The translations under genes were made by a program, and so were the position numbers. From Burkholderiales bacterium (lineage in GTDB: Bacteria; Pseudomonadota; Gammaproteobacteria; Burkholderiales; Burkholderiaceae_C): a DNA stretch of 54,373 nucleotides. The DNA is taken from positions 1 to 54,373 of the forward strand of contig CANCFV010000013.1 of assembly GCA_947377275.1 (NCBI GenBank), in the 5' to 3' direction. Positions 1-54,373 of this stretch are shown here, one piece after another; within the stretch, counting starts at the first letter, position 1, and each line of letters opens with the position of its first letter. The notes beneath the pieces were generated by a model. The model saw only the letters and a program-made list of their open reading frames with translations, had not been told where the DNA came from and did not search any database.

Positions 1-96
1 TCCTACATTGTGGCCACGGTGGTGTACCTTGCCTTGTCCATGGCTGTGCGCAAGGCCCTCAATTGGGCTGGTCCGCGCTTTCTTTTCCACAGGTGA
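1..96 (+). CDS. Amino-acid ABC transporter permease, C-terminal end (partial)
   Basis: Only the last 31 codons and a TGA stop are inside the window. The residues form one hydrophobic stretch followed by a basic tail, which fits the last membrane helix of a HisQ/HisM-type permease. A second permease begins 6 bases after the stop and an ATPase follows, so this is most likely the first permease of a polar amino-acid importer. The identity rests mainly on context, because the diagnostic EAA loop lies outside the window. Confidence 0.6.
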   Translation, partial: SYIVATVVYLALSMAVRKALNWAGPRFLFHR

Positions 97-102
97 CACG
101 CC

Positions 103-759
103 ATGGTCGAATTCACTTTATGGGACATCTTCAGCAACCTGCTTCTGGCGGCGCGCTGGACGATCGGCCTGTCTTTGGCCGCCTTCTTTGGAGGTGGCGT
201 GGTTGGCTTGCTCTTGCTCGTAGCCCGCATGTCCAAGGTGCGTGGCATGAGCGCCTTCGTTGGTGCCTATGTGCAGATCTTTCAAGGCACGCCCTTGCTC
301 ATGCAGCTGTTCCTCGCCTACTTTGGCCTGGGGCTGTTTGGCATCAACGTGCCGGCCTGGGTGGCCGCTTGCATGGCCTTGACCCTCTACAGCAGCGCCT
401 ACCTGACCGAGATCTGGCGGGGTTGCGTTGAGTCGGTGCCCAAGGGCCAGTGGGAGGCGGCGCAAAGCCTGGCCTTGAACTTCGGTGAACAGTTGCGACA
501 CGTGGTGTTGCCCCAGGCATCCAAAGTCGCCGTGGCACCCACCGTGGGCTTTGCGGTGCAGGTGGTCAAGGGCACGGCCCTGGCCTCGGTGATTGGATTC
601 ATCGAGCTGACCAAGGCCGGCACCATGATCTCGAACGCCACCTTCAAGCCCTTCGTGGTCTACAGCTGCGTGGCCTTGATGTACTTCGCCATTTGCTACC
701 CCATTTCGGCCTGGAGCCGATCGATTGAAAGGAAACTCAATGCCAGCAACCAGCGTTGA
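103..759 (+). CDS. Polar amino-acid ABC transporter permease (HisM/GlnP family)
   Basis: Inner-membrane permease of 218 residues, the usual length for the family. It carries several hydrophobic segments, the N-terminal 'QGTPLL' stretch typical of amino-acid permeases, and the EAA-type coupling loop (EAAQSLALNFGEQLRHVVLPQA, about residues 120-140) that contacts the ATPase. The ATG lies 6 bases after the preceding permease stop, and the 3' end overlaps the ATPase start by 20 bases, so the three genes form one transcription unit. A periplasmic binding protein would be expected upstream, outside the window. The family call is firm; the substrate (polar or basic amino acid) cannot be told from sequence alone. 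Confidence 0.88.
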   Translation: MVEFTLWDIFSNLLLAARWTIGLSLAAFFGGGVVGLLLLVARMSKVRGMSAFVGAYVQIFQGTPLLMQLFLAYFGLGLFGINVPAWVAACMALTLYSSAYLTEIWRGCVESVPKGQWEAAQSLALNFGEQLRHVVLPQASKVAVAPTVGFAVQVVKGTALASVIGFIELTKAGTMISNATFKPFVVYSCVALMYFAICYPISAWSRSIERKLNASNQR

Positions 760-1507
760 ACAAGGCAGCGCCACGCCCGTGGTGCAGATCAAAGGCCTGC
801 GCAAGCGCTTTGGCAGCAACGAGGTGCTCAAAGGCATCGACCTGGCGGTGCAGCCCGGCGAGGTGATCGCCATCATCGGCAAAAGCGGCTCAGGCAAAAG
901 CACGCTGCTGCGTTGTATCAACGGCCTGGAGACCTTCGACGAAGGCAGCCTGAGCGTGGACTCACGCCCCCTGCTTCACGACGATGCAGCAGCCATGCGC
1001 GCGCTCAGGCAACGCGTGGGCATGATCTTCCAGGGCTTCAACTTGTTCCCGCACCTCAACGTCGGCGGCAACGTGATGCTCGCGCCCACCCTGGTCAAGC
1101 GCAGCGATGCCAAGGCCGCGACAGAGCAAGCCAAGGTGCTGCTCAAGCGCGTGGGCTTGGCTGAAAAATTCGAGGCCATGCCCGACCAACTTTCGGGTGG
1201 ACAGCAGCAGCGTGTGGCCATTGCGCGCGCGCTGGCCATGGAGCCTGCCGTGTTGCTGTGCGACGAAATCACCTCGGCACTTGACCCCGAACTGGTGGGC
1301 GAAGTGTTGCGCGTGGTTGAATCGCTGGCCGACGAAGGGATGACGCTGCTGATGGTCACGCACGAGATGAACTTCGCGCGCAAAGTGGCCGACCGGGTGG
1401 TGTTCATGGACGCCGGTAAAATCCACGAAATCGGACCTCCCACCGAGTTGTTTGGGAACCCACAAACGCCCGAGTTGATGCAGTTCTTGTCTGCGCTGAA
1501 AGACTGA
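740..1507 (+). CDS. Polar amino-acid ABC transporter ATP-binding protein
   Basis: Cytoplasmic ATPase energising the permeases encoded just upstream, of the HisP/GlnQ type. The protein has a Walker A motif (GKSGSGKST), a Q-loop region ([12 protein letters not shown]), the ABC signature LSGGQQQR, a Walker B ending in CDE and a switch His (VTHEM). I place the start at the ATG at 740, which has an AAAGGA ribosome-binding site about 6 bases upstream. An in-frame TTG at 725 is possible but overlaps that site. The resulting length of 255 residues is standard. The gene overlaps the end of the permease by 20 bases, which suggests translational coupling. Confidence 0.92.
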
Positions 1508-1553
1508 CCTTGCTAGACAAGGGCGTGCTGTTGACACCCCCCGCAACGCGCCC

Positions 1554-1946
1554 ATGAGATCCCCCATCAGCATCGTCGACGTCGATCGCCCCGAGACCTG
1601 GACGCGCTACCGCAACGGCCTGTGCGACACGTGCATGTCCAACTGCTGCACCATGCCCGTCGAAGTCAAGGTCGGTGACTTGGTCAGGCTCGGTCTGGTC
1701 GACCCCTTTGAAGCCGAGCACGAAGCGCTCAAGCAAATTGCCAAGCGCTTGACGAAGGCGCGCACCATCGAGCACTTCAGCGCCAAGCTGGAGCGCTTCA
1801 CCTTGAGCCGCAGGGCCGACGGCGACTGCCAATACCTCGACGCCAAGACGCGTCGCTGCACCGTGTACGAGCAACGCCCCAACACCTGCCGCAAGCACCC
1901 GCAGGTGGGGCCGCGCCCGAACTTCTGCCCCTACGGCCAAAAATGA
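1554..1946 (+). CDS. YkgJ-family cysteine-cluster protein
   Basis: Small 130-residue cytoplasmic protein with the cysteine pattern of the YkgJ/CxxCxxCC family, thought to bind a metal ion or Fe-S centre. The cysteines are in CDTCMSNCC near residue 25, in a central DCQYLD, in RRCTVYEQRP, and in two C-terminal motifs (NTCRKHP and FCPYG). The exact biochemical role is not established for the family. The stop overlaps the start of the following acetyltransferase by 4 bases (ATGA), so the two are co-translated. It sits 46 bases after the ABC ATPase gene. Family assignment is confident; function is not. Confidence 0.8.
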   Translation: MRSPISIVDVDRPETWTRYRNGLCDTCMSNCCTMPVEVKVGDLVRLGLVDPFEAEHEALKQIAKRLTKARTIEHFSAKLERFTLSRRADGDCQYLDAKTRRCTVYEQRPNTCRKHPQVGPRPNFCPYGQK

Positions 1947-2407
1947 GCCCCTACATCCGCACTGCCACCTCGCACGACCTGCCTCTGGTCGCACCCCTGT
2001 TCGACGCCTATCGGCAGTTCTACGATCAGGCACCGGATCTGGCGACGGCAACGGCCTTCATCCGTGCACGAATGGCGCGGCAGGAGTCGGTGATTTTGCT
2101 CGCGCTCGATGGCCATGGACCCGAAGCCCAGGCCACTGGCTTCTGCCAGCTTTACCCCAGCTTTTGCTCGGTGGAGGCCGCGCCCATCTATGTGCTGTAT
2201 GACTTGTTCGTGTCGCCACACGCTCGTCAAGCGGGCACCGGCCGCGCGCTGTTGCGAGCCGCGGCACAACAAGCTCGGGATCAAGGCATGGCACGCATGG
2301 ACCTGACCACAGCACGCACCAACCTCAACTCACAAGCGCTGTATGCATCTGAGGGCTGGACGCAAGACCGGATCTTCTTGGCCTACAACCTGCCCATCAG
2401 CGCCTGA
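1943..2407 (+). CDS. GNAT-family N-acetyltransferase
   Basis: A 154-residue protein with the GNAT fold. It shows a substrate-binding N-terminal half ('IRTATSHDLPLVAPLFDAYR'), a central beta strand (YVLYDLFV) and the acetyl-CoA pyrophosphate-binding loop (ARQAGTGRALLRAA, about residues 95-108). The C-terminal part (NSQALYASEGW) is also typical. It would transfer an acetyl group from acetyl-CoA to a small-molecule or protein amine; the substrate cannot be predicted. It is coupled to the YkgJ gene by a 4-base overlap and followed 2 bases later by arfB, so the three are probably co-transcribed. Confidence 0.82.
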   Translation: MSPYIRTATSHDLPLVAPLFDAYRQFYDQAPDLATATAFIRARMARQESVILLALDGHGPEAQATGFCQLYPSFCSVEAAPIYVLYDLFVSPHARQAGTGRALLRAAAQQARDQGMARMDLTTARTNLNSQALYASEGWTQDRIFLAYNLPISA

Positions 2408-2409
2408 GG

Positions 2410-2826
2410 ATGCAAGCGCCCGCCCACATTGAGCTGCTCGAAAGCGAGATGGAGTTCAGCGCCATCCGCTCGCAAGGGCCAGGCGGGCAAAACGTCAACA
2501 AGGTGTCCAGCGCGGTGCACCTGCGCTTTGACATCCCGGCGTCCTCACTGCCCGAGCACATCAAAGAGCGCCTGATGGCGCTGCGCGATCACCGCATCAC
2601 CGGTGAAGGGGTGGTGGTGATCAAAGCGCAGGCCAGCCGCAGCCAGGAGGCCAACCGGGCAGATGCGATCGCGCGCCTGCAGGGGCTGGTCAACAGCGTG
2701 GCCTCGGTGCCCAAACCGCGCAAAGCCACGCGGCCAACCTGGGGCTCACAGCGCCGCAGGCTGGAAGGCAAAGCCACTCGCAGCGATGTGAAAAAGCTGC
2801 GTGGCAAAGTGATGGACAAGGGCTGA
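2410..2826 (+). CDS. arfB: Alternative ribosome-rescue factor ArfB (YaeJ, peptidyl-tRNA hydrolase)
   Basis: ArfB enters the A site of ribosomes stalled on truncated mRNA and hydrolyses the peptidyl-tRNA. The protein has the class I release-factor domain with the catalytic GGQ in SQGPGGQNVNKVSS (about residues 22-35). It ends in the lysine/arginine-rich tail (about residues 110-138) that reads the empty mRNA channel. At 138 residues it matches E. coli ArfB in size and lacks the codon-recognition domains of RF1/RF2. It closes a + strand group and meets the - strand PseB-like gene tail to tail 28 bases later. No clear terminator hairpin separates them. Confidence 0.92.
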   Translation: MQAPAHIELLESEMEFSAIRSQGPGGQNVNKVSSAVHLRFDIPASSLPEHIKERLMALRDHRITGEGVVVIKAQASRSQEANRADAIARLQGLVNSVASVPKPRKATRPTWGSQRRRLEGKATRSDVKKLRGKVMDKG

Positions 2827-2854
2827 TGGCAGCCTAGGCCGCAGGACCCAGCCG

Positions 2855-3859
2855 TCAATGCGCGTGCGCAGCGTGCGTCGAGATCATGTCCTGCAGTTGC
2901 GGGACCGACAGGAAATCAACGTTGCTGCCACTGTCGTAGGCGAAACCTGCGGGCACTTGGCTCGCCCCCATTTTGGCGCAGTAGTCGCCAAGGGTGTAAC
3001 TGCCACCACTGGGCAAGATGGCGTAGTAAATGCCCAAGTCCACGGTGTTGGGGCTGTCACTGACCGTGATCATCTCTTCGTGGACTTTTTCACCCGGACG
3101 GATGCCCACCACGGCCTGGACGGCGTTAGGTGCAACCGCCGCGGCCACATCGGTGATGCGATAGGACGGGATTTTCGGCACCAGGATCTCGCCACCCCAG
3201 GCGTTTTCCAGAGACCACAGCACCATGTCGACCCCCTCTTGAAGCGAGATGTTGAATCGCGTCATGTTGGGGTCTGTGATGGGCAGAACACCGCTCGTGC
3301 GGCGGTCCATGAAGAACGGCACCACAGACCCGCGGCTGCCCATGACGTTGCCGTAACGCACCACCGAGAAGCGCAAAGGGCGCTGTCCGACGATGTTGTT
3401 GGCGGCCACGAAAAGCTTGTCTGAGCACAGCTTCGTGGCGCCGTACAAGTTGACAGGGGCCGCCGCCTTGTCGGTCGACAAAGCCACGACGCGCTGCACC
3501 TTGTTGTCCAGGCATGCTTCGATCAGGTTCTGCGCGCCCAAGACATTGGTCTTGATGCATTCAAAGGGGTTGTACTCCGCCGCTGGCACCTGCGTGAGCG
3601 CGGCCGCGTGGATCACGTAGTCGACGCCCTCCATCGCGCGGCTCAAGCGAGGCGCGTCACGCACATCGCCAATGAAAAACCGAAGCTGCGGGTACTGGCT
3701 GGGCGGGAATTGCTGCGCCATCTCGAATTGCTTGAGCTCGTCACGCGAGTAGATGACCAGACGTCGCACATTTGGGTACCGTGACAACACCGTGCGCACG
3801 AACGCTTGCCCGAAAGAGCCGGTACCACCGGTCACAAGGATGCATTTGTCATTCAACAT
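2855..3859 (-). CDS. PseB-like UDP-GlcNAc 4,6-dehydratase / polysaccharide-biosynthesis SDR (first copy)
   Basis: Extended short-chain dehydrogenase of 334 residues, close in length to PseB (FlaA1). It has the NAD(P)-binding motif TGGTGSFG (about residues 10-17), IGDVRD, the catalytic STDKA (about residues 128-132) and YGATK. Inverting 4,6-dehydratases convert UDP-GlcNAc to UDP-4-keto-6-deoxy-L-AltNAc. The usual 'ALKQVP' segment reads ALTQVP here, so substrate or stereochemistry may differ. Roughly half its residues match the second PseB at 33800-34798. No aminotransferase lies beside it; its partner is the unknown gene 52 bases upstream. It could also make the 4-keto intermediate for a different 6-deoxy sugar. 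Confidence 0.8.
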   Translation of the reverse strand: MLNDKCILVTGGTGSFGQAFVRTVLSRYPNVRRLVIYSRDELKQFEMAQQFPPSQYPQLRFFIGDVRDAPRLSRAMEGVDYVIHAAALTQVPAAEYNPFECIKTNVLGAQNLIEACLDNKVQRVVALSTDKAAAPVNLYGATKLCSDKLFVAANNIVGQRPLRFSVVRYGNVMGSRGSVVPFFMDRRTSGVLPITDPNMTRFNISLQEGVDMVLWSLENAWGGEILVPKIPSYRITDVAAAVAPNAVQAVVGIRPGEKVHEEMITVSDSPNTVDLGIYYAILPSGGSYTLGDYCAKMGASQVPAGFAYDSGSNVDFLSVPQLQDMISTHAAHAH

Positions 3860-3911
3860 GATGGCGACTGAAATGGAGGCCGAAGGGTCGGCGGGATGAC
3901 CTTCGCAGCGC

Positions 3912-5588
3912 TCAAAAAATCGTGTCGTGGACTGTGGCGCTGCGTTGTTGATACTGCGCGACTTGAGCGTCCCTGGTCTCCGAAAAAAGGGCCGGGTTAC
4001 GGATCAATTTGTCGATCGATGCGAGTGCCTCCTCGCCAGTCTGCGTCGGCATCAAGGCCCTGAGCGGGCTGGTCACCCGGTAGTCAGATGGCCAGCGCTG
4101 GTCGCTGACATGCATCATCAAACTGCCTGCGTTGAAGAAAGTGATCGCGGCACTGGTGGGCTCGCCGTAGGCCACGCACAGGTCAGAATCTTTGGCCACC
4201 TCTTCAATCGGCAGGTTCATCGTGTGGACCAAGTCAGCAGGTGAAGCGCCCAACACCGACGCAGCCACATGCAGGGCGCACGAACTCGGCTTCATGCGCA
4301 CATGGAACTCCCAGCCGCACTGCGCGCACAGGGCGGCAAGCGCCTTGTGGAACTTGATCAGGGCAAAGAAGTCCACGTAGCCAAGCCCCTCGTTCGTCAT
4401 GGCGTTGAGCAAGAGGCACAGTCGCTGCGTGGCCCTTCGCTCAGGCAGCATGGGCAGGGGCCGGAAGCTCACCGCGCGGGTGGGCACGTCCTCGCCAAGG
4501 ACCGTTTTGACGGGCACGCCAATGCCATCTCTCTCGATCACCGTGACGCGCTGTCGGTGCGGCATCAAACTGGTGGGGTATGAGGAATGCGGCAGAACGG
4601 TCACTTCGCTGCCAAGCTCTGCCGCAATCGAAAACAAAACGCCACCGTTGCCCACGTCGTGGTCAGCGAGCACCACGTGGGGTCGGCTGCCAGCCAAGGC
4701 TTTGCGCAGCCCCGTGAAATTCACGGCCTGAAGGTGACTGCGCCGAGCAAACAGATCGGCCTGCTGCTGCAGCGCAGAACGCGTTGGGATCAAGCGACCC
4801 AAGTGCTCCATGTAGATTTGACGTGCGCGCTCACGGTAAGCAAGGCACTCCAAGTCTGGCGCCAAGCTGGAGAGGGGGCGCAAGAGAAAGGTGTTGCCGC
4901 GGCGCAAAGGCACATCCCAATTGACCCCAGGCAAGTCGATGTTGTGCGCAAAGGCGCCCGCCACCGCCGCCTCGAACGCCGGGGCGTCGTAAAAGCACGT
5001 GGTGATGTGGGTCAGGCACTCGGCACGCCCAGCCTCCACCTCTGCGCGGATGCCGGCGAAGTCAAAGCAATGTTCCAGCGTTTGGGTGTACTCCAGGTTG
5101 GGTCGGTCGTAACTGTCCACAATCGACCAGCGCTCGGGATTGACCGCCACCATCTCGGTCGCAATCATCGAATCCCAATGCGACATCACCGGGTTGTTGG
5201 GCCTGAGCAGGCCCATGCGGGGCTCAGGCCAGGTCCTTTCAATGATGCGGCCAAGCTGGCGTGCGTAATGGGCCCGCTGGAGCGGTTGGTACAGCAGGTT
5301 CTGCTCCCAGCCGTGAAACTCGCCAGGGCCCCACATGTCGCGACGTACTGCAGTCATGGCAAGGTCAATCGCTGCGGCCGTGATGACCGACTCTGTGTGC
5401 GTCAAGGTGACGATGTCAGGACCGATGTCAACCCAGCGCAACTCGTAGTCCTGCAGCCCCAACTGCACGCCGATGTCCAAGATGCCGGCGTCGACGAACA
5501 GCAGTTTCGTTCCAGCGTAGCGCTCACGGTGACGAGCGATGTGCTCAGCGTCACTGCGCTGCAGCACCAGGATGGGATCGATGTTCAT
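3912..5588 (-). CDS. Putative GT-B-like surface-glycan protein of unknown function
   Basis: A 558-residue cytoplasmic-looking protein with no signal peptide or obvious membrane segment. I do not recognise a named family. The C-terminal half contains 'ADHDVGNGG', 'PHSSYPTS' and 'AYGEPTSAAITFFNAG' (about residues 310-510). These resemble the nucleotide-sugar binding half of GT-B enzymes, or of capsule proteins that look like polysialyltransferases or KpsS. The N-terminal half (about 1-280) looks like a separate domain. It is probably co-transcribed with the PseB-like gene downstream and divergent from the glycosyltransferase operon at 5761, so a glycan-transfer role is plausible but not shown. 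Confidence 0.45.
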   Translation of the reverse strand: MNIDPILVLQRSDAEHIARHRERYAGTKLLFVDAGILDIGVQLGLQDYELRWVDIGPDIVTLTHTESVITAAAIDLAMTAVRRDMWGPGEFHGWEQNLLYQPLQRAHYARQLGRIIERTWPEPRMGLLRPNNPVMSHWDSMIATEMVAVNPERWSIVDSYDRPNLEYTQTLEHCFDFAGIRAEVEAGRAECLTHITTCFYDAPAFEAAVAGAFAHNIDLPGVNWDVPLRRGNTFLLRPLSSLAPDLECLAYRERARQIYMEHLGRLIPTRSALQQQADLFARRSHLQAVNFTGLRKALAGSRPHVVLADHDVGNGGVLFSIAAELGSEVTVLPHSSYPTSLMPHRQRVTVIERDGIGVPVKTVLGEDVPTRAVSFRPLPMLPERRATQRLCLLLNAMTNEGLGYVDFFALIKFHKALAALCAQCGWEFHVRMKPSSCALHVAASVLGASPADLVHTMNLPIEEVAKDSDLCVAYGEPTSAAITFFNAGSLMMHVSDQRWPSDYRVTSPLRALMPTQTGEEALASIDKLIRNPALFSETRDAQVAQYQQRSATVHDTIF

Positions 5589-5760
5589 TGAAAGTCAGTT
5601 CCAGAGTGAAGACCGTTTCACTAAACGGCTCAGCGATCACCCTGGCATGGTGCCGGCGAATGAAGCAACGGATCACTTGGATCTGAAGGGCTTTCAGCCA
5701 GCATTTCGCAAAGAAGAGGCCACGTCAGCGCCCCCCCTGCGAGATGGCAAAATCGCGGTG

Positions 5761-6729
5761 ATGTCTGAACCTGTCCTCCCCCACTTCGCCCAGCGCCGTC
5801 CCCTCATCGTGAGGCTGTGCAACATGGTCGGTGACGTGGTGCTCGGTTTACCCGCGCTGCAATGCCTGCAAGACCAGGGCTACGACCTGCACCTCTACGG
5901 CAAAGGCTGGGCCAAGTCCCTTCTGGCCGGACACGGATGGCACATCACCGCCCGAGCCGGAAAGCTCTCAGAGCGCATGGCGCAGCTCAAGCAGCTTCGC
6001 GCCCACTGCCGTCAGCTCGACCCAGGGTTTGACCAACGCATCAACACCCTGGTCATGCCCAACTCTTTCTCCAGCGCCTTCGAGGTGCGTTGGGCTGGAC
6101 TCAAGCCCGCAGGCTATGCCCGCGATGGACGCAGCCTGCTTTTGAAGCGCGCATGGCGCACAGACCCGCCGGCACACGCCTTGGATGGTTTTTGGGGACT
6201 GGCGCGCCGCCTGCTGGACGCTGACGCCCCTGCGCCCCACCGCATCGACCTTCACGTCACCCCGCAAGCCCAAGACGCTGCTGATCAGTTGCTCACGGCC
6301 AACGGCATCTTGGGTGACTTCATCTGCCTCGTGCCCTACGCTGCGGGCGATGTAGACGGCAAAGACAAGCGCTGGCCGGAGTTTCCCGCTTTCACGCAGC
6401 AACTGCTGGCCGCGGACTCACGCCCGCTGGTGACCTGCCCAGGCCCGAACGAGGAAGACATTGCGCGAGAGCAGCACCCCGGCGTGCTGAGCCTGCCCAA
6501 CGTGCCCCTCGATGTGTACCTGGGTCTGCTACGCAGGGCATCGCTGGTGATCTCGAACGACACGGGGCCAGCCCACATGGCCGCCGCCGTTGGCACCCCC
6601 GTGCTCAGCGTGCTGGGACCCACCAACCCCGACCAATGGCGTCCCTGGGGCCCCAAAAACCGCATCGCGCAAGGCCCTGATCGGCAATGGCCCACCGTGG
6701 CCGACGTGCTGGCAAAGGTGGCGCCATGA
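5761..6729 (+). CDS. GT9-family glycosyltransferase (heptosyltransferase-like), copy 1
   Basis: GT9 enzyme of 322 residues. The N-terminal Rossmann domain (IVRLCNMVGDVVLGLPAL, about residues 18-35) would bind the acceptor. The C-terminal domain has the family signature SNDTGPAHMAAAVGTP (about residues 263-278), which binds the nucleotide sugar. Family members transfer heptose or a related sugar onto LPS-type acceptors in the cytoplasm. I chose ATG 5761; upstream in-frame codons to 5539 overlap the divergent gene and do not look like protein. The stop overlaps the next gene by 4 bases. The next gene is a clear paralogue with the same block order, so this is a tandem duplication with diverged function. 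Confidence 0.82.
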   Translation: MSEPVLPHFAQRRPLIVRLCNMVGDVVLGLPALQCLQDQGYDLHLYGKGWAKSLLAGHGWHITARAGKLSERMAQLKQLRAHCRQLDPGFDQRINTLVMPNSFSSAFEVRWAGLKPAGYARDGRSLLLKRAWRTDPPAHALDGFWGLARRLLDADAPAPHRIDLHVTPQAQDAADQLLTANGILGDFICLVPYAAGDVDGKDKRWPEFPAFTQQLLAADSRPLVTCPGPNEEDIAREQHPGVLSLPNVPLDVYLGLLRRASLVISNDTGPAHMAAAVGTPVLSVLGPTNPDQWRPWGPKNRIAQGPDRQWPTVADVLAKVAP

Positions 6730-7697
6730 GCAAGGGCCCGCTGATCGTCCGCTTGTGCAACTGGGTTGGCGAGGCCGTTTTGTCATTGCCGACGCTGACC
6801 ATGTTGGCCAACGAAGGCTACGAGCTCCACCTCATCGGCAAACGCTGGGCCATCACCCTCTTTGAAGGCCATGGCTGGACCGTGCACGTGCGCCCCGCCA
6901 AGCGCTCTGACGCCATCCAACAACTCAAAGCGTTGCGCAACCAATTGAGCCAGGCACACCCTGGCTTCAGTAAGCGGCCCAACATGGTGCTGTTCACCAA
7001 CTCATTCTCAAGCGCCCTGGAAGCACGGCTGGCTGGCCTCAAGCCCATCGGCTATCGCCGCGAAGGACGCGGCCTGGTGCTGGCCCACGGGGTGCCTTAC
7101 ACCGCAGGCCTGCATGCCGCCGACAATTACTGGCTCGTGGGCAGTCATTTCGCTGGCGTCCAGCAAGCCAGGCCCATCGCCCTGGGACTGCGCCCCAGCC
7201 CGCAGCAAGAGCAGCGCGCCCGTGAGCTGCTGCGGCAACACCAGGTGGCATCGCCATTCGTGATCCTGTGCCCCTTCTCGGGGGCAGCCGACACCACGGG
7301 CAAAAAGCTGTGGCCAGCCTTCCCTGAGCTGGCGCACAAACTGCACGAACTAGGCCTGCAGGTGATCCTCTGCCCAGGCCCTGGTGAAGAAGCCGAGGCG
7401 CAGCAGAACTACCCGCAAGCTAACACGCTCACAGGTGTTGATTTGGGCACCTACGCTGCGATGGCGCAGCTCGCGGTGTGCACGGTGTCCAACGACACCG
7501 GTCCAGGCCACCTCGCTGCCGCCGTGGGCGGTCAGCTCGTCAGTGTGCTCGGCCCCGATGCCGCCGACATGTGGTTGCCGCAGGGTGAGCACGTTCAACT
7601 GCTGAGGCCGCACATGGCCTGGCCCACATTGCACGATGTCACCCAAGCCGTGAACCAGGCCGCGCAGGCCGCCACACAGCGAGCACCACAAGCATGA
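6726..7697 (+). CDS. GT9-family glycosyltransferase (heptosyltransferase-like), copy 2
   Basis: GT9 enzyme of 323 residues, paralogous to the preceding gene. It starts with IVRLCNWVGEAVLSLPTL and has the SNDTGPGHLAAAVGG nucleotide-sugar signature around residue 255. Between them lie shared blocks such as NSFSSALEARLAGLKPIGY. Unlike waaC at 45243, neither copy has the strong features of heptosyltransferase I, so they probably add other sugars. The start overlaps the previous stop (ATGA) and the end overlaps the next gene by 4 bases, so this is the second gene of a coupled operon. Acceptor and donor are unknown. Confidence 0.82.
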   Translation: MSKGPLIVRLCNWVGEAVLSLPTLTMLANEGYELHLIGKRWAITLFEGHGWTVHVRPAKRSDAIQQLKALRNQLSQAHPGFSKRPNMVLFTNSFSSALEARLAGLKPIGYRREGRGLVLAHGVPYTAGLHAADNYWLVGSHFAGVQQARPIALGLRPSPQQEQRARELLRQHQVASPFVILCPFSGAADTTGKKLWPAFPELAHKLHELGLQVILCPGPGEEAEAQQNYPQANTLTGVDLGTYAAMAQLAVCTVSNDTGPGHLAAAVGGQLVSVLGPDAADMWLPQGEHVQLLRPHMAWPTLHDVTQAVNQAAQAATQRAPQA

Positions 7698-8770
7698 GCT
7701 CGGTGCGCCACATCGCTTTGCAGTTCGGGCACCTGGCCCATTTCAACGAAGGGCTTGGCGAGTTTTCTCGTCAGCTGGGCATGCACTTGGCTGCGCACGC
7801 GAAAGAGCTGCGTGAACGCCACCAATGGCAGTGCCACTACATCCTGCCACGCAAGCTGCATGGGCACTTTGGCCCTGACGTGCATTACATCGAACTGCAC
7901 GATCGCATGCGCTTGCGACACCAGCTGGACATGCCCATCCATGTCTGGCACGGCCTGCACCAACACATGCGCTACCGCCCACCAACGGGATGCGCCAGGT
8001 CGCTGATCACCGTGCACGACCTCAACCACGTGTACGCCAAACAGGGGCTGAGCCTGTGGTGGCAAAACCTGCGACTGACGCGCCAACTGCGGCGGGCAGA
8101 CCAACTCGTGGCGATCAGCCAATACGCCGCACAAGACATCGCCAAGCACCTGCCCTGGGCGCCGCCAGCCGCGGTTGTTCCCAACGGGGTTGCCGACCTG
8201 ACCCTCGGTGCGCAAGAAGCTGTGGTCGAGCTACAAAACACGCCTTATCTGCTGCACATCAGCCGCATGTCGCCATCAAAAAACGTCGCAAGCCTCATCG
8301 ACATGATGTCCCACTGGCCTGAACAAACCCTGGCCCTGGTGGGTCCACAAAGCGCAGAAGTCGATGCCCACCGCGCCCGAGCACAGACGCTGGGCTTGCG
8401 CAACGTGCGCTTCGTGACCGACGTGAACGAAGCCGAGAAGGCCTGGCTATACGCGCACTGCCAGGCCTTTCTCTTCCCCTCGTTGATGGAGGGATTCGGT
8501 TTGCCGCCCATCGAGGCCATGTACTTTGGCAAACCCGTGGTTGTGGCCAGGCGCAGTTGCCTGCCCGAGGTGTGCGGCGATGCCGCGCGGTATTGGGACA
8601 CCTTCGAGCCCCGCGCCATGCGCCAAGTGGTACAAGCCTGCATCGACGAGGCCCAAGCTTGGCCTGAGCATTGGGCACAATCGGTGCGTCAACATGCCCT
8701 GCGCTACACCTGGGCGCAAGCCGGGCAGCGCTACATCAACCTCTACGCCCAATCCCCAAGCCCATGCTGA
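7694..8770 (+). CDS. GT4-family glycosyltransferase
   Basis: GT-B enzyme of 358 residues in the GT4 (glycosyl transferases group 1) family. The N-terminal acceptor domain begins at HIALQFGHL. The C-terminal donor domain has 'HISRMSPSKN' around residue 195 and the EGFGLPPIEAM retaining-transferase motif around residues 264-274, with both glutamates present. It transfers a sugar from a nucleotide donor with retention of configuration, in the cytoplasm. The middle segment includes 'VVPNGV' before the donor domain, as is usual. The start overlaps the second GT9 gene by 4 bases and the stop overlaps the next gene by 7. Sugar specificity cannot be read. Confidence 0.87.
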   Translation: MSSVRHIALQFGHLAHFNEGLGEFSRQLGMHLAAHAKELRERHQWQCHYILPRKLHGHFGPDVHYIELHDRMRLRHQLDMPIHVWHGLHQHMRYRPPTGCARSLITVHDLNHVYAKQGLSLWWQNLRLTRQLRRADQLVAISQYAAQDIAKHLPWAPPAAVVPNGVADLTLGAQEAVVELQNTPYLLHISRMSPSKNVASLIDMMSHWPEQTLALVGPQSAEVDAHRARAQTLGLRNVRFVTDVNEAEKAWLYAHCQAFLFPSLMEGFGLPPIEAMYFGKPVVVARRSCLPEVCGDAARYWDTFEPRAMRQVVQACIDEAQAWPEHWAQSVRQHALRYTWAQAGQRYINLYAQSPSPC

Positions 8771-9564
8771 ACCTGCCCCAGGTCACCCTCTGCTGCGTCG
8801 ACACACGGTTGCCCCACATGGCCCTGGATGCCATGCTCACGTGCATGGGCCACGCACAGTTCGGCCAGGCCATCTTGTTCACGCGGCCTGACCATGGGCT
8901 GATCGATGTCCCTGCCGGCGTCGACGTCGTGACCTTGGACAGCATCAATTCCATCGAGGCATACTCGAACTTCCTCCTCAAGGGCATGCTGCCCTACCTG
9001 CACACCTCGCACATGCTGATCGTCCAGTGGGACGGCTACGTGATCGACCCCGGCATGTGGGAAGACGCCTTCCTCGGCGTGGATTACATCGGCGCGGTGT
9101 GGCCTCAGTTCCACGATGGGCACCGGGTCGGCAACGGCGGCTTTTCGCTGCGCTCACGCAAGCTGCTCGAAGCGATGACGGACGCACGTTTGCCAGCCCA
9201 CCACCCCGAAGACATTTGCATCGCGCGAACCCACCGTGCTGCACTCGAAAGCCAATGGGCCATTCGGTTTGCCGACGAGGCCATGGCACACCGTTTTGCC
9301 TTTGAACGTGAACGCCCCAGCCCACGCAGCTTTGGCTTCCACGGCATGTCCAACATGGCCAACCTGCTCAGCGAACCACAGCTTGAGCGTTTCATGGCGC
9401 AGGCGCCAGCGCCGCTCTTTGGCAGCACCGAAGCGCGGGGCTTCATCAAGCACCTGATCGCACGCGGATTCAAGCGCGTGGCCAAACAAGCCCTGGCCAA
9501 GCGTCGTCAAGCCAAACCCATGGATGCAGGCGACATCCGACTGTGGGCCAGATTGGTCCTGTGA
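8764..9564 (+). CDS. DUF5672-family protein, putative glycosyltransferase
   Basis: A 266-residue protein starting at the ATG at 8764, 7 bases inside the previous gene. It resembles DUF5672: 'VTLCCVDTRLP' at the start, 'LIVQWDGYVIDP' in the middle (DG near residue 92), then 'GAVWPQF' and 'GNGGFSLRSRKLL'. This arrangement looks like a GT-A fold, with the WDG taking the place of a DxD metal site and GNGGFSLR resembling the acceptor loop of GT families. DUF5672 proteins are often found in glycan clusters of bacteria and algae, but no activity is known to me. The position among glycosyltransferase genes supports a sugar-transfer role. Confidence 0.72.
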   Translation: MLNLPQVTLCCVDTRLPHMALDAMLTCMGHAQFGQAILFTRPDHGLIDVPAGVDVVTLDSINSIEAYSNFLLKGMLPYLHTSHMLIVQWDGYVIDPGMWEDAFLGVDYIGAVWPQFHDGHRVGNGGFSLRSRKLLEAMTDARLPAHHPEDICIARTHRAALESQWAIRFADEAMAHRFAFERERPSPRSFGFHGMSNMANLLSEPQLERFMAQAPAPLFGSTEARGFIKHLIARGFKRVAKQALAKRRQAKPMDAGDIRLWARLVL

Positions 9565-9570
9565 CGCACC

Positions 9571-10413
9571 ATGAAAATCATCGACGCCTTTTGCTTCTTC
9601 AACGAACTGGACATGCTGGAGTTACGGCTGAGCATCCTCGACCCGTTCGTCGACCACTTTGTCATCGTCGAGGCGGACCACACCTTCTCCGGCAAACCCA
9701 AAACATCTTGCTATGAAGCCAATGCTCCTCGGTTTGCACGCTTCTCGCACAAGGTCACACACCACGTCGCGCGGATCAACACCGATGCCCTCGACTTCTC
9801 CAAACGCCCAGAGCGTTTTGACAAGAGCACGGATTTCTGGAAAGTCGAATTCATCCAACGCAATGCGATTGCCGATGCACTGAAAGCCTTTGCGCCAGAC
9901 GATCTCGCCATCGCGAGCGACGTGGATGAAATTCCATCCCCTGCGGCATTGCAACGCATCCGTCAGTCTTGGTTGGCACGCCAGTGGGTCAGTTGGATCC
10001 CCCACATTTGTCGGCAAGAAGAGTTCTACTACAACGCCACGAATCTGCGCGATGACGTTTGCCTCGGCTCCATCGTCACGTCCTGCAAGAGCTTCCAGCG
10101 CTACACGCCACAAAAGATCCGTGACAAGCGCAAACGCTTACCGAAAATAGCCAACGGTGGCTATCACTTCTCGTATTTCATGACGCCGGAGTTGATTGCC
10201 AACAAGATCAGCTCGTTCTCGCACCAAGAGTTCAACACCGAAAGCTACAAAGCCCACGAGCGAATCGAGGCTTGCATCGAAGGCAGCACGGACTTGTTCA
10301 ACAGGCCCATCAACTCCAAGCGAGTGGCGCTGAGCCACTTTCCCGTGGAGGTCAGTGAACCACTCAAACACTTCCCGCTGTTTTGCGGTCAGCAAAGCAA
10401 CAAGAGCCCATGA
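9571..10413 (+). CDS. GT17-family glycosyltransferase (beta-1,4-N-acetylglucosaminyltransferase-like)
   Basis: A 280-residue protein with clear GT17 features: 'IIDAFCFFNELDMLELRL' at the start, 'FVIVEADHTFSGKPK' near residues 30-45 and an acidic site in 'IASDVDEIPS' around residues 111-120. 'GGYHFSYF' near residue 192 is also characteristic. GT17 includes the eukaryotic enzyme that adds bisecting GlcNAc; bacterial members are known in glycan loci but their acceptors are mostly undefined. The gene starts 6 bases after the DUF5672 gene and overlaps the next gene by 4. Family call is confident; the sugar transferred is inferred only from family. Confidence 0.82.
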   Translation: MKIIDAFCFFNELDMLELRLSILDPFVDHFVIVEADHTFSGKPKTSCYEANAPRFARFSHKVTHHVARINTDALDFSKRPERFDKSTDFWKVEFIQRNAIADALKAFAPDDLAIASDVDEIPSPAALQRIRQSWLARQWVSWIPHICRQEEFYYNATNLRDDVCLGSIVTSCKSFQRYTPQKIRDKRKRLPKIANGGYHFSYFMTPELIANKISSFSHQEFNTESYKAHERIEACIEGSTDLFNRPINSKRVALSHFPVEVSEPLKHFPLFCGQQSNKSP

Positions 10414-11222
10414 CATCGTCGACGAAAGCAACGTTTTGCTACTTGGTTCAAGGCCAGGTCAGTGACATCGACGCAATGGACGGCGTCATGCAAGGCCGTG
10501 AGTGGATCTCATTGACGTGGGACCGCCCCAGAGCGGGCTCCATCCACCTACCCAAATCGACTTGGTCGGAGGGACGGCGCAAACTTTGCCATGAAGCTCT
10601 GAACCGGGGTCGGGGGGACTACATCATCTTCATGGACGGGGATGCATTGACCACGCCGTCGCAATTGGCGACGTTCGAAGACACTGTCCGCGCGCTCAAG
10701 CCCGCAGTCGCGGTACCTCGGGTACCCAAGACAGAGCGCTTCACCAAAAAAATCGACTGCACAAAACCTTGGGTCTTGGCTTACGAGTCCGACGAGCAGT
10801 TCCAATGCTTCGACGCCAGAATCCTGACGGATCACCTTGGAGGGAGTCCCTATGTTTCAGAGTACGACCAGACCTCTTGGTGGTATCCGTGCGTGCTCAA
10901 TCAAAGGTTGATACGCAAGCATTACTGGCGATCGTTCATCCAGGTCAACGGCACCGTCGTGAGCAACGATGCGCACGGGTGCTACCCAAACAGCTATGAC
11001 GCCCGGTACATCCTCAATGAGGCTCGCAGGTTGGGTGTCGGTGGCATGTTTCCGCTGTCTGCTGGAGGTCGCTTCGTTGAGCAAGGTGCCGGCAAATGGG
11101 CTCTGATCTTGGACAAGCGGATTTTCGTCCTGATGAGCTGGCTGTCACCGTGGCTGTACAAACCTTTTGATCCGTCGATCAAGCCACGGCTCCACGCCAA
11201 CCTTCGACGCATGATCAAGTGA
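10410..11222 (+). CDS. Putative GT-A-fold glycosyltransferase, unclassified
   Basis: A 270-residue protein. I start it at the ATG at 10410, which overlaps the GT17 stop by 4 bases. It shows 'YIIFMDGDAL' near residues 71-80, a DxD-like metal and nucleotide-sugar site, followed by 'TPSQLATFEDTVRALKP' as in GT2-like enzymes. The C-terminal half (FIQVNGTVVSNDAHG) does not match a family I can name. A C-terminal stretch with 'FVLMSWLSPWLY' is amphipathic and could attach to the membrane. It is the last gene of the six-gene operon and ends beside the - strand membrane-protein remnant. Confidence 0.6.
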   Translation: MTSSTKATFCYLVQGQVSDIDAMDGVMQGREWISLTWDRPRAGSIHLPKSTWSEGRRKLCHEALNRGRGDYIIFMDGDALTTPSQLATFEDTVRALKPAVAVPRVPKTERFTKKIDCTKPWVLAYESDEQFQCFDARILTDHLGGSPYVSEYDQTSWWYPCVLNQRLIRKHYWRSFIQVNGTVVSNDAHGCYPNSYDARYILNEARRLGVGGMFPLSAGGRFVEQGAGKWALILDKRIFVLMSWLSPWLYKPFDPSIKPRLHANLRRMIK

Positions 11223-11585
11223 TCATTTGGCAGTCGCCCCATGCGATGGAGCGTCATTGAGATCGCCAAAGGCAGCGCCAGAGGAATGACCAACGTGACG
11301 ACATTGACATATCGCCACATCAAGGTGAACGCGGGCAGCCACAGCACGACAAGCCCCGACAACACATAGACTTGGAATGCCCGGGTTCTGTGCTGAGACA
11401 AGATCACCGGCGAGGGGATCAAGAAAATCAGTCTGTAAGCCCAGTTGTGAAAAAAAAGTGGCTTCCGATGAAAATCCACATGGAGGCCAAGCACAGCTCC
11501 ATCTGGTCGGCACTGATTTCCGACAATGCACAGGGTACCAGAATGGAAGCAGCCTTCTTCATGCTGACCTGCGCGAGCGTCAAAG
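11223..11585 (-). pseudogene. Frameshifted remnant of a polytopic membrane protein (C-terminal part)
   Basis: Between two convergent genes, the - strand reads like the end of an integral membrane protein, split over two frames. The first part runs from about 11562 to 11450 (ILVPCALSEISADQ, ASMWIFIGSHFFF). The second runs from about 11455 to 11225 (HNWAYRLIFLIP, VYVLSGLVVLWLP, VVTLVIPLALPLAISM). They meet at a run of eight A's on the + strand (11450-11457); one extra base would join them. The 'NWAYRLIFLIP' block resembles the last helices of polymerase-like or DUF2029-like membrane proteins in glycan clusters. The N-terminal part is gone. It may be a dead gene or contain a sequencing error. 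Confidence 0.5.
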
Positions 11586-12689
11586 TCAGCCCGGGAACGA
11601 CGCCACAAGCCCGGCGATGCGTTGCTGCTCTGCCTCGGTCAAACCTGGGTACATCGGCAAGCTCAGAACCTCTTTGCTGAGTTGTTCTGCCAGCGGATAG
11701 CTGGCGCCCGGCATCTGGGCTGCGTAGCAGGCTTGTTGGTGCGGTGCGATTGGGTAGTGAATCACCGTTTGAACACCATGAGCCTGAAGGTGGCTCTGCA
11801 ATGCATCTCGGTGAAAGCTTCTGATCACATACAGATGCCAAACCGGGTCGGCCCAGGAAGGGACAAACGGGCACTGGACCACGTGGCTAGGGAGCAGTTC
11901 GGCGTACAAGGCCGCAATGGCTCGACGCTCCTGGTTCCACAGATCCAATTGACGCAACTTCACACTGAGGATGGCCGCCTGGATCTCGTCCAGTCGGCTG
12001 TTGCAACCCAGCACTTGGTGGTCGTATTTCTTCTCTGAGCCATAGTTGCGCAACATCCGCACTTTGCGCGCAATTTCAGCATCTTGGGTGACCACAGCAC
12101 CGCCATCGCCCAGTGCACCCAGGTTCTTACCTGGGTAAAAGCTGGTGGCTGCAGCATGGCCGAGCGATCCAGTGGGCCGCCCCTTGTACAGGGCGCCCTG
12201 GGCTTGGGCATTGTCTTCGATGACGATGAGATCATGCTCATGGGCAAGCGCCATGATCGGGTCCATGTCCGCGGGTTGCCCGTACAAGTGGACCGGCATG
12301 ACGCAGCGCGTGCGCGGCCCCACTGCTGCAGCCACTCGGGCAGGGTCCAGGTTGTGTGTCTGTTCGTCAGGCTCTACCGGGACAAGTGTCGCACCGACAG
12401 CGGTCACGGCAAGCCAGGTTGCAATGAACGTGTTGCTCGGCACGATCACTTCATCGCCGGGACCTATGCCATACGCCTTCAGCAGCAAGACGATTGCGTC
12501 CAAACCGTTCCCGACACCAACACAGTGCTCTACTTGGCAGTAGGCTGCAAATTCTCGCTCGAAAGCTTCGAGCTTGGGGCCTTGAATGAACCAGCCCGAC
12601 TGCAGAACGCCCTGTATGGCCGACTGCAACTCGGTTGCGATCTGATCGTGTTGTCTCTTGAGGTCAACGAAGGGAATGATTTCAGCCAA
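11586..12689 (-). CDS. dTDP-3-keto-6-deoxyhexose aminotransferase (QdtB/FdtB-like, DegT/DnrJ/EryC1 family)
   Basis: PLP-dependent sugar aminotransferase of 367 residues. The internal aldimine lysine is K188 in [14 protein letters not shown], and the PLP-contacting Asp is D159 in EDNAQAQGA. 'GNGLDAI' near residue 61 binds the cofactor phosphate. Fold type I enzymes with this pattern make dTDP-3-amino-3,6-dideoxyhexoses (Quip3N or Fucp3N). The start is a TTG with an AGGAG site 6 bases upstream, and the first residues ([13 protein letters not shown]) match the family start. It lies 14 bases after the 3,4-ketoisomerase gene, the normal pairing. It could also act on another 3-keto sugar, but the pairing makes this the best call. 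Confidence 0.85.
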
Positions 12690-12703
12690 GTGGGGCTCCT
12701 CTG

Positions 12704-13126
12704 TCAGGCTGGGTGCTTCTTGTGTTTGGAAGCCTGAGCGAACTCGTCGTAATGACGGTAGTAATCAGATTCCTCGTAGCGTTCAGAAGCCATGACCAGG
12801 CAAACGGCCGCAGAGGAAAAGTTGTCGATTTCTCGCCAGATCATGGTGGGGATCAGCAGCCCGTCGTAACTGCGGTTGAGGTGAACGGTCTTGCGCTCCG
12901 TGCCATCGTCAAGGTGAATGTCGAACGATCCGGATATGGCGATGATGAGCTGTTGCAGCGCCTTGTGTGCGTGGCCACCACGCTCTGCGCCGCCTGGCAC
13001 GTCGTAAAGATAGTACACACGCTTGATGTCGAAGGGGATGTGATTGTGGCCCTCGATGAACGTCAGGTTCCCCCTCGGGTCCGATATTTTGGGCAGCTTG
13101 ATCAGCTTGCAGTCATGGATGCTCAT
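12704..13126 (-). CDS. dTDP-4-keto-6-deoxyglucose 3,4-ketoisomerase (QdtA/FdtA-like cupin)
   Basis: Small cupin of 140 residues in the WxcM/QdtA/FdtA family, which moves the keto group of dTDP-4-keto-6-deoxyglucose from C4 to C3. The catalytic histidines lie in RGGHAHK (H52 and H54), followed by the cupin strands '[15 protein letters not shown]' and '[13 protein letters not shown]'. A good Shine-Dalgarno (AAGGAGAGG) precedes the ATG. The next gene is the matching aminotransferase. RmlA and RmlB, needed to make the substrate, are not in the window. I cannot separate the gluco (Qdt) from the galacto (Fdt) product by eye. Confidence 0.87.
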
Positions 13127-13288
13127 GAACCTCTCCTTGCAGGGTTACCTTCAGCGGATTTGTTTTTTAGTGGGGCTATCAGCCCCATGGTGTGGACGAT
13201 CAATCGAAACTCCAGGGTCTGAGCCTCGGTGGAACCATGGCTGGCTCAGATGAATGACCAGAGGTCGTCGGGCCAAAGACATTGCACC

Positions 13289-14791
13289 TCAAAGCGGCTG
13301 TCGCCAAGCATAGAACCAAAGCTTGAGCGAACTGATATCGAACCAGCCAAAGGTGGCCCTGTGTGCGCCACTGATGGCTCGCAATTGTGCCAATGACAAG
13401 CCTGCCTTCTTGCGAGGCGGCAGGACGGACCGGGCAGCCAGGCCCCGATGCCGCTCGGTGTCGAGACGAGGCGGATGCGCTGACAACTCTTGAGGCAAGG
13501 GCGAGCGGTGACCGAGCAAGAGTGCATCCACGCGGGCTCTGACGGTTGCAGGGGCATGCTCAGCCATGCAGCGCAAGCGCACGGACTCTTGGCGTTGACG
13601 CATTGCCAGCTCACCGGAAATGATTTGTGTACAAGCCTGGACAAATTCAGTCTCGTCGGCAGCGCGCAATGCATCAGCCACGCTGTAGCCCCACACCAGC
13701 CCCCAAAGCGCGGCGACCGGGCGACCGGCCATCACTGCCTCAGGAAAGGCCGTACCGCTTGACCAAGGATGGCTGTCAACATAAATCGCACACTGCTCAA
13801 GCAAGGCCTTGTACTGGGCTTTGGGCAGTGACTTCATGACCTGCACGCGGTCGCCGTAGCGCAAACGCAGCGACCACCACCACCAGTCTTTGCTGCCGGC
13901 GCCGACGACCACCAGGCGCAGCTCTGGCAATGCGTCAAGCACCATGCGCAACGATCGCGGCAGTGACTGACCAGCAACCGGCCTGAACTTGTAGGAGGCA
14001 CCGCCAGTGAGCATGAAGGGCAACGCCGCTGCCCCGACGCGAGCCGCAGGTGAAGACGACACACCAGAAACCTCGATCGGAAGTCCAATGAAGGTGCCGC
14101 GATCAACCAAACCTCGGCTGGCTTGAAGCCCCCACCCATATGCACTGATCTCGAGCACCTCATCTGCTGCGCCAATGCCAACCGAAAAAACATGATCGGC
14201 ATGATTGACGAAAAAGACCTTCAAAGATGGACGCAACCGCTTAGCCAGACGCACGGCAACGGCCGATGTGACATCGTGGGGATGAATGTGCAGGAAGACC
14301 ACCTTGTGACGCAGCATCACCCGAACCATGGCTTCTATCTGCAACGCCGCAGGCAACCCAGGGCGCAGCGTGCTTACCTGGTCGGGTGAGAGCGCCAGGA
14401 TCTGCGAGACCTCGTCGCGAGATGACATCGCGGACACCAACGCATGGGCCGGTCGCTCTGCCCCTTGCATCAAGATACGCATCAGCTGGGAATGGCCACC
14501 CGAGCGGTAAACGAATGTGGCCACGTGCAACTCAGTTGCATCAGGCTGCCCCGCGGCTTGATGCAACTCTTCCCACACCGCCTCATTCGACGCCCAAGCC
14601 TTCTGCAGGACGGTCAACTCGATGCTGTCTTGTCGGTAAATCCCACAAGGGTTTTCGCACAGATAAAACGCCAGCCACTCTGCGTAGGCCAAGGCTGTCC
14701 CCAGATCGTCAGCGCATTGAACCAATGCCATGACTCGGCCACAAAACGCCTCGAGACGCATGTGGTGGGTATGAGAGCCAGGAAAGACCAT
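13289..14791 (-). CDS. Putative GT-B-fold glycosyltransferase
   Basis: A 500-residue protein with a GT-B-like C-terminal half. It has 'FLHIHPHDVTSAVAVRLAKR' near residues 165-185, the acceptor-domain entry 'FFVNHADHVFSVG', and a donor-domain block 'GRPVAALWGLVWGYSVADAL' around residues 350-375. The last 80 residues are basic, proline-rich and probably disordered. I do not recognise the family. An in-frame GTG at 14818 gives nine more residues, and neither start has a clear Shine-Dalgarno. It lies between the acetyltransferase and ketoisomerase genes, so it may transfer the 3-amino-3,6-dideoxyhexose made by its neighbours; that is inference from position. Confidence 0.55.
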   Translation of the reverse strand: MVFPGSHTHHMRLEAFCGRVMALVQCADDLGTALAYAEWLAFYLCENPCGIYRQDSIELTVLQKAWASNEAVWEELHQAAGQPDATELHVATFVYRSGGHSQLMRILMQGAERPAHALVSAMSSRDEVSQILALSPDQVSTLRPGLPAALQIEAMVRVMLRHKVVFLHIHPHDVTSAVAVRLAKRLRPSLKVFFVNHADHVFSVGIGAADEVLEISAYGWGLQASRGLVDRGTFIGLPIEVSGVSSSPAARVGAAALPFMLTGGASYKFRPVAGQSLPRSLRMVLDALPELRLVVVGAGSKDWWWWSLRLRYGDRVQVMKSLPKAQYKALLEQCAIYVDSHPWSSGTAFPEAVMAGRPVAALWGLVWGYSVADALRAADETEFVQACTQIISGELAMRQRQESVRLRCMAEHAPATVRARVDALLLGHRSPLPQELSAHPPRLDTERHRGLAARSVLPPRKKAGLSLAQLRAISGAHRATFGWFDISSLKLWFYAWRQPL

Positions 14792-14904
14792 GAAGGGACT
14801 GCGAAAGAGATGGCGCACGCACCGGGCTCACATTTTAAGCCGTTTGACTTCGACAAAGAGGTAGCTCAGCGTCCCGAAGCGTCGGAGGTGATCGCCGTCA
14901 CCAC

Positions 14905-15588
14905 TCACCGATAGATGTCACGCGTCGACTCCCGGCTGAGCCGCTCGAATTCATCAGTGATGGCCAGCAGGCGCGGCGACGTCGGGCGCTCGCCTTTCAG
15001 CAAGTACGCCTCAATCTCTTCGCGCTCCGCCTCGAAGCCAAACTTGTCGATGGCGTAATGATTCACCCCCAGCGGCTTGCCAGGCACATACTTGCCAAAC
15101 GGCGGGATGTTTTTCATCACCGCGGCGCCCATACCTGCGATGGCATAGTGCCCAAGTACCGAGTACTGGTGCACGGTGCAACCCAGCGCGATGTTCACGC
15201 CGGGCAACAAAACCGAGATGCCGCCCAGCGCCACGTGCGGTGTGATCACGACGTCGTCGTGGATCACCGCATCGTGCGGTACGTGAACCCCCTGCATCAG
15301 GTAGACCCGATTCTTGATTTCCGTGACTTCTCGGTAGCACGGCTTCTGAATGGCGGTGAACTCTCGGATGATGTTGTCATTGCCAATCCTGATCAGACAC
15401 GCAGAACTGTCGTACCTTGGATTGCGAGTGTCCTGTCCTGACGTACCGATCACCACATGGGGGCCGATGATGTTGTTGTGTCCGATGGTGGTCGGCCCAT
15501 AGATGATGCAGTAAGCACCGACCTCATTGCCGTCGCCCAACTCGACTCCGGGCCCGACGATTGCGGTAGGGTGAATGATGTTTGCCAT
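14905..15588 (-). CDS. LpxA-like left-handed beta-helix acyltransferase (possible QdtC-type N-acetyltransferase)
   Basis: A 227-residue protein made of hexapeptide repeats ('IIHPTAIVGPGVELGDG', 'IGHNNIIGPHVVIG', 'IRIGNDNIIREFTAI'), which form a left-handed beta helix. A helical C-terminal tail follows. It resembles LpxA in the first 150 residues but is shorter than LpxA (about 260) and lies in a sugar-modification operon. QdtC, which N-acetylates dTDP-Quip3N, is known to be LpxA-like, so this is the best candidate for the missing third step beside the QdtA/QdtB pair. The ATG at 15588 is preferred because the first repeat starts at once; a GTG at 15609 is possible. Alternative: O-acetyltransferase. 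Confidence 0.65.
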   Translation of the reverse strand: MANIIHPTAIVGPGVELGDGNEVGAYCIIYGPTTIGHNNIIGPHVVIGTSGQDTRNPRYDSSACLIRIGNDNIIREFTAIQKPCYREVTEIKNRVYLMQGVHVPHDAVIHDDVVITPHVALGGISVLLPGVNIALGCTVHQYSVLGHYAIAGMGAAVMKNIPPFGKYVPGKPLGVNHYAIDKFGFEAEREEIEAYLLKGERPTSPRLLAITDEFERLSRESTRDIYR

Positions 15589-15641
15589 GACTTTTTGGTA
15601 TTGATTCACCGAATTTTGGCCATTCGCGCCAAAGGCGAACG

Positions 15642-16910
15642 CTACGCCTCATAGGCGCGCCGCATCGCGTCCACAGGGGCGGTGAAACTGGAGTGGACAC
15701 CATGCGGGCAACCTGCTTGGGGCTCGCACAGTATGTATTCCACCTGCACGCCCAAGGAATCGGCCAGGTTGTGCCAGTAAAAGTACGGCGTGGCCGGGTG
15801 GGTGGACATCATGATGCCGATGCGGCTGCCAGGCCTCGCGAAAATCAAGTTTGCCATGGCGGCCCCGGTAGGCCCGATCACCATGCGCGCACGATGAAAA
15901 ACCCGCACCTGCTCGTCAAAGGTCAGCGTCTCGGGCGCTATCACCTGCCACCCCTTGCTGGCAACGAACGCATCCAACTCAGCTTGATTGAGCACGTTGC
16001 GACGGCCGGAGTTTCGGCGAATAAACAGCACCTGATCTTGAGGGTCGTCCTCATGCAAGCCAAGGCGCCCCTTGATGGCATCCACCATCACACGCAACGC
16101 CTGCGCAGAAAAAGTCCCATGCGACCTCTGAAGGCCGTCGGGTGCGCGTGGCTCAAAAGGAATGTGCCCCGGCTGTGACAGGTGATGGAGTCGATCCACT
16201 CGGATGCATTGCCTGCCAGGCACCACGATCACCTTCTGATCGGATGGCAGCACTAACTCAAGCGCACGCATGATGTTGGTATGCAGGCCAGCATCCACCA
16301 AAATAGGCACCCGCGCACCTTCCCCCATTTTTGCCCATAAAGCGGCTTTGGGCAGACTCTCTGTCAACCAATGCGCGTAGTTGGGTGCCGTGGCTGAGAG
16401 CAAGCTGAGGGCGACCGGGAGATGGTGGGGCCGCGTCTTGATGATCGGACAAGTGAGCGTCCGAGTTTTCACATCGACGTGCGTGCCGGGCAGATACTCC
16501 TCGGGCAGCAGATCAGATTGAGGCCGGATCATGTCGTGGAGCAGCACATGCTTGTCGGCATACAACAGATCGGAGAGGCTCTTCACTGTTGCGCCTCGAA
16601 CCACGCGATGAATCACGGCGGGATGAACTCGGTCATTCGGCCGACACGCCTCAAGCAGTGCCTCGTCCCCGACTGCGGCGTGAACCGAGTGGCGCGCCAA
16701 AATGGTTTGCGGTAGCCACGTCGTTGTGCGCGCGCGAACAACGCCCTGATACGCCGACAACGATTCGATGGACAAAACGTCCGGTCGCAGAAACCAGCGG
16801 GTCATGCGCCTGGAGCGCAGACATTTCCGAACCCACCGTGATGGTGGTTGCTCTGGCAACTCCTTGATATCGCTCATTTTTATCAGACTGGCTACGCCGA
16901 ATCGAGCCAT
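15642..16910 (-). CDS. GT61-family glycosyltransferase
   Basis: A 422-residue protein of the GT61 (DUF563) family. 'NYAHWLTESLPKAALWAKM' lies near residues 175-193, and the C-terminal 'VIGPTGAAMANLIFARPGS' near 340-358 is characteristic of the donor domain. GT61 enzymes in bacteria are retaining or inverting transferases acting on cytoplasmic glycan precursors; plant members add xylose or arabinose. No signal peptide is seen. The ATG at 16910 or an internal ATG at 16877 could be the start; neither has a clear Shine-Dalgarno. It is the first gene of the five-gene - strand group ending at 11586, and it faces the divergent ATP-grasp/HAD gene across about 170 bases. Confidence 0.78.
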   Translation of the reverse strand: MARFGVASLIKMSDIKELPEQPPSRWVRKCLRSRRMTRWFLRPDVLSIESLSAYQGVVRARTTTWLPQTILARHSVHAAVGDEALLEACRPNDRVHPAVIHRVVRGATVKSLSDLLYADKHVLLHDMIRPQSDLLPEEYLPGTHVDVKTRTLTCPIIKTRPHHLPVALSLLSATAPNYAHWLTESLPKAALWAKMGEGARVPILVDAGLHTNIMRALELVLPSDQKVIVVPGRQCIRVDRLHHLSQPGHIPFEPRAPDGLQRSHGTFSAQALRVMVDAIKGRLGLHEDDPQDQVLFIRRNSGRRNVLNQAELDAFVASKGWQVIAPETLTFDEQVRVFHRARMVIGPTGAAMANLIFARPGSRIGIMMSTHPATPYFYWHNLADSLGVQVEYILCEPQAGCPHGVHSSFTAPVDAMRRAYEA

Positions 16911-17083
16911 TCATCATGAACCGTGGCTGATCGAAACGCTGGATTTTACGGCAAAGCTCACGTGTCCCCAACGCAAAAAATTGAAGCGAAACCCAGATGT
17001 TAAAGTCTTCGACGTTTTAGCCCCTCGCCATGGGCAACTCGGGGCCGCATGCACAGCGCCCAAAAACCTCATCCGATCCATAC

Positions 17084-18373
17084 ATGAAAAAGCCGCTCAA
17101 CGTCCTCGTCTTTCCTGCCGGGATGGAAAACGGTCTGGAGATTCGACAAGCTCTCCAAGGGTGCAAGGAGGTCAAGTTGTTTGGAGCTTCCAGCCCTGGC
17201 CTGAACCAAGCTTCGTACGTATACAAAGCCGTGTGCGTGGTGCGTGACGTCAGGACACCCGGCTGGCTCGACGATCTCAATGACGCCATCCAGCGCCACA
17301 ACATCGACGTTGTTTTCCCTGCAAATTCGACCGTCATCGATGCGCTCTCGCCCATTCGATGGAAAGTGAATGCCGAGGTGCTTCTCCCTGCGGAAGAAGT
17401 GATCCGCATCACCCGCTCCAAACGCGCCACGCTGCAGCTACTGCATGGTTTGTTGCCAACGCCTCGGGTCTTTGCCAATGCGCAGGAGATCCCCCACTAC
17501 CCGGTGTTCGCCAAACCGGATCAGGGCTATGGATCACAAGGCATCGAGCTGGTGACATCACCGGTGCAGGCCGCAGTGATCGACTTTCATAAGATGATTG
17601 TTCAGGAACACCTGCCGGGCAAAGAGTACTCAGTAGACTGCTTCTCAAGTGCCGCCGGCAAGCTGCTGTTCTCGGGTGCCAGAGAGCGAGTTCGGGTGCG
17701 GATGGGCACGTCGATGCACGCGGAGGTGGTGTCAGATGAGGTGGAGTCGCTCATGCGAGCACACGCCGAAGCCATCCTGAGCAAGTTGCAAATCACAGGT
17801 GCCTGGTTCTTCCAGATGAAGGAGGACCACGAAGGCGTCCTTCGGCTGCTGGAGATCGACATCCGCATCGCGGGCACCATGTGCTTCAACCGAGCGAGGG
17901 GCGTCAACTTCCCCCTGCTGTCGATTTTGCAGTCAGCCGGCTTGAAGGTCGGGACCCTGGTCAACACGCACCCACTGACGCTGGATCGGTGCCTTCGCAA
18001 CCGGTATCGCTTCGAGTACGACTACGACATGGTCTACGTGGACCTGGATGACACCTTGGTCGTTCACGAACAACTCAACGTCGAACTCGTGACGTTCCTG
18101 TACCAATGCGTGAACCAAGGCAAAACGATCGTTCTGATCAGCAAGCACCTGGGGCCAGACATCCGAGCGCACCTGCGCCGGTGGCGCATTGAGCAGTTAT
18201 TTGACGAGATCATCTGGCTCAAAGAAACCGACTCGAAGGCCGACCACATCAGGCCTGGCCCCACCATCTTCATCGACGACAGTTTTTCTCAGCGCGCAGA
18301 GGTAGCTGAACGCCTCGGCATCCCTACGTTTGATCCGTCGATGGTCGAAGCGCTCATCGATGACCGCATCTGA
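17084..18373 (+). CDS. ATP-grasp ligase / HAD phosphatase fusion protein
   Basis: A 429-residue two-domain protein. The first 300 residues look like an ATP-grasp enzyme: a Rossmann-like start (KPLNVLVFPAG), an ATP-binding stretch (VFAKPDQGYGSQGIE, about residues 143-157) and an acidic metal site (LLEIDIR, about residues 263-269). The last 120 residues are a HAD domain with motif I DLDDT (about 320-324), a lysine in 'KETDSKADH' and motif III FIDDS. ATP-grasp enzymes join a carboxylate to an amine or thiol through an acyl phosphate; HAD enzymes remove phosphates. The fused pair suggests a modified acyl or aminoacyl group is made. I know no characterised member with this layout. Start ATG 17084 is chosen; 17030 would add 18 residues. 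Confidence 0.7.
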   Translation: MKKPLNVLVFPAGMENGLEIRQALQGCKEVKLFGASSPGLNQASYVYKAVCVVRDVRTPGWLDDLNDAIQRHNIDVVFPANSTVIDALSPIRWKVNAEVLLPAEEVIRITRSKRATLQLLHGLLPTPRVFANAQEIPHYPVFAKPDQGYGSQGIELVTSPVQAAVIDFHKMIVQEHLPGKEYSVDCFSSAAGKLLFSGARERVRVRMGTSMHAEVVSDEVESLMRAHAEAILSKLQITGAWFFQMKEDHEGVLRLLEIDIRIAGTMCFNRARGVNFPLLSILQSAGLKVGTLVNTHPLTLDRCLRNRYRFEYDYDMVYVDLDDTLVVHEQLNVELVTFLYQCVNQGKTIVLISKHLGPDIRAHLRRWRIEQLFDEIIWLKETDSKADHIRPGPTIFIDDSFSQRAEVAERLGIPTFDPSMVEALIDDRI

Positions 18374-18380
18374 ATCTCAT

Positions 18381-19319
18381 ATGTTTGCAGCAAAAAAAAT
18401 CGGCTTTGTTTTCAAACCACAAGGCGAACAGTCTTGGTGGCGATCTCACGCAATGGCCCCCGCGCCTGTCCTGCTGGAGTCCGGCAAAGTGCGCGTGTAC
18501 ATGGGCTGCTGGACCGAGGACAAGGTCTCGCGCATTGGCTACGTCGACGTATTGGCTGATCAGCCCACCCGGGTGGTTCGCACTTCAGAACAACCTGTGC
18601 TCGACATTGGCAGGGACGGGTGCTTCGACGAAAACGGCGTCTTCCCGGCGCACGTGCGTCGAATGGAAGACGGCTCTGTGCGTTTGTATTACACAGGCTT
18701 CCAGCTCGGCCATAAGATTCGCCACTTCAACTTCGGCGGGCTGGCCATCAGCCATGACGGCGGGAACACGTTCAAGCGTCACAGCGAGGCCCCCGTCATG
18801 GACCGCGCCGACGAGGGCTTGTTTGTGAGAGCTGGGCAGTCGATCGAGGTCGCTGACGGCGGTGGGTATCACGTCATCTACTCTGCGGGCAGCTCATGGC
18901 ACATGTGCCAGGGCGAATTGCGTCCGGTCTACGACGTCTTCCATCAACACTCGCCTGACGGCATTCAGATCGAAAAAAGCGGTCGGAAAATCGTCGAATG
19001 CGACCTCGACATCGAGCACGGGCTCGGTCGCCCACAGGTCATCAGGCTGGGCGACTGGCTGTATGCCTTCTACACACGCCGCATCATTGAGGACATGCGC
19101 TACTTCCTGGGCTGCGCACGCTCGAAGGACGGAGCCCATTGGGAGCGCATGGATCACCTCTTCGATCAGGTGCCCTACGGCCAGTCCGGAGAATTCGACT
19201 GCGAGATGATCTACTTCCCTGCCGTGGTGAAGGTGTCAGAGCAAAAGGCGCTGCTGTTCTACAGCGGCAATTATTTCGGACGAGATGGCATGGGCGTGAT
19301 CGAGCTGGGGTTGGCATGA
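18381..19319 (+). CDS. Five-bladed beta-propeller glycosidase-like protein (GH43/GH130 superfamily)
   Basis: A 312-residue protein with the repeated strands of a five-bladed propeller shared by GH32, GH43, GH68 and GH130. Blocks such as 'VRVYMGCWTED', 'DENGVFPAHVRR', 'SVRLYYTGFQ', 'YHVIYSAGS' and 'YAFYTRRII' follow one another. Acidic residues lie in the positions used for catalysis in this superfamily, but I cannot assign the nucleophile or the acid. No secretion signal is visible, so it would act in the cytoplasm and may be a phosphorylase, or a sugar-binding or modifying protein. It could start at ATG 18360, but 18381 is 7 bases past the previous stop. Its stop overlaps the FemAB gene by 3 bases. 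Confidence 0.68.
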   Translation: MFAAKKIGFVFKPQGEQSWWRSHAMAPAPVLLESGKVRVYMGCWTEDKVSRIGYVDVLADQPTRVVRTSEQPVLDIGRDGCFDENGVFPAHVRRMEDGSVRLYYTGFQLGHKIRHFNFGGLAISHDGGNTFKRHSEAPVMDRADEGLFVRAGQSIEVADGGGYHVIYSAGSSWHMCQGELRPVYDVFHQHSPDGIQIEKSGRKIVECDLDIEHGLGRPQVIRLGDWLYAFYTRRIIEDMRYFLGCARSKDGAHWERMDHLFDQVPYGQSGEFDCEMIYFPAVVKVSEQKALLFYSGNYFGRDGMGVIELGLA

Positions 19320-20245
19320 ACGTCATCGAATCCAGCCCATCAGACTACCGGAACATCGTCAGAGACCCCTTTTCCATTTTTGATTCTGTCGACTTCTGTC
19401 AGCTCAATGCCAGCAAGGTCGAATCCGTCAAACACCTGATTTTCAATGATGGGAAAAACCGGTTTGGCATCATCGCGGGCGTGACAGACGGTGTCTTGAA
19501 AGCCCCCTTCTCGGCACCTTATGCGTGCTTCTCAGAAATTGGCAAGAACAACAAAATCGCCTCGTATGCCACGGTTGCATCTTCACTGATCGACTACGCC
19601 CGAGGCCTGGGCGTCAACCGTGTTCGAGTGACGCTCCCGCCTTCGGTTTATGACGAAAGCCACATCGCCAAGCTGTACAACAGCTTCTACAACGCCGGGT
19701 TTCGCATTTCAGGTTGCGACCTGAACTTTCAGTACGACCTGAGCGCGTTCGGCGAAGACTACGAGATGACCATCGACCCAAAGGCCCGGCAAAAGCTGCG
19801 TGCGGCCATGCGGGGTGGCATGACGTTCCAGAAGACGTCCGATATCAAGTCGGCCTATGACGTGATCAAGGCCAATCGAGAGGCTAAGAACTACCCGCTG
19901 TGGATGTCTTACGAGAACGTCCTGGAGACCATCAAAATCGTCAAAACCGATTTCTTTGTGGTGTCTACGCCTGCAGAGCAAGCGATTGCCTCGGCCATGG
20001 TTTACGAAGTAGCACCAAGCAAAGTTCAAATCATCTATTGGGGCAACGCCCCTGGCACCGACGAACTTCGCCCGATGAACTTCATGGCCTTTCACATGTT
20101 TGATCACTACAAGAAGGCGGGCAAGTCGTTCATCGACATCGGCCCATCGACTGAATACAGCGTGCCGAATTTCGGCCTCTGCGACTTCAAACAAGCGATC
20201 GGCTGCGACACCTCGTCAAAGATCACCTTTGAAGCTGACATCTGA
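19316..20245 (+). CDS. FemAB/GNAT-like acyltransferase
   Basis: A 309-residue protein resembling the FemAB and BioF2-type GNAT acyltransferases. The second half has 'KARQKLRAAMRGGMTFQ' near residues 156-172 and 'AIASAMVYEVAPSKVQIIYWGNAPG' near 223-247. A closing 'FDHYKKAGKSFIDIGPSTEYS' near 263-283 matches the FemAB-type C-terminal sub-domain. Such enzymes transfer an aminoacyl or acyl group to an amine, for example in peptidoglycan bridges or glycan amides. It overlaps the propeller gene by 4 bases and abuts the next start. Base composition looks lower in GC than its neighbours. Together with the ATP-grasp gene it suggests an acyl or amino-acid decoration step. Confidence 0.65.
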   Translation: MNVIESSPSDYRNIVRDPFSIFDSVDFCQLNASKVESVKHLIFNDGKNRFGIIAGVTDGVLKAPFSAPYACFSEIGKNNKIASYATVASSLIDYARGLGVNRVRVTLPPSVYDESHIAKLYNSFYNAGFRISGCDLNFQYDLSAFGEDYEMTIDPKARQKLRAAMRGGMTFQKTSDIKSAYDVIKANREAKNYPLWMSYENVLETIKIVKTDFFVVSTPAEQAIASAMVYEVAPSKVQIIYWGNAPGTDELRPMNFMAFHMFDHYKKAGKSFIDIGPSTEYSVPNFGLCDFKQAIGCDTSSKITFEADI

Positions 20246-21567
20246 TGGCGAGGATCCTCATCTCTCATTTTTCGCCCGTGGTGGATGGTGGACGTCACAC
20301 ATCGGTGTGCTTCTTCGATGCCCTGGCCAAAGGCTTCACTAGCTGCGGTCACGAGGTCATGCAGCTGATATCAACCAAGTTCCTGAACACGGCCTGGAAC
20401 GGCAGCAACGACTTGCATGAACTGATTGACGGCTCGCGGCTGGAGGCTGACATCAAAGCCTTCAAGCCTGACCTCTGCGTCTTTGCGAACAATTCGGTGC
20501 CAGACATTGCATACAAGGTGACCGATTGCCCTGTCCTGCTGCTGCTCTCCGACACGGTCAACTTCTTCAACGACAAGGACAAGATCCGAGCCAGGGCATA
20601 TGGGGACCGCCTGCACTTTTACGCCCCTTTCGAACGTGATCTTCGCGAGATCGAGCAGCTCTTCGGCAAAGCGTCAGGCAAAGTCATCAACCTGCTGCCT
20701 GCCACGGGCGTCGAAGCTGAGTCGGTGCCGTTTGAGCATCAGATCTCGTTCATCGGCTCGAATTTCCAGAATGGCAAGGGATTGGGTGAGTTGTTCCTTC
20801 ACTTCCCAGACCGAGCCAGGCTCAAGCAAATCGTCGATACCCTGCGGCACGACACCAGCAGCCTGGACTTCCTGAGCAAAGACGAAAAGCAACTCATTGA
20901 GCAGCACGTCCCGCTCACGCACTTCCCTTTTATTTTCTCTGCGCGAGATCGTTTGCTGATCCTCGCCTTGCTCGCGGAGGAAGGCCTCAGCCTGTTTGGC
21001 AGCAGCAACTGGCATGAAACGGCCGCGCACTTTCCTGATGTGGCTGCATCCCATGACCCACGAAAAGTCTATTCACTCAAACACAACCAAGACATCTACA
21101 ACGCCAGCAAGGTGTGCCTGAGCGTTGCGCACTCTCAAGCTGAAGACGGCTTTCCATGGCGAATCATGGACATCATGGCCTCGAATGGTTGCCTGCTTTC
21201 GGACTTCAAGCCCGGCCTTGCGCAGTTCACCAAAGGGTACGTGGACATCCCGATGTACGACTCACCGGTAGATGCCCAGAGGCTCGCGCGCAAGCTGCTG
21301 CAGGACGAGCCTTGGCGCAAAGCGTTGGTGGAAGGTGCGCAGCGATGCATCGCTGACAAGGGACGCTGGATTCATCGATTTCAGGACATGCAGGACCAAC
21401 TGGGGATCTCCCTGGTCAAAAGCAGCGCTGAAAAAGGCGTGTTGACTCAACTGTACGGCGAAGACTACGTGATCAAACCAGCGGCCTTCGGCGCCGTACT
21501 CAAACCCGGACGCGGCATCGAGAAACTCGTTGATCGACTCGCGCGGTCTCTGCGCAAGTCGAGCTGA
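20245..21567 (+). CDS. CgeB-like glycosyltransferase
   Basis: A 440-residue GT-B-like protein. The N-terminal part begins 'ARILISHFSPVVDGGRHT'. The C-terminal part carries 'SLKHNQDIYNASKVCLSVAHSQ' and 'FPWRIMDIMASNGCLLSDF', the pattern of CgeB and the Glyco_trans_1_2 domain. These enzymes are retaining transferases related to GT4, used for glycan capping in several bacteria. The start ATG overlaps the TGA of the acyltransferase gene by one base. It ends the four-gene + strand operon, one base before the end of the convergent GH57-like gene. Sugar and acceptor unknown. Confidence 0.7.
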   Translation: MARILISHFSPVVDGGRHTSVCFFDALAKGFTSCGHEVMQLISTKFLNTAWNGSNDLHELIDGSRLEADIKAFKPDLCVFANNSVPDIAYKVTDCPVLLLLSDTVNFFNDKDKIRARAYGDRLHFYAPFERDLREIEQLFGKASGKVINLLPATGVEAESVPFEHQISFIGSNFQNGKGLGELFLHFPDRARLKQIVDTLRHDTSSLDFLSKDEKQLIEQHVPLTHFPFIFSARDRLLILALLAEEGLSLFGSSNWHETAAHFPDVAASHDPRKVYSLKHNQDIYNASKVCLSVAHSQAEDGFPWRIMDIMASNGCLLSDFKPGLAQFTKGYVDIPMYDSPVDAQRLARKLLQDEPWRKALVEGAQRCIADKGRWIHRFQDMQDQLGISLVKSSAEKGVLTQLYGEDYVIKPAAFGAVLKPGRGIEKLVDRLARSLRKSS

Positions 21568-21568
21568 G

Positions 21569-23545
21569 TCAATCTCGCCAGCCTTGCGGTAGCAGCGAGA
21601 ATTCGAAGTCGAAGCCACCCTCATGTTTCCCTCGGCTGGTGTCATCCAACTCTTTCAGGGTGAATGAAAATCGGCAGAGATAGCTGTTCTGTATTTGTCG
21701 ATGTGAAACGAGGCCAATGGCTGCCCGTCGTTTTTTGTCGGTCTCAACGCGAATGACCGAATTTGAGTCGCCAATCAGGAACTCTCCAGCAGTCAAGCCC
21801 AAAGCCTGGTTGGCAGAGATCAAAAACGAGACCGGTGCGCCATGATCAAAGTCACTGTGAGCAAGGTTGAATGACTCTAGATCCCGTCCGCCGTTGTGTG
21901 TCTGGTAGCGCAGCGTGTCTGCCGCGAATGCCTCGGGGTTCAAGGTCAGGTGACCCAGTCGCAAAGACCCCAGATCCATCTCTGGCCAGTGGAGGCGGTA
22001 ACTCAAGGTGATGCGCCCCTGCGCCTCGTCCACTCGCCATTGCTTCTCGACCAACCCCAGTGCTGTTTTGATCGAGCCCTTGATCAGCACAGCGCCATCG
22101 ACCCAAGTGACCTCGGGCTCAACGGCGTTGAGGTCAGTCACCTTGGCCCGGCCTGGCGATTCAAACACCAGGTGGCCGCTGTAGTAATCGGCGGCCCACT
22201 GGATCTCGTCGAAATACCCGTGGTGGATGGTCCCACACAGCGACAGGTCGCTCACGGTGCGATCGATCAAGGACTCCAGCGACATGCCTCGCAGGCAATT
22301 CAGACGCAGCGTGAACCGCGTGCCTTGTACGTCGAGGAAGCGGCCGGCACGGCTGACCTGAATGGTGGCGTCTGACGGAACCGTGAAGGCTGCTGAGGCG
22401 GCAGGAATCAATTCTGGTGGAGGTTCGTCGGCTCGCCACCGGTTGGCAAACTGGGCCAGACGTTCTCGGTATTGGGCCCACCGCGCCTCGGTGATGTGCG
22501 TGCGGAAGTCGCTGCTCCACAGGTAGCACAGCTCGGCCCAGTCAGACTCAGTCGCTTCTGAACTGGCTCGCATGGCCTCGAAGATGCGCCAGCACTGGGT
22601 GTTGATGCCCATGTCATCGCGCCCCGTCACCGCCCAGCGCAGCAAGTTGTACTTGTCTTGCTTTTTGACGGGCACTGGATACGCCGCGGTTTCGAGATGC
22701 AGTCGATTGCCCGCGCCAGGTTGGTCCATCAATGACAGCACGGCGCTGGGCGCCACCATTTCCAGCGAGGGATGGGCCTGTAACGCGGCATACATGGCAT
22801 CAATGCGCTGCCACTCCCCGAAGGCATGCAAGGGGGCTTCGGTCATGTAGCGGCCGGGGCGGAAGTCGAAGACTTCGACATCGTTGCCGTAGATCGGGAA
22901 CGCCCTGGGCGTTTCAGCGGCATGGGCCAGCACGTAGGCCATGTACTCGTCCAGCTCCATCTCGCCATGCACGTAACGCTGCACCTTCTGGAACGAGACG
23001 GACTTGTTCCAGATCAGCGGTATTTCTTCGCCCCCGGCACCGCAAGCGTATTGGGGCAGGTAGCGCCACTCGGAACGCCAATCAGGGTGCGCCCTGGCTG
23101 GGTTGTTCCATTCCATGATCAGGGATTCGTAACCCGCCTCGAGGTACAGCGGAACCAGCCCTGCCGAGTAAGCTTGCTCGTTGACCAGCGCCATCTTGGG
23201 GCGCATGCCAAGCAGGGTTTCGTAGCGTTGCATGCCGATGCGGAAATTGGCCTCGTTCAACTCTGCTGGCACCAGTGGCCCAATCACTTGAGCGTAGCCA
23301 CAACCGATGAACTCACAGGGGCCGTTGGTGACCAGGTCACGCAACTCCGCCAGCCAAGCGGGGTCAATGGCGGCGATGGTTTCCAAAGTCCAGGCAGACA
23401 CTTCGATGCCGAACGGCAGCTGACGCGCGCGCGCCAAGCGCAGCAGCGGCCAGTAGCAGTTCTCGATCACCTTGGCGCGTTGTTCCACCCCGATGGCAGA
23501 GTAAGCAAGGTTGAGGTGGAAAAACGAGAACAGCTGTAGTTTCAT
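21569..23545 (-). CDS. GH57-like glycoside hydrolase family protein
   Basis: A 658-residue protein, about the length of GH57 amylases and glucanotransferases. The N-terminal 330 residues resemble the GH57 (beta/alpha)7 barrel: 'FFHLNLAYSAIG' near the start, 'IEVSAWTLETI' near residue 47, 'IGCGYAQVIGP' near 78 and 'ALVNEQAYSAG' near 118, where the nucleophile Glu of the family is expected. 'IYGNDVEVFDFRPGR' near residue 220 could supply the acid. A beta-rich C-terminal half (about 380-658) follows. There is no signal peptide. It is the last gene of the 13-gene operon and overlaps the PseG-like gene by 4 bases. A cytoplasmic deacetylase or transglycosidase role is as likely as hydrolysis. Confidence 0.65.
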   Translation of the reverse strand: MKLQLFSFFHLNLAYSAIGVEQRAKVIENCYWPLLRLARARQLPFGIEVSAWTLETIAAIDPAWLAELRDLVTNGPCEFIGCGYAQVIGPLVPAELNEANFRIGMQRYETLLGMRPKMALVNEQAYSAGLVPLYLEAGYESLIMEWNNPARAHPDWRSEWRYLPQYACGAGGEEIPLIWNKSVSFQKVQRYVHGEMELDEYMAYVLAHAAETPRAFPIYGNDVEVFDFRPGRYMTEAPLHAFGEWQRIDAMYAALQAHPSLEMVAPSAVLSLMDQPGAGNRLHLETAAYPVPVKKQDKYNLLRWAVTGRDDMGINTQCWRIFEAMRASSEATESDWAELCYLWSSDFRTHITEARWAQYRERLAQFANRWRADEPPPELIPAASAAFTVPSDATIQVSRAGRFLDVQGTRFTLRLNCLRGMSLESLIDRTVSDLSLCGTIHHGYFDEIQWAADYYSGHLVFESPGRAKVTDLNAVEPEVTWVDGAVLIKGSIKTALGLVEKQWRVDEAQGRITLSYRLHWPEMDLGSLRLGHLTLNPEAFAADTLRYQTHNGGRDLESFNLAHSDFDHGAPVSFLISANQALGLTAGEFLIGDSNSVIRVETDKKRRAAIGLVSHRQIQNSYLCRFSFTLKELDDTSRGKHEGGFDFEFSLLPQGWRD

Positions 23546-24528
23546 GTTTTGAGCTTCAGAATTTCAGCGCACAGGCGGCTTGCCCCCGAGGTGCTCAGCA
23601 GCTCACGCGATCGACGCGATAACTGCTTGGCCAAAGTGTCATCTTGCATCAGCCTGAGCAACAGCTGGCTAGCCTCGACCTCGTCACCCGCAACCAGGGC
23701 CGCGCCGGACTGGGCGATGCCATCCAGTTCTCGGTTGTCCTTGCTGCCGTAGGGTGAAAAAACCACCGTGGGGATGCCCAGGTAAATCAACTCGAAAAAG
23801 CTGACGCCAAACACCGTCACAGCATAGTTGGACGACACCATCAGAGGCCCCAGGCCAGTGGGCGCCAGGTGCTCGTGGGTGTCGATGCGGGGCGAGATTG
23901 GCAGGTTGGGCCGTGCCGCAAAGGGGCCCGTAACCCAATGCAGGTCGGTGTCGGGCGGTAAGGTGCTGTTGAGCAAGCCAGGCCAAGTTTTGCCCAAAGA
24001 GGTGGCATCGCTGCCACCCGTCAAGGCCAGGACTCGGCGACCCGGTTGCCAAGTCCTTGGCTGCTCTTGAACGTTGAGCAAAAAGCAATCCCAGCCCACG
24101 ACAATGGGAGCGCCATCGGGGACATCGGGCGGAAGCGCGATGTGGAAAGACGGCGTGAAGATCAGGTCCAGTTGGGGCCTGTATTGAAGCAGGCCGTCCA
24201 CGGCCACCAATTGGCAGCCACTGGCACGAAGCTCATCCAGCAAGCCGCCAAAATCAGGGCCGATCTTCTTGGGCTGCAAATCGAACACCACCACATCCTG
24301 AGGATGTTGAGCCTGAAATGTTCGAACATGGGCCGCGAGATTCTCTTGCGGGGCGACAAAGTGGTGAGACACGGAGGCCAAGTCCGGCCAGTCAACGTCG
24401 TCGCTTTGAATCAGCATCTGGACGTTCGCGCCCAAATCGCGCGTCAGTGCCTTGGCGGCCACCAAGCAACGGGTCATGTGGCCCAGGCCGACGCCCGTTC
24501 CGGCATGGCACACCAACAGAATGTTCAC
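23542..24528 (-). CDS. PseG/SpsG-like nucleotide-sugar hydrolase or glycosyltransferase
   Basis: A 328-residue GT-B-like protein related to PseG and SpsG. Started at the GTG at 24528, which overlaps the NeuB-like stop by 4 bases, it has a His at residue 17 in GLGHMTR, matching His17 of Campylobacter PseG. The C-terminal half has 'ALTGGSDATS', a UDP-binding region and 'SNYAVTVFGVSFFELIYLGIPTVVFSP'. PseG removes UDP from UDP-2,4-diacetamido-trideoxy-altrose before condensation with phosphoenolpyruvate; SpsG is the spore-coat homologue. A longer ATG start at 24600 would lie inside the NeuB-like gene and is unlikely. Next to an SpsE-like gene, this fits an SpsE-SpsG pairing. Confidence 0.72.
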   Translation of the reverse strand: MNILLVCHAGTGVGLGHMTRCLVAAKALTRDLGANVQMLIQSDDVDWPDLASVSHHFVAPQENLAAHVRTFQAQHPQDVVVFDLQPKKIGPDFGGLLDELRASGCQLVAVDGLLQYRPQLDLIFTPSFHIALPPDVPDGAPIVVGWDCFLLNVQEQPRTWQPGRRVLALTGGSDATSLGKTWPGLLNSTLPPDTDLHWVTGPFAARPNLPISPRIDTHEHLAPTGLGPLMVSSNYAVTVFGVSFFELIYLGIPTVVFSPYGSKDNRELDGIAQSGAALVAGDEVEASQLLLRLMQDDTLAKQLSRRSRELLSTSGASRLCAEILKLKT

Positions 24529-25385
24529 AGCAGTGGCCGGCTCCGTGCCGCACGGGTTTCTTTCAGTGGGCGCAGGCCATCGGAGGGGTCTGCACGCCAC
24601 GCCCGGTCAGGCAACTCAGATGGCACCGGTTCTTTAACCCCGTTGCCATCGGCTTCAAACCCCTTCGCCACGTCACGGATGACCGCACCGATCTGGTCAG
24701 GCAGCCAGCAATGGCCCCCAGCATACTCTTCGCCCTGACCATCCAGGTCAAGATGAAACTCGATCACCTTGGCGCCCCAACGATGGATGGCACGGTGGAT
24801 CACGGCAGGCTCGACGGTGTGATCGGACCAGCCCACCTCACAGCCCGTGGCTTGGCGAATGGTCTCGATGGCGGCGAGGTTGGCCTCGGTGTGCGGTGTG
24901 GGGTAGGCCGACGTGCAATGCAAGACGACGGGTGCGGCGCAACCATTGCGTTTGAGGGTCTCCACCGCATGCAAGATCTCGGGCATGGTAGCCATGCCCG
25001 TCGAGATGACCACAGGCTTGCCGGTCTTGGCGCAAGCGGCGAGCAGGTCATCCCACAGCAATTCGTAGGACGCGATTTTGTAGAAATCGACGTAAGGCTC
25101 CAGCTCGGTCACGGCCTTCAGGTAGAAAGGCGTGCATGAAAACTGGATGTTCAACTCACGGCAGCGCTTGGCCAGGGGAGGCAAGAAATCCAGCGGCAGC
25201 TCCCAACTTTTGCGGCGAGCCACTTCACTGTCAGGCAGGGCGCCTTCGGCGAACAGTTCTTCGACGCGGAAGAGTTGGAATTTGACCGCGGAGCAGCCTG
25301 CCTCGGCCGATCGCTGGACGAACGCCAGGCAGCGCTCCAGATCACGGGCGTGGTTGCTGGAGACTTCTGAAATGAATTCAATCAT
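24525..25385 (-). CDS. NeuB/SpsE-like nonulosonate synthase, short form
   Basis: A 286-residue TIM-barrel synthase of the NeuB/PseI/SpsE family. The visible blocks are FSCTPF, KIASYEL, VISTGMAT, LHCTSAYPTP and GWSDHT, which line the active site of sialic- and pseudaminic-acid synthases. They condense phosphoenolpyruvate with an acylated sugar. Two features are unusual. The protein is about 60 residues shorter than NeuB and has no C-terminal antifreeze-like (SAF) domain. The usual EKHFT block reads EFHLDLDGQG, so a Lys is Phe while the His metal ligand is kept. The gene lies between an SDR and the PseG-like gene. Substrate unknown. Confidence 0.75.
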   Translation of the reverse strand: MIEFISEVSSNHARDLERCLAFVQRSAEAGCSAVKFQLFRVEELFAEGALPDSEVARRKSWELPLDFLPPLAKRCRELNIQFSCTPFYLKAVTELEPYVDFYKIASYELLWDDLLAACAKTGKPVVISTGMATMPEILHAVETLKRNGCAAPVVLHCTSAYPTPHTEANLAAIETIRQATGCEVGWSDHTVEPAVIHRAIHRWGAKVIEFHLDLDGQGEEYAGGHCWLPDQIGAVIRDVAKGFEADGNGVKEPVPSELPDRAWRADPSDGLRPLKETRAARSRPLL

Positions 25386-25391
25386 GGGTAA

Positions 25392-26165
25392 TCAACCTAA
25401 GATGTTTCCGCCGCCGGCCAACCAGCCACCATCGACATAAAACGACTGCCCCGTGATGTACGAGGACGAGTCGGACGCTAGGAACACAGAGATGCCTGCC
25501 AAGTCTTCTGGTTGCCCGGCTCGACGCATCGGGATCACTTCAAGCATGCGCTTGGCCTTGGCTTCGTCCTTGAACACATCTGCTGTCATCGCCGTGTGAA
25601 AACGGCCAGGACCGATGCAGTTCACGGTGACGCCATGGGGCGCAAGCTCGACCGCGAGCGTTTTGGACAACTGTTGCACCCCACCTCGGCTGGCTGCATA
25701 GGCCGCGATGTTGGGGATGCCAATTTCGGAGGTCAGCGAGGTGATCATGATGATCCGGCCGGTCTGGCTGCCCACCATGTGGCGCGCCACAGCTTGTGCG
25801 CAATAGAACGCGCCGGTCAAGTTGACTTTGATGACCTCGTTCCACCGGTCGTGGTTGAAATCAAGGGCTGGGCTGCGGTGCTGTATGCCCGCGGCTGTCA
25901 CCAAGATGTCGATGCGGCCAAACTGCTTGATCACGGCCGCGACCATCGCGTCGATCTGAGCATCGTCGGACACGTCAGCGGCGATCGATGTGAGCTGCTG
26001 GGGCCTGCCCAAGGCGGCTTGTGCCGCATCAAGGTGTGCAGCGCTGCGGCCCACCAGCACCACCGAGGCACCAGCCGCGAGGTAGGCTTTGGCAATCGCC
26101 AGCCCGAGGTCGCCTGCGCCACCGGTCACAATGGCGACCTTGCCTGACAGTGAGAAGAGGTCCAT
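25392..26165 (-). CDS. SDR-family oxidoreductase (KduD/gluconate-5-dehydrogenase-like)
   Basis: Classical short-chain dehydrogenase of 257 residues. It has the TGGAGDLG NAD(P) motif near residue 15, an NxxG-type block (TAAGIQ), a Ser in the active-site strand (MITSLTSEIG) and a Tyr region (AAYAASRGG) in which the usual YxxxK reads Y-AASR. The Lys-to-Arg change deserves attention. The C-terminal 'ITGQSFYVDGGW' is the standard end of the family. Best resemblance is to gluconate-5-dehydrogenase and KduD, which oxidise sugar-acid hydroxyls. It starts a few bases after the other SDR, at ATG 26165 (a GTG at 26168 is also in frame). Confidence 0.72.
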   Translation of the reverse strand: MDLFSLSGKVAIVTGGAGDLGLAIAKAYLAAGASVVLVGRSAAHLDAAQAALGRPQQLTSIAADVSDDAQIDAMVAAVIKQFGRIDILVTAAGIQHRSPALDFNHDRWNEVIKVNLTGAFYCAQAVARHMVGSQTGRIIMITSLTSEIGIPNIAAYAASRGGVQQLSKTLAVELAPHGVTVNCIGPGRFHTAMTADVFKDEAKAKRMLEVIPMRRAGQPEDLAGISVFLASDSSSYITGQSFYVDGGWLAGGGNILG

Positions 26166-26171
26166 CACAAC

Positions 26172-26960
26172 TCAGTCCAGTTCGGTGTGATCGCCCCACC
26201 AAGCGTTTTTGGTCCAACCACCATCGACCACGATCTGCTGCCCATTGACGTGTTTGGCTTCATCGGAGGCCAAAAAGGCAATGGTTGAACTCACGTCCTG
26301 CAATTCGCCGATCTGCACGCTGGGCGTGCGCGACAACATGCCCGCTTTGTTGCGCTCGTCTTGGCTCAAGAACCATTGCGTGCGCGGCGTCATGATCGGA
26401 CCCGGCGCGACGGTGTTGACGGTGATGCCGTGGTGACCCCATTCCACAGCCAAAGCCCGCGACAGGCCTTCGACACCAGACTTCGCCGTGTTGTAGAGGG
26501 TCCGGTACGGGTACGTGGCGACGTTGTGGAAACTGGTCAGGTTGACGATGCGGCCATGGCCATGTTGGATCATGGATGGACCGAACGCTCTGCAGGCCAG
26601 GAAAACGCCATCCAAGTCGGTTGTCAACAGCGAGCGCCAATCTGCCAGCGTCGTCGTTTCGAACTTGCCTGAAGCCGCAGACGCTGCAGCGCAGGTGACC
26701 AAGATGTCCACCTTTTCATGGGCGGACAAGATGGCCTGCGCCGCCTGTGTCAGGGACGCCTCGTCCGACACGTCGCAGGCCTGAAAGCTGGCACGACCGG
26801 AAGCGGCTCCGAGTTCGCCAGCGGCAGCACGCAGTTTGTCGGCCGAACGGCCCAACAAAATCACACGAGCACCCAGGTCGTGCAGTGCTTTCGCCGCAGC
26901 CAGTCCGAGTGCGCCGCCGCCGCCCGTGATGACAGCCGTCCGTCCGGTCAAATCAAACAC
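26172..26960 (-). CDS. SDR-family oxidoreductase
   Basis: Classical short-chain dehydrogenase of 262 residues. TGGGGALGLA near residue 11 binds the cofactor. The catalytic Tyr and Lys are in LYNTAKSG (about residues 158-165), with Ser in the preceding NLTSFHN block. The C-terminal 'VNGQQIVVDGGWTK' completes the family pattern. The start is a GTG directly behind the stop of the IolB-like gene, with no spacer. It is paralogous to the next gene but keeps the full YxxxK motif. Together they could supply the keto/hydroxyl conversions of a sugar acid in the operon. Confidence 0.72.
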   Translation of the reverse strand: MFDLTGRTAVITGGGGALGLAAAKALHDLGARVILLGRSADKLRAAAGELGAASGRASFQACDVSDEASLTQAAQAILSAHEKVDILVTCAAASAASGKFETTTLADWRSLLTTDLDGVFLACRAFGPSMIQHGHGRIVNLTSFHNVATYPYRTLYNTAKSGVEGLSRALAVEWGHHGITVNTVAPGPIMTPRTQWFLSQDERNKAGMLSRTPSVQIGELQDVSSTIAFLASDEAKHVNGQQIVVDGGWTKNAWWGDHTELD

Positions 26961-27530
26961 TTAGATTTTCTCCCAAGCTTGCTTCTTGCAAACATAGGCC
27001 CACACGTAGTGAACGGTTGAGCCGGGCTCAGCGACCACAGGGTGGTAGCCCATCGGGACGGTGCCGAAGGTTTGGTCTTCGACAAACCATGCATCCTTGA
27101 CCGGTGAGTTGTCATACCAGACACCCTCGCCCACCTGAATGGCGCGTTTCTTGGCGCCAGAAATCAGATAGAAAAAGACTTCTTCAAAGCCAGGCTCCAC
27201 GTTCAGCTCGAAATCGTGCGGCAAGCTGGACCACGTGCCGATGCCGCGGTGCTTCGTGATGCCGATGCGCAGCTCGGGTGCTGGGCCCTTGGGCTTGAGG
27301 TAGTGGTAAACGTCGCGCTGGGCATTGCCTTCGCCCACCACGATGTGGTGCGCATCTGCGTTGTGGACGATCGTTTCAACACCGCTGCTGCGATGAACGA
27401 CACGGCTGATGTCTTGCCCATCCAAGTAGATTTCTGCCACTTCTTTGTCCGTGGTGAACACCAGCTTGGAATCGCCGCCTTCGACTTTCAGAACATCGAG
27501 TTTGACCTCATTCGACCACTTATAAGACAT
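26961..27530 (-). CDS. IolB/KduI-like cupin isomerase
   Basis: A 189-residue cupin-like protein. It resembles the IolB/KduI family (5-deoxyglucuronate and 5-keto-4-deoxyuronate isomerases). Key blocks are 'LPHDFELNV', 'FEEVFFYLISG' with metal-ligand Glu, and 'VPMGYHPVVAEPGSTVHYVW', whose GYHP and closing YVW are IolB-like. It is shorter than the usual 270-residue enzyme. Family members isomerise a keto-uronate using a bound metal. The gene overlaps the ATP-grasp gene by 11 bases and is followed with no gap by two SDRs, the same partners KduI has in pectin degradation. Here it sits in a biosynthetic operon, so its substrate is unknown. Confidence 0.62.
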   Translation of the reverse strand: MSYKWSNEVKLDVLKVEGGDSKLVFTTDKEVAEIYLDGQDISRVVHRSSGVETIVHNADAHHIVVGEGNAQRDVYHYLKPKGPAPELRIGITKHRGIGTWSSLPHDFELNVEPGFEEVFFYLISGAKKRAIQVGEGVWYDNSPVKDAWFVEDQTFGTVPMGYHPVVAEPGSTVHYVWAYVCKKQAWEKI

Positions 27531-28710
27531 GCTTTTTTTCCTTTAGGTTAGACAGTGAAACTTGGAGCGCCTGCTCTCTGCTGAAGTCAGAGCCGAGCGC
27601 GAACTGGCGGCCCACGCAATCCTTCGCATCGGGTGAGATGCTGGCCACGATGGCCGCGTACAAGTTGGCGTTCTGAAACTCGAAGTGGCGATGCCACAAG
27701 GCCAGGTCCAAGGGCTTGCCCAGCGCCAGTTCAATGATGCCGCCTTGAAAGTCAGCGCCACGCGCAGGCGTCGTGGCCGAACTGTCCCATCCACCGGACA
27801 AGCGCGGCGTCATCTCAATGATCATCGGGCCCGCTTCGGTCAGCATGATGTCGGCCTTCAACACATGGCCTCCAGCTTGCTGACCCATGCCCAGAGCAAG
27901 ACCTGCAGCCTTGATTTGAGCGTGCACTTCGTCCTTCACCGCCACCGGGTGTTGCGCAGGGTTGATGTGGCCCACTTCAACGCCCCAGTTGAGTTTTTCT
28001 TCTTTGTAGCCAGCCAAGGCTGGGAAGAATTTCAGGTCAGGCGCGAACAAACGGTCTACCCAGTTGAGCCAGTACATCTCACCGTTGAACCACACGGTCT
28101 CGACCGACAGCTCGGAGATGCAATCATCTCTGGGGATCAGCGCCTCTTCGACCAGGGCATGACCGGTGGTGCCAGCGGCAACGGCTGCGTGAAATACCGA
28201 TTCGGTCAGCTCGCTCACCGCATTGAGCTTGGCGAAACCTCGGCTGGCCGAGTTGTCGGTGGCCTTGATCACGCCTTGTCCGCCCAACTCAGAGAGGAAG
28301 GCCTGCGCCTCGGTCAAGCTTTGAACGCACTTGAACTTGGGCTGAGGAATACCGGCCTTTGTCAGGATGTCTCGCGTCAGGTTTTTTTGACGGCAGGCGC
28401 GCGAAATGTCAGGGGAGATGCCATGCAAGCCCAGCTGTTGACTGATGACCGCCACGGTGTGATGGCAGTCTGCAGCCAAGGTCACCACGGCGCGAATCTC
28501 GTACCTTTGGGCAAGGTCGTTGGCGGCCGCTTGGTTGCTTTCCACATCGAACGTGTCAAAGGCCAAGAACGCATCGGCATAAGGCGCGCACACGCATTCA
28601 GGATTCAGGTCCGTCACGATCAGTTTGTACCCGAGCGCCACGATGCTTTGGGCGGCCGACGCCTGCATGGGCCCGCCAGCAAACAGCCAGATGGCTTGGG
28701 GTTTATTCAT
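27520..28710 (-). CDS. ATP-grasp domain protein (carbamoyl-phosphate-synthase-like)
   Basis: A 396-residue ATP-grasp enzyme. The N-terminal pre-grasp part begins 'PQAIWLFAGGPMQASA'. 'GVIKATDNSASRGFAKL' near residues 145-161 forms the ATP loop, and 'MIIEMTPRLSGGWD' near 305-318 holds the metal-binding Glu. The layout is like carbamoyl-phosphate synthase large-chain fragments, PylC and other amino-acid ligases. It would activate a carboxylate and join it to an amine, possibly the amino group put on by one of the operon's aminotransferases. The start overlaps the methyltransferase stop by 4 bases. No substrate can be read from sequence. Confidence 0.7.
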   Translation of the reverse strand: MNKPQAIWLFAGGPMQASAAQSIVALGYKLIVTDLNPECVCAPYADAFLAFDTFDVESNQAAANDLAQRYEIRAVVTLAADCHHTVAVISQQLGLHGISPDISRACRQKNLTRDILTKAGIPQPKFKCVQSLTEAQAFLSELGGQGVIKATDNSASRGFAKLNAVSELTESVFHAAVAAGTTGHALVEEALIPRDDCISELSVETVWFNGEMYWLNWVDRLFAPDLKFFPALAGYKEEKLNWGVEVGHINPAQHPVAVKDEVHAQIKAAGLALGMGQQAGGHVLKADIMLTEAGPMIIEMTPRLSGGWDSSATTPARGADFQGGIIELALGKPLDLALWHRHFEFQNANLYAAIVASISPDAKDCVGRQFALGSDFSREQALQVSLSNLKEKKHVL

Positions 28711-29642
28711 TTGACCGCCCTCGCGAACATGACCACTTCTCGCCCCAAATTTTGGTTGGCAAACCCCGAATAGAGCTTGGTCAGCACATCACCGTTGCCT
28801 GACTGAACCATCGCCTTCTCGAAATTCATGCGCCTGGTATGACAAGCGCGTCCGACTGCATCATCGCCCACATAGTTGTCACCCATCAGCAAGAAAAGGT
28901 CGATGGGAAAGGTGGATTCCTGGTGTATCACCGAGAACCCACATCTCTCCAGCAGGCCCGCCAGCGTCGGGAAATCAAAGTAATTGATGTGATGCGGCGG
29001 AGCCACCCACCAGGGGGCGAATCCGAGGTGGTTCTCCAGGGTGGTCTGGAAACGATTGAAGTCGTTCGGCACGATCACGCAGAGCAAACCTCCGGCGTTC
29101 AACTTCGAATGCGCCAGCTTGAGCAGGTCGGCCGGGTCGGGAATGTGCTCGAGCACCTCGCCCATATTGATCACGTCGAAGGTGCCCAGCGTGGGTGCCG
29201 TTTCTTGCGTGAAGAAGATGTTCTCGATGTCGAGGCCCAGCTTCTGGCTGTGGGTGGCGGCTTCGATGGAGGGCTCAATGCCTTTGACCTGCCAACCGCG
29301 TTGCCGTCCATTGAGCAAGAAATAGCCAGGGCCTGACCCGATGTCCAAAATGCTGCGGGCGCCCTCGGGCAAGTTCTGCTCTAGCAACTCGTAGCGCCGG
29401 GTATAGACCGTGTTCCACCACTCCAGGTCTTGCTGATACCGCTCCAGGTACAAGGGCTTTTCCTGCGTGTAGTACTCGTGCCGATAGGCTTGTTCCAACT
29501 CGTCCTCGGTTGGAATGGGGACCACGTGCTTGAAGCCGCATTCGACGCAATCGATGACGTCGAATTCATTGGCGGACGAGATGACCGTGCCGCCATGGTT
29601 GTGCCACTGCTTGTGGCTGCACGTGCTGTTCACACCCGACAT
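28707..29642 (-). CDS. Class I SAM-dependent methyltransferase with N-terminal cysteine motif
   Basis: A 311-residue methyltransferase. The SAM site is LDIGSGPGYFL (about residues 96-106), with a following acidic residue in 'KGIEPS' and 'INMGEVLEHIPDP' as motif IV. The N-terminal 40 residues have Cys-rich 'TCSHK' and 'DCVECGF', like the zinc-binding part of sugar C-methyltransferases such as TylC3. Many O-antigen and antibiotic-sugar methyltransferases share this layout. It could place a methyl on the sugar made by this operon. It starts 3 bases after the class III aminotransferase stop and overlaps the ATP-grasp gene by 4 bases. Confidence 0.8.
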   Translation of the reverse strand: MSGVNSTCSHKQWHNHGGTVISSANEFDVIDCVECGFKHVVPIPTEDELEQAYRHEYYTQEKPLYLERYQQDLEWWNTVYTRRYELLEQNLPEGARSILDIGSGPGYFLLNGRQRGWQVKGIEPSIEAATHSQKLGLDIENIFFTQETAPTLGTFDVINMGEVLEHIPDPADLLKLAHSKLNAGGLLCVIVPNDFNRFQTTLENHLGFAPWWVAPPHHINYFDFPTLAGLLERCGFSVIHQESTFPIDLFLLMGDNYVGDDAVGRACHTRRMNFEKAMVQSGNGDVLTKLYSGFANQNLGREVVMFARAVK

Positions 29643-29645
29643 GTC

Positions 29646-30974
29646 TTATTCCTTGGTGAGTCGCTGAAAGCCAGAGTGGTGCTTCGGTGTATCGAGCGCT
29701 GTGCATTCAAGGTCGGATGCCAGTTCGGCGAACACCTTCGTCACCGCGGTTTCGTAACGGTCGAGCTCTGCGCTTTGGTGTGCGAACGATGGCTTGAACT
29801 GGCGGAAGCCGAGGAAGCCTTCCTGTAGCATTTCGATGGTGAAGCGCGTGTTCATGCCCATCGGGTGCCGCGCTTTGAAGGCGAAGGCCGCCAAGGAGGG
29901 TAAGCCGGTCACGCCAATGTCCAGCCCGCTGCTCGCCGCCGCGCGCCGCCAAATGTCTTTCACGCGGTTACCCGTTGCAATGATGTGCTGATCGACCGAC
30001 TCACGCTGGTATTTCTTCAGCGTGGCCAGTGCCGCTGCAGGGCCAACGCGGTCGGTCCAGTTGGTGCTGGAAATGAAAGTGGTTTGCGCCGCCTGCATGA
30101 CCTTCTCGGTGCCCAGAATCGCCGACATGGCATAGCCATTGGCCATGCTCTTGGCGAACACGGCGATGTCAGGGTACACACCGTAGTTGCGGTGGATGCC
30201 GCCAGCGCACATGCGGAAGCCGCTGGTGATTTCGTCGAACAACAGCACAGCACCGATCTCGCTGGCCAGCTCGCGCAGGGCCTTGAGGTAGCCGGCGGGC
30301 GCATCTTCACCGCGCGCCGGCTCAATGATGATGGCCGCGATTTTGTCTTCCTGCCCCTTCACCTTCTCACGCAAAGACTCGATGTTGTTGGCATCAAAGG
30401 GGATCGCCGTACCGGCCAGCCCTCGGGGCACGCCATTGGGCTCCAGCCCCGGCATCAGTTGTCCGTCCAGGCCCTTGCCATCAGACAGGTTGGCGGCGAG
30501 GTACCAATCGTTCCAGCCGTGGTAGCCACTGAACAACACCGTGTCGCGCTTCGTGTGCGCACGGGCGATGCGCACGGCGAGGCCCATGGCTTCGCCGCCA
30601 CTGCGGGCGTAGCGGACCATGCCAAACCAGGGATGCAGTTCGATCAGGGCCTCTGCCAGTTGCACCTCTTCAGGGCAATTGAGCGAGCTGTTGACACCTT
30701 TGCGTATGGCAGCGACCACGGCGTCATCCACCTCGTCATCGGCATAACCCAGGATGCAGGCGCCCACGGCCATGATGGACATGTCGATGAACTCGCGACC
30801 GTCCAGGTCCCACACGCGGCAGCCTTTGGCTTTCTCGTAGTAAGCCGGCCAGACGTCAGGCGCAAACATCTCGGGTCGCTTGGACAGCAGTTGCGTGCCG
30901 CCCGGGATCATCGTCTTGGCGTGGTTGTACAGGGCCACACCCTGGCTGGTCTTGAGATTTTCAAGGCTGTACAT
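29646..30974 (-). CDS. Class III aminotransferase (glutamate-1-semialdehyde aminomutase-like)
   Basis: A 442-residue PLP enzyme resembling glutamate-1-semialdehyde 2,1-aminomutase. The start 'YNHAKTMIPGGTQLLSKRP' is typical. 'RSGGEAMGLAVRIAR' near residue 124 binds the cofactor phosphate, 'LLFDEITSGFR' near 244 holds the PLP Asp, and the Schiff-base Lys is in 'FAKSMANGY' near residue 274. True HemL has a gabaculine-sensitive GSA pocket and sits in haem operons, so a second function in sugar amination is more likely here. The 5' end overlaps the cytidylyltransferase gene by 14 bases, indicating coupling. Confidence 0.82.
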   Translation of the reverse strand: MYSLENLKTSQGVALYNHAKTMIPGGTQLLSKRPEMFAPDVWPAYYEKAKGCRVWDLDGREFIDMSIMAVGACILGYADDEVDDAVVAAIRKGVNSSLNCPEEVQLAEALIELHPWFGMVRYARSGGEAMGLAVRIARAHTKRDTVLFSGYHGWNDWYLAANLSDGKGLDGQLMPGLEPNGVPRGLAGTAIPFDANNIESLREKVKGQEDKIAAIIIEPARGEDAPAGYLKALRELASEIGAVLLFDEITSGFRMCAGGIHRNYGVYPDIAVFAKSMANGYAMSAILGTEKVMQAAQTTFISSTNWTDRVGPAAALATLKKYQRESVDQHIIATGNRVKDIWRRAAASSGLDIGVTGLPSLAAFAFKARHPMGMNTRFTIEMLQEGFLGFRQFKPSFAHQSAELDRYETAVTKVFAELASDLECTALDTPKHHSGFQRLTKE

Positions 30975-31728
30975 GACTTTCCTTGTCTGATTGGAGTGAC
31001 TTGAGGTAGCCCTCGTTTCGAATGATGCTGCCGTTGATGCCCATCAAATCGGGAGATAACTCCAGTAGCTCCAGCACATCTTTCGCCAAGAAGGGGGGCG
31101 CGTCTTCGCGGTACAGCCGGTTGAACACCGCCTGCAGAAACTCATGGTCGCGTGGTTCGTCCAGCGTCCAACGGTGGTGTGAAAGCCCTGTGAACTTGAC
31201 CAGCCCACCGCATTTGAACAACCCAGGCTGCTTTTCGATGTAAGGCCCGACGTGCTCGCGCTCGGACGGCAGCTTGGCTTCTTTCCACGCGCGCTCGATG
31301 GCCGAAAACGCGAACACGGTGCAGTCCAGCCCGTCAGGGAACTCTCCGGCGAGGCCATAGAACTCGAAGCCGCCGGCCAGATAACCGCTGACCACTTCGT
31401 CGACGATGGTGGGATCAATGGCAGGGCAGTCGGCTGTGATGCGCACGATGGCGTCGGCCTGAGAAGCCTTGGCGGCCTGGTAGTAGCGATCGAGCACATC
31501 GAGCAGGCTGCCGCGGTGGCAGTCAACACCTCTGGCTCGGCACCAATCCTCGATGGCGTCATCGCTGCTGTCCACAGAGGTGGCCACCACGATCTTTTGA
31601 ATCGTCTTGCATTGCTCGATGCGCGCCACGACGTGCTCCAGCACGGGCTTGCCCGCCAGAGACATCAGCACCTTGCCTGGCAGGCGGGTGGAACTCATCC
31701 GAGCCTGGATGATGGCAACAACGTTCAT
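30961..31728 (-). CDS. SpsF-like cytidylyltransferase family protein
   Basis: A 255-residue nucleotidyltransferase of the SpsF / CMP-acylneuraminate cytidylyltransferase type. The CTP-binding start is 'AIIQARMSSTRLPGKVL', followed by 'VVATSVDSSDDAIEDWC' and 'IVRITADCPAIDP', whose Asp binds the metal. In Bacillus the spsF gene lies with spsC, spsE and spsG. Counterparts of all of these are present in this operon, which makes CMP activation of a nonulosonate-like product plausible. The ATG at 31728 overlaps the aldo/keto reductase stop by 4 bases; a GTG at 31740 is less likely. Confidence 0.78.
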   Translation of the reverse strand: MNVVAIIQARMSSTRLPGKVLMSLAGKPVLEHVVARIEQCKTIQKIVVATSVDSSDDAIEDWCRARGVDCHRGSLLDVLDRYYQAAKASQADAIVRITADCPAIDPTIVDEVVSGYLAGGFEFYGLAGEFPDGLDCTVFAFSAIERAWKEAKLPSEREHVGPYIEKQPGLFKCGGLVKFTGLSHHRWTLDEPRDHEFLQAVFNRLYREDAPPFLAKDVLELLELSPDLMGINGSIIRNEGYLKSLQSDKESHVQP

Positions 31729-32639
31729 GAACCACTCCACTTAGAAGGGTTGATCAATGCCTCATCCTCGACGGCAGTGGCTGGCCAGTCCATCAGGGGG
31801 GCAGCGCGAGAAGCAACGATCAATTGTTGAAAATGCGCCGGACTGTCCACGCCGACCACGATCTTGTCGATCTGAGGGTGGGCCTTGGCGAAGCCGATGC
31901 AGGCTTGTGCCGCCGAGCAGTTGTGATGCCGCAACCACTCATGCCATGTGTCCCAGACCGTGTCCCAACGGTTGAATTTTTGAGGGATGTTGGCGCGCGG
32001 CATCAGCATCAGGCCCTGGAGAAAGGCCGAACGCACATGGATCTCGACACCGCTGTCATGCAATTTGTCGAGCCAGCCGCTGGTGAGCAATCGCCGGTCA
32101 ATCAGGTTGAAAGGCGCCTGGACCACGTCAACCGGCCCCGCCTGCAGCACGCTGCCCAACTCCGACGGGGAATAGATCGATACGCCGACTTTCTCGACCA
32201 GGCCATCGGCCTTGAGTCGCATCAGGGCGCGAGCGAGGGCTGGCCCACGAGACTCGGTCAGTTGATGCGGCCTGTGCAAAAGCAGGCCACGAACAGACGT
32301 CACCTTGAGTCGCGCCAGGGACGCATCCATCTTGTCTCGCACCCAGGCTTCGACGTCCGGCACATCGTCAGGCATGCCAGAGAGCTTGGTGACGATGTTG
32401 AAGCCAGTTGAACCACAAGCGCCGATGCATGCCTCGCTGTCGCCATAGTCCATGGCCGTGTCCAACGTGTGGACGCCATGGGCCCGAGCCAGCGCCAAGA
32501 TGTCGCTCACCTCATGGCGTGACACCTGCCCGGACTGGTTGGCAACGCCATAGTTCATGCCGAACTGAGCCGTGCCCAGAGCGAGCCGATCGCCGACGCT
32601 GTCGTCGGGGGACATGGCCGAGGTGGTGCCCACACTCAT
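31725..32639 (-). CDS. Aldo/keto reductase
   Basis: A 304-residue NAD(P)H-dependent aldo/keto reductase. 'LALGTAQFGMNYGVANQSG' near the start, the catalytic Asp and Tyr in 'TLDTAMDYGDSE' (about residues 59-70), a Lys in 'IVTKLSG', and the His in 'LLLHRPH' form the usual D-Y-K-H set. This subgroup is often found next to SpsF-like and NeuB-like genes. It would reduce a keto-sugar intermediate in the cytoplasm. It overlaps pseC by 4 bases upstream and the cytidylyltransferase by 4 bases downstream. Confidence 0.82.
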   Translation of the reverse strand: MSVGTTSAMSPDDSVGDRLALGTAQFGMNYGVANQSGQVSRHEVSDILALARAHGVHTLDTAMDYGDSEACIGACGSTGFNIVTKLSGMPDDVPDVEAWVRDKMDASLARLKVTSVRGLLLHRPHQLTESRGPALARALMRLKADGLVEKVGVSIYSPSELGSVLQAGPVDVVQAPFNLIDRRLLTSGWLDKLHDSGVEIHVRSAFLQGLMLMPRANIPQKFNRWDTVWDTWHEWLRHHNCSAAQACIGFAKAHPQIDKIVVGVDSPAHFQQLIVASRAAPLMDWPATAVEDEALINPSKWSGS

Positions 32640-33796
32640 GCCAGAACCGCCGCGGCCACCGCCTGAATCACCCGATCCTGGTCAGCTTCAGATAGTTTGG
32701 GATACAGGGGCAGGCTGATGGCCTCGGCGTAGTAACGCTCGGCCTCAGGGAAGTCGCCGGCCTTGAACCCGAGTTGCTCGTAGTACGGGTGCCTGTGCAC
32801 AGGGATGTAGTGCAGGTTCACGCCGATGCCATCGCTTCGGAGTTGCTCAAACACCGCCCGGTGCGAGGCCTTGATCTGGTCCAGTTGCAAGCGAATCACA
32901 TACAGGTGCAAGCCAGAGTAGCCGTCTGGGTGTTGCCAGGGCCGCGTCAGCGGCAGCGCCTCGAAGGCTTGATCGTAGCGATTGGCAATTTGGTGCCGCT
33001 TGGCAACATAGGCATCCAGGCGCGTCATCTGGCTGACGCCAAGGGCGGCCTGCAACTCGGTCATCCGGTAGTTGAAGCCAAGGTCAATTTGCTGGTAGTA
33101 CCAAGGGCCATCGGGCTCATGTGTCATGTGCTCTGGAGCCCGGGTGATGCCGTGGCTGCGCAGCAAGTCCATCTTGTGCGCAAGCTTTGCATCGTTGGTC
33201 ACCGCCACGCCGCCTTCAGCCGTCGTCACAATTTTGACGGGATGGAAACTGAAGATGGTGATGTCACTGTACCGACCGCAACCGATCGGTTCGTTGCGAT
33301 ACCGGCCACCGATGGCATGAGACGCATCCTCGATGACCTTGAAACCATACCGTTGACTCAGGTCATGGATGCCCACCATGTCGCATGGCTGGCCGCACAG
33401 GTGCACCGCCACCACGACTTTGGGAAGCTTTCCTTGCTGCTCTGCGAGGCTGAGTTTCTCCGCCAAGCGGGGTACGCTCAGGTTGTAGGTGCGGGGATCG
33501 ATGTCAATGAAATCCACCTGCGCGCCGCAATACAAACCGCAGTTGGCGCTGGCCACAAAAGTCACCGGCGTGGTCCAAAGCCAATCCCCCGACCCCAAGC
33601 CCAGCGCCAGGCAGGCAATGTGCAGTGCGGAGGTCGCACTGTTCACCGCCACAGCGTGATTTGCGCCGCAGTAATGGGCGATCGCCTGCTCGAACGCCGG
33701 GACCACTGGCCCTTGTGTGAGGAAATTCGAGCGGAGCACATCGACCACGGCATCGACATCTGCCTGGGTGATCTCTTGGCGACCGTATGGAATCAT
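32636..33796 (-). CDS. pseC: UDP-4-keto-6-deoxy-L-AltNAc 4-aminotransferase PseC
   Basis: A 386-residue DegT/DnrJ-type aminotransferase matching PseC in length. 'IPYGRQEITQADVDAVVDVL' is the classic PseC start. The PLP lysine is K188 in 'FSFHPVKIVTTAEGG' and the cofactor Asp lies in 'VIEDASHAIGG' near residue 157. PseC places an amino group on C4 of the PseB product, giving UDP-4-amino-4,6-dideoxy-L-AltNAc. The gene follows pseB after 3 bases and overlaps the aldo/keto reductase. An LegC-type role is possible but the start residues favour PseC. Confidence 0.86.
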   Translation of the reverse strand: MIPYGRQEITQADVDAVVDVLRSNFLTQGPVVPAFEQAIAHYCGANHAVAVNSATSALHIACLALGLGSGDWLWTTPVTFVASANCGLYCGAQVDFIDIDPRTYNLSVPRLAEKLSLAEQQGKLPKVVVAVHLCGQPCDMVGIHDLSQRYGFKVIEDASHAIGGRYRNEPIGCGRYSDITIFSFHPVKIVTTAEGGVAVTNDAKLAHKMDLLRSHGITRAPEHMTHEPDGPWYYQQIDLGFNYRMTELQAALGVSQMTRLDAYVAKRHQIANRYDQAFEALPLTRPWQHPDGYSGLHLYVIRLQLDQIKASHRAVFEQLRSDGIGVNLHYIPVHRHPYYEQLGFKAGDFPEAERYYAEAISLPLYPKLSEADQDRVIQAVAAAVLA

Positions 33797-33799
33797 GGC

Positions 33800-34798
33800 T
33801 CAGATCTTTCCTATTGCGTCACGGTGTTGGGTAATCCATGCATGCAAGGTTTCCGAAGTCATCCACTCAGGGTTGGTGTCTGATGAGTATGTAAAGTCTT
33901 CAGGCACGGGCTGGCCACCGTTGATGCGGGACACATCCTTGCTCCAATTGTGGATGGCGGGCAGGATCTTGTAATACCCATCATATTCATAGGTATGTGG
34001 CGCATCTTCTGGGCCGATCATCTGTTCATGCAGTTTTTCGCCTGGGCGAATGCCGACGATTTCATGCGTGGCCTCAGGCGCAACAGCGCGGGCCACGTCG
34101 GTGATTTTCATCGAAGGGATTTTCTTGACGTAAATCTCGCCGCCAGCCATGTCATTGAAGGCTCGCCAGACAAGGTCAACACCTTCTTCCAGCGTGATCA
34201 TGAACCGGGTCATTCGCTCATCGGTGATTGGAAGCGAAGCATTGTCTGCCAGTGACATGAAAAATGGGATCACCGAACCGCGCGATCCCATCACATTCCC
34301 ATAGCGAACCACTGCAAAACGTGTGTCTTGTGTGCCGCTGTAGGAGTTGCCAGCAATGAACAGTTTGTCTGATGCCAGTTTGGTTGCGCCGTACAAGTTG
34401 ACCGGATTGCTGGCCTTGTCGGTCGACAATGCCACAACGCGTTTGACCCCCTGGTCGATGCACGCATCAATCAAGTTCATTGCGCCGTTGATATTGGTTT
34501 TCACGCACTCAAACGGGTTGTATTCAGCCGTCGGCACGATTTTGGTGGCGGCAGCATGCACCACATAATCAATGTCTTTCAGGGCCCGAGCCAGGCGATC
34601 TTTATCCCGAACATCGCCAATGAAAAAACGAACTCGCTCGTCGTTTTTATAATTCTTTGCCATCTCCCACTGCTTCATCTCGTCGCGAGAGAATATGACC
34701 AGGCGGCGCGGGTTGTACTTCGCCAGCGTCATGGGGACAAAAGTGTGCCCGAAGGAGCCAGTTCCTCCGGTGATCAGTATTGACGCGTTTTTTAGCAT
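33800..34798 (-). CDS. pseB: UDP-GlcNAc 4,6-dehydratase (inverting) PseB
   Basis: A 332-residue extended SDR. It has TGGTGSFG (about residues 10-17), IGDVRDKDRL, the active-site STDKA block and YGATK. 'GIRPGEKLHEQMI' is found in the C-terminal part of all PseB proteins. PseB is the first enzyme of pseudaminic-acid synthesis: it dehydrates UDP-GlcNAc with C5 inversion. The usual 'ALKQVP' block is 'ATKIVP' here. A GGGAAAG site precedes the ATG. It is the first gene of the 13-gene operon; a second, diverged copy lies at 2855-3859. Call is firm because pseC follows directly. Confidence 0.88.
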   Translation of the reverse strand: MLKNASILITGGTGSFGHTFVPMTLAKYNPRRLVIFSRDEMKQWEMAKNYKNDERVRFFIGDVRDKDRLARALKDIDYVVHAAATKIVPTAEYNPFECVKTNINGAMNLIDACIDQGVKRVVALSTDKASNPVNLYGATKLASDKLFIAGNSYSGTQDTRFAVVRYGNVMGSRGSVIPFFMSLADNASLPITDERMTRFMITLEEGVDLVWRAFNDMAGGEIYVKKIPSMKITDVARAVAPEATHEIVGIRPGEKLHEQMIGPEDAPHTYEYDGYYKILPAIHNWSKDVSRINGGQPVPEDFTYSSDTNPEWMTSETLHAWITQHRDAIGKI

Positions 34799-35057
34799 GA
34801 CTTTCCCATCGCAATCGCCAAGGGTCGACCAACCCTTTTGGTTGCCCTATCCCAATGAATCACCAACACGGAATTTTCATGTGCAACCGCACGGATTCGG
34901 CTATTCAATAAATACATGAATCGAAGCACATCAAAGGACGGTCCCAAACAACTATACTGAATCGCCCCATATTTCATGGGGGATTCGCCCCTGGCAAATG
35001 GTGCTTCGAGAGCTCTCCGTGGTTTTCGCCAGAAGCCCTTTAAAGCGCCGTGCACAT
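34799..35057 (-). promoter_or_regulatory. Leader and probable promoter region of the pseB operon
   Basis: This gene-free stretch lies upstream of pseB, the first gene of a 13-gene operon, and is clearly richer in A and T than its surroundings. Read on the - strand it contains a TATAGT hexamer at 34956-34951, which resembles a sigma-70 -10 element. I do not see a good -35 hexamer at the right distance, so the exact promoter is uncertain. No coding sequence is supported. The decayed transposase fragment begins at its far end. Confidence 0.35.
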
Positions 35058-35243
35058 GGTGCGAGAGCACCTACAGAATACCCGCCGCAGTGCGCGGCCA
35101 TCGAGCGAATTGCCGAGAAATTCGGCGGTGTTCCGCCGACGCTTCACACTGGAGTGTGGGAGCATGATGCAAGTTTTTGCAGCCGTGATGGCGCGAGCGG
35201 CACTGAAGCTCAACGCCTCCTCGAGGTCGTATTTCCTTCGTAG
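35058..35243 (+). mobile_element. Decayed IS3-family transposase fragment (OrfA-like)
   Basis: The + strand carries a degenerate IS3-type OrfA. 'MVREH' in one frame (from about 35056) is followed in another by 'TEYPPQCAAIERIAEKFGG', 'TLHTGVWEHD' and 'RDGASGTEAQRLLE' (35073-35225). This pattern matches the helix-turn-helix part of IS3-family OrfA proteins, which read 'EYPSQWAAIESIA...' and '...TTAEAQRI'. At least one frameshift and a stop at 35241 inactivate it. Weak similarity to further IS sequence may run to about 35420. No terminal repeats were found. It marks past transposition beside the pseB operon. Confidence 0.55.
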
Positions 35244-35484
35244 GCACTTCCCGCCCGTTTTCGCGCGAGTTGATCTTCGTCGTGCTCGCAGACGAGGGCC
35301 TCAACCGGTTTGGCATCACTTCTGCCGAAAGCCGATCAAGCAGGTGCATTGGCTCCACTGCATGACGAAAGCCCGCAGGTCGCACCAGCAGCCTTCGATG
35401 TCACGCGCCAAATTTAACGCGACACCAAGACACCACCCGTTGAACGGCTCACGCAGTCCCGACACAAGGCAAGACACACCGGAC
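35244..35484. other. Gene-free stretch downstream of the transposase fragment
   Basis: This part lies between the transposase fragment and the 3' end of the GT-C-like membrane gene. The + strand is open in one frame up to about 35634, but that frame is rich in Arg, His and Pro and matches no protein I know, apart from a possible continuation of the IS remnant ('RRARRRGPQPVW', 'MTKARRSH'). I see no convincing gene, hairpin terminator or repeat. Confidence 0.4.
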
Positions 35485-37155
35485 TCAAGGCAGCGCCCGA
35501 TACACCCTCACGCGGCCCAGATCACAAGCCAGTGCGAACCTCTGATCGCCAAACCATCCAGATTCACCCAGGCGACGACGAGTAGCCCTGTCAATCAAAT
35601 AGCCCTGCTCTGTTCGCTTGTTGGTCGCCTTTAACCGCGCGTCGAAACGCGCCTGATCAAGGGTGCCGACAGCGTCTCGCGCATCCAAGACCAGCAGGTC
35701 CACCGGCCTAGGGCAATATCGAAGCTTCGGATCCAGGTTGTCCCATGCCACCGACACGCAAGTGCCAGGCAAACTGAGCGCATTCACATTGGCCGGCGCC
35801 GTGTAATCAATGAAAACATGGTCAATGCGCCGACCAGACATGGTCTGCGCCATGCATTCACTCACCTGATTCGCCGTGCCCACATCCTTCGCAACACGGG
35901 CTTGCTTGGTGAAGTAACCGGCATGACTCCAGAGACAAACTTTTGCGGTGCGGTTGATGTCATAGCGGACCCATACGTCGGCGATCAACAGCAGGACGAC
36001 AAGCAGCAAGGCGAACCTGCCGGAGCGGTGTTGCACAAGTCCGACCACGCCAAGCACGGCCAGAAACGCGACACTGGTGAAGTAGGAACCGACGCTGATG
36101 TGGTTCTTCACGGCGCACCCGAGGTAGAGCGCCGCCACTGCAACGACCGCCATGATGGCGACAAAGTCCCATCGCCGAGCGCGATCACGCCATGCGACAT
36201 GAGCCCAACCGGCCGCCAAAATCGCCATGGCCAGGGCATTGCAGGGTGTGCCTAACGCTCCAAGGTAAAGACGCTCCACCGGGTTGGCCGGCCCCGATGG
36301 CGTCCGCGTCCCCTCAATGACGTTGCTCAAAATCTCCCAGTACTGCGCCCAGACCTGATGCTTAACAGGCAGGATCAAAAATTGTGGGTTGGTCAGCAGC
36401 GCCAAGCTGCCGACGAACACGACGCTGGGCTTGAAAAGGGTGGACAACCACGGTAAACCGGCTCGCTTCAATCTGATCAGAAGAAGGAGGCCAACCAACG
36501 GCAGAACCAGCAGGCCGCTAAGCTTGATGCCGCCTGCGACAGCCAGACTGAGCAAAGACTGACGCAGCGAAGTTTTGAACTCAACGTCGTCGCGCAGGGC
36601 AAGGTGAACGGACAACAAAGAGAAGAAGGCAACGGGACTGACGGTACCAAAGCGCATCGCGAAATACCCCATCGCGGGCGTCAACACAAAGATCAACAAG
36701 CCGAGCGCGCAGGCCCAATCGGGCACTGCCAACTGCTTTAGCAAACGACGCATCACCAACAGACTGAACACCGTGAACAGCCACGACACCATTCGAGGCA
36801 ACACGATCAATGGCCACTCGACCCCAGTCCACTGGGACAACAGGTAAAACGGGTAAGTCAGAGCCGCCATTGGCGCCCAGAACACCCACCCGTAGGCGTA
36901 GTCATTCAGAGCGAAGAACTTGTGGAGTTGGCCGCCGCGGAGTGCGTCATGAACCGCCCGCAGAGATGCCTGAAAAGCAACGTCATCGACCTCCCGAAAG
37001 CCCAAGATGCCGAAGTTCGCTGAAAAAATGAAGTTTTCCGCGAACAGGCCTGTCAAAATGCAGAGCACCAGCAGATGGCAAATGCACGTCTGCCAACGCT
37101 GGGCTGCGCCGGGCGAAACACGATGTTCGGTCATCACGGGCTGAACATCGATCAT
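35485..37155 (-). CDS. GT-C-like polytopic membrane protein (GT39/ArnT-like)
   Basis: A 556-residue inner-membrane protein with about ten hydrophobic segments. The N-terminal helix (ICHLLVLCILTGLF) is followed by a loop with 'GFREVDDVAFQASLRAVHDAL', whose acidic pair is where GT39 and ArnT-like lipid-linked transferases bind metal and substrate. Further helices run to about residue 420. A C-terminal 140-residue soluble domain follows ('IDHVFIDYTAPANVNALSLPG'). Such proteins use polyprenyl-phosphate sugars in the periplasm. The ATG at 37155 overlaps the aldolase stop by 4 bases. It is the last gene of the eight-gene operon and the probable final transferase. Confidence 0.7.
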   Translation of the reverse strand: MIDVQPVMTEHRVSPGAAQRWQTCICHLLVLCILTGLFAENFIFSANFGILGFREVDDVAFQASLRAVHDALRGGQLHKFFALNDYAYGWVFWAPMAALTYPFYLLSQWTGVEWPLIVLPRMVSWLFTVFSLLVMRRLLKQLAVPDWACALGLLIFVLTPAMGYFAMRFGTVSPVAFFSLLSVHLALRDDVEFKTSLRQSLLSLAVAGGIKLSGLLVLPLVGLLLLIRLKRAGLPWLSTLFKPSVVFVGSLALLTNPQFLILPVKHQVWAQYWEILSNVIEGTRTPSGPANPVERLYLGALGTPCNALAMAILAAGWAHVAWRDRARRWDFVAIMAVVAVAALYLGCAVKNHISVGSYFTSVAFLAVLGVVGLVQHRSGRFALLLVVLLLIADVWVRYDINRTAKVCLWSHAGYFTKQARVAKDVGTANQVSECMAQTMSGRRIDHVFIDYTAPANVNALSLPGTCVSVAWDNLDPKLRYCPRPVDLLVLDARDAVGTLDQARFDARLKATNKRTEQGYLIDRATRRRLGESGWFGDQRFALACDLGRVRVYRALP

Positions 37156-38183
37156 TTGGCCAACTGCATCCGGTAGTGCTCTGCATCCCAATTCAGCAAT
37201 GCGCGCACATCCTGGTCGTTGAGCGTTCGCAATGAAGCACTACGCGGCACCCGCACCAGCACATCGCGGAAGCATTGCAACTGGGCCAGCTTACCGGCCG
37301 CCATCGAATGCGCCCCATAAACACCCATGCCTCGGACGAACACCACGTCGGGCGCTTGGTCGGGATGGTTACGCGTCCATTCGCGCAACGCCGTCTCATT
37401 GTCGAAGACGCGAGCCATCGGGCCCAAGAACACAACGTGATCAGGGTAGAGGGCCCAGCTTGACTGCAACCTCCCCAGAAGCTGCTCATCGAGAGCCAGG
37501 TCATGCAAGCCAGCAAGCGGACACCACTTCAGCGCCAGATCAGGCGTTAGAGGTCGGATCGCGTCCCGGCTGGGACCCGGCCCGCCAACCTGGGATCGCC
37601 ACGCACCTCGCACGGTGTTGAGCAACAGCCTGACCTGATGCACGTCGCCTCCGCCGACCACCAAGCCGTGGTTACCCAGATACAACACATTGGCTTCCGG
37701 ACAAGCCGCGATGGCCTGAGCGGCCTCTTGCGCCAACTCGGCACCGGGCTTGCGATAAGGCAAGAATGCGGGCACCACGCTTGGAAGTGCCTTAGACATC
37801 AAGAGGTCACGTGCGTCCGTGCGAACCAGGTATGCAAGCACATCAATGGCGTGAAGGTGAACCACAATGCGCTGCGGCATCAGCACGTGCAGCAGTGTCT
37901 CGATCGATGGGCGGAGCTGCGATTCGCCCAGCACCGTCGGCTTTGCATCGAAATCCCCGGCTTTCAGTTCACGGCTCAACTTCGCGAGATCCACCGGCAC
38001 GAAAATTTCGGCCCGCTCCGCATCAGCAAGCCATGTCCCGGAAGCCTTGATCCACAGAGTGTCGCCCGCTTTCCAGGACACGTTGCCGCCCGCGCCCTGT
38101 ACCAGCATCGGATCCGAGCCCAGCTCGGCGCTCAGCCGACGAACACCCTTTGGCAAGACCATGTCATCTGGCTCAGCAGTCAT
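37152..38183 (-). CDS. Class II aldolase/adducin family protein
   Basis: A 343-residue protein with the class II aldolase fold, longer than the simple 210-residue FucA/AraD enzymes. 'GAGGNVSWKAGDTLWIKASG' near residues 31-50 binds the phosphate end of the substrate. 'RIVVHLHAIDVLA' near residue 106 has the zinc-binding H-x-H, and 'YLGNHGLVVGGG' near residue 168 gives the third His. The C-terminal 130 residues are extra. It would split or form a C-C bond in a sugar phosphate, or act as a dehydratase or epimerase as some relatives do. It overlaps the HAD gene by 4 bases. Its position in a glycan operon is unusual. Confidence 0.8.
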   Translation of the reverse strand: MTAEPDDMVLPKGVRRLSAELGSDPMLVQGAGGNVSWKAGDTLWIKASGTWLADAERAEIFVPVDLAKLSRELKAGDFDAKPTVLGESQLRPSIETLLHVLMPQRIVVHLHAIDVLAYLVRTDARDLLMSKALPSVVPAFLPYRKPGAELAQEAAQAIAACPEANVLYLGNHGLVVGGGDVHQVRLLLNTVRGAWRSQVGGPGPSRDAIRPLTPDLALKWCPLAGLHDLALDEQLLGRLQSSWALYPDHVVFLGPMARVFDNETALREWTRNHPDQAPDVVFVRGMGVYGAHSMAAGKLAQLQCFRDVLVRVPRSASLRTLNDQDVRALLNWDAEHYRMQLAK

Positions 38184-38932
38184 TTCCGCTCCGCCAGTTT
38201 TCCGAGAAGCTGCCGCAGCGCCCCGAAATCGACGAACGAAGCGTCAGGCGCACAAGGCCCCTCACCCAGGCTGACGCCCTCGTGCAGCTTCTGCAGCGTC
38301 ACCGCCTTGATTTTTTCACGACCGCCCTGGATATCGTTCACGGGGTTGTCGCCGATCATCCAGATGAGGTCGCCGGCTGGCCGCATCTTCTCCAGCGCGA
38401 TCAGGAAAGGCGCCTCATGGGGCTTGTCGAAGCCCGCCTCTTCGCTAGTGACGATGTAATCGAAGTGGTGATCAAGTCCGAAATAGACCACTTTTCGGAA
38501 CTGAATCTGCGCCGTCAAATCGGTGACGATGGCTGTGGGGATGCCCAAAAGCCGGATGTCATCCAGCAGGTCTTTGACTTGATTGAAGAGGATGGCATTG
38601 GACAAGAATGTCCGCCAGTAGGTTTGCTCGAAGTCAAGCGCAAGCAACACTTGCGAGCCCAAGCCCATGATCTCCAACATGCGCTGCATGTAGAGCAACC
38701 TGCTGTGCGACGACGCGGTGTGTTGAAGGCGTGCCTTGATCTGCTGACGAGCCCCTTTGAACGCCGCGTCGAACTCTTCGGGCTTGATCGAAAACGTCTT
38801 GACGACCTTGTCCCGAACCGCACTCTGCGCCGCTGTATGCGCCGGGTCATACGGATAAAGCGTGTTGTCCGTGTCAAACAGAATGGCATCGGGCAACCGG
38901 TCAAACCGATCTGCGTTGTAAAGCTTCACCAT
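38180..38932 (-). CDS. HAD-family phosphatase
   Basis: A 250-residue HAD hydrolase. Motif I is DTDNT in 'AILFDTDNTLYPYD' (about residues 17-30). The cap follows, then motif II in 'TAIVTDLTA', a lysine in 'GFDKPHEAPF' and motif IV in 'WMIGDNPVND' near residue 205. The overall layout is like pyrimidine 5'-nucleotidases of the SDT1 type. It would remove a phosphate from a sugar phosphate or nucleotide. It overlaps the membrane-kinase fusion gene by 7 bases and the aldolase gene by 4. Kinase, HAD and aldolase side by side suggest sequential steps on one metabolite. Confidence 0.82.
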   Translation of the reverse strand: MVKLYNADRFDRLPDAILFDTDNTLYPYDPAHTAAQSAVRDKVVKTFSIKPEEFDAAFKGARQQIKARLQHTASSHSRLLYMQRMLEIMGLGSQVLLALDFEQTYWRTFLSNAILFNQVKDLLDDIRLLGIPTAIVTDLTAQIQFRKVVYFGLDHHFDYIVTSEEAGFDKPHEAPFLIALEKMRPAGDLIWMIGDNPVNDIQGGREKIKAVTLQKLHEGVSLGEGPCAPDASFVDFGALRQLLGKLAERK

Positions 38933-40962
38933 ATGAATCGTTTCATCAGGGCCTGGTTAACGTGGGAGAGGGCCAGCAACTGCATCAAGCCCAGCATACC
39001 GGCCTCCCATTGGGGCTCAAGATCAAGGAACTCCATGATGCGAGGGCAAATCATGTGAGCGGCCAACGCGACGTCCTCTGCCGAGGACTCACCTTCGATG
39101 ACCAACTCGACTTCACCCGCATCGTTGCGCGCCTGCATGTCGACATGCAATCCGCAAACGCCGATCAAAACCCGAGCGAGGAGCAGCTCATTGAGGCCGT
39201 AGAGAGAGCGTGCCACGAGCTTGAACCGCAAGGGGTGTCGCCCGTCGGCTTCGGCGATCATGCGCGGATGGATGGGCTGCAACGCCAAGACCAGGTCCGC
39301 GTGTTCCGACTGGGGCCGAATGAAGCGAACAGAGTCGGGTTCCCTGCGATCGAAGGAAGACATCACGCGCTCCACAGTGTGTCCCCGCTGGTGCACATCG
39401 CGCTGGAGCTTGAAATACCGCCTCAAGGACTCGTCAATGTCCAAATATATGCTGAGGTTGTAGCACTCCCGCAAGATCGGCAAGTACAAGGCGTGCAAGC
39501 CGCTGGCAATGATGATGTCATTGCTGGCCAGCTTGAAGGGACGACCCATTTTGCCCGTCAAGTGGTCGTAGTGCCGCGACTGAATCCCACGGCCATCGGT
39601 CAGTGCAACCAGATCACGCGCAAAGCCCTCGAGGTCATTGGCCATCGGGTTGAGGTGCGTCATGACCTGCCACATTGGCTTCTGACGGTCCCAGAGGTGA
39701 TAGTCATCACCTGACAGCATGGTCACAGAATGCCCACCGAACAGGCCCTGAATAGATGCCGCGAAGGTGTCCTTTCCAGCACCCGAGTCTCCCGCCACGC
39801 CGATCACGAAAGGGCGCCGGCTCAGTCGAAAGAAGTCATTTTCACGGATCGTGTCCCGAGCGATGCGAATGGCGAGGATCAGTCCGGATGCGACCAGGGC
39901 AGTGTGGACCAGCGATTGAACGTGATTGATTGCATCCGGCGTCGTCCATGAAAGCGCCTCTTCCGGGATCAAGCCCAACACCACACTCAACACATAAAGC
40001 GAGGAGAAGCCGGCGATGAACCAGCGCGCCGTGGGGTCGCTTGCGTACTGGTACGACACAAGCAAGGGCACCACCCACACATACCAGCCAGGTGAAGCGG
40101 GGGTGAGCAGCACCACGAGCAAGAACTGCAGACCCAAAAGCGCATGAAACAGATCGAAGTTCAAACGCCTGATCCGCCATGCTGCATACACGGAGATCAT
40201 GTAGACCAATGGGACCACGTAGACAGAAAGATGCGGCCCCAACTCAAAAGCGAAGAGGTAGACCTTGCTGACCTCAGGGTTGCCGAACAACATCCTCGCG
40301 CCGCCATCAGACCAGACGAACGGGGCCGCCAAAAAGGCCACCGTGATCACCAGCCCCCGGAGGAACAAGGGCAACATCGAGCGCAGACGTCGGTTATGGA
40401 ACAGGTAGATGAGGAAAAAAGGCAACGCCAACACCATGCTGAGCTTCGCGGATATGGCGATGGCCAACGCGACACCTGACCAAGACCATTTGGCCTGACG
40501 CAACAGATCCAGCGAGAGCGCAAGCCAGAACACCGGCACAAGGTCATTCAGACCCAACACGTAGGTCGGAACAATGACCAGGGGAGACAACCAGTAAGCC
40601 CACGTCAGCAATCCATCTTTGCCTTTGAGCAAGCGGCGCAATAGGAAGAACAAGGCCAGATCCAACAGAAGCAAGGCCCCACCGTACGCCACATCGGCTC
40701 CCAACCCTGCCCCTCGGGCGGCCCAGGTCAAAGGCAGGAACATCAACCACATGGCTTGACCATATGGGAATGCGGCGATGTCACCCCCTGCGTTCAGCCA
40801 GTGCCCCCAAGGGTCAAGCGTCAGCGCCGTCGAGGTCTGCAGTAAAAAGGGCGCGTACCAGACCTTGACAGCAACAGGCTCCAACCAGGCCATCAAGCCA
40901 ATGCGCAAAGCAAGACCACACAGGAAGAGCGGATGCATCAGGACCCGAAGAAAGCGCTTCAC
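38926..40962 (-). CDS. Fusion of a GT-C-like membrane domain with a uridine-kinase-like domain
   Basis: A 678-residue two-part protein. Residues 1-370 contain about ten hydrophobic segments and look like a GT-C-type transferase, with an 'LNDLVPVFWLALSLD' block near 138-152. Residues 385-590 are a P-loop kinase: Walker A GVAGDSGAGKDT (about 388-399), an acidic pair in 'LSGDDYHLWD', and 'RHYDHLTGKMGRP' and 'IIASGLHALYLP' as in uridine kinase and phosphoribulokinase. A further 90 residues follow. The start is a GTG overlapping the GDPD-like stop by 4 bases. The junction is within one uninterrupted frame, so it is a true fusion. I know of no characterised protein with this arrangement. Confidence 0.75.
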   Translation of the reverse strand: MKRFLRVLMHPLFLCGLALRIGLMAWLEPVAVKVWYAPFLLQTSTALTLDPWGHWLNAGGDIAAFPYGQAMWLMFLPLTWAARGAGLGADVAYGGALLLLDLALFFLLRRLLKGKDGLLTWAYWLSPLVIVPTYVLGLNDLVPVFWLALSLDLLRQAKWSWSGVALAIAISAKLSMVLALPFFLIYLFHNRRLRSMLPLFLRGLVITVAFLAAPFVWSDGGARMLFGNPEVSKVYLFAFELGPHLSVYVVPLVYMISVYAAWRIRRLNFDLFHALLGLQFLLVVLLTPASPGWYVWVVPLLVSYQYASDPTARWFIAGFSSLYVLSVVLGLIPEEALSWTTPDAINHVQSLVHTALVASGLILAIRIARDTIRENDFFRLSRRPFVIGVAGDSGAGKDTFAASIQGLFGGHSVTMLSGDDYHLWDRQKPMWQVMTHLNPMANDLEGFARDLVALTDGRGIQSRHYDHLTGKMGRPFKLASNDIIIASGLHALYLPILRECYNLSIYLDIDESLRRYFKLQRDVHQRGHTVERVMSSFDRREPDSVRFIRPQSEHADLVLALQPIHPRMIAEADGRHPLRFKLVARSLYGLNELLLARVLIGVCGLHVDMQARNDAGEVELVIEGESSAEDVALAAHMICPRIMEFLDLEPQWEAGMLGLMQLLALSHVNQALMKRFIW

Positions 40963-41555
40963 GCTAAAGACTCCCAGATGTCCGCTCGCTTGGTGCAGAC
41001 GGCGTCGGCCACGATGCTCAAGGACGCTAGCTGAGCCGCGAGTTGAGGAATTTCGATCTGGGCATCCCGGCCTTGCAGTTCAGGTGACACCAGGCACAGC
41101 CGGAAGCCCGCAGCTTTGAGACGCAGTGCATCGCTTGTGCTCAAGGGAAAGCGTGAGAAACAATCAACCCAGACCCAGTCAACCTTGCCTGCGAGCGTCA
41201 GCGCCGTCTCCACTGACTCGAACTCGGAGACACGCACGGCACAGCGTCGTTCACCCAACTTGGACCATTTCACCAGGTAAGGAAAGGACTGATCCAGAAA
41301 GAAATAATCGGCAATGCCTCGCTCGGACATCAGCCTGATCAATCGCTCTTCCAGTCCTTCTTCCTTGACATTCAGGATCAAGGTGCCGTGCCTGAAATGA
41401 TCGAGCCAGCAGTCAAAATCTTCACCATCGGCAAACGGGTCATGCTGAACAATCAGCCTTTGGCCCTGGCTGCGCAGGTCGATTTCAATGCCGTGTGAAG
41501 TCGAGGTGACCCGCAGTTCGGCAATGGTGTTTCGGCGGTGGGCGATGAGGTTCAT
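40959..41555 (-). CDS. Compact glycerophosphodiester-phosphodiesterase-like protein
   Basis: A 198-residue protein with GDPD-type residues: an N-terminal HRRNT (His 6), the E-x-D pair in 'GIEIDLRS', a second His in 'VQHDPF', and Lys in 'LILNVKEEG'. Together they form the metal-binding and catalytic set of the family. It is shorter than usual GDPDs (about 240-350), and there is no secretion signal, so it should be cytoplasmic. The substrate may be a phosphodiester in the operon's product rather than glycerophosphocholine. The ATG at 41555 overlaps the GT2 stop by 4 bases; a longer upstream frame lies wholly inside the GT2 gene and is not real. Confidence 0.7.
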   Translation of the reverse strand: MNLIAHRRNTIAELRVTSTSHGIEIDLRSQGQRLIVQHDPFADGEDFDCWLDHFRHGTLILNVKEEGLEERLIRLMSERGIADYFFLDQSFPYLVKWSKLGERRCAVRVSEFESVETALTLAGKVDWVWVDCFSRFPLSTSDALRLKAAGFRLCLVSPELQGRDAQIEIPQLAAQLASLSIVADAVCTKRADIWESLA

Positions 41556-42256
41556 GCGATGCGCACCTTCTTCTTGAGTTCTAGGCTGAACTCGACCGTA
41601 CGCTTGATGAATTTTCGCTTCGCGGCCCAGTTGACATTCCAATGCGAAGTGCCATGCAGGCGTTCTCCGAACAAAACCGGAAAACGATGGACCGGCAATC
41701 CGAGGCTGCGGGCTGTGTAGTACGCGTAGAGGTCCAACGAGAAGTCGTGCGGAGCATCGTCGGACCAACTCTGGAAAAACTCACGCGAGAACATCGTTGG
41801 CTGGGCATTGATGTCCCAAAGCGGCTTTTGCAAGAGCGCGGTCTCGAAGCAACTCATTCCCACCGTGAACACAACATCGGCAAACGGACGGCCGTACCGC
41901 TTGCCCTTGACGAAAACATCCCGTCCGTTTCGCCGGAAGATGTCATGTCCCCTGATGGCATCCATCGGATCGGTCTGCATGTCAGCGTGTGTCCACCCAA
42001 GGATGTCACCCTGCGCAGCACGCAGGCCAGAGAGAATGCCAAAGCCATACCCCTGGTTCTTTGCAACATGCACGGATCGCACACCAGGGTGAGCTGGCAG
42101 CAGACAAGCCAGCACGGCAGCGCTGTCATCGGTCGAGCCATTGTTCACGAGCAGGACCTCGACGTCTCCAGAACGCGCCACTTCGCCACATCGGGCGACC
42201 AGGGCGGGCAGGTTGGCGGATTCGTTGTAGCAGGGGATAACCAGGGAGAGTTTCAT
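41552..42256 (-). CDS. GT2-family glycosyltransferase (DPM1/GtrB-like)
   Basis: A 234-residue GT2 enzyme beginning 'MKLSLVIPCYNESANLP'. 'EVLLVNNGSTDDS' near residues 35-47 binds UDP. 'LGWTHADMQTDP' near residues 83-95 replaces the usual 'D-A-D-L-Q-x-D-P' block and keeps the acidic metal ligand. The size and context beside GtrA suggest a transferase that loads a sugar on polyprenyl phosphate on the cytoplasmic side. It lacks the two C-terminal membrane helices of GtrB itself. It overlaps the GtrA-like gene by 4 bases and the GDPD-like gene by 4. Confidence 0.84.
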   Translation of the reverse strand: MKLSLVIPCYNESANLPALVARCGEVARSGDVEVLLVNNGSTDDSAAVLACLLPAHPGVRSVHVAKNQGYGFGILSGLRAAQGDILGWTHADMQTDPMDAIRGHDIFRRNGRDVFVKGKRYGRPFADVVFTVGMSCFETALLQKPLWDINAQPTMFSREFFQSWSDDAPHDFSLDLYAYYTARSLGLPVHRFPVLFGERLHGTSHWNVNWAAKRKFIKRTVEFSLELKKKVRIA

Positions 42257-42663
42257 GGCGAGGACAGTGTGGCTCCAGAGCGCTGGCAAAAAACCAGGTA
42301 CTTCATGCCAAGGAAATTGAGAAATGCCGAAGCGCCCGTGGCCAGCAGGAAGGCGCCCTGCCTGTCCCAAACCATGCCACCGAGTGCATGAAGGCTGAGC
42401 GCATTGACCAGCACGTTGACCGCCAGCGTCGAGCCATACAACAGCATGAAACGCCAGGCACTGCCCTTCACGGGCTCCTGATGGCTGAATGTCCAGTGGC
42501 GATTGGCGAAATAGGCAAAGGCGGTACCGACCAGGAATCCCAGGGCCTTGGCCACGTCCACAGGCACCCAGGCCGCAGCTTGTAGCACGCTGTAACTGAC
42601 GAAATCCACCAGCACCGTGACACATCCGACCACCAAGAAGGTGGCTGCTTCACGGCGGATCAT
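42253..42663 (-). CDS. GtrA-family membrane protein
   Basis: A 136-residue protein with four hydrophobic segments (for example 'FLVVGCVTVLVDFVSYSVLQ' and 'ALGFLVGTAFAYFANRHWTF') and the 'NRHWTF' signature of the GtrA family. GtrA-type proteins are proposed to flip polyprenyl-linked sugars for O-antigen or wall modification. The start is ATG 42663, overlapping the nucleotidyltransferase stop by 4 bases. With the GT2 and GT-C-like genes downstream this forms the classic three-part Gtr arrangement. Confidence 0.86.
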   Translation of the reverse strand: MIRREAATFLVVGCVTVLVDFVSYSVLQAAAWVPVDVAKALGFLVGTAFAYFANRHWTFSHQEPVKGSAWRFMLLYGSTLAVNVLVNALSLHALGGMVWDRQGAFLLATGASAFLNFLGMKYLVFCQRSGATLSSP

Positions 42664-44336
42664 GCAGTCATGCCCTGGGGCTCCGGGTGCACCCATTGGT
42701 ACCGTGCGCGCAGCGCCTGTACAGCCGCTTCCGGGACACGCTGGTCACGTTCAAGTGCATAAGGGTGAGATGCCCACTTGTCAAAGCACGACTGCCAATA
42801 CTCAAACGTCCGCAGGTCGTTGGGCGTCCCCCACGAGAAGAAGTGGTCCACCTCGAAAACATGGCAGCGCAGCCCGAGTGCCAGGGCGTGATTGACCGTC
42901 GAATCTAGGTAAAACTCGTCGTTGATGCGATCGTTCTGCTCAAGGAGGCGCTGGAGGGCCTGATCAAAATGGGACCGGCGCTTGAATGTGAACGTGCCGA
43001 TCACGATCGGGTCGTGGGCCGGTTGCGCCAACGGCTGCTTCACAGACACCCGGCGAATGCGCCCAGATTCCTCCGCTTCAACCCAACCAAACATCTGGGG
43101 GTGACGCACGGCGTTTGCGTGGCCGCGGACCACCCACACCACCACGTCAACATCGACGCGGGACATCAGTCGATCGAACGCGGCCCGGTCGTACAGTGCG
43201 CCGTTGTCACAGGCACCGAAAGTGATCGGCTCTGCTACATCACCGGCGCGAGCAACCAATGCGCTCAACCCGACGTTCGCTGAACAAGCCTGCCCCTCAG
43301 TCACATGGGGCACAGCCTGCAGAATCGCACCGGGAAACGCCTCTAACAAAGCACGACCGATGTCATCTCGCCCAGGCATATCGGTACGCAACACGAAGGC
43401 GTGTTGCTTGGCCTGCGGCAAGTCATGGGCCGCCTGCAAGACCATGGGGCGCCCGGACACGGGGATCAGTGGCTTCGTCTGGAGATAACCCTCGCGGGCA
43501 AAGCGATGACCCATGCCAGCCATGGGCACGATCATGGCACCGGCTGCAACCTCGGACTGAGCGGTTTCATCCTCCGCCAACACGCGGAAAGCATCCGACC
43601 AACCACCATACTCAGCCACATCTTCTGGGGTGCCCCATTGCATGAAGTGCTGCAGGGCATAAACACGGACATCCTGCCCAGCGTCCAACATGGGCTTGTA
43701 GGCCAGACTGACGTAGTACTCCCCGTTGACCTGCAGATTCCGGCGACGTGTCTCTGCTAAAGCCTGCTTCAGCACCTCACCAGAGCGGAAGTAATAGGTG
43801 CCGCTGGAGGCGTATTCATTCATCCGGTCATCCGTGTAGGGCTGCTTTTCCTGAATGTCCATAACACGCCCCCCAACTTCGCGCATGTAGGCGTAGTTGG
43901 TTGTGCCCAGCGTGTGTGGATGGAAGCCTTTGTAGGCTGGGATGGCGCCGTCGCAGGCGCTGGAGAGAACGAAAGCCTTGAAATGCGACCAATCCCACAG
44001 GCAGGTAAAATCGCAGTAGTTCAGGACGACAGGCCGTTGTGGATCAATGAGGTGCTCGACCTGCTGAACAGCATGCACCGGCCCCAATTTGTGAGCGGCG
44101 ATCCCCACCACTGTCCCAGTGGGGCACAACGCCTGCAACACGCCACGCATGCCGTAGTCAGCGCACTGCAGGTGATCTTCGTTGCAGATGAAAATGAAGT
44201 CATGCTCCCCAGGGAACATGTCAATCACATGCGCAATGATGGGTTTGCCATCGATTTCGATCAGCGGCTTTGGAACGGCGTAACCCGCACGACGAAACCG
44301 CTCGCCAAAACCGGACATGGGGATGACGATTTGCAC
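42660..44336 (-). CDS. Tandem sugar-nucleotidyltransferase (two NTP-transferase domains)
   Basis: A 558-residue protein with two nucleotidyltransferase domains in tandem. The first starts 'IVIPMSGFGERFRRAGY' (about residues 3-19) and includes 'KPLIEIDGKPII'. The second starts 'MIVPMAGMGHRFAREGY' near residue 267 with 'KPLIPVSGRPMV'. Both keep the G-x-G-x-R-F phosphate-binding pattern and acidic metal sites ('NYCDF' and 'GACDNG'). It would activate sugar phosphates with NTP. I use a GTG start at 44336, because AAGGA lies 9 bases upstream; a TTG at 44366 is also in frame. It is the first gene of the eight-gene operon. Two domains could have different substrates or one may be regulatory. Confidence 0.78.
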   Translation of the reverse strand: MQIVIPMSGFGERFRRAGYAVPKPLIEIDGKPIIAHVIDMFPGEHDFIFICNEDHLQCADYGMRGVLQALCPTGTVVGIAAHKLGPVHAVQQVEHLIDPQRPVVLNYCDFTCLWDWSHFKAFVLSSACDGAIPAYKGFHPHTLGTTNYAYMREVGGRVMDIQEKQPYTDDRMNEYASSGTYYFRSGEVLKQALAETRRRNLQVNGEYYVSLAYKPMLDAGQDVRVYALQHFMQWGTPEDVAEYGGWSDAFRVLAEDETAQSEVAAGAMIVPMAGMGHRFAREGYLQTKPLIPVSGRPMVLQAAHDLPQAKQHAFVLRTDMPGRDDIGRALLEAFPGAILQAVPHVTEGQACSANVGLSALVARAGDVAEPITFGACDNGALYDRAAFDRLMSRVDVDVVVWVVRGHANAVRHPQMFGWVEAEESGRIRRVSVKQPLAQPAHDPIVIGTFTFKRRSHFDQALQRLLEQNDRINDEFYLDSTVNHALALGLRCHVFEVDHFFSWGTPNDLRTFEYWQSCFDKWASHPYALERDQRVPEAAVQALRARYQWVHPEPQGMTA

Positions 44337-44571
44337 GAGAAACGATCCTTGTTTTATTTCCGCCAACGACGCACAACGGAAAGGCCGTGCCAGCCTGCAA
44401 TTCTAGTGTTCCTTGTCGCCACCCATGACCAACGGAGGCATGTGATCGCCCAAAGCAGCGTTCAACCCTCTGAACCGTGGCGGATCGGACGCCCCCGGAA
44501 CAAGGCTCATACTCATCGATAATCCGCGCTTGCATTCACGCGTCAATTTTGGAAGTTGAGGAACTCACCTC

Positions 44572-45243
44572 ATGAGCATGCTGAAGAACTTGGGCGAGCG
44601 CGTCAGCCGCCTGCACGATACGTCCCTGGAGTCGGCCGAAGGCCCACCCGTAGAGCCGCCCGTCGCCACCGGTGAAAGCGATCGCACCGCCCTTCTGTGG
44701 CTCTGGATTGGCGCCAACCACTACAACAACAGCAGCTTGTGGGCTGAAGAGGATCTGGCACGTCGAACGACGGTCAACGACAGCGAAATCGCACTGAACA
44801 AGCGCGCCATTGACAAGTTCAACCAAGCTCGCAATGACGCTACCGAGCGCGTCGATGAAATCCTATTGACTGAACTGGGCCTCGTGGACGCTGCCTCAGC
44901 CCAGACGGACTCACCCGTCTCTAAGGCGCCAGGCAACGCAAGATTGAACAGCGAAACCGCGGGCAGCATCATCGATCGCATGTCGATCATGGCGCTCAAG
45001 GTGCACGCCATGCGTTTGCAAACCCAGCGAACCGATGTGGACGATGCTCACCGCGACAGCAGCCAAGTCAAGCTCGACAAGCTCCTACAGCAACGCGCCG
45101 ACCTGGGCGACTGTCTGGACACCCTGATCGCCGACACGCAGGACGGTCGCGCCTACTTCAAGGTCTATCGTCAGTTCAAGATGTACAACGACCCTCGCTT
45201 CAACCCTGCGCTTGTCGCAGAACTGGCGAAGGCCAAGGGCTGA
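44572..45243 (+). CDS. DUF4254 domain-containing protein
   Basis: A 223-residue protein of the DUF4254 family, recognised by 'LLWLWIGANHYNNSSLWAEEDLARR' and 'IALNKRAIDKFNQARNDATERVDEIL' (about residues 42-105), with 'SGSIIDRMSIMALKVHAMR'-type blocks further on. The function is unknown. It is helical and predicted cytoplasmic. A GAGGAA site lies about 8 bases upstream of the ATG. It overlaps waaC by one base, so it is co-transcribed with the LPS-core gene, and a role in LPS core or surface-glycan assembly is plausible from position alone. Confidence 0.8.
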   Translation: MSMLKNLGERVSRLHDTSLESAEGPPVEPPVATGESDRTALLWLWIGANHYNNSSLWAEEDLARRTTVNDSEIALNKRAIDKFNQARNDATERVDEILLTELGLVDAASAQTDSPVSKAPGNARLNSETAGSIIDRMSIMALKVHAMRLQTQRTDVDDAHRDSSQVKLDKLLQQRADLGDCLDTLIADTQDGRAYFKVYRQFKMYNDPRFNPALVAELAKAKG

Positions 45244-46211
45244 TGCGTGTTTTGATCGTCAAGACCAGCTCGATGGGAGATGTGGTTCACGCCCTTCCTG
45301 CCGTCAGCGATCTAGCTCGCGCCTTTCCTGGAATCGAGATCGACTGGCTGGTGGAAAAGGGCTTTGCCGCCATGCCCCAACAGCACCGCGCGGTAAAGCG
45401 CGTGATCGCATTGCAATGGCGCAAGTGGCGTAAAAGCCTACGCTCCCCGGAAACACGAACCGCCTTGCGGCAGTGGCGTGCCGAGATGGTGCAACAGCCA
45501 TACGACTTGGTCATTGACCTGCAGGGCCTGATCAAAAGCGCCGCTTTTTCTTGCTTTGCCCACGGCCCGCGCGCAGGCTACGACCGACAAAGCATCCGTG
45601 AACCCTTGGCCGCCTTGTTTTACGGGCGCACGGGCCACGTGCCCAAGAACCTACACGCGATCGACCGTTGCAGACATCTGATGTCGCAGTTGATGGGCTA
45701 CCCCTTGCCCGCCACACCACCTGACTTCGGACTTCAAGCCGACGCTCACGCATGGACGCCATGCCCAGATCGGTTTGCCGTGCTCATCCCCTGCGCCAGC
45801 CGCCCCGAGAAACTGTGGCCTCAAGCCGACTGGGTGGCCATTGGGCAAGTTTTGCGCAAACGGGGTTGGCAGGTGGCCGTCATGTGGGGCAGCCCGCAAG
45901 AACGCGATTTGGCGGAGGCCATCGCTTCAGAAATCGGTGGACACGTACCGCCCTTTTTGACCGTCTCACAGGCAGCAGACACCTTGGCTCAGGCCGAGGT
46001 CGTGATCGGACTGGACACCGGCATGAGCCACCTCGCTGCGGCACACGGACGACCCACCGTCGGCATCTACTGCGACCATGAGCCCGGGCTCGCTGGCCTG
46101 CGGGGTGCGGGGCCCGTTGTCAGTTTGGGCGGCAAAGGGCAGACACCTTCGCTGGCGCAAGTTTGCGACGCGTTGCAGCAGGTTGCGCCAGCCGTCACCA
46201 CACGAAATTGA
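45243..46211 (+). CDS. waaC: Lipopolysaccharide heptosyltransferase I
   Basis: A 322-residue GT9 enzyme with the features of WaaC: 'MRVLIVKTSSMGDVVHALPAV' at the start, 'YDLVIDLQGLIKSA' near residue 86 and 'AEVVIGLDTGMSHLAAAHGRP' near 250. WaaC adds the first L-glycero-D-manno-heptose to Kdo2-lipid A in the cytoplasm. The start overlaps the DUF4254 stop by one base, and msbA follows 4 bases after its end. Its closeness to msbA fits a core-biosynthesis/transport pair. The length is normal, so it should be functional. Confidence 0.9.
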   Translation: MRVLIVKTSSMGDVVHALPAVSDLARAFPGIEIDWLVEKGFAAMPQQHRAVKRVIALQWRKWRKSLRSPETRTALRQWRAEMVQQPYDLVIDLQGLIKSAAFSCFAHGPRAGYDRQSIREPLAALFYGRTGHVPKNLHAIDRCRHLMSQLMGYPLPATPPDFGLQADAHAWTPCPDRFAVLIPCASRPEKLWPQADWVAIGQVLRKRGWQVAVMWGSPQERDLAEAIASEIGGHVPPFLTVSQAADTLAQAEVVIGLDTGMSHLAAAHGRPTVGIYCDHEPGLAGLRGAGPVVSLGGKGQTPSLAQVCDALQQVAPAVTTRN

Positions 46212-46215
46212 CACC

Positions 46216-47946
46216 ATGGACTTCAAAGACACCCACGCACGACTCATGACGTATGTGCGTCCCCAGTGGCGCATGCTGGCCTTGGCCGTGACGTTTTTTT
46301 TGCTGAGCTCGGCTGTAGAACCGATGGTTCCCGCCCTGTTCAAAAAGCTCATTGACTCAGGTTTCAAAGAGGGCTTGAAATATCCCTTGTGGATCGTACC
46401 CATTGTGGTGATTTGCCTTTTTGTCGCCCGTGGCACGTTCAACTTCGCCGGCACCTACGTGATGAGTTCAGCGACCTCGTTGATTGTGCTCAGCCTGCGC
46501 AATGACTTGATGCGCGCCTTGCTCAAAGCCGACTCCAAGCTGTTCACCACGGTCAGCCCTGGTTTGGCGGTCAGCAAAATCATCAACGATCCACAGCAAG
46601 CATCTGGCGCTCTTGGTGGCTCAGTGATCTCGATCATCCGCGATGCCTCGACTCTGATTTTCCTGATCGGCTACCTGCTCTACCTCAACCCCCAGTTGAC
46701 ACTGCTTGCGTTCGTGTCCATGCCTATGCTGGCGTTCAGCGTCAAGCTCATTAGAACGCGCCTGAACAAGGTCGGCGAAGCGCAGTATCTGGCCCAACAA
46801 AAGCTGGTCAACACCGTGGACGACAACGCCCGCGCATGGCGCGTCGTGCGGACCTTCGACGCGGTTGACTTTGAACTGCAGCGCTTCGAGGCTGACGCCG
46901 TGCACCACCGTCGCATGACGATGAAGCAGATCGCCACCAGCGCGCTGGTCACGCCAGTCACGCAGGTGCTCGCGGCTGTTGGCGTGTCTATCATCTTGAC
47001 GCTCGCGATCTGGCAAGCCAGTCAGGGCTCGTCCACGGTGGGCGAATTTGTTTCGTTCATCACAGCCCTGCTGATGACGATCTCGCCCATGCGCCACCTG
47101 ACCGACATCTACACACCGATCAGTGGCGCAATGATCACCATGCGTGGTGCGTTTGAACTGATCAACGCGCCAACAGAGCCTGACAACGGCACCGGCACAC
47201 TCGAAACCTGCAAAGGACACCTCGAGTTCAAAAACGTCACACTGCAGTACGAAGGCGCGACCGCACCTGCACTCAACGACCTCAACCTCGACATCGGCGA
47301 CGGCCAAACCATCGCCCTCGTGGGATCGTCGGGCGCAGGCAAGAGTACCGTGGTCAGCACCCTTCTGCGGTTTGCCTACCCCAACTCCGGGCAGATCACC
47401 TTGGACGGCACGCCCATAGAAACGCTCAAGCTGGCCAGCCTGCGCAGACACTTTGCCGTGGTGTCGCAAGACATCGTTTTGTTTGACGGCTCGGTGGCTG
47501 CCAACGTGGCCTATGCCAGCCCCAACGGCTTGGACCGCGCCAAGGTCGAGCAATGCCTGCGCGCGGCCAACCTGTGGACCCACGTGTCGACCCTGCCCGA
47601 GGGCATCGACAGCAACGTGGGCACCAACGGCAGCAAGCTGTCTGGCGGTCAGCGCCAGCGCTTGGCGATTGCACGCGCGCTGTACCGCGACGCCGCCATC
47701 TGGATTTTCGACGAAGCCACCTCGGCCCTCGACTCCGAATCCGAGGCGGTGGTGCAGCGCTCCATCGAAGACCTGCGTGGCAGCAAGACCCTGATCCTGA
47801 TCGCCCACCGCCTGAGCACCATCCGCAACGCCGACCGCATCTACGTGATGGCCGACGGCAAGGTGGTCGAGCAAGGCAACCACGCCGAGCTGATGGCGCA
47901 GGGCAGGCTGTACGCGGGCATGGTCAAGATCCAGTCGGCTCACTGA
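46216..47946 (+). CDS. msbA: Lipid A-core flippase MsbA
   Basis: A 576-residue ABC exporter. The first 320 residues form the six-helix membrane domain with the exporter pattern ('YLLYLNPQLTLLAFVSMP', 'ATSALVTPVTQVLAAVG'). The C-terminal ATPase has Walker A GSSGAGKST near residues 369-377, LSGGQRQRLAIARAL, Walker B 'IFDEATSALD' and the switch 'LIAHRLSTI'. MsbA flips lipid A-core across the inner membrane. The ATG at 46216 is 4 bases after waaC. A seven-T run near 46290 lies within a normal Phe/Leu stretch and does not break the frame. Confidence 0.93.
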   Translation: MDFKDTHARLMTYVRPQWRMLALAVTFFLLSSAVEPMVPALFKKLIDSGFKEGLKYPLWIVPIVVICLFVARGTFNFAGTYVMSSATSLIVLSLRNDLMRALLKADSKLFTTVSPGLAVSKIINDPQQASGALGGSVISIIRDASTLIFLIGYLLYLNPQLTLLAFVSMPMLAFSVKLIRTRLNKVGEAQYLAQQKLVNTVDDNARAWRVVRTFDAVDFELQRFEADAVHHRRMTMKQIATSALVTPVTQVLAAVGVSIILTLAIWQASQGSSTVGEFVSFITALLMTISPMRHLTDIYTPISGAMITMRGAFELINAPTEPDNGTGTLETCKGHLEFKNVTLQYEGATAPALNDLNLDIGDGQTIALVGSSGAGKSTVVSTLLRFAYPNSGQITLDGTPIETLKLASLRRHFAVVSQDIVLFDGSVAANVAYASPNGLDRAKVEQCLRAANLWTHVSTLPEGIDSNVGTNGSKLSGGQRQRLAIARALYRDAAIWIFDEATSALDSESEAVVQRSIEDLRGSKTLILIAHRLSTIRNADRIYVMADGKVVEQGNHAELMAQGRLYAGMVKIQSAH

Positions 47947-47996
47947 CACGATCCGGGGATTTGCCCGGCAATGCGGGCATTCATGCGGTTTACACC

Positions 47997-48015
47997 CATC
48001 TCGCAATAAGAGATG
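47997..48015. other. Perfect hairpin in the msbA-pilB gap
   Basis: The msbA-pilB gap (47947-48061) has a perfect 6-base inverted repeat, CATCTC and GAGATG, with a 7-base loop. A second, TGCCCG/CGGGCA, lies about 30 bases upstream at roughly 47962-47979. Neither is followed by a T-run, so they are weak candidates for terminators. They may mark the end of the core operon or be an operator for pilB. Confidence 0.35.
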
Positions 48016-48061
48016 ATTTACCGTGCATATTGCTGTTTTGATTTCGCGCGACTGACACCTC

Positions 48062-49786
48062 ATGGCTGAACTGACCCTGGCTGAATCCCCCGGCTCGCTC
48101 TCTGGCGTGGCTCGTGTGCTGGTGAACGCCGGCAAGCTCGATGCCAAAGCCGCCGAAAGCCTGACCCGCACGGCCAAAGAGCAAAAACGCAGCTTCGTGA
48201 CCACCTTGGTCAACAGCGGAGCCATCCAGCCTGCCGACCTCGCTCACACCCTGTCCAAAGCGCTGGCCGTGCCCGTGATGGACCTGTCGGCTGTCGACGT
48301 GCAGCGCCTGCCAAAGGGCGTGATCGACAACAAGCTGTCGTCGCAGTACCAAGTGTTGGTGCTGTCCAAGCGTGGCAACCGCCTGTTCGTGGCCGGCGCC
48401 GACCCGACCGACCAAGAGGCCATCGAGCGCATCAAGTTCGCCACCCAGCTCACGCCCGAGTGGGTGATCGTTGAGCACGACAAACTCAGCAAGCTGCTCG
48501 AAGGCCTCACCAGCAGCGCCGAAGACCAACTGGCCGCCATCGCCTCGTCAGACTTCGAATTCGACGTCAGCGACGACATGGGCCTGCCAGCCCAGGAAAC
48601 CGCCGACGTTTCGACCGAAGTGGAAGACGCGCCCGTGGTGCGCTTTCTGCAAAAAATGCTGATCGACGCCATCAACGCCCGCGCCTCCGACCTGCACTTT
48701 GAGCCCTACGAGTACCACTACCGCGTGCGATTCCGAGTGGACGGCGAGCTGCGCGAAGTGACGCAACCGCCCGTGGCCATCAAGGACAAGCTGGCCTCGC
48801 GCATCAAGGTGATCTCCAAGATGGACATTGCGGAGCGACGCGTGCCGCAAGACGGCCGCATGAAGCTCAAGTTCGGCAACAAGGCCATTGACTTCCGGGT
48901 CAGCACCCTGCCCACGCTGTTTGGCGAGAAGATCGTGATCCGGATCCTCGACCCGTCCAGCGCCAAGTTGGGCATTGAGGCCCTGGGTTACGAGCCCGAG
49001 GAAAAAGCGCGCCTGATGGCCTGCGTGCACCGCCCCTACGGCATGGTGCTCGTCACAGGCCCCACAGGCTCGGGCAAGACGGTGTCGCTCTACACCTGCC
49101 TGAACATCCTGAACCAGCCTGGCGTGAACATCTCGACCGTGGAAGACCCGGCCGAAATCAACCTGCCCGGCATCAACCAGGTCAACGTCAATGACAAGGC
49201 CGGGATGACGTTTTCGACCGCGCTCAAGGCCTTCCTGCGCCAAGACCCAGACGTGATCATGGTCGGTGAAATCCGCGACCTCGAGACCGCCGACATCGCC
49301 ATCAAGGCCGCCCAGACCGGCCACATGGTGATGTCCACCCTGCACACCAACGACGCGCCCACGACACTGACCCGCCTGATGAACATGGGCGTGGCGCCGT
49401 TCAACATCGCCTCCAGCGTGATCTTGATCACCGCCCAACGTCTGGCGCGGCGCCTGTGCGAGGTCTGCAAGGCCCCCGCCGACTACCCCCCCGAGGCCAT
49501 GCTCAAGGCCGGCTTCAAAGAGGCCGACCTTGATGGCTCATGGCGCCCGTACCGCGCCATTGGTTGCTCCAGCTGCAACAATGGTTACAAAGGACGGGTT
49601 GGCATTTACCAAGTCATGCCCATCAGTGAAGAAATACAACGCATCATCTTGAGCCAGGGCACTGCACTGGACATCGCCAAGCAGGCCAAGCGCGAAGGCG
49701 TGCGAGACTTGCGCGAATCGGGCCTGATCAAGGTCAAGGCGGGGCAGACCTCGCTGGAAGAAGTCATCGCGGTGACCAACGAGTAA
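48062..49786 (+). CDS. pilB: Type IV pilus assembly ATPase PilB
   Basis: A 574-residue PilB/GspE ATPase. It has an N-terminal MshEN-type domain (about residues 1-150), Walker A in 'VTGPTGSGKTVSLY' near residue 330, an Asp box 'EDPAEINLPGINQVNV', Walker B and a His box ('MSTLHTNDAP'). A tetracysteine zinc motif 'CEVCK...CSSCNNG' sits near residues 468-505. PilB powers pilus extension by pulling pilin from the membrane. It is followed by pilC 31 bases later and pilD, the standard order. The length is normal. Confidence 0.94.
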   Translation: MAELTLAESPGSLSGVARVLVNAGKLDAKAAESLTRTAKEQKRSFVTTLVNSGAIQPADLAHTLSKALAVPVMDLSAVDVQRLPKGVIDNKLSSQYQVLVLSKRGNRLFVAGADPTDQEAIERIKFATQLTPEWVIVEHDKLSKLLEGLTSSAEDQLAAIASSDFEFDVSDDMGLPAQETADVSTEVEDAPVVRFLQKMLIDAINARASDLHFEPYEYHYRVRFRVDGELREVTQPPVAIKDKLASRIKVISKMDIAERRVPQDGRMKLKFGNKAIDFRVSTLPTLFGEKIVIRILDPSSAKLGIEALGYEPEEKARLMACVHRPYGMVLVTGPTGSGKTVSLYTCLNILNQPGVNISTVEDPAEINLPGINQVNVNDKAGMTFSTALKAFLRQDPDVIMVGEIRDLETADIAIKAAQTGHMVMSTLHTNDAPTTLTRLMNMGVAPFNIASSVILITAQRLARRLCEVCKAPADYPPEAMLKAGFKEADLDGSWRPYRAIGCSSCNNGYKGRVGIYQVMPISEEIQRIILSQGTALDIAKQAKREGVRDLRESGLIKVKAGQTSLEEVIAVTNE

Positions 49787-49817
49787 GCCGCAGGGCATCG
49801 ACACGGAGTTTGCAGAC

Positions 49818-51035
49818 ATGGCCACGGCAGCAGCCAACAAACCGCAAGAACACGTCTTCGAATGGGAAGGCAAAGACCGCTCAGGCAAGGTCGTGCGCGG
49901 TGAAATGCGGGCCGGCGGCGAGGCCATGGTGGGTGCCACCCTGCGCCGCCAAGGCATCCTGGTCAACAAGGTCAAGAAGCGCCGCCTGAGCGGTGGCGGC
50001 TCGATCAAACCCAAAGACATCGCCATCTTCACGCGCCAACTGGCCACCATGATGAAGGCCGGCGTGCCCCTGCTGCAGTCGTTCGACATCGTGGCCCGTG
50101 GCTCGACCAACCCTCGCGTGACCAAACTGCTCAACGACATCCGCGGTGATGTCGAAACCGGCACCAGCCTGTCGGCCGCCTTCCGCAAACAGCCACTCTA
50201 TTTCGACGCGCTGTATTGCAACTTGGTCGAAGCCGGTGAAGCTGCCGGTATTTTGGAGACCCTGCTGGATCGCCTGGCCACCTACCAAGAAAAAACCATC
50301 GCCATCAAGCAAAAGATCAAGTCGGCGCTGACCTACCCCATCGCCGTGCTGGTGGTGGCCTTCGTCGTGGTGTCGGTCATCATGATTTACGTGATTCCGG
50401 CCTTCAAAGAAGTGTTCACGTCGTTCGGCGCCGATCTGCCTGCGCCAACCCTGTTCGTGATGGCCATGTCCGAGATCTTCGTCAGCTACTGGTGGCTGAT
50501 TTTTGGCAGCATCGGCGGCGGCCTGTATTTTTTCTTCCAGACCTGGAAGCGGTCGGTGCCCATGCAGCGCAAGATGGACCGCCTGCTGTTGAAGTTGCCG
50601 GTGTTCGGCGACCTCTTGTTCAAATCGGCCGTGGCACGCTGGACGCGCACCCTGGCCACCATGTTCGCCGCGGGCGTGCCATTGGTTGAAGCACTTGACT
50701 CGGTGGGCGGCGCGGCCGGCAACGCCGTGTTTGCCGATGCCACCGAGCAAATCCAGCGCGACGTGTCAACGGGCACCAGCCTGACCAACTCGATGCAGTC
50801 GGCCAACATCTTCCCGGTCATGGTGCTGCAGATGTCGGCCATTGGCGAAGAGTCAGGCTCGCTGGACCAGATGCTGGGCAAAGCAGCCGATTTCTACGAA
50901 GAAGAAGTCGACGAGTCGGTCAAGGCCCTGTCCAGCCTGATGGAGCCCTTCATCATCGTGATCCTGGGCACCATCATCGGTGGCATCGTGGTGTCGATGT
51001 ACCTGCCCATCTTCAAACTGGGCCAAGTGGTTTGA
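49818..51035 (+). CDS. pilC: Type IV pilus inner-membrane platform protein PilC
   Basis: A 405-residue member of the PilC/GspF family, with two T2SSF domains (about residues 70-195 and 275-400) and three membrane helices, including 'IAVLVVAFVVVSVIMIYVIP' and 'LMEPFIIVILGTIIGGIVVS'. PilC is the platform that PilB rotates to assemble pilin. 'TRQLATMMKAGVPLLQSFDIV' and the repeated 'TRTLATMFAAGVPLVEALDSV' are the two family signatures. The ATG is 31 bases behind pilB and pilD starts 13 bases further on. Confidence 0.94.
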   Translation: MATAAANKPQEHVFEWEGKDRSGKVVRGEMRAGGEAMVGATLRRQGILVNKVKKRRLSGGGSIKPKDIAIFTRQLATMMKAGVPLLQSFDIVARGSTNPRVTKLLNDIRGDVETGTSLSAAFRKQPLYFDALYCNLVEAGEAAGILETLLDRLATYQEKTIAIKQKIKSALTYPIAVLVVAFVVVSVIMIYVIPAFKEVFTSFGADLPAPTLFVMAMSEIFVSYWWLIFGSIGGGLYFFFQTWKRSVPMQRKMDRLLLKLPVFGDLLFKSAVARWTRTLATMFAAGVPLVEALDSVGGAAGNAVFADATEQIQRDVSTGTSLTNSMQSANIFPVMVLQMSAIGEESGSLDQMLGKAADFYEEEVDESVKALSSLMEPFIIVILGTIIGGIVVSMYLPIFKLGQVV

Positions 51036-51048
51036 TCGGCCCCCATTG

Positions 51049-51927
51049 ATGTTGGACACCCTGCTGCCGGTTTTGACCGAGATCGTTCTGACGCCCTGGG
51101 GCCTGGCCGTGCTGGGCCTGTGTGTGGGCAGTTTCCTCAACGTGGTGGTTCACCGCCTGCCCCTGATGCTCGAAGCGCAGTGGAAGATCGATGCTGCAGC
51201 CATGCTGGAGCAAACCATGCCAGCGTCGGTGGGCACTCCCACCGAGGTGATCAGCCTGTCCAAACCACGGTCGCGCTGCCCAGCGTGTGGACACCAGATC
51301 CGCTGGTTTGAAAACATCCCCGTGGTGAGCTGGTTGCTGCTGCGCGGCAAGTGCTCGGCTTGCGGCACGGGCATTTCGGTTCGCTACCCTTTGATCGAGC
51401 TGGCCACTGCGGCCCTGTTCGCCGCCTGCGGCTGGCACTTTGGCAGCGCCTCCACCACGCTGCTGTGGTGCGGGTTTGTCGCCACGCTGGTGGCCGCCGC
51501 TGCCATCGACTGGGACACCACCTTGCTGCCCGATGACCTGACCCTGCCCCTGCTGTGGGCGGGACTGGTGGCGTCTGCTCTGGGCTGGAACCTTCAGGTG
51601 GCCGACGCCGTTTGGGGTGCGGTCGCAGGCTACCTGTCTTTGTGGTCGGTGTATTGGCTTTTCAAGCTGACCACCGGCAAAGAAGGCATGGGCTATGGCG
51701 ACTTCAAGCTGCTGGCCGCGCTGGGTGCTTGGCTGGGTGCCCCCATGATCCTGCCCATCGTGCTCGGTTCGTCGGTGATCGGCGCCGTGGTGGGCATCGG
51801 CATGAAGGTCAGCGGCAAGCTGCGCGAAGGCGTCTACGTGCCCTTCGGTCCCTTCCTGGCCGGCGCAGGCCTGGTGGTGACCCTGGCCGGGTCGGCGCGG
51901 GTCATGTCATGGCTGGGCTGGGCTTGA
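51049..51927 (+). CDS. pilD: Prepilin peptidase / N-methyltransferase PilD
   Basis: A 292-residue bifunctional membrane enzyme that cleaves the leader of type IV prepilins and methylates the new N-terminus. It has '[12 protein letters not shown]' near the start, a four-cysteine zinc motif ('[13 protein letters not shown]' and '[10 protein letters not shown]'), the first catalytic Asp in '[12 protein letters not shown]' and the second in '[14 protein letters not shown]'. About seven hydrophobic segments follow the standard layout. ATG 51049 follows pilC by 13 bases. No pilin gene lies in the window. Confidence 0.93.
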
Positions 51928-51938
51928 GGCCTGTGAGC

Positions 51939-52568
51939 ATGCCGCCAGTGAGCCAGCGGCTGACGATTGGCCTGACGGGTGGCATTGGCAGCGGCAAGTC
52001 CACCGTCAGCCAGATGCTGACCGAGCTGGGTGCCCACTTGGTTGACACCGACGCCATCGCGCGCAGCCTGACGGCCCCTGGTGGCTCGGCCATTGATGCG
52101 ATTGCCCAACACTTCGGCTCGCACCTCATCGACGCCCAAGGCGCAATGGACCGCAACCGGATGCGCGAGCTGGCCTTTGCCGACCCGCAGGCGCTGGCAC
52201 GCCTGGAAGGCATCTTGCACCCCCTGATCGGGCAACAAGCCGACGCCCAGGCCGCTCAGGCTCGTCACGATCAGCACATCGTGTTCGACGTGCCGCTGCT
52301 GGCGGAATCGGGGCGGCGCTGGCGTGACCGGGTCGACCGCGTGTTGGTGATCGACTGCGACACCGAGACCCAGATCGCCCGCGTGATGGCACGCTCAGCT
52401 TGGCCCCGGGAAGCCGTGGAACAGGTGCTGGCCAAGCAGGCCCAACGCGAGGCCAGACGCGCTTTGGCCGACCATGTCATCCTCAATGAAACTCTCAGCA
52501 TCGAAGAACTTCGCGGAGAGGTCAACAAGCTGTGGGAGCTGTGGAACAATGGGGCGGTTCGTGACTGA
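51939..52568 (+). CDS. coaE: Dephospho-CoA kinase
   Basis: A 209-residue kinase that makes CoA from dephospho-CoA, the last step of CoA synthesis. It has the P-loop '[12 protein letters not shown]' near the start, '[12 protein letters not shown]', 'HPLIGQQ', 'DVPLLAESG' and the closing 'ADHVILNE'. The start is the ATG at 51939 (a GTG at 51933 is also in frame). It lies 11 bases after pilD, a conserved neighbour in Betaproteobacteria, and before zapD and yacG. Confidence 0.93.
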
Positions 52569-52586
52569 ACTGCTTCAGGTGACGCA

Positions 52587-53345
52587 TTGATCCTCTACGA
52601 ATACCCTTTCGGCGAAAGCATTCGCACGATGCTGCGACTCGAACACCTCTTCGGTCGTTTGAGCACCTTGATGTGGCGCGAGGCGCCCGTCGATCACCAC
52701 TTCGCGCTGGCCACCATGTTCGAGATCATGGACGTCGCCTCGCGCGCCGACCTCAAGAGCGACCTGTTGCGTGACCTGGAGCGCTACAAGCAGCAATTCA
52801 TGGGTTACCGCGGGAACCCCGCCATCCAGGAAGCGGCGTTGGACGACGTGCTGGCCCGCATCGAACACGCGCACAGCGGGCTCAACCAATTGCAGGGCAA
52901 AGCGGGCCAATCGCTGTCCAGCAACGACTGGTTGATGAGCATCCGCAGCCGCATCAGCATCCCCGGCGGCACCTGCGAATTTGACTTGCCTTCTTATTAC
53001 GCTTGGCAGCACGAGCTGCCGGCCAAGCGCCAAGAAGACTTGCAGCAATGGGCGTCCACCTTGACGCCTTTGGCCGAGGCCCTGAAGTTGATGCTGAGCC
53101 TGCTGCGCGACGCGGGTCACCCACACATGGTCGCGGCGCCCTGCGGTCAGTACCAGCAAAACATCAAAGAAAATCGCACGCCTTTGCTGCTGCGTTTGCG
53201 CATCGACCCCAGCATGGGCTTGATCCCCGAAATCAGCGCCAACCGGCTGATGGTGTCCGTCCGCCTGATGCGCGCGGACGCCGAAGGCAAGCTCAAGATC
53301 GCGTCAGACATCGATGCGGGCTTTGAGCTGACCCTGTGCGCCTGA
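52587..53345 (+). CDS. zapD: Cell division protein ZapD
   Basis: A 252-residue ZapD (YacF) protein, which bundles FtsZ filaments at mid-cell. The start 'ILYEYPFGESIRTMLRLEHLF' is the family signature, and 'EIMDVASRADLKSDLLRDLERYKQQ' and 'YYAWQHELPAKRQEDLQQW' are typical of the helical and beta regions. The start codon is TTG at 52587. It lies 18 bases after coaE and is followed by yacG, the usual order. Confidence 0.92.
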   Translation: MILYEYPFGESIRTMLRLEHLFGRLSTLMWREAPVDHHFALATMFEIMDVASRADLKSDLLRDLERYKQQFMGYRGNPAIQEAALDDVLARIEHAHSGLNQLQGKAGQSLSSNDWLMSIRSRISIPGGTCEFDLPSYYAWQHELPAKRQEDLQQWASTLTPLAEALKLMLSLLRDAGHPHMVAAPCGQYQQNIKENRTPLLLRLRIDPSMGLIPEISANRLMVSVRLMRADAEGKLKIASDIDAGFELTLCA

Positions 53346-53388
53346 GGTCACGCGCCTCGGCCACCACCCTGCCCTGACTTGCCCGAAC

Positions 53389-53592
53389 ATGAGCGACACC
53401 AGCCCACGCAAGCCGCTGCAAGTGCGCTGCCCATCTTGCGGCAGCATGCACATCTACAGCCTTGAGAACCCCTACCGCCCGTTTTGCGGCAAGGGCTGCA
53501 AAGCCATCGACCTGGGCGCCTGGGCGAGCGAGTCTTACCGGGTGGAGGCCAAGCCCACCACCGAAGACCTGTTGGACGATCCAGGGATTTGA
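53389..53592 (+). CDS. yacG: DNA gyrase inhibitor YacG
   Basis: A 67-residue zinc-binding protein that inhibits gyrase by blocking DNA binding. It has the four-cysteine pattern CPSCG and 'RPFCGKGCKAIDLGAWASESYRV', which is the family signature. It is 43 bases after zapD. Length is normal. It is the last gene of the pilBCD-coaE-zapD-yacG block before the redox genes. Confidence 0.92.
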   Translation: MSDTSPRKPLQVRCPSCGSMHIYSLENPYRPFCGKGCKAIDLGAWASESYRVEAKPTTEDLLDDPGI

Positions 53593-53607
53593 TGCCCATA
53601 GGCAAAC

Positions 53608-53633
53608 ACAATCAAAACCATTAAGTTGATTGT
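53608..53633. promoter_or_regulatory. Inverted repeat upstream of rubrerythrin, possible operator
   Basis: A perfect 8-base inverted repeat, ACAATCAA and TTGATTGT, with a 10-base spacer, lies about 80 bases upstream of the rubrerythrin ATG. The two halves are one helical face apart or so, as expected for a dimeric regulator. It is close to a possible -35/-10 pair (TTGCAG at 53636-53641 and TACAGT at 53658-53663, spacer 16). The factor is unknown; a peroxide- or redox-responsive regulator would fit the gene. No T-run follows, so a terminator of yacG is less likely. Confidence 0.45.
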
Positions 53634-53710
53634 CTTTGCAGATTACCAGGGCGGGTCTACAGTCACTTCATCGCACCACAGCACGGTGCCAAACCTGAAG
53701 GAATCCCACC

Positions 53711-54196
53711 ATGTCCAGCCCCTTCCACAACCCCGAATCGGTCACCATCCAGAACCTCGAATCGGCCTTTGCGGGCGAGTCGATGGCACACATCAAGTAC
53801 CGCTACTTCGCCAAGCTGTGCCGCGAAATGGGCGACGAAGAGACCGCCAAGCACTTCGAGCACACGGCCGACCAAGAGGTCTTGCACGCCTTCGGCCACC
53901 TCGACCTGCTCTTCCCCAAGGCCAACATGACGCCAGCCAAGGCCTTGCAGTTCGCCATCGAAGGTGAGACTTACGAGTTCACGACCATGTACCCCGGCTT
54001 TCGAAACGCCGCCGTGGCCGAGGGGAACGCCGCCGCTGTCCAAGAAATCGACGATCAGATCGCCGAGTCCAAAGAGCACGCGGCACAATTCAAGGCTGTG
54101 CTCGAAAAAGCCGCCAAGCGCTTCGCGGCGCTGGCCAAAGTCGAAGAACGCCATGCCAACGCTTACCAAGCGGTGCTGGACAATCTATCGGCTTGA
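53711..54196 (+). CDS. Rubrerythrin (short form without rubredoxin domain)
   Basis: A 161-residue ferritin-like di-iron protein that reduces hydrogen peroxide. It has the two Glu-x-x-His-type iron motifs: 'FAGESMAHIKYRYFAKL' near residues 20-36 with 'HTADQEVLHAFGH' near 52-64, and a second set in 'EIDDQIAESKEHAAQF' and 'VEERHANAYQAVL'. It ends without the C-terminal rubredoxin domain of classical rubrerythrins. A separate rubredoxin gene begins 86 bases downstream, suggesting the two parts are encoded apart. A GAAGGAA site precedes the ATG. Confidence 0.88.
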   Translation: MSSPFHNPESVTIQNLESAFAGESMAHIKYRYFAKLCREMGDEETAKHFEHTADQEVLHAFGHLDLLFPKANMTPAKALQFAIEGETYEFTTMYPGFRNAAVAEGNAAAVQEIDDQIAESKEHAAQFKAVLEKAAKRFAALAKVEERHANAYQAVLDNLSA

Positions 54197-54282
54197 CGCG
54201 CACAGCCCCTTTTTGACGCCTGTGAGCCCGTGAAATGGCACGGACTTGCATCAGACTCCACCCCGTTTTTGGAAGAACCCCC

Positions 54283-54373
54283 ATGAAGACTTACCAATGT
54301 GTTGTTTGCGGCTTTGTGTACGACGAAGCCCAAGGCCGCCCTGAAGACGGCATCGCTCCTGGCACCCTGTGGG
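54283..54373 (+). CDS. Rubredoxin (partial, 3' end outside window)
   Basis: The first 30 codons encode the start of a rubredoxin: '[22 protein letters not shown]', with the first Cys-x-x-Cys-Gly iron knuckle at residues 6-10 and the 'GIAPGTLW' that follows it in the family. Rubredoxin is a small one-electron carrier and would feed electrons to the rubrerythrin just upstream. The rest of the gene, with the second knuckle, lies beyond the window. Confidence 0.88.

Follow-up and report, generated by a model that had tools for sequence, protein, structure and literature searches.

What is made by the eight overlapping genes on the minus strand of a Burkholderiales contig, and to what is it attached? 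The genes lie at positions 35485 to 44336 of the window, the stretch of 54,373 nucleotides analysed here, and the overlapping eight-gene operon announced by the original prediction was confirmed as real. Our reading, in which we have about even confidence, is that the operon serves glycan decoration by Gtr logic with its own donor synthesis, and that an undecaprenyl-phosphate-linked pentulofuranose, most likely L-xylulose, is added to the O-antigen or another surface glycan. The "unusual moiety" expected earlier has therewith a named candidate; its synthesis and its attachment to LPS we infer, as we do the substrates, the order of the steps and the acceptor. If the reading is true, the L-xylulose of Yersinia O:10-type antigens would be explained, ketofuranose decoration could be traced by these genes in many environmental bacteria, and a relative of phosphoribulokinase would serve surface sugars instead of carbon fixation. 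Even with another sugar, a seven-gene block found across phyla, for which no description was found in the open-access literature, would be directly testable.

Conservation of a seven-gene cassette

The conserved cassette consists of seven genes, those for a tandem nucleotidyltransferase (NT), GtrA, a GT2 glycosyltransferase, a phosphodiesterase (PDE), a GT-C::kinase fusion (FUS), a HAD phosphatase and a class II aldolase (ALD). Conservation was counted in the best 80 of 90 relatives, 47 of whose loci have long flanks; the identical 22-kb stretches L012 and L028 are both counted among the 80 and the 47. HAD was present in all 47 long-flank loci, NT, GT2 and PDE in 45 each, the aldolase in 44 and GtrA in 35, and most of the 80 loci gave a nearly full-length match to the fusion. 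GtrA proteins, being short and variable, may have been missed in some of the 12 loci without a match. The block of seven genes is kept together across phyla, in many unrelated bacteria; Zoogloea, Pseudomonas piscis and Rugamonas rubra are among the carriers. The donor-making enzymes and the Gtr-type module had been predicted to form one unit, with a lack of conserved neighbours named as evidence against it; the neighbours were found conserved together across genomes, so that this evidence did not appear.

Besides chromosomes, the cassette occurs on plasmids and on two IMG/VR contigs. A phage origin was rejected after a tblastn search of 50,697 phage records with the fusion protein, which gave five records, none with 80% query coverage. 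The aldolase was absent from the fetched stretch in five carriers, and in four of the five it was found elsewhere in the genome assembly; the idea that such copies represent a D-xylulose variant was therefore dropped, the exception being a Desulfobulbus MAG, in which the genome search gave no aldolase match. The kinase-less cassette of G183 was rejected as a variant and read as a remnant, after a scan with the cassette profiles in which part of NT (2886-3533), GT2, PDE and the aldolase were retained and the GtrA, fusion and HAD profiles had no match. Some copies of the cassette contain inserted methyltransferase genes. The alignments used below contain fragments, a few identical rows and, for some genes, a second copy of the window (L001); that of the fusion has 93 rows, of which 91 are distinct.

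Kinase, phosphatase and aldolase

The fusion protein (positions 38926 to 40962, minus strand) joins an N-terminal GT-C-like membrane domain (ALG3-like; PF05208, 2.6e-6) to a C-terminal phosphoribulokinase-like kinase (PF00485, 2.3e-36; 125.9 bits, cut-off 22). The earlier label "uridine-kinase-like" was not borne out by the PDB and NCBIfam scores. The top PDB matches were phosphoribulokinases at 142.7 bits, while chains named uridine kinase scored 116.6 bits (9qkn, ranked amid phosphoribulokinase entries from cyanobacteria) and otherwise at most 62.0. The NCBIfam comparison, 197.6 versus 87.6 bits, was also counted for affinity to phosphoribulokinase, the higher score lying below the cut-off of 236 of the curated model PRK07429. 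In the DDYHxxDR motif, which presumably contacts ribulose 5-phosphate (Ru5P), D419 was kept in 86/86, H422 in 86/87 and R426 in 85/87 ungapped rows, the motif up to D425 having been part of a retrieval pattern used to collect relatives. Walker A reads GKD in 82/86 ungapped rows, a count biased by the presence of GKD in a retrieval pattern, and position 487, where phosphoribulokinase has Glu before GLH, is Ser in 86/87. The phosphoribulokinase 6hzk has GKST and EGLH at those motifs; the Ser/Thr of Walker A and the acidic residue before GLH were not found in the kinase.

The HAD phosphatase (38180 to 38932, minus strand) is nearest to ribulose-1,5-bisphosphate (RuBP) 5-phosphatase, NF053830 being the best of the models listed with 159.9 bits against 92.5 for the next, below its curated cut-off of 330. 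The class II aldolase/epimerase (37152 to 38183, minus strand) has a RhaD-like aldolase domain (PF00596, 1.8e-16; 61 bits, cut-off 22.2) and a C-terminal extension, and the NCBIfam models that fit it best, all far under cut-off, are those of bifunctional aldolase/dehydrogenases. E95, H109, H111 and H172 are kept in all ungapped rows of the 77-row alignment; we take E95 to be the catalytic Glu of class II aldolases and the three histidines to bind Zn.

Since the kinase scores closest to phosphoribulokinase and the HAD to RuBP 5-phosphatase, the three enzymes were read as leading from Ru5P through RuBP and ribulose 1-phosphate to an epimer. The kinase would convert D-ribulose 5-phosphate to RuBP, and the HAD would strip the 5-phosphate to give ribulose 1-phosphate, in which O5 is free and ring closure possible. 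The aldolase would then invert C4 by a retro-aldol/aldol reaction to give L-xylulose 1-phosphate. The order of the three genes is that of the proposed reactions. In the haloarchaeal non-carboxylating pentose bisphosphate pathway, a HAD-type RuBP 5-phosphatase, whose product was cyclised ribulose 1-phosphate by NMR, likewise precedes a class II aldolase that uses ribulose 1-phosphate as its substrate (PMC9700705). That pathway is catabolic and obtains RuBP from nucleosides via R15P isomerase, without phosphoribulokinase (PMC9700705), whereas the cassette genes lie among glycan genes and the phosphoribulokinase-like enzyme would supply the RuBP.

The same decoration logic could serve another ketose, for which D-xylulose, D-ribulose and a ketohexose formed from DHAP and an aldehyde by the aldolase come into question. 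Class II aldolases accept several aldehydes (PMC9700705), D-xylulose, for which an unprotonated anomeric carbon near 107 ppm is reported, is known in a Devosia glycan (PMC8707391), and the inserted methyltransferase genes suggest that the product may vary. We nevertheless consider another ketose rather unlikely, because the aldolase kept with the block would be unneeded for D-xylulose, as would the kinase and the HAD for a ketohexose formed by aldol addition.

Nucleotidyltransferase and phosphodiesterase

NT (42660 to 44336, minus strand; 558 aa) has two nucleotidyltransferase domains, matched by Pfam NTP_transf_3 and NTP_transferase in two stretches each, and its halves share 26% identity over 259 columns. 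The motif residues of both halves are kept in all ungapped rows of the 76-row alignment except at D507 (66 D, 6 E). PDE (40959 to 41555, minus strand) gave no Pfam match at E 0.1; it has a GDPD-type TIM barrel and was assigned to a distinct subfamily of this fold. When its residues are compared with the two catalytic histidines and the metal acids of GDPD enzymes, H6, E24, D26 and H38 are kept, and in place of the usual third acid Asn62 is found in 69/69 rows.

For L-xylulose 1-phosphate, one NT domain, the GDPD-like enzyme and the second NT domain might together shift the activated phosphate group from O1 to O2, the anomeric oxygen, through NDP-1-xylulose, the 1,2-cyclic phosphate, the 2-phosphate and NDP-2-xylulose. 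This is the least certain step, in which the roles of PDE and the second domain are inferred; we know of no precedent for phosphate migration by a GDPD-like enzyme in glycan donor synthesis. GDP/ADP-heptose routes (HddA/GmhB/HddC type) also employ a kinase, a HAD taking off the terminal phosphate and then a nucleotidyltransferase. They work on an aldose with an anomeric kinase, whereas the cassette combines a kinase of the ketose-phosphate type with an aldolase, a GDPD-like enzyme and a pair of nucleotidyltransferase domains.

GDPD enzymes normally act on glycerophosphodiesters, and GT2 enzymes paired with GtrA, like GT-C enzymes, work with sugars linked to polyprenyl phosphate. The former would suit a different scheme, in which the kinase, HAD and aldolase degrade Ru5P to DHAP and glycolaldehyde, and NT together with the GDPD-like enzyme assembles, in place of a sugar, a small phosphodiester substituent of the glycerol or glycol phosphate type; the latter speaks against it. 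The haloarchaeal pathway does pass through DHAP and glycolaldehyde (PMC9700705), but Pfam and NCBIfam showed no dehydrogenase or reductase among the eight genes that could form glycerol phosphate, and we regard this scheme as improbable. There is also little probability, in our view, that each NT domain makes a different donor for one of two GT-C domains, the fused one and that of gene eight, with no phosphate migration. Two GT-C-like domains and two NT domains with kept motif residues would agree with this, but there is a single GT2/GtrA pair and a single precursor route, and the conserved GDPD-like gene would be left unexplained.

A divergent PDE-HAD-NTase module was detected in a Yersinia O-antigen locus (L112), in G558 (L113) and in two IMG/VR contigs (L093 and L094) other than the two carrying the cassette. 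It has the PDE subfamily of the cassette with NTase and HAD genes in one stretch, but these stretches gave no matches to the cassette kinase, aldolase and GtrA profiles, and the HAD of L112 is of the beta-phosphoglucomutase type. The L112 module was not adopted as the O:10 xylulose gene set, as such genes are absent from the published O:10 locus. In the fullest form of our reading, the cassette would encode the first pathway by which ketofuranoses are activated as donors. The kinase and HAD would move the phosphate from C5 to C1, and the aldolase would invert C4. The GDPD-like enzyme, acting between two nucleotidyl transfers, would then carry the phosphate to C2, the anomeric carbon, by way of a nucleotide ester and a 1,2-cyclic phosphate, and the products would be NDP-2-L-xylulose and undecaprenyl-phosphate-L-xylulose. 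Other ketoses would be handled by the second module, in which the PDE/NTase core is combined with other HADs. This form is offered tentatively, as possible but doubtful.

Gtr-type module and gene eight

The GtrA/DPMS-type membrane protein (42253 to 42663, minus strand) matched PF04138 at 5.4e-19, a score obtained on the longer frame 42253-42696. The adjoining GT2 gene (41552 to 42256, minus strand; PF00535, 1.7e-19) overlaps it by 4 bases, and its product is likely a polyprenyl-phosphate sugar synthase. GT2 would load the sugar onto undecaprenyl phosphate and GtrA would aid flipping; a swappable GT-C enzyme, with or without the fused GT-C domain, would then transfer it to the O-antigen or another surface glycan in the periplasm.

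Gene eight (35485 to 37155, minus strand) is the variable member. Its structural model points to a GT-C transferase, a claim limited to the fold by the mean pLDDT of 70.2; the structural matches Pmt4, ALG12, ArnT and oligosaccharyltransferases lie within about 2 Z units, and therefore no subfamily is claimed. Fold similarity to AftA, AftB, AftD and Emb was also observed, which might suggest an aldopentofuranose donor comparable to decaprenylphosphoryl-ribose/arabinose. Pmt4, ALG12 and ArnT score higher, however, the closest matches of the kinase and HAD are enzymes of ketose phosphates, and Pfam and NCBIfam showed no PRPP transferase, DprE-type epimerase or ketose-aldose isomerase in the eight genes, which makes such a donor very improbable.

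A large membrane protein lies within 2.5 kb of cassette genes in 38/47 loci. Eighty such proteins in or near cassettes, including that of the window and some probably unrelated neighbours (L028 was left out), fell into many groups, the largest with 11, 8 and 6 members. By these groupings, the position of gene eight is filled from several unrelated families and is swappable, and the protein is probably acceptor-specific. In a correction to the original prediction, gene eight is not counted as a member of the conserved core.

The locus shares with GtrABC serotype-conversion systems a GtrA-family protein, a GT2 beside it as the putative loader of undecaprenyl phosphate, and a polytopic glycosyltransferase that varies in kind but keeps its place; it too is carried by plasmids and IMG/VR contigs besides chromosomes. 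Common UDP-sugars are what known Gtr systems use, whereas five further genes of the cassette, among them that of the GT-C::kinase fusion, would provide an unusual donor.

Xylulose-containing glycans and the acceptor

Several bacterial surface glycans, including that of E. coli O95, contain the rare sugar xylulose (PMC8707391), and a paper naming genes that make or activate it was not found in the open-access literature. A DNA search of 5,426 E. coli genomes, among which O95 strains may be missing, found the cassette on two plasmids only, which counts against our reading, and O95 was dropped as a direct test. A 49-kb stretch of the E. coli S1-CAM-02-A chromosome, taken at a guessed position, contained no O-antigen locus.

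The Yersinia O:10 polysaccharide carries L-Xulf on a D-rhamnan; in the published locus no gene is named for making L-xylulose, and L-Xulf transfer was tentatively assigned to a glycosyltransferase encoded in that locus, one of three (PMC11380512). This assignment counts against our reading, in which a periplasmic GT-C would do the transfer. Among 25 Yersinia genomes, only Y. proxima has a cassette-type PDE, and the published wzm primer for Y. enterocolitica O:10 is matched exactly in Y. proxima alone. The Y. proxima O-antigen locus agrees with O:10 in gene content. This is circumstantial, being one coincidence (1/25 with 1/25), with the O:10 structure coming from another strain.

One search for the D-rhamnose gene rmd covered the genomes of 17 loci, a part of the members of three gene-eight groups. 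It was present in 5/7 genomes with the Y. proxima-type gene eight versus 2 or 3/11 with the two other types, according to whether a G619 match at 35% identity was scored as absent or present; the association was post hoc (p 0.04 or 0.09). In the source genome the rmd match was weak (30%), which suggests that its own acceptor is probably a glycan other than D-rhamnan.

Conservation and distribution of the cassette

The original prediction described the eight minus-strand genes at 35485..44336 as a fully overlapping operon, and a seven-gene order recurs in other genomes. Among the best 80 of 90 loci for relatives of the fusion protein from a species-genome scan, the commonest gene string (34 of the 80) was tandem nucleotidyltransferase (NTase), GtrA, GT2, GDPD-fold phosphodiesterase (PDE), GT-C::kinase fusion, HAD and class II aldolase. 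Many of the source genomes were MAGs, and the titles of the fusion-bearing loci named Pseudomonadota, Acidobacteria, Nitrospira, Planctomycetia, Geobacter, Desulfobulbus and others. Flanks of 8.5 kb or more on each side of the fusion gene were present in 47 loci, two of them identical. Among these 47, HAD was found in 47, NTase, GT2 and PDE in 45 each, the aldolase in 44, GtrA in 35 and an eighth gene of the window type in one. An E. coli IncR plasmid carries eight genes in the order of the window, with the eighth from another family. All seven core families are also present on an Azospirillum plasmid, in a different order, and on a Hirschia plasmid, spread across about 11 kb. The cassette is real and conserved. 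It is nevertheless rare: among 398 genomes of the phylum, six (counting that of the window) gave strong PDE matches and one more a weak match. Of 200 genomes of the order, two had aldolase matches, namely the window's own and a remnant in genome G183. No paper on the gene set or on xylulose activation was found in an open-access library, outside which most subscription papers lie, and as far as searched the cassette is undescribed.

The G183 remnant (L090:2886-13249) consists of part of the NTase gene, GT2 behind an unrelated frame, PDE, the aldolase and a membrane gene. Near-identical cassettes, with IS26 close by, are located on two E. coli plasmids (L003:6022-14984 and L088:3774-12736), one from human stool and the other from frog-farm sediment, which we read as recent spread.

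Genomic surroundings and the eighth gene

Upstream of the cassette and divergent from it are a DUF4254 gene, a WaaC-type heptosyltransferase I gene, whose score exceeds the model cut-off, and an MsbA-like gene (591.5 bits against a cut-off of 602). Downstream, PseB and PseC both exceed their cut-offs and are accompanied by NeuB-type, aminotransferase-like, SDR, ATP-grasp-like and methyltransferase genes, which together look like nonulosonic acid synthesis. These neighbours on both sides place the cassette in LPS/glycan surroundings. The minus-strand run at 24525-34798, in which PseB, PseC and the NeuB-type, ATP-grasp-like and methyltransferase genes occur with glutamate-1-semialdehyde-aminomutase-like and KduI-like genes, is read by us as an unusual nonulosonic acid set.

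In 38 of the 47 long-flank loci, a large membrane protein is encoded no more than 2.5 kb from the cassette genes. Sorted by sequence, the 80 such proteins in or near cassettes, counting the window's and including some that are probably unrelated neighbours, formed many groups. The three largest have 11, 8 and 6 members, and the window's eighth-gene protein belongs to the group of six. None of six tested, the window's among them, had a Pfam match at E 0.01. The cassette combines donor-making genes that stay constant with a transferase that is exchanged, which is the pattern of GtrABC.

A putative ketose-phosphate route

Phosphoribulokinase is the closest match to the kinase domain (6hzk, at 142.7 bits). 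Among chains named uridine kinase, 9qkn scored 116.6 bits and the next 62.0, and 9qkn sits among cyanobacterial phosphoribulokinase entries in the ranking. In the family alignment D419, H422 and R426 are kept, GKD replaces GKS/T in 82 of 86 rows and Ser replaces the Glu preceding GLH in 86 of 87, of which only R426 and the Ser are unbiased, as the retrieval patterns contained GDSGAGKD and GD-D/G-YH-x-W. In our reading of the alignment, the first motif may have taken over the acid that the second has lost. For HAD, the best model was ribulose 1,5-bisphosphate (RuBP) 5-phosphatase at 159.9 bits, below its cut-off of 330, and the next model gave 92.5. This phosphatase is reported to have released notable phosphate only from RuBP among 12 sugar phosphates; its product is cyclised ribulose 1-phosphate, and the following step is a class II aldolase (PMC9700705). 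The aldolase of the cassette is nearest to the aldolase portion of RhaD-kind aldolase/dehydrogenase fusions, with scores far under the cut-offs, and E95, H109, H111 and H172 are kept across its family.

The gene order of kinase, HAD and aldolase is the proposed order of action, in which ribulose 5-phosphate would be converted to RuBP, ribulose 1-phosphate and then an epimer. When O5 of a 2-ketopentose carries a phosphate, the furanose ring cannot close, and a shift of the phosphate to C1 is therefore a requirement for a ketofuranose. Inversion of D-ribulose at C4 gives L-xylulose, which is the best candidate product. A decoration cassette that would carry its own ketose-phosphate route is well supported by these sequence comparisons.

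Proposed activation by the nucleotidyltransferase and phosphodiesterase

Because a ketofuranosyl donor requires activation at C2, a phosphate shift from O1 to O2 would be left to the two NTase domains and PDE. We infer this migration, which is the boldest part of the scheme. PI-PLC and related enzymes sharing the PDE fold produce cyclic phosphates. The NTase motifs are kept in both domains, which are 26% identical. In PDE, H6, E24, D26 and H38 are kept, and Asn62 occupies a position that is acidic in GDPD enzymes.

NTase and a different HAD accompany a divergent PDE in another O-antigen locus of Yersinia, in genome G558 and in two IMG/VR contigs, and the cassette kinase, aldolase and GtrA profiles gave no match in the stretches bearing this module. 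From these modules, the PDE/NTase pair may serve more generally to produce one kind of activated sugar. In Yersinia genome G216 (L112:8040-11100), cupin-like, NTase, HAD, PDE and NTase genes lie within an O-antigen locus carrying gmd and an rmd-like gene.

Possible relation to the Yersinia O:10 polysaccharide

In the O:10 polysaccharide of Y. enterocolitica, a D-rhamnan carries L-xylulofuranose side chains; the 11-gene locus accounts for D-rhamnose and export, with none of the genes named for L-xylulofuranose synthesis (PMC11380512). The authors of that paper tentatively credit one of three glycosyltransferases encoded there with adding L-xylulofuranose, an assignment that is unfavourable to periplasmic transfer by the cassette.

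Among 25 Yersinia genomes, the cassette-type PDE was found only in G204 (Y. proxima, locus L007), the divergent PDE in one further genome and rmd in 12. The O:10 wzm start primer matched eight of the 25 with up to 3 mismatches, exactly in G204 only. All six published wzm-region primers had 0 to 3 mismatches at the G204 locus; in the other loci compared, L112 and seven stretches of 1.7-3.0 kb around wzm, the closest agreement was a single primer at 1 mismatch, with 8 to 10 for the outer primers. The G204 gene order manC-manB-wzm-wzt-(531 aa)-(771 aa)-gmd-rmd-GT-GT, with manC truncated by the stretch end, is that of the published O:10 table, in which methyltransferase and gtr1 take the places of the 531- and 771-aa genes. 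This link is one coincidence, not proof. In a post hoc comparison of 18 carriers in three eighth-gene groups, rmd was present in 5 of 7 carriers of the Y. proxima group versus 2 or 3 of the 11 others. The window's own genome gave only a weak match to rmd (30%).

Variation among cassette copies

Methyltransferase genes directly ahead of GT2 in some copies (L010:8079-8687, L040:7850-8674 and L052:7982-8701) suggest a methylated product. A Pseudomonas cassette (L055:3160-16620) lies between mutS and a membrane gene paired with a CI-like repressor. The mutS site is a known tailocin location, so the cassette may be linked to tailocin receptor changes. An IMG/VR stretch (L087:3160-21807) has the same upstream genes, with phage tail and baseplate genes after the cassette.
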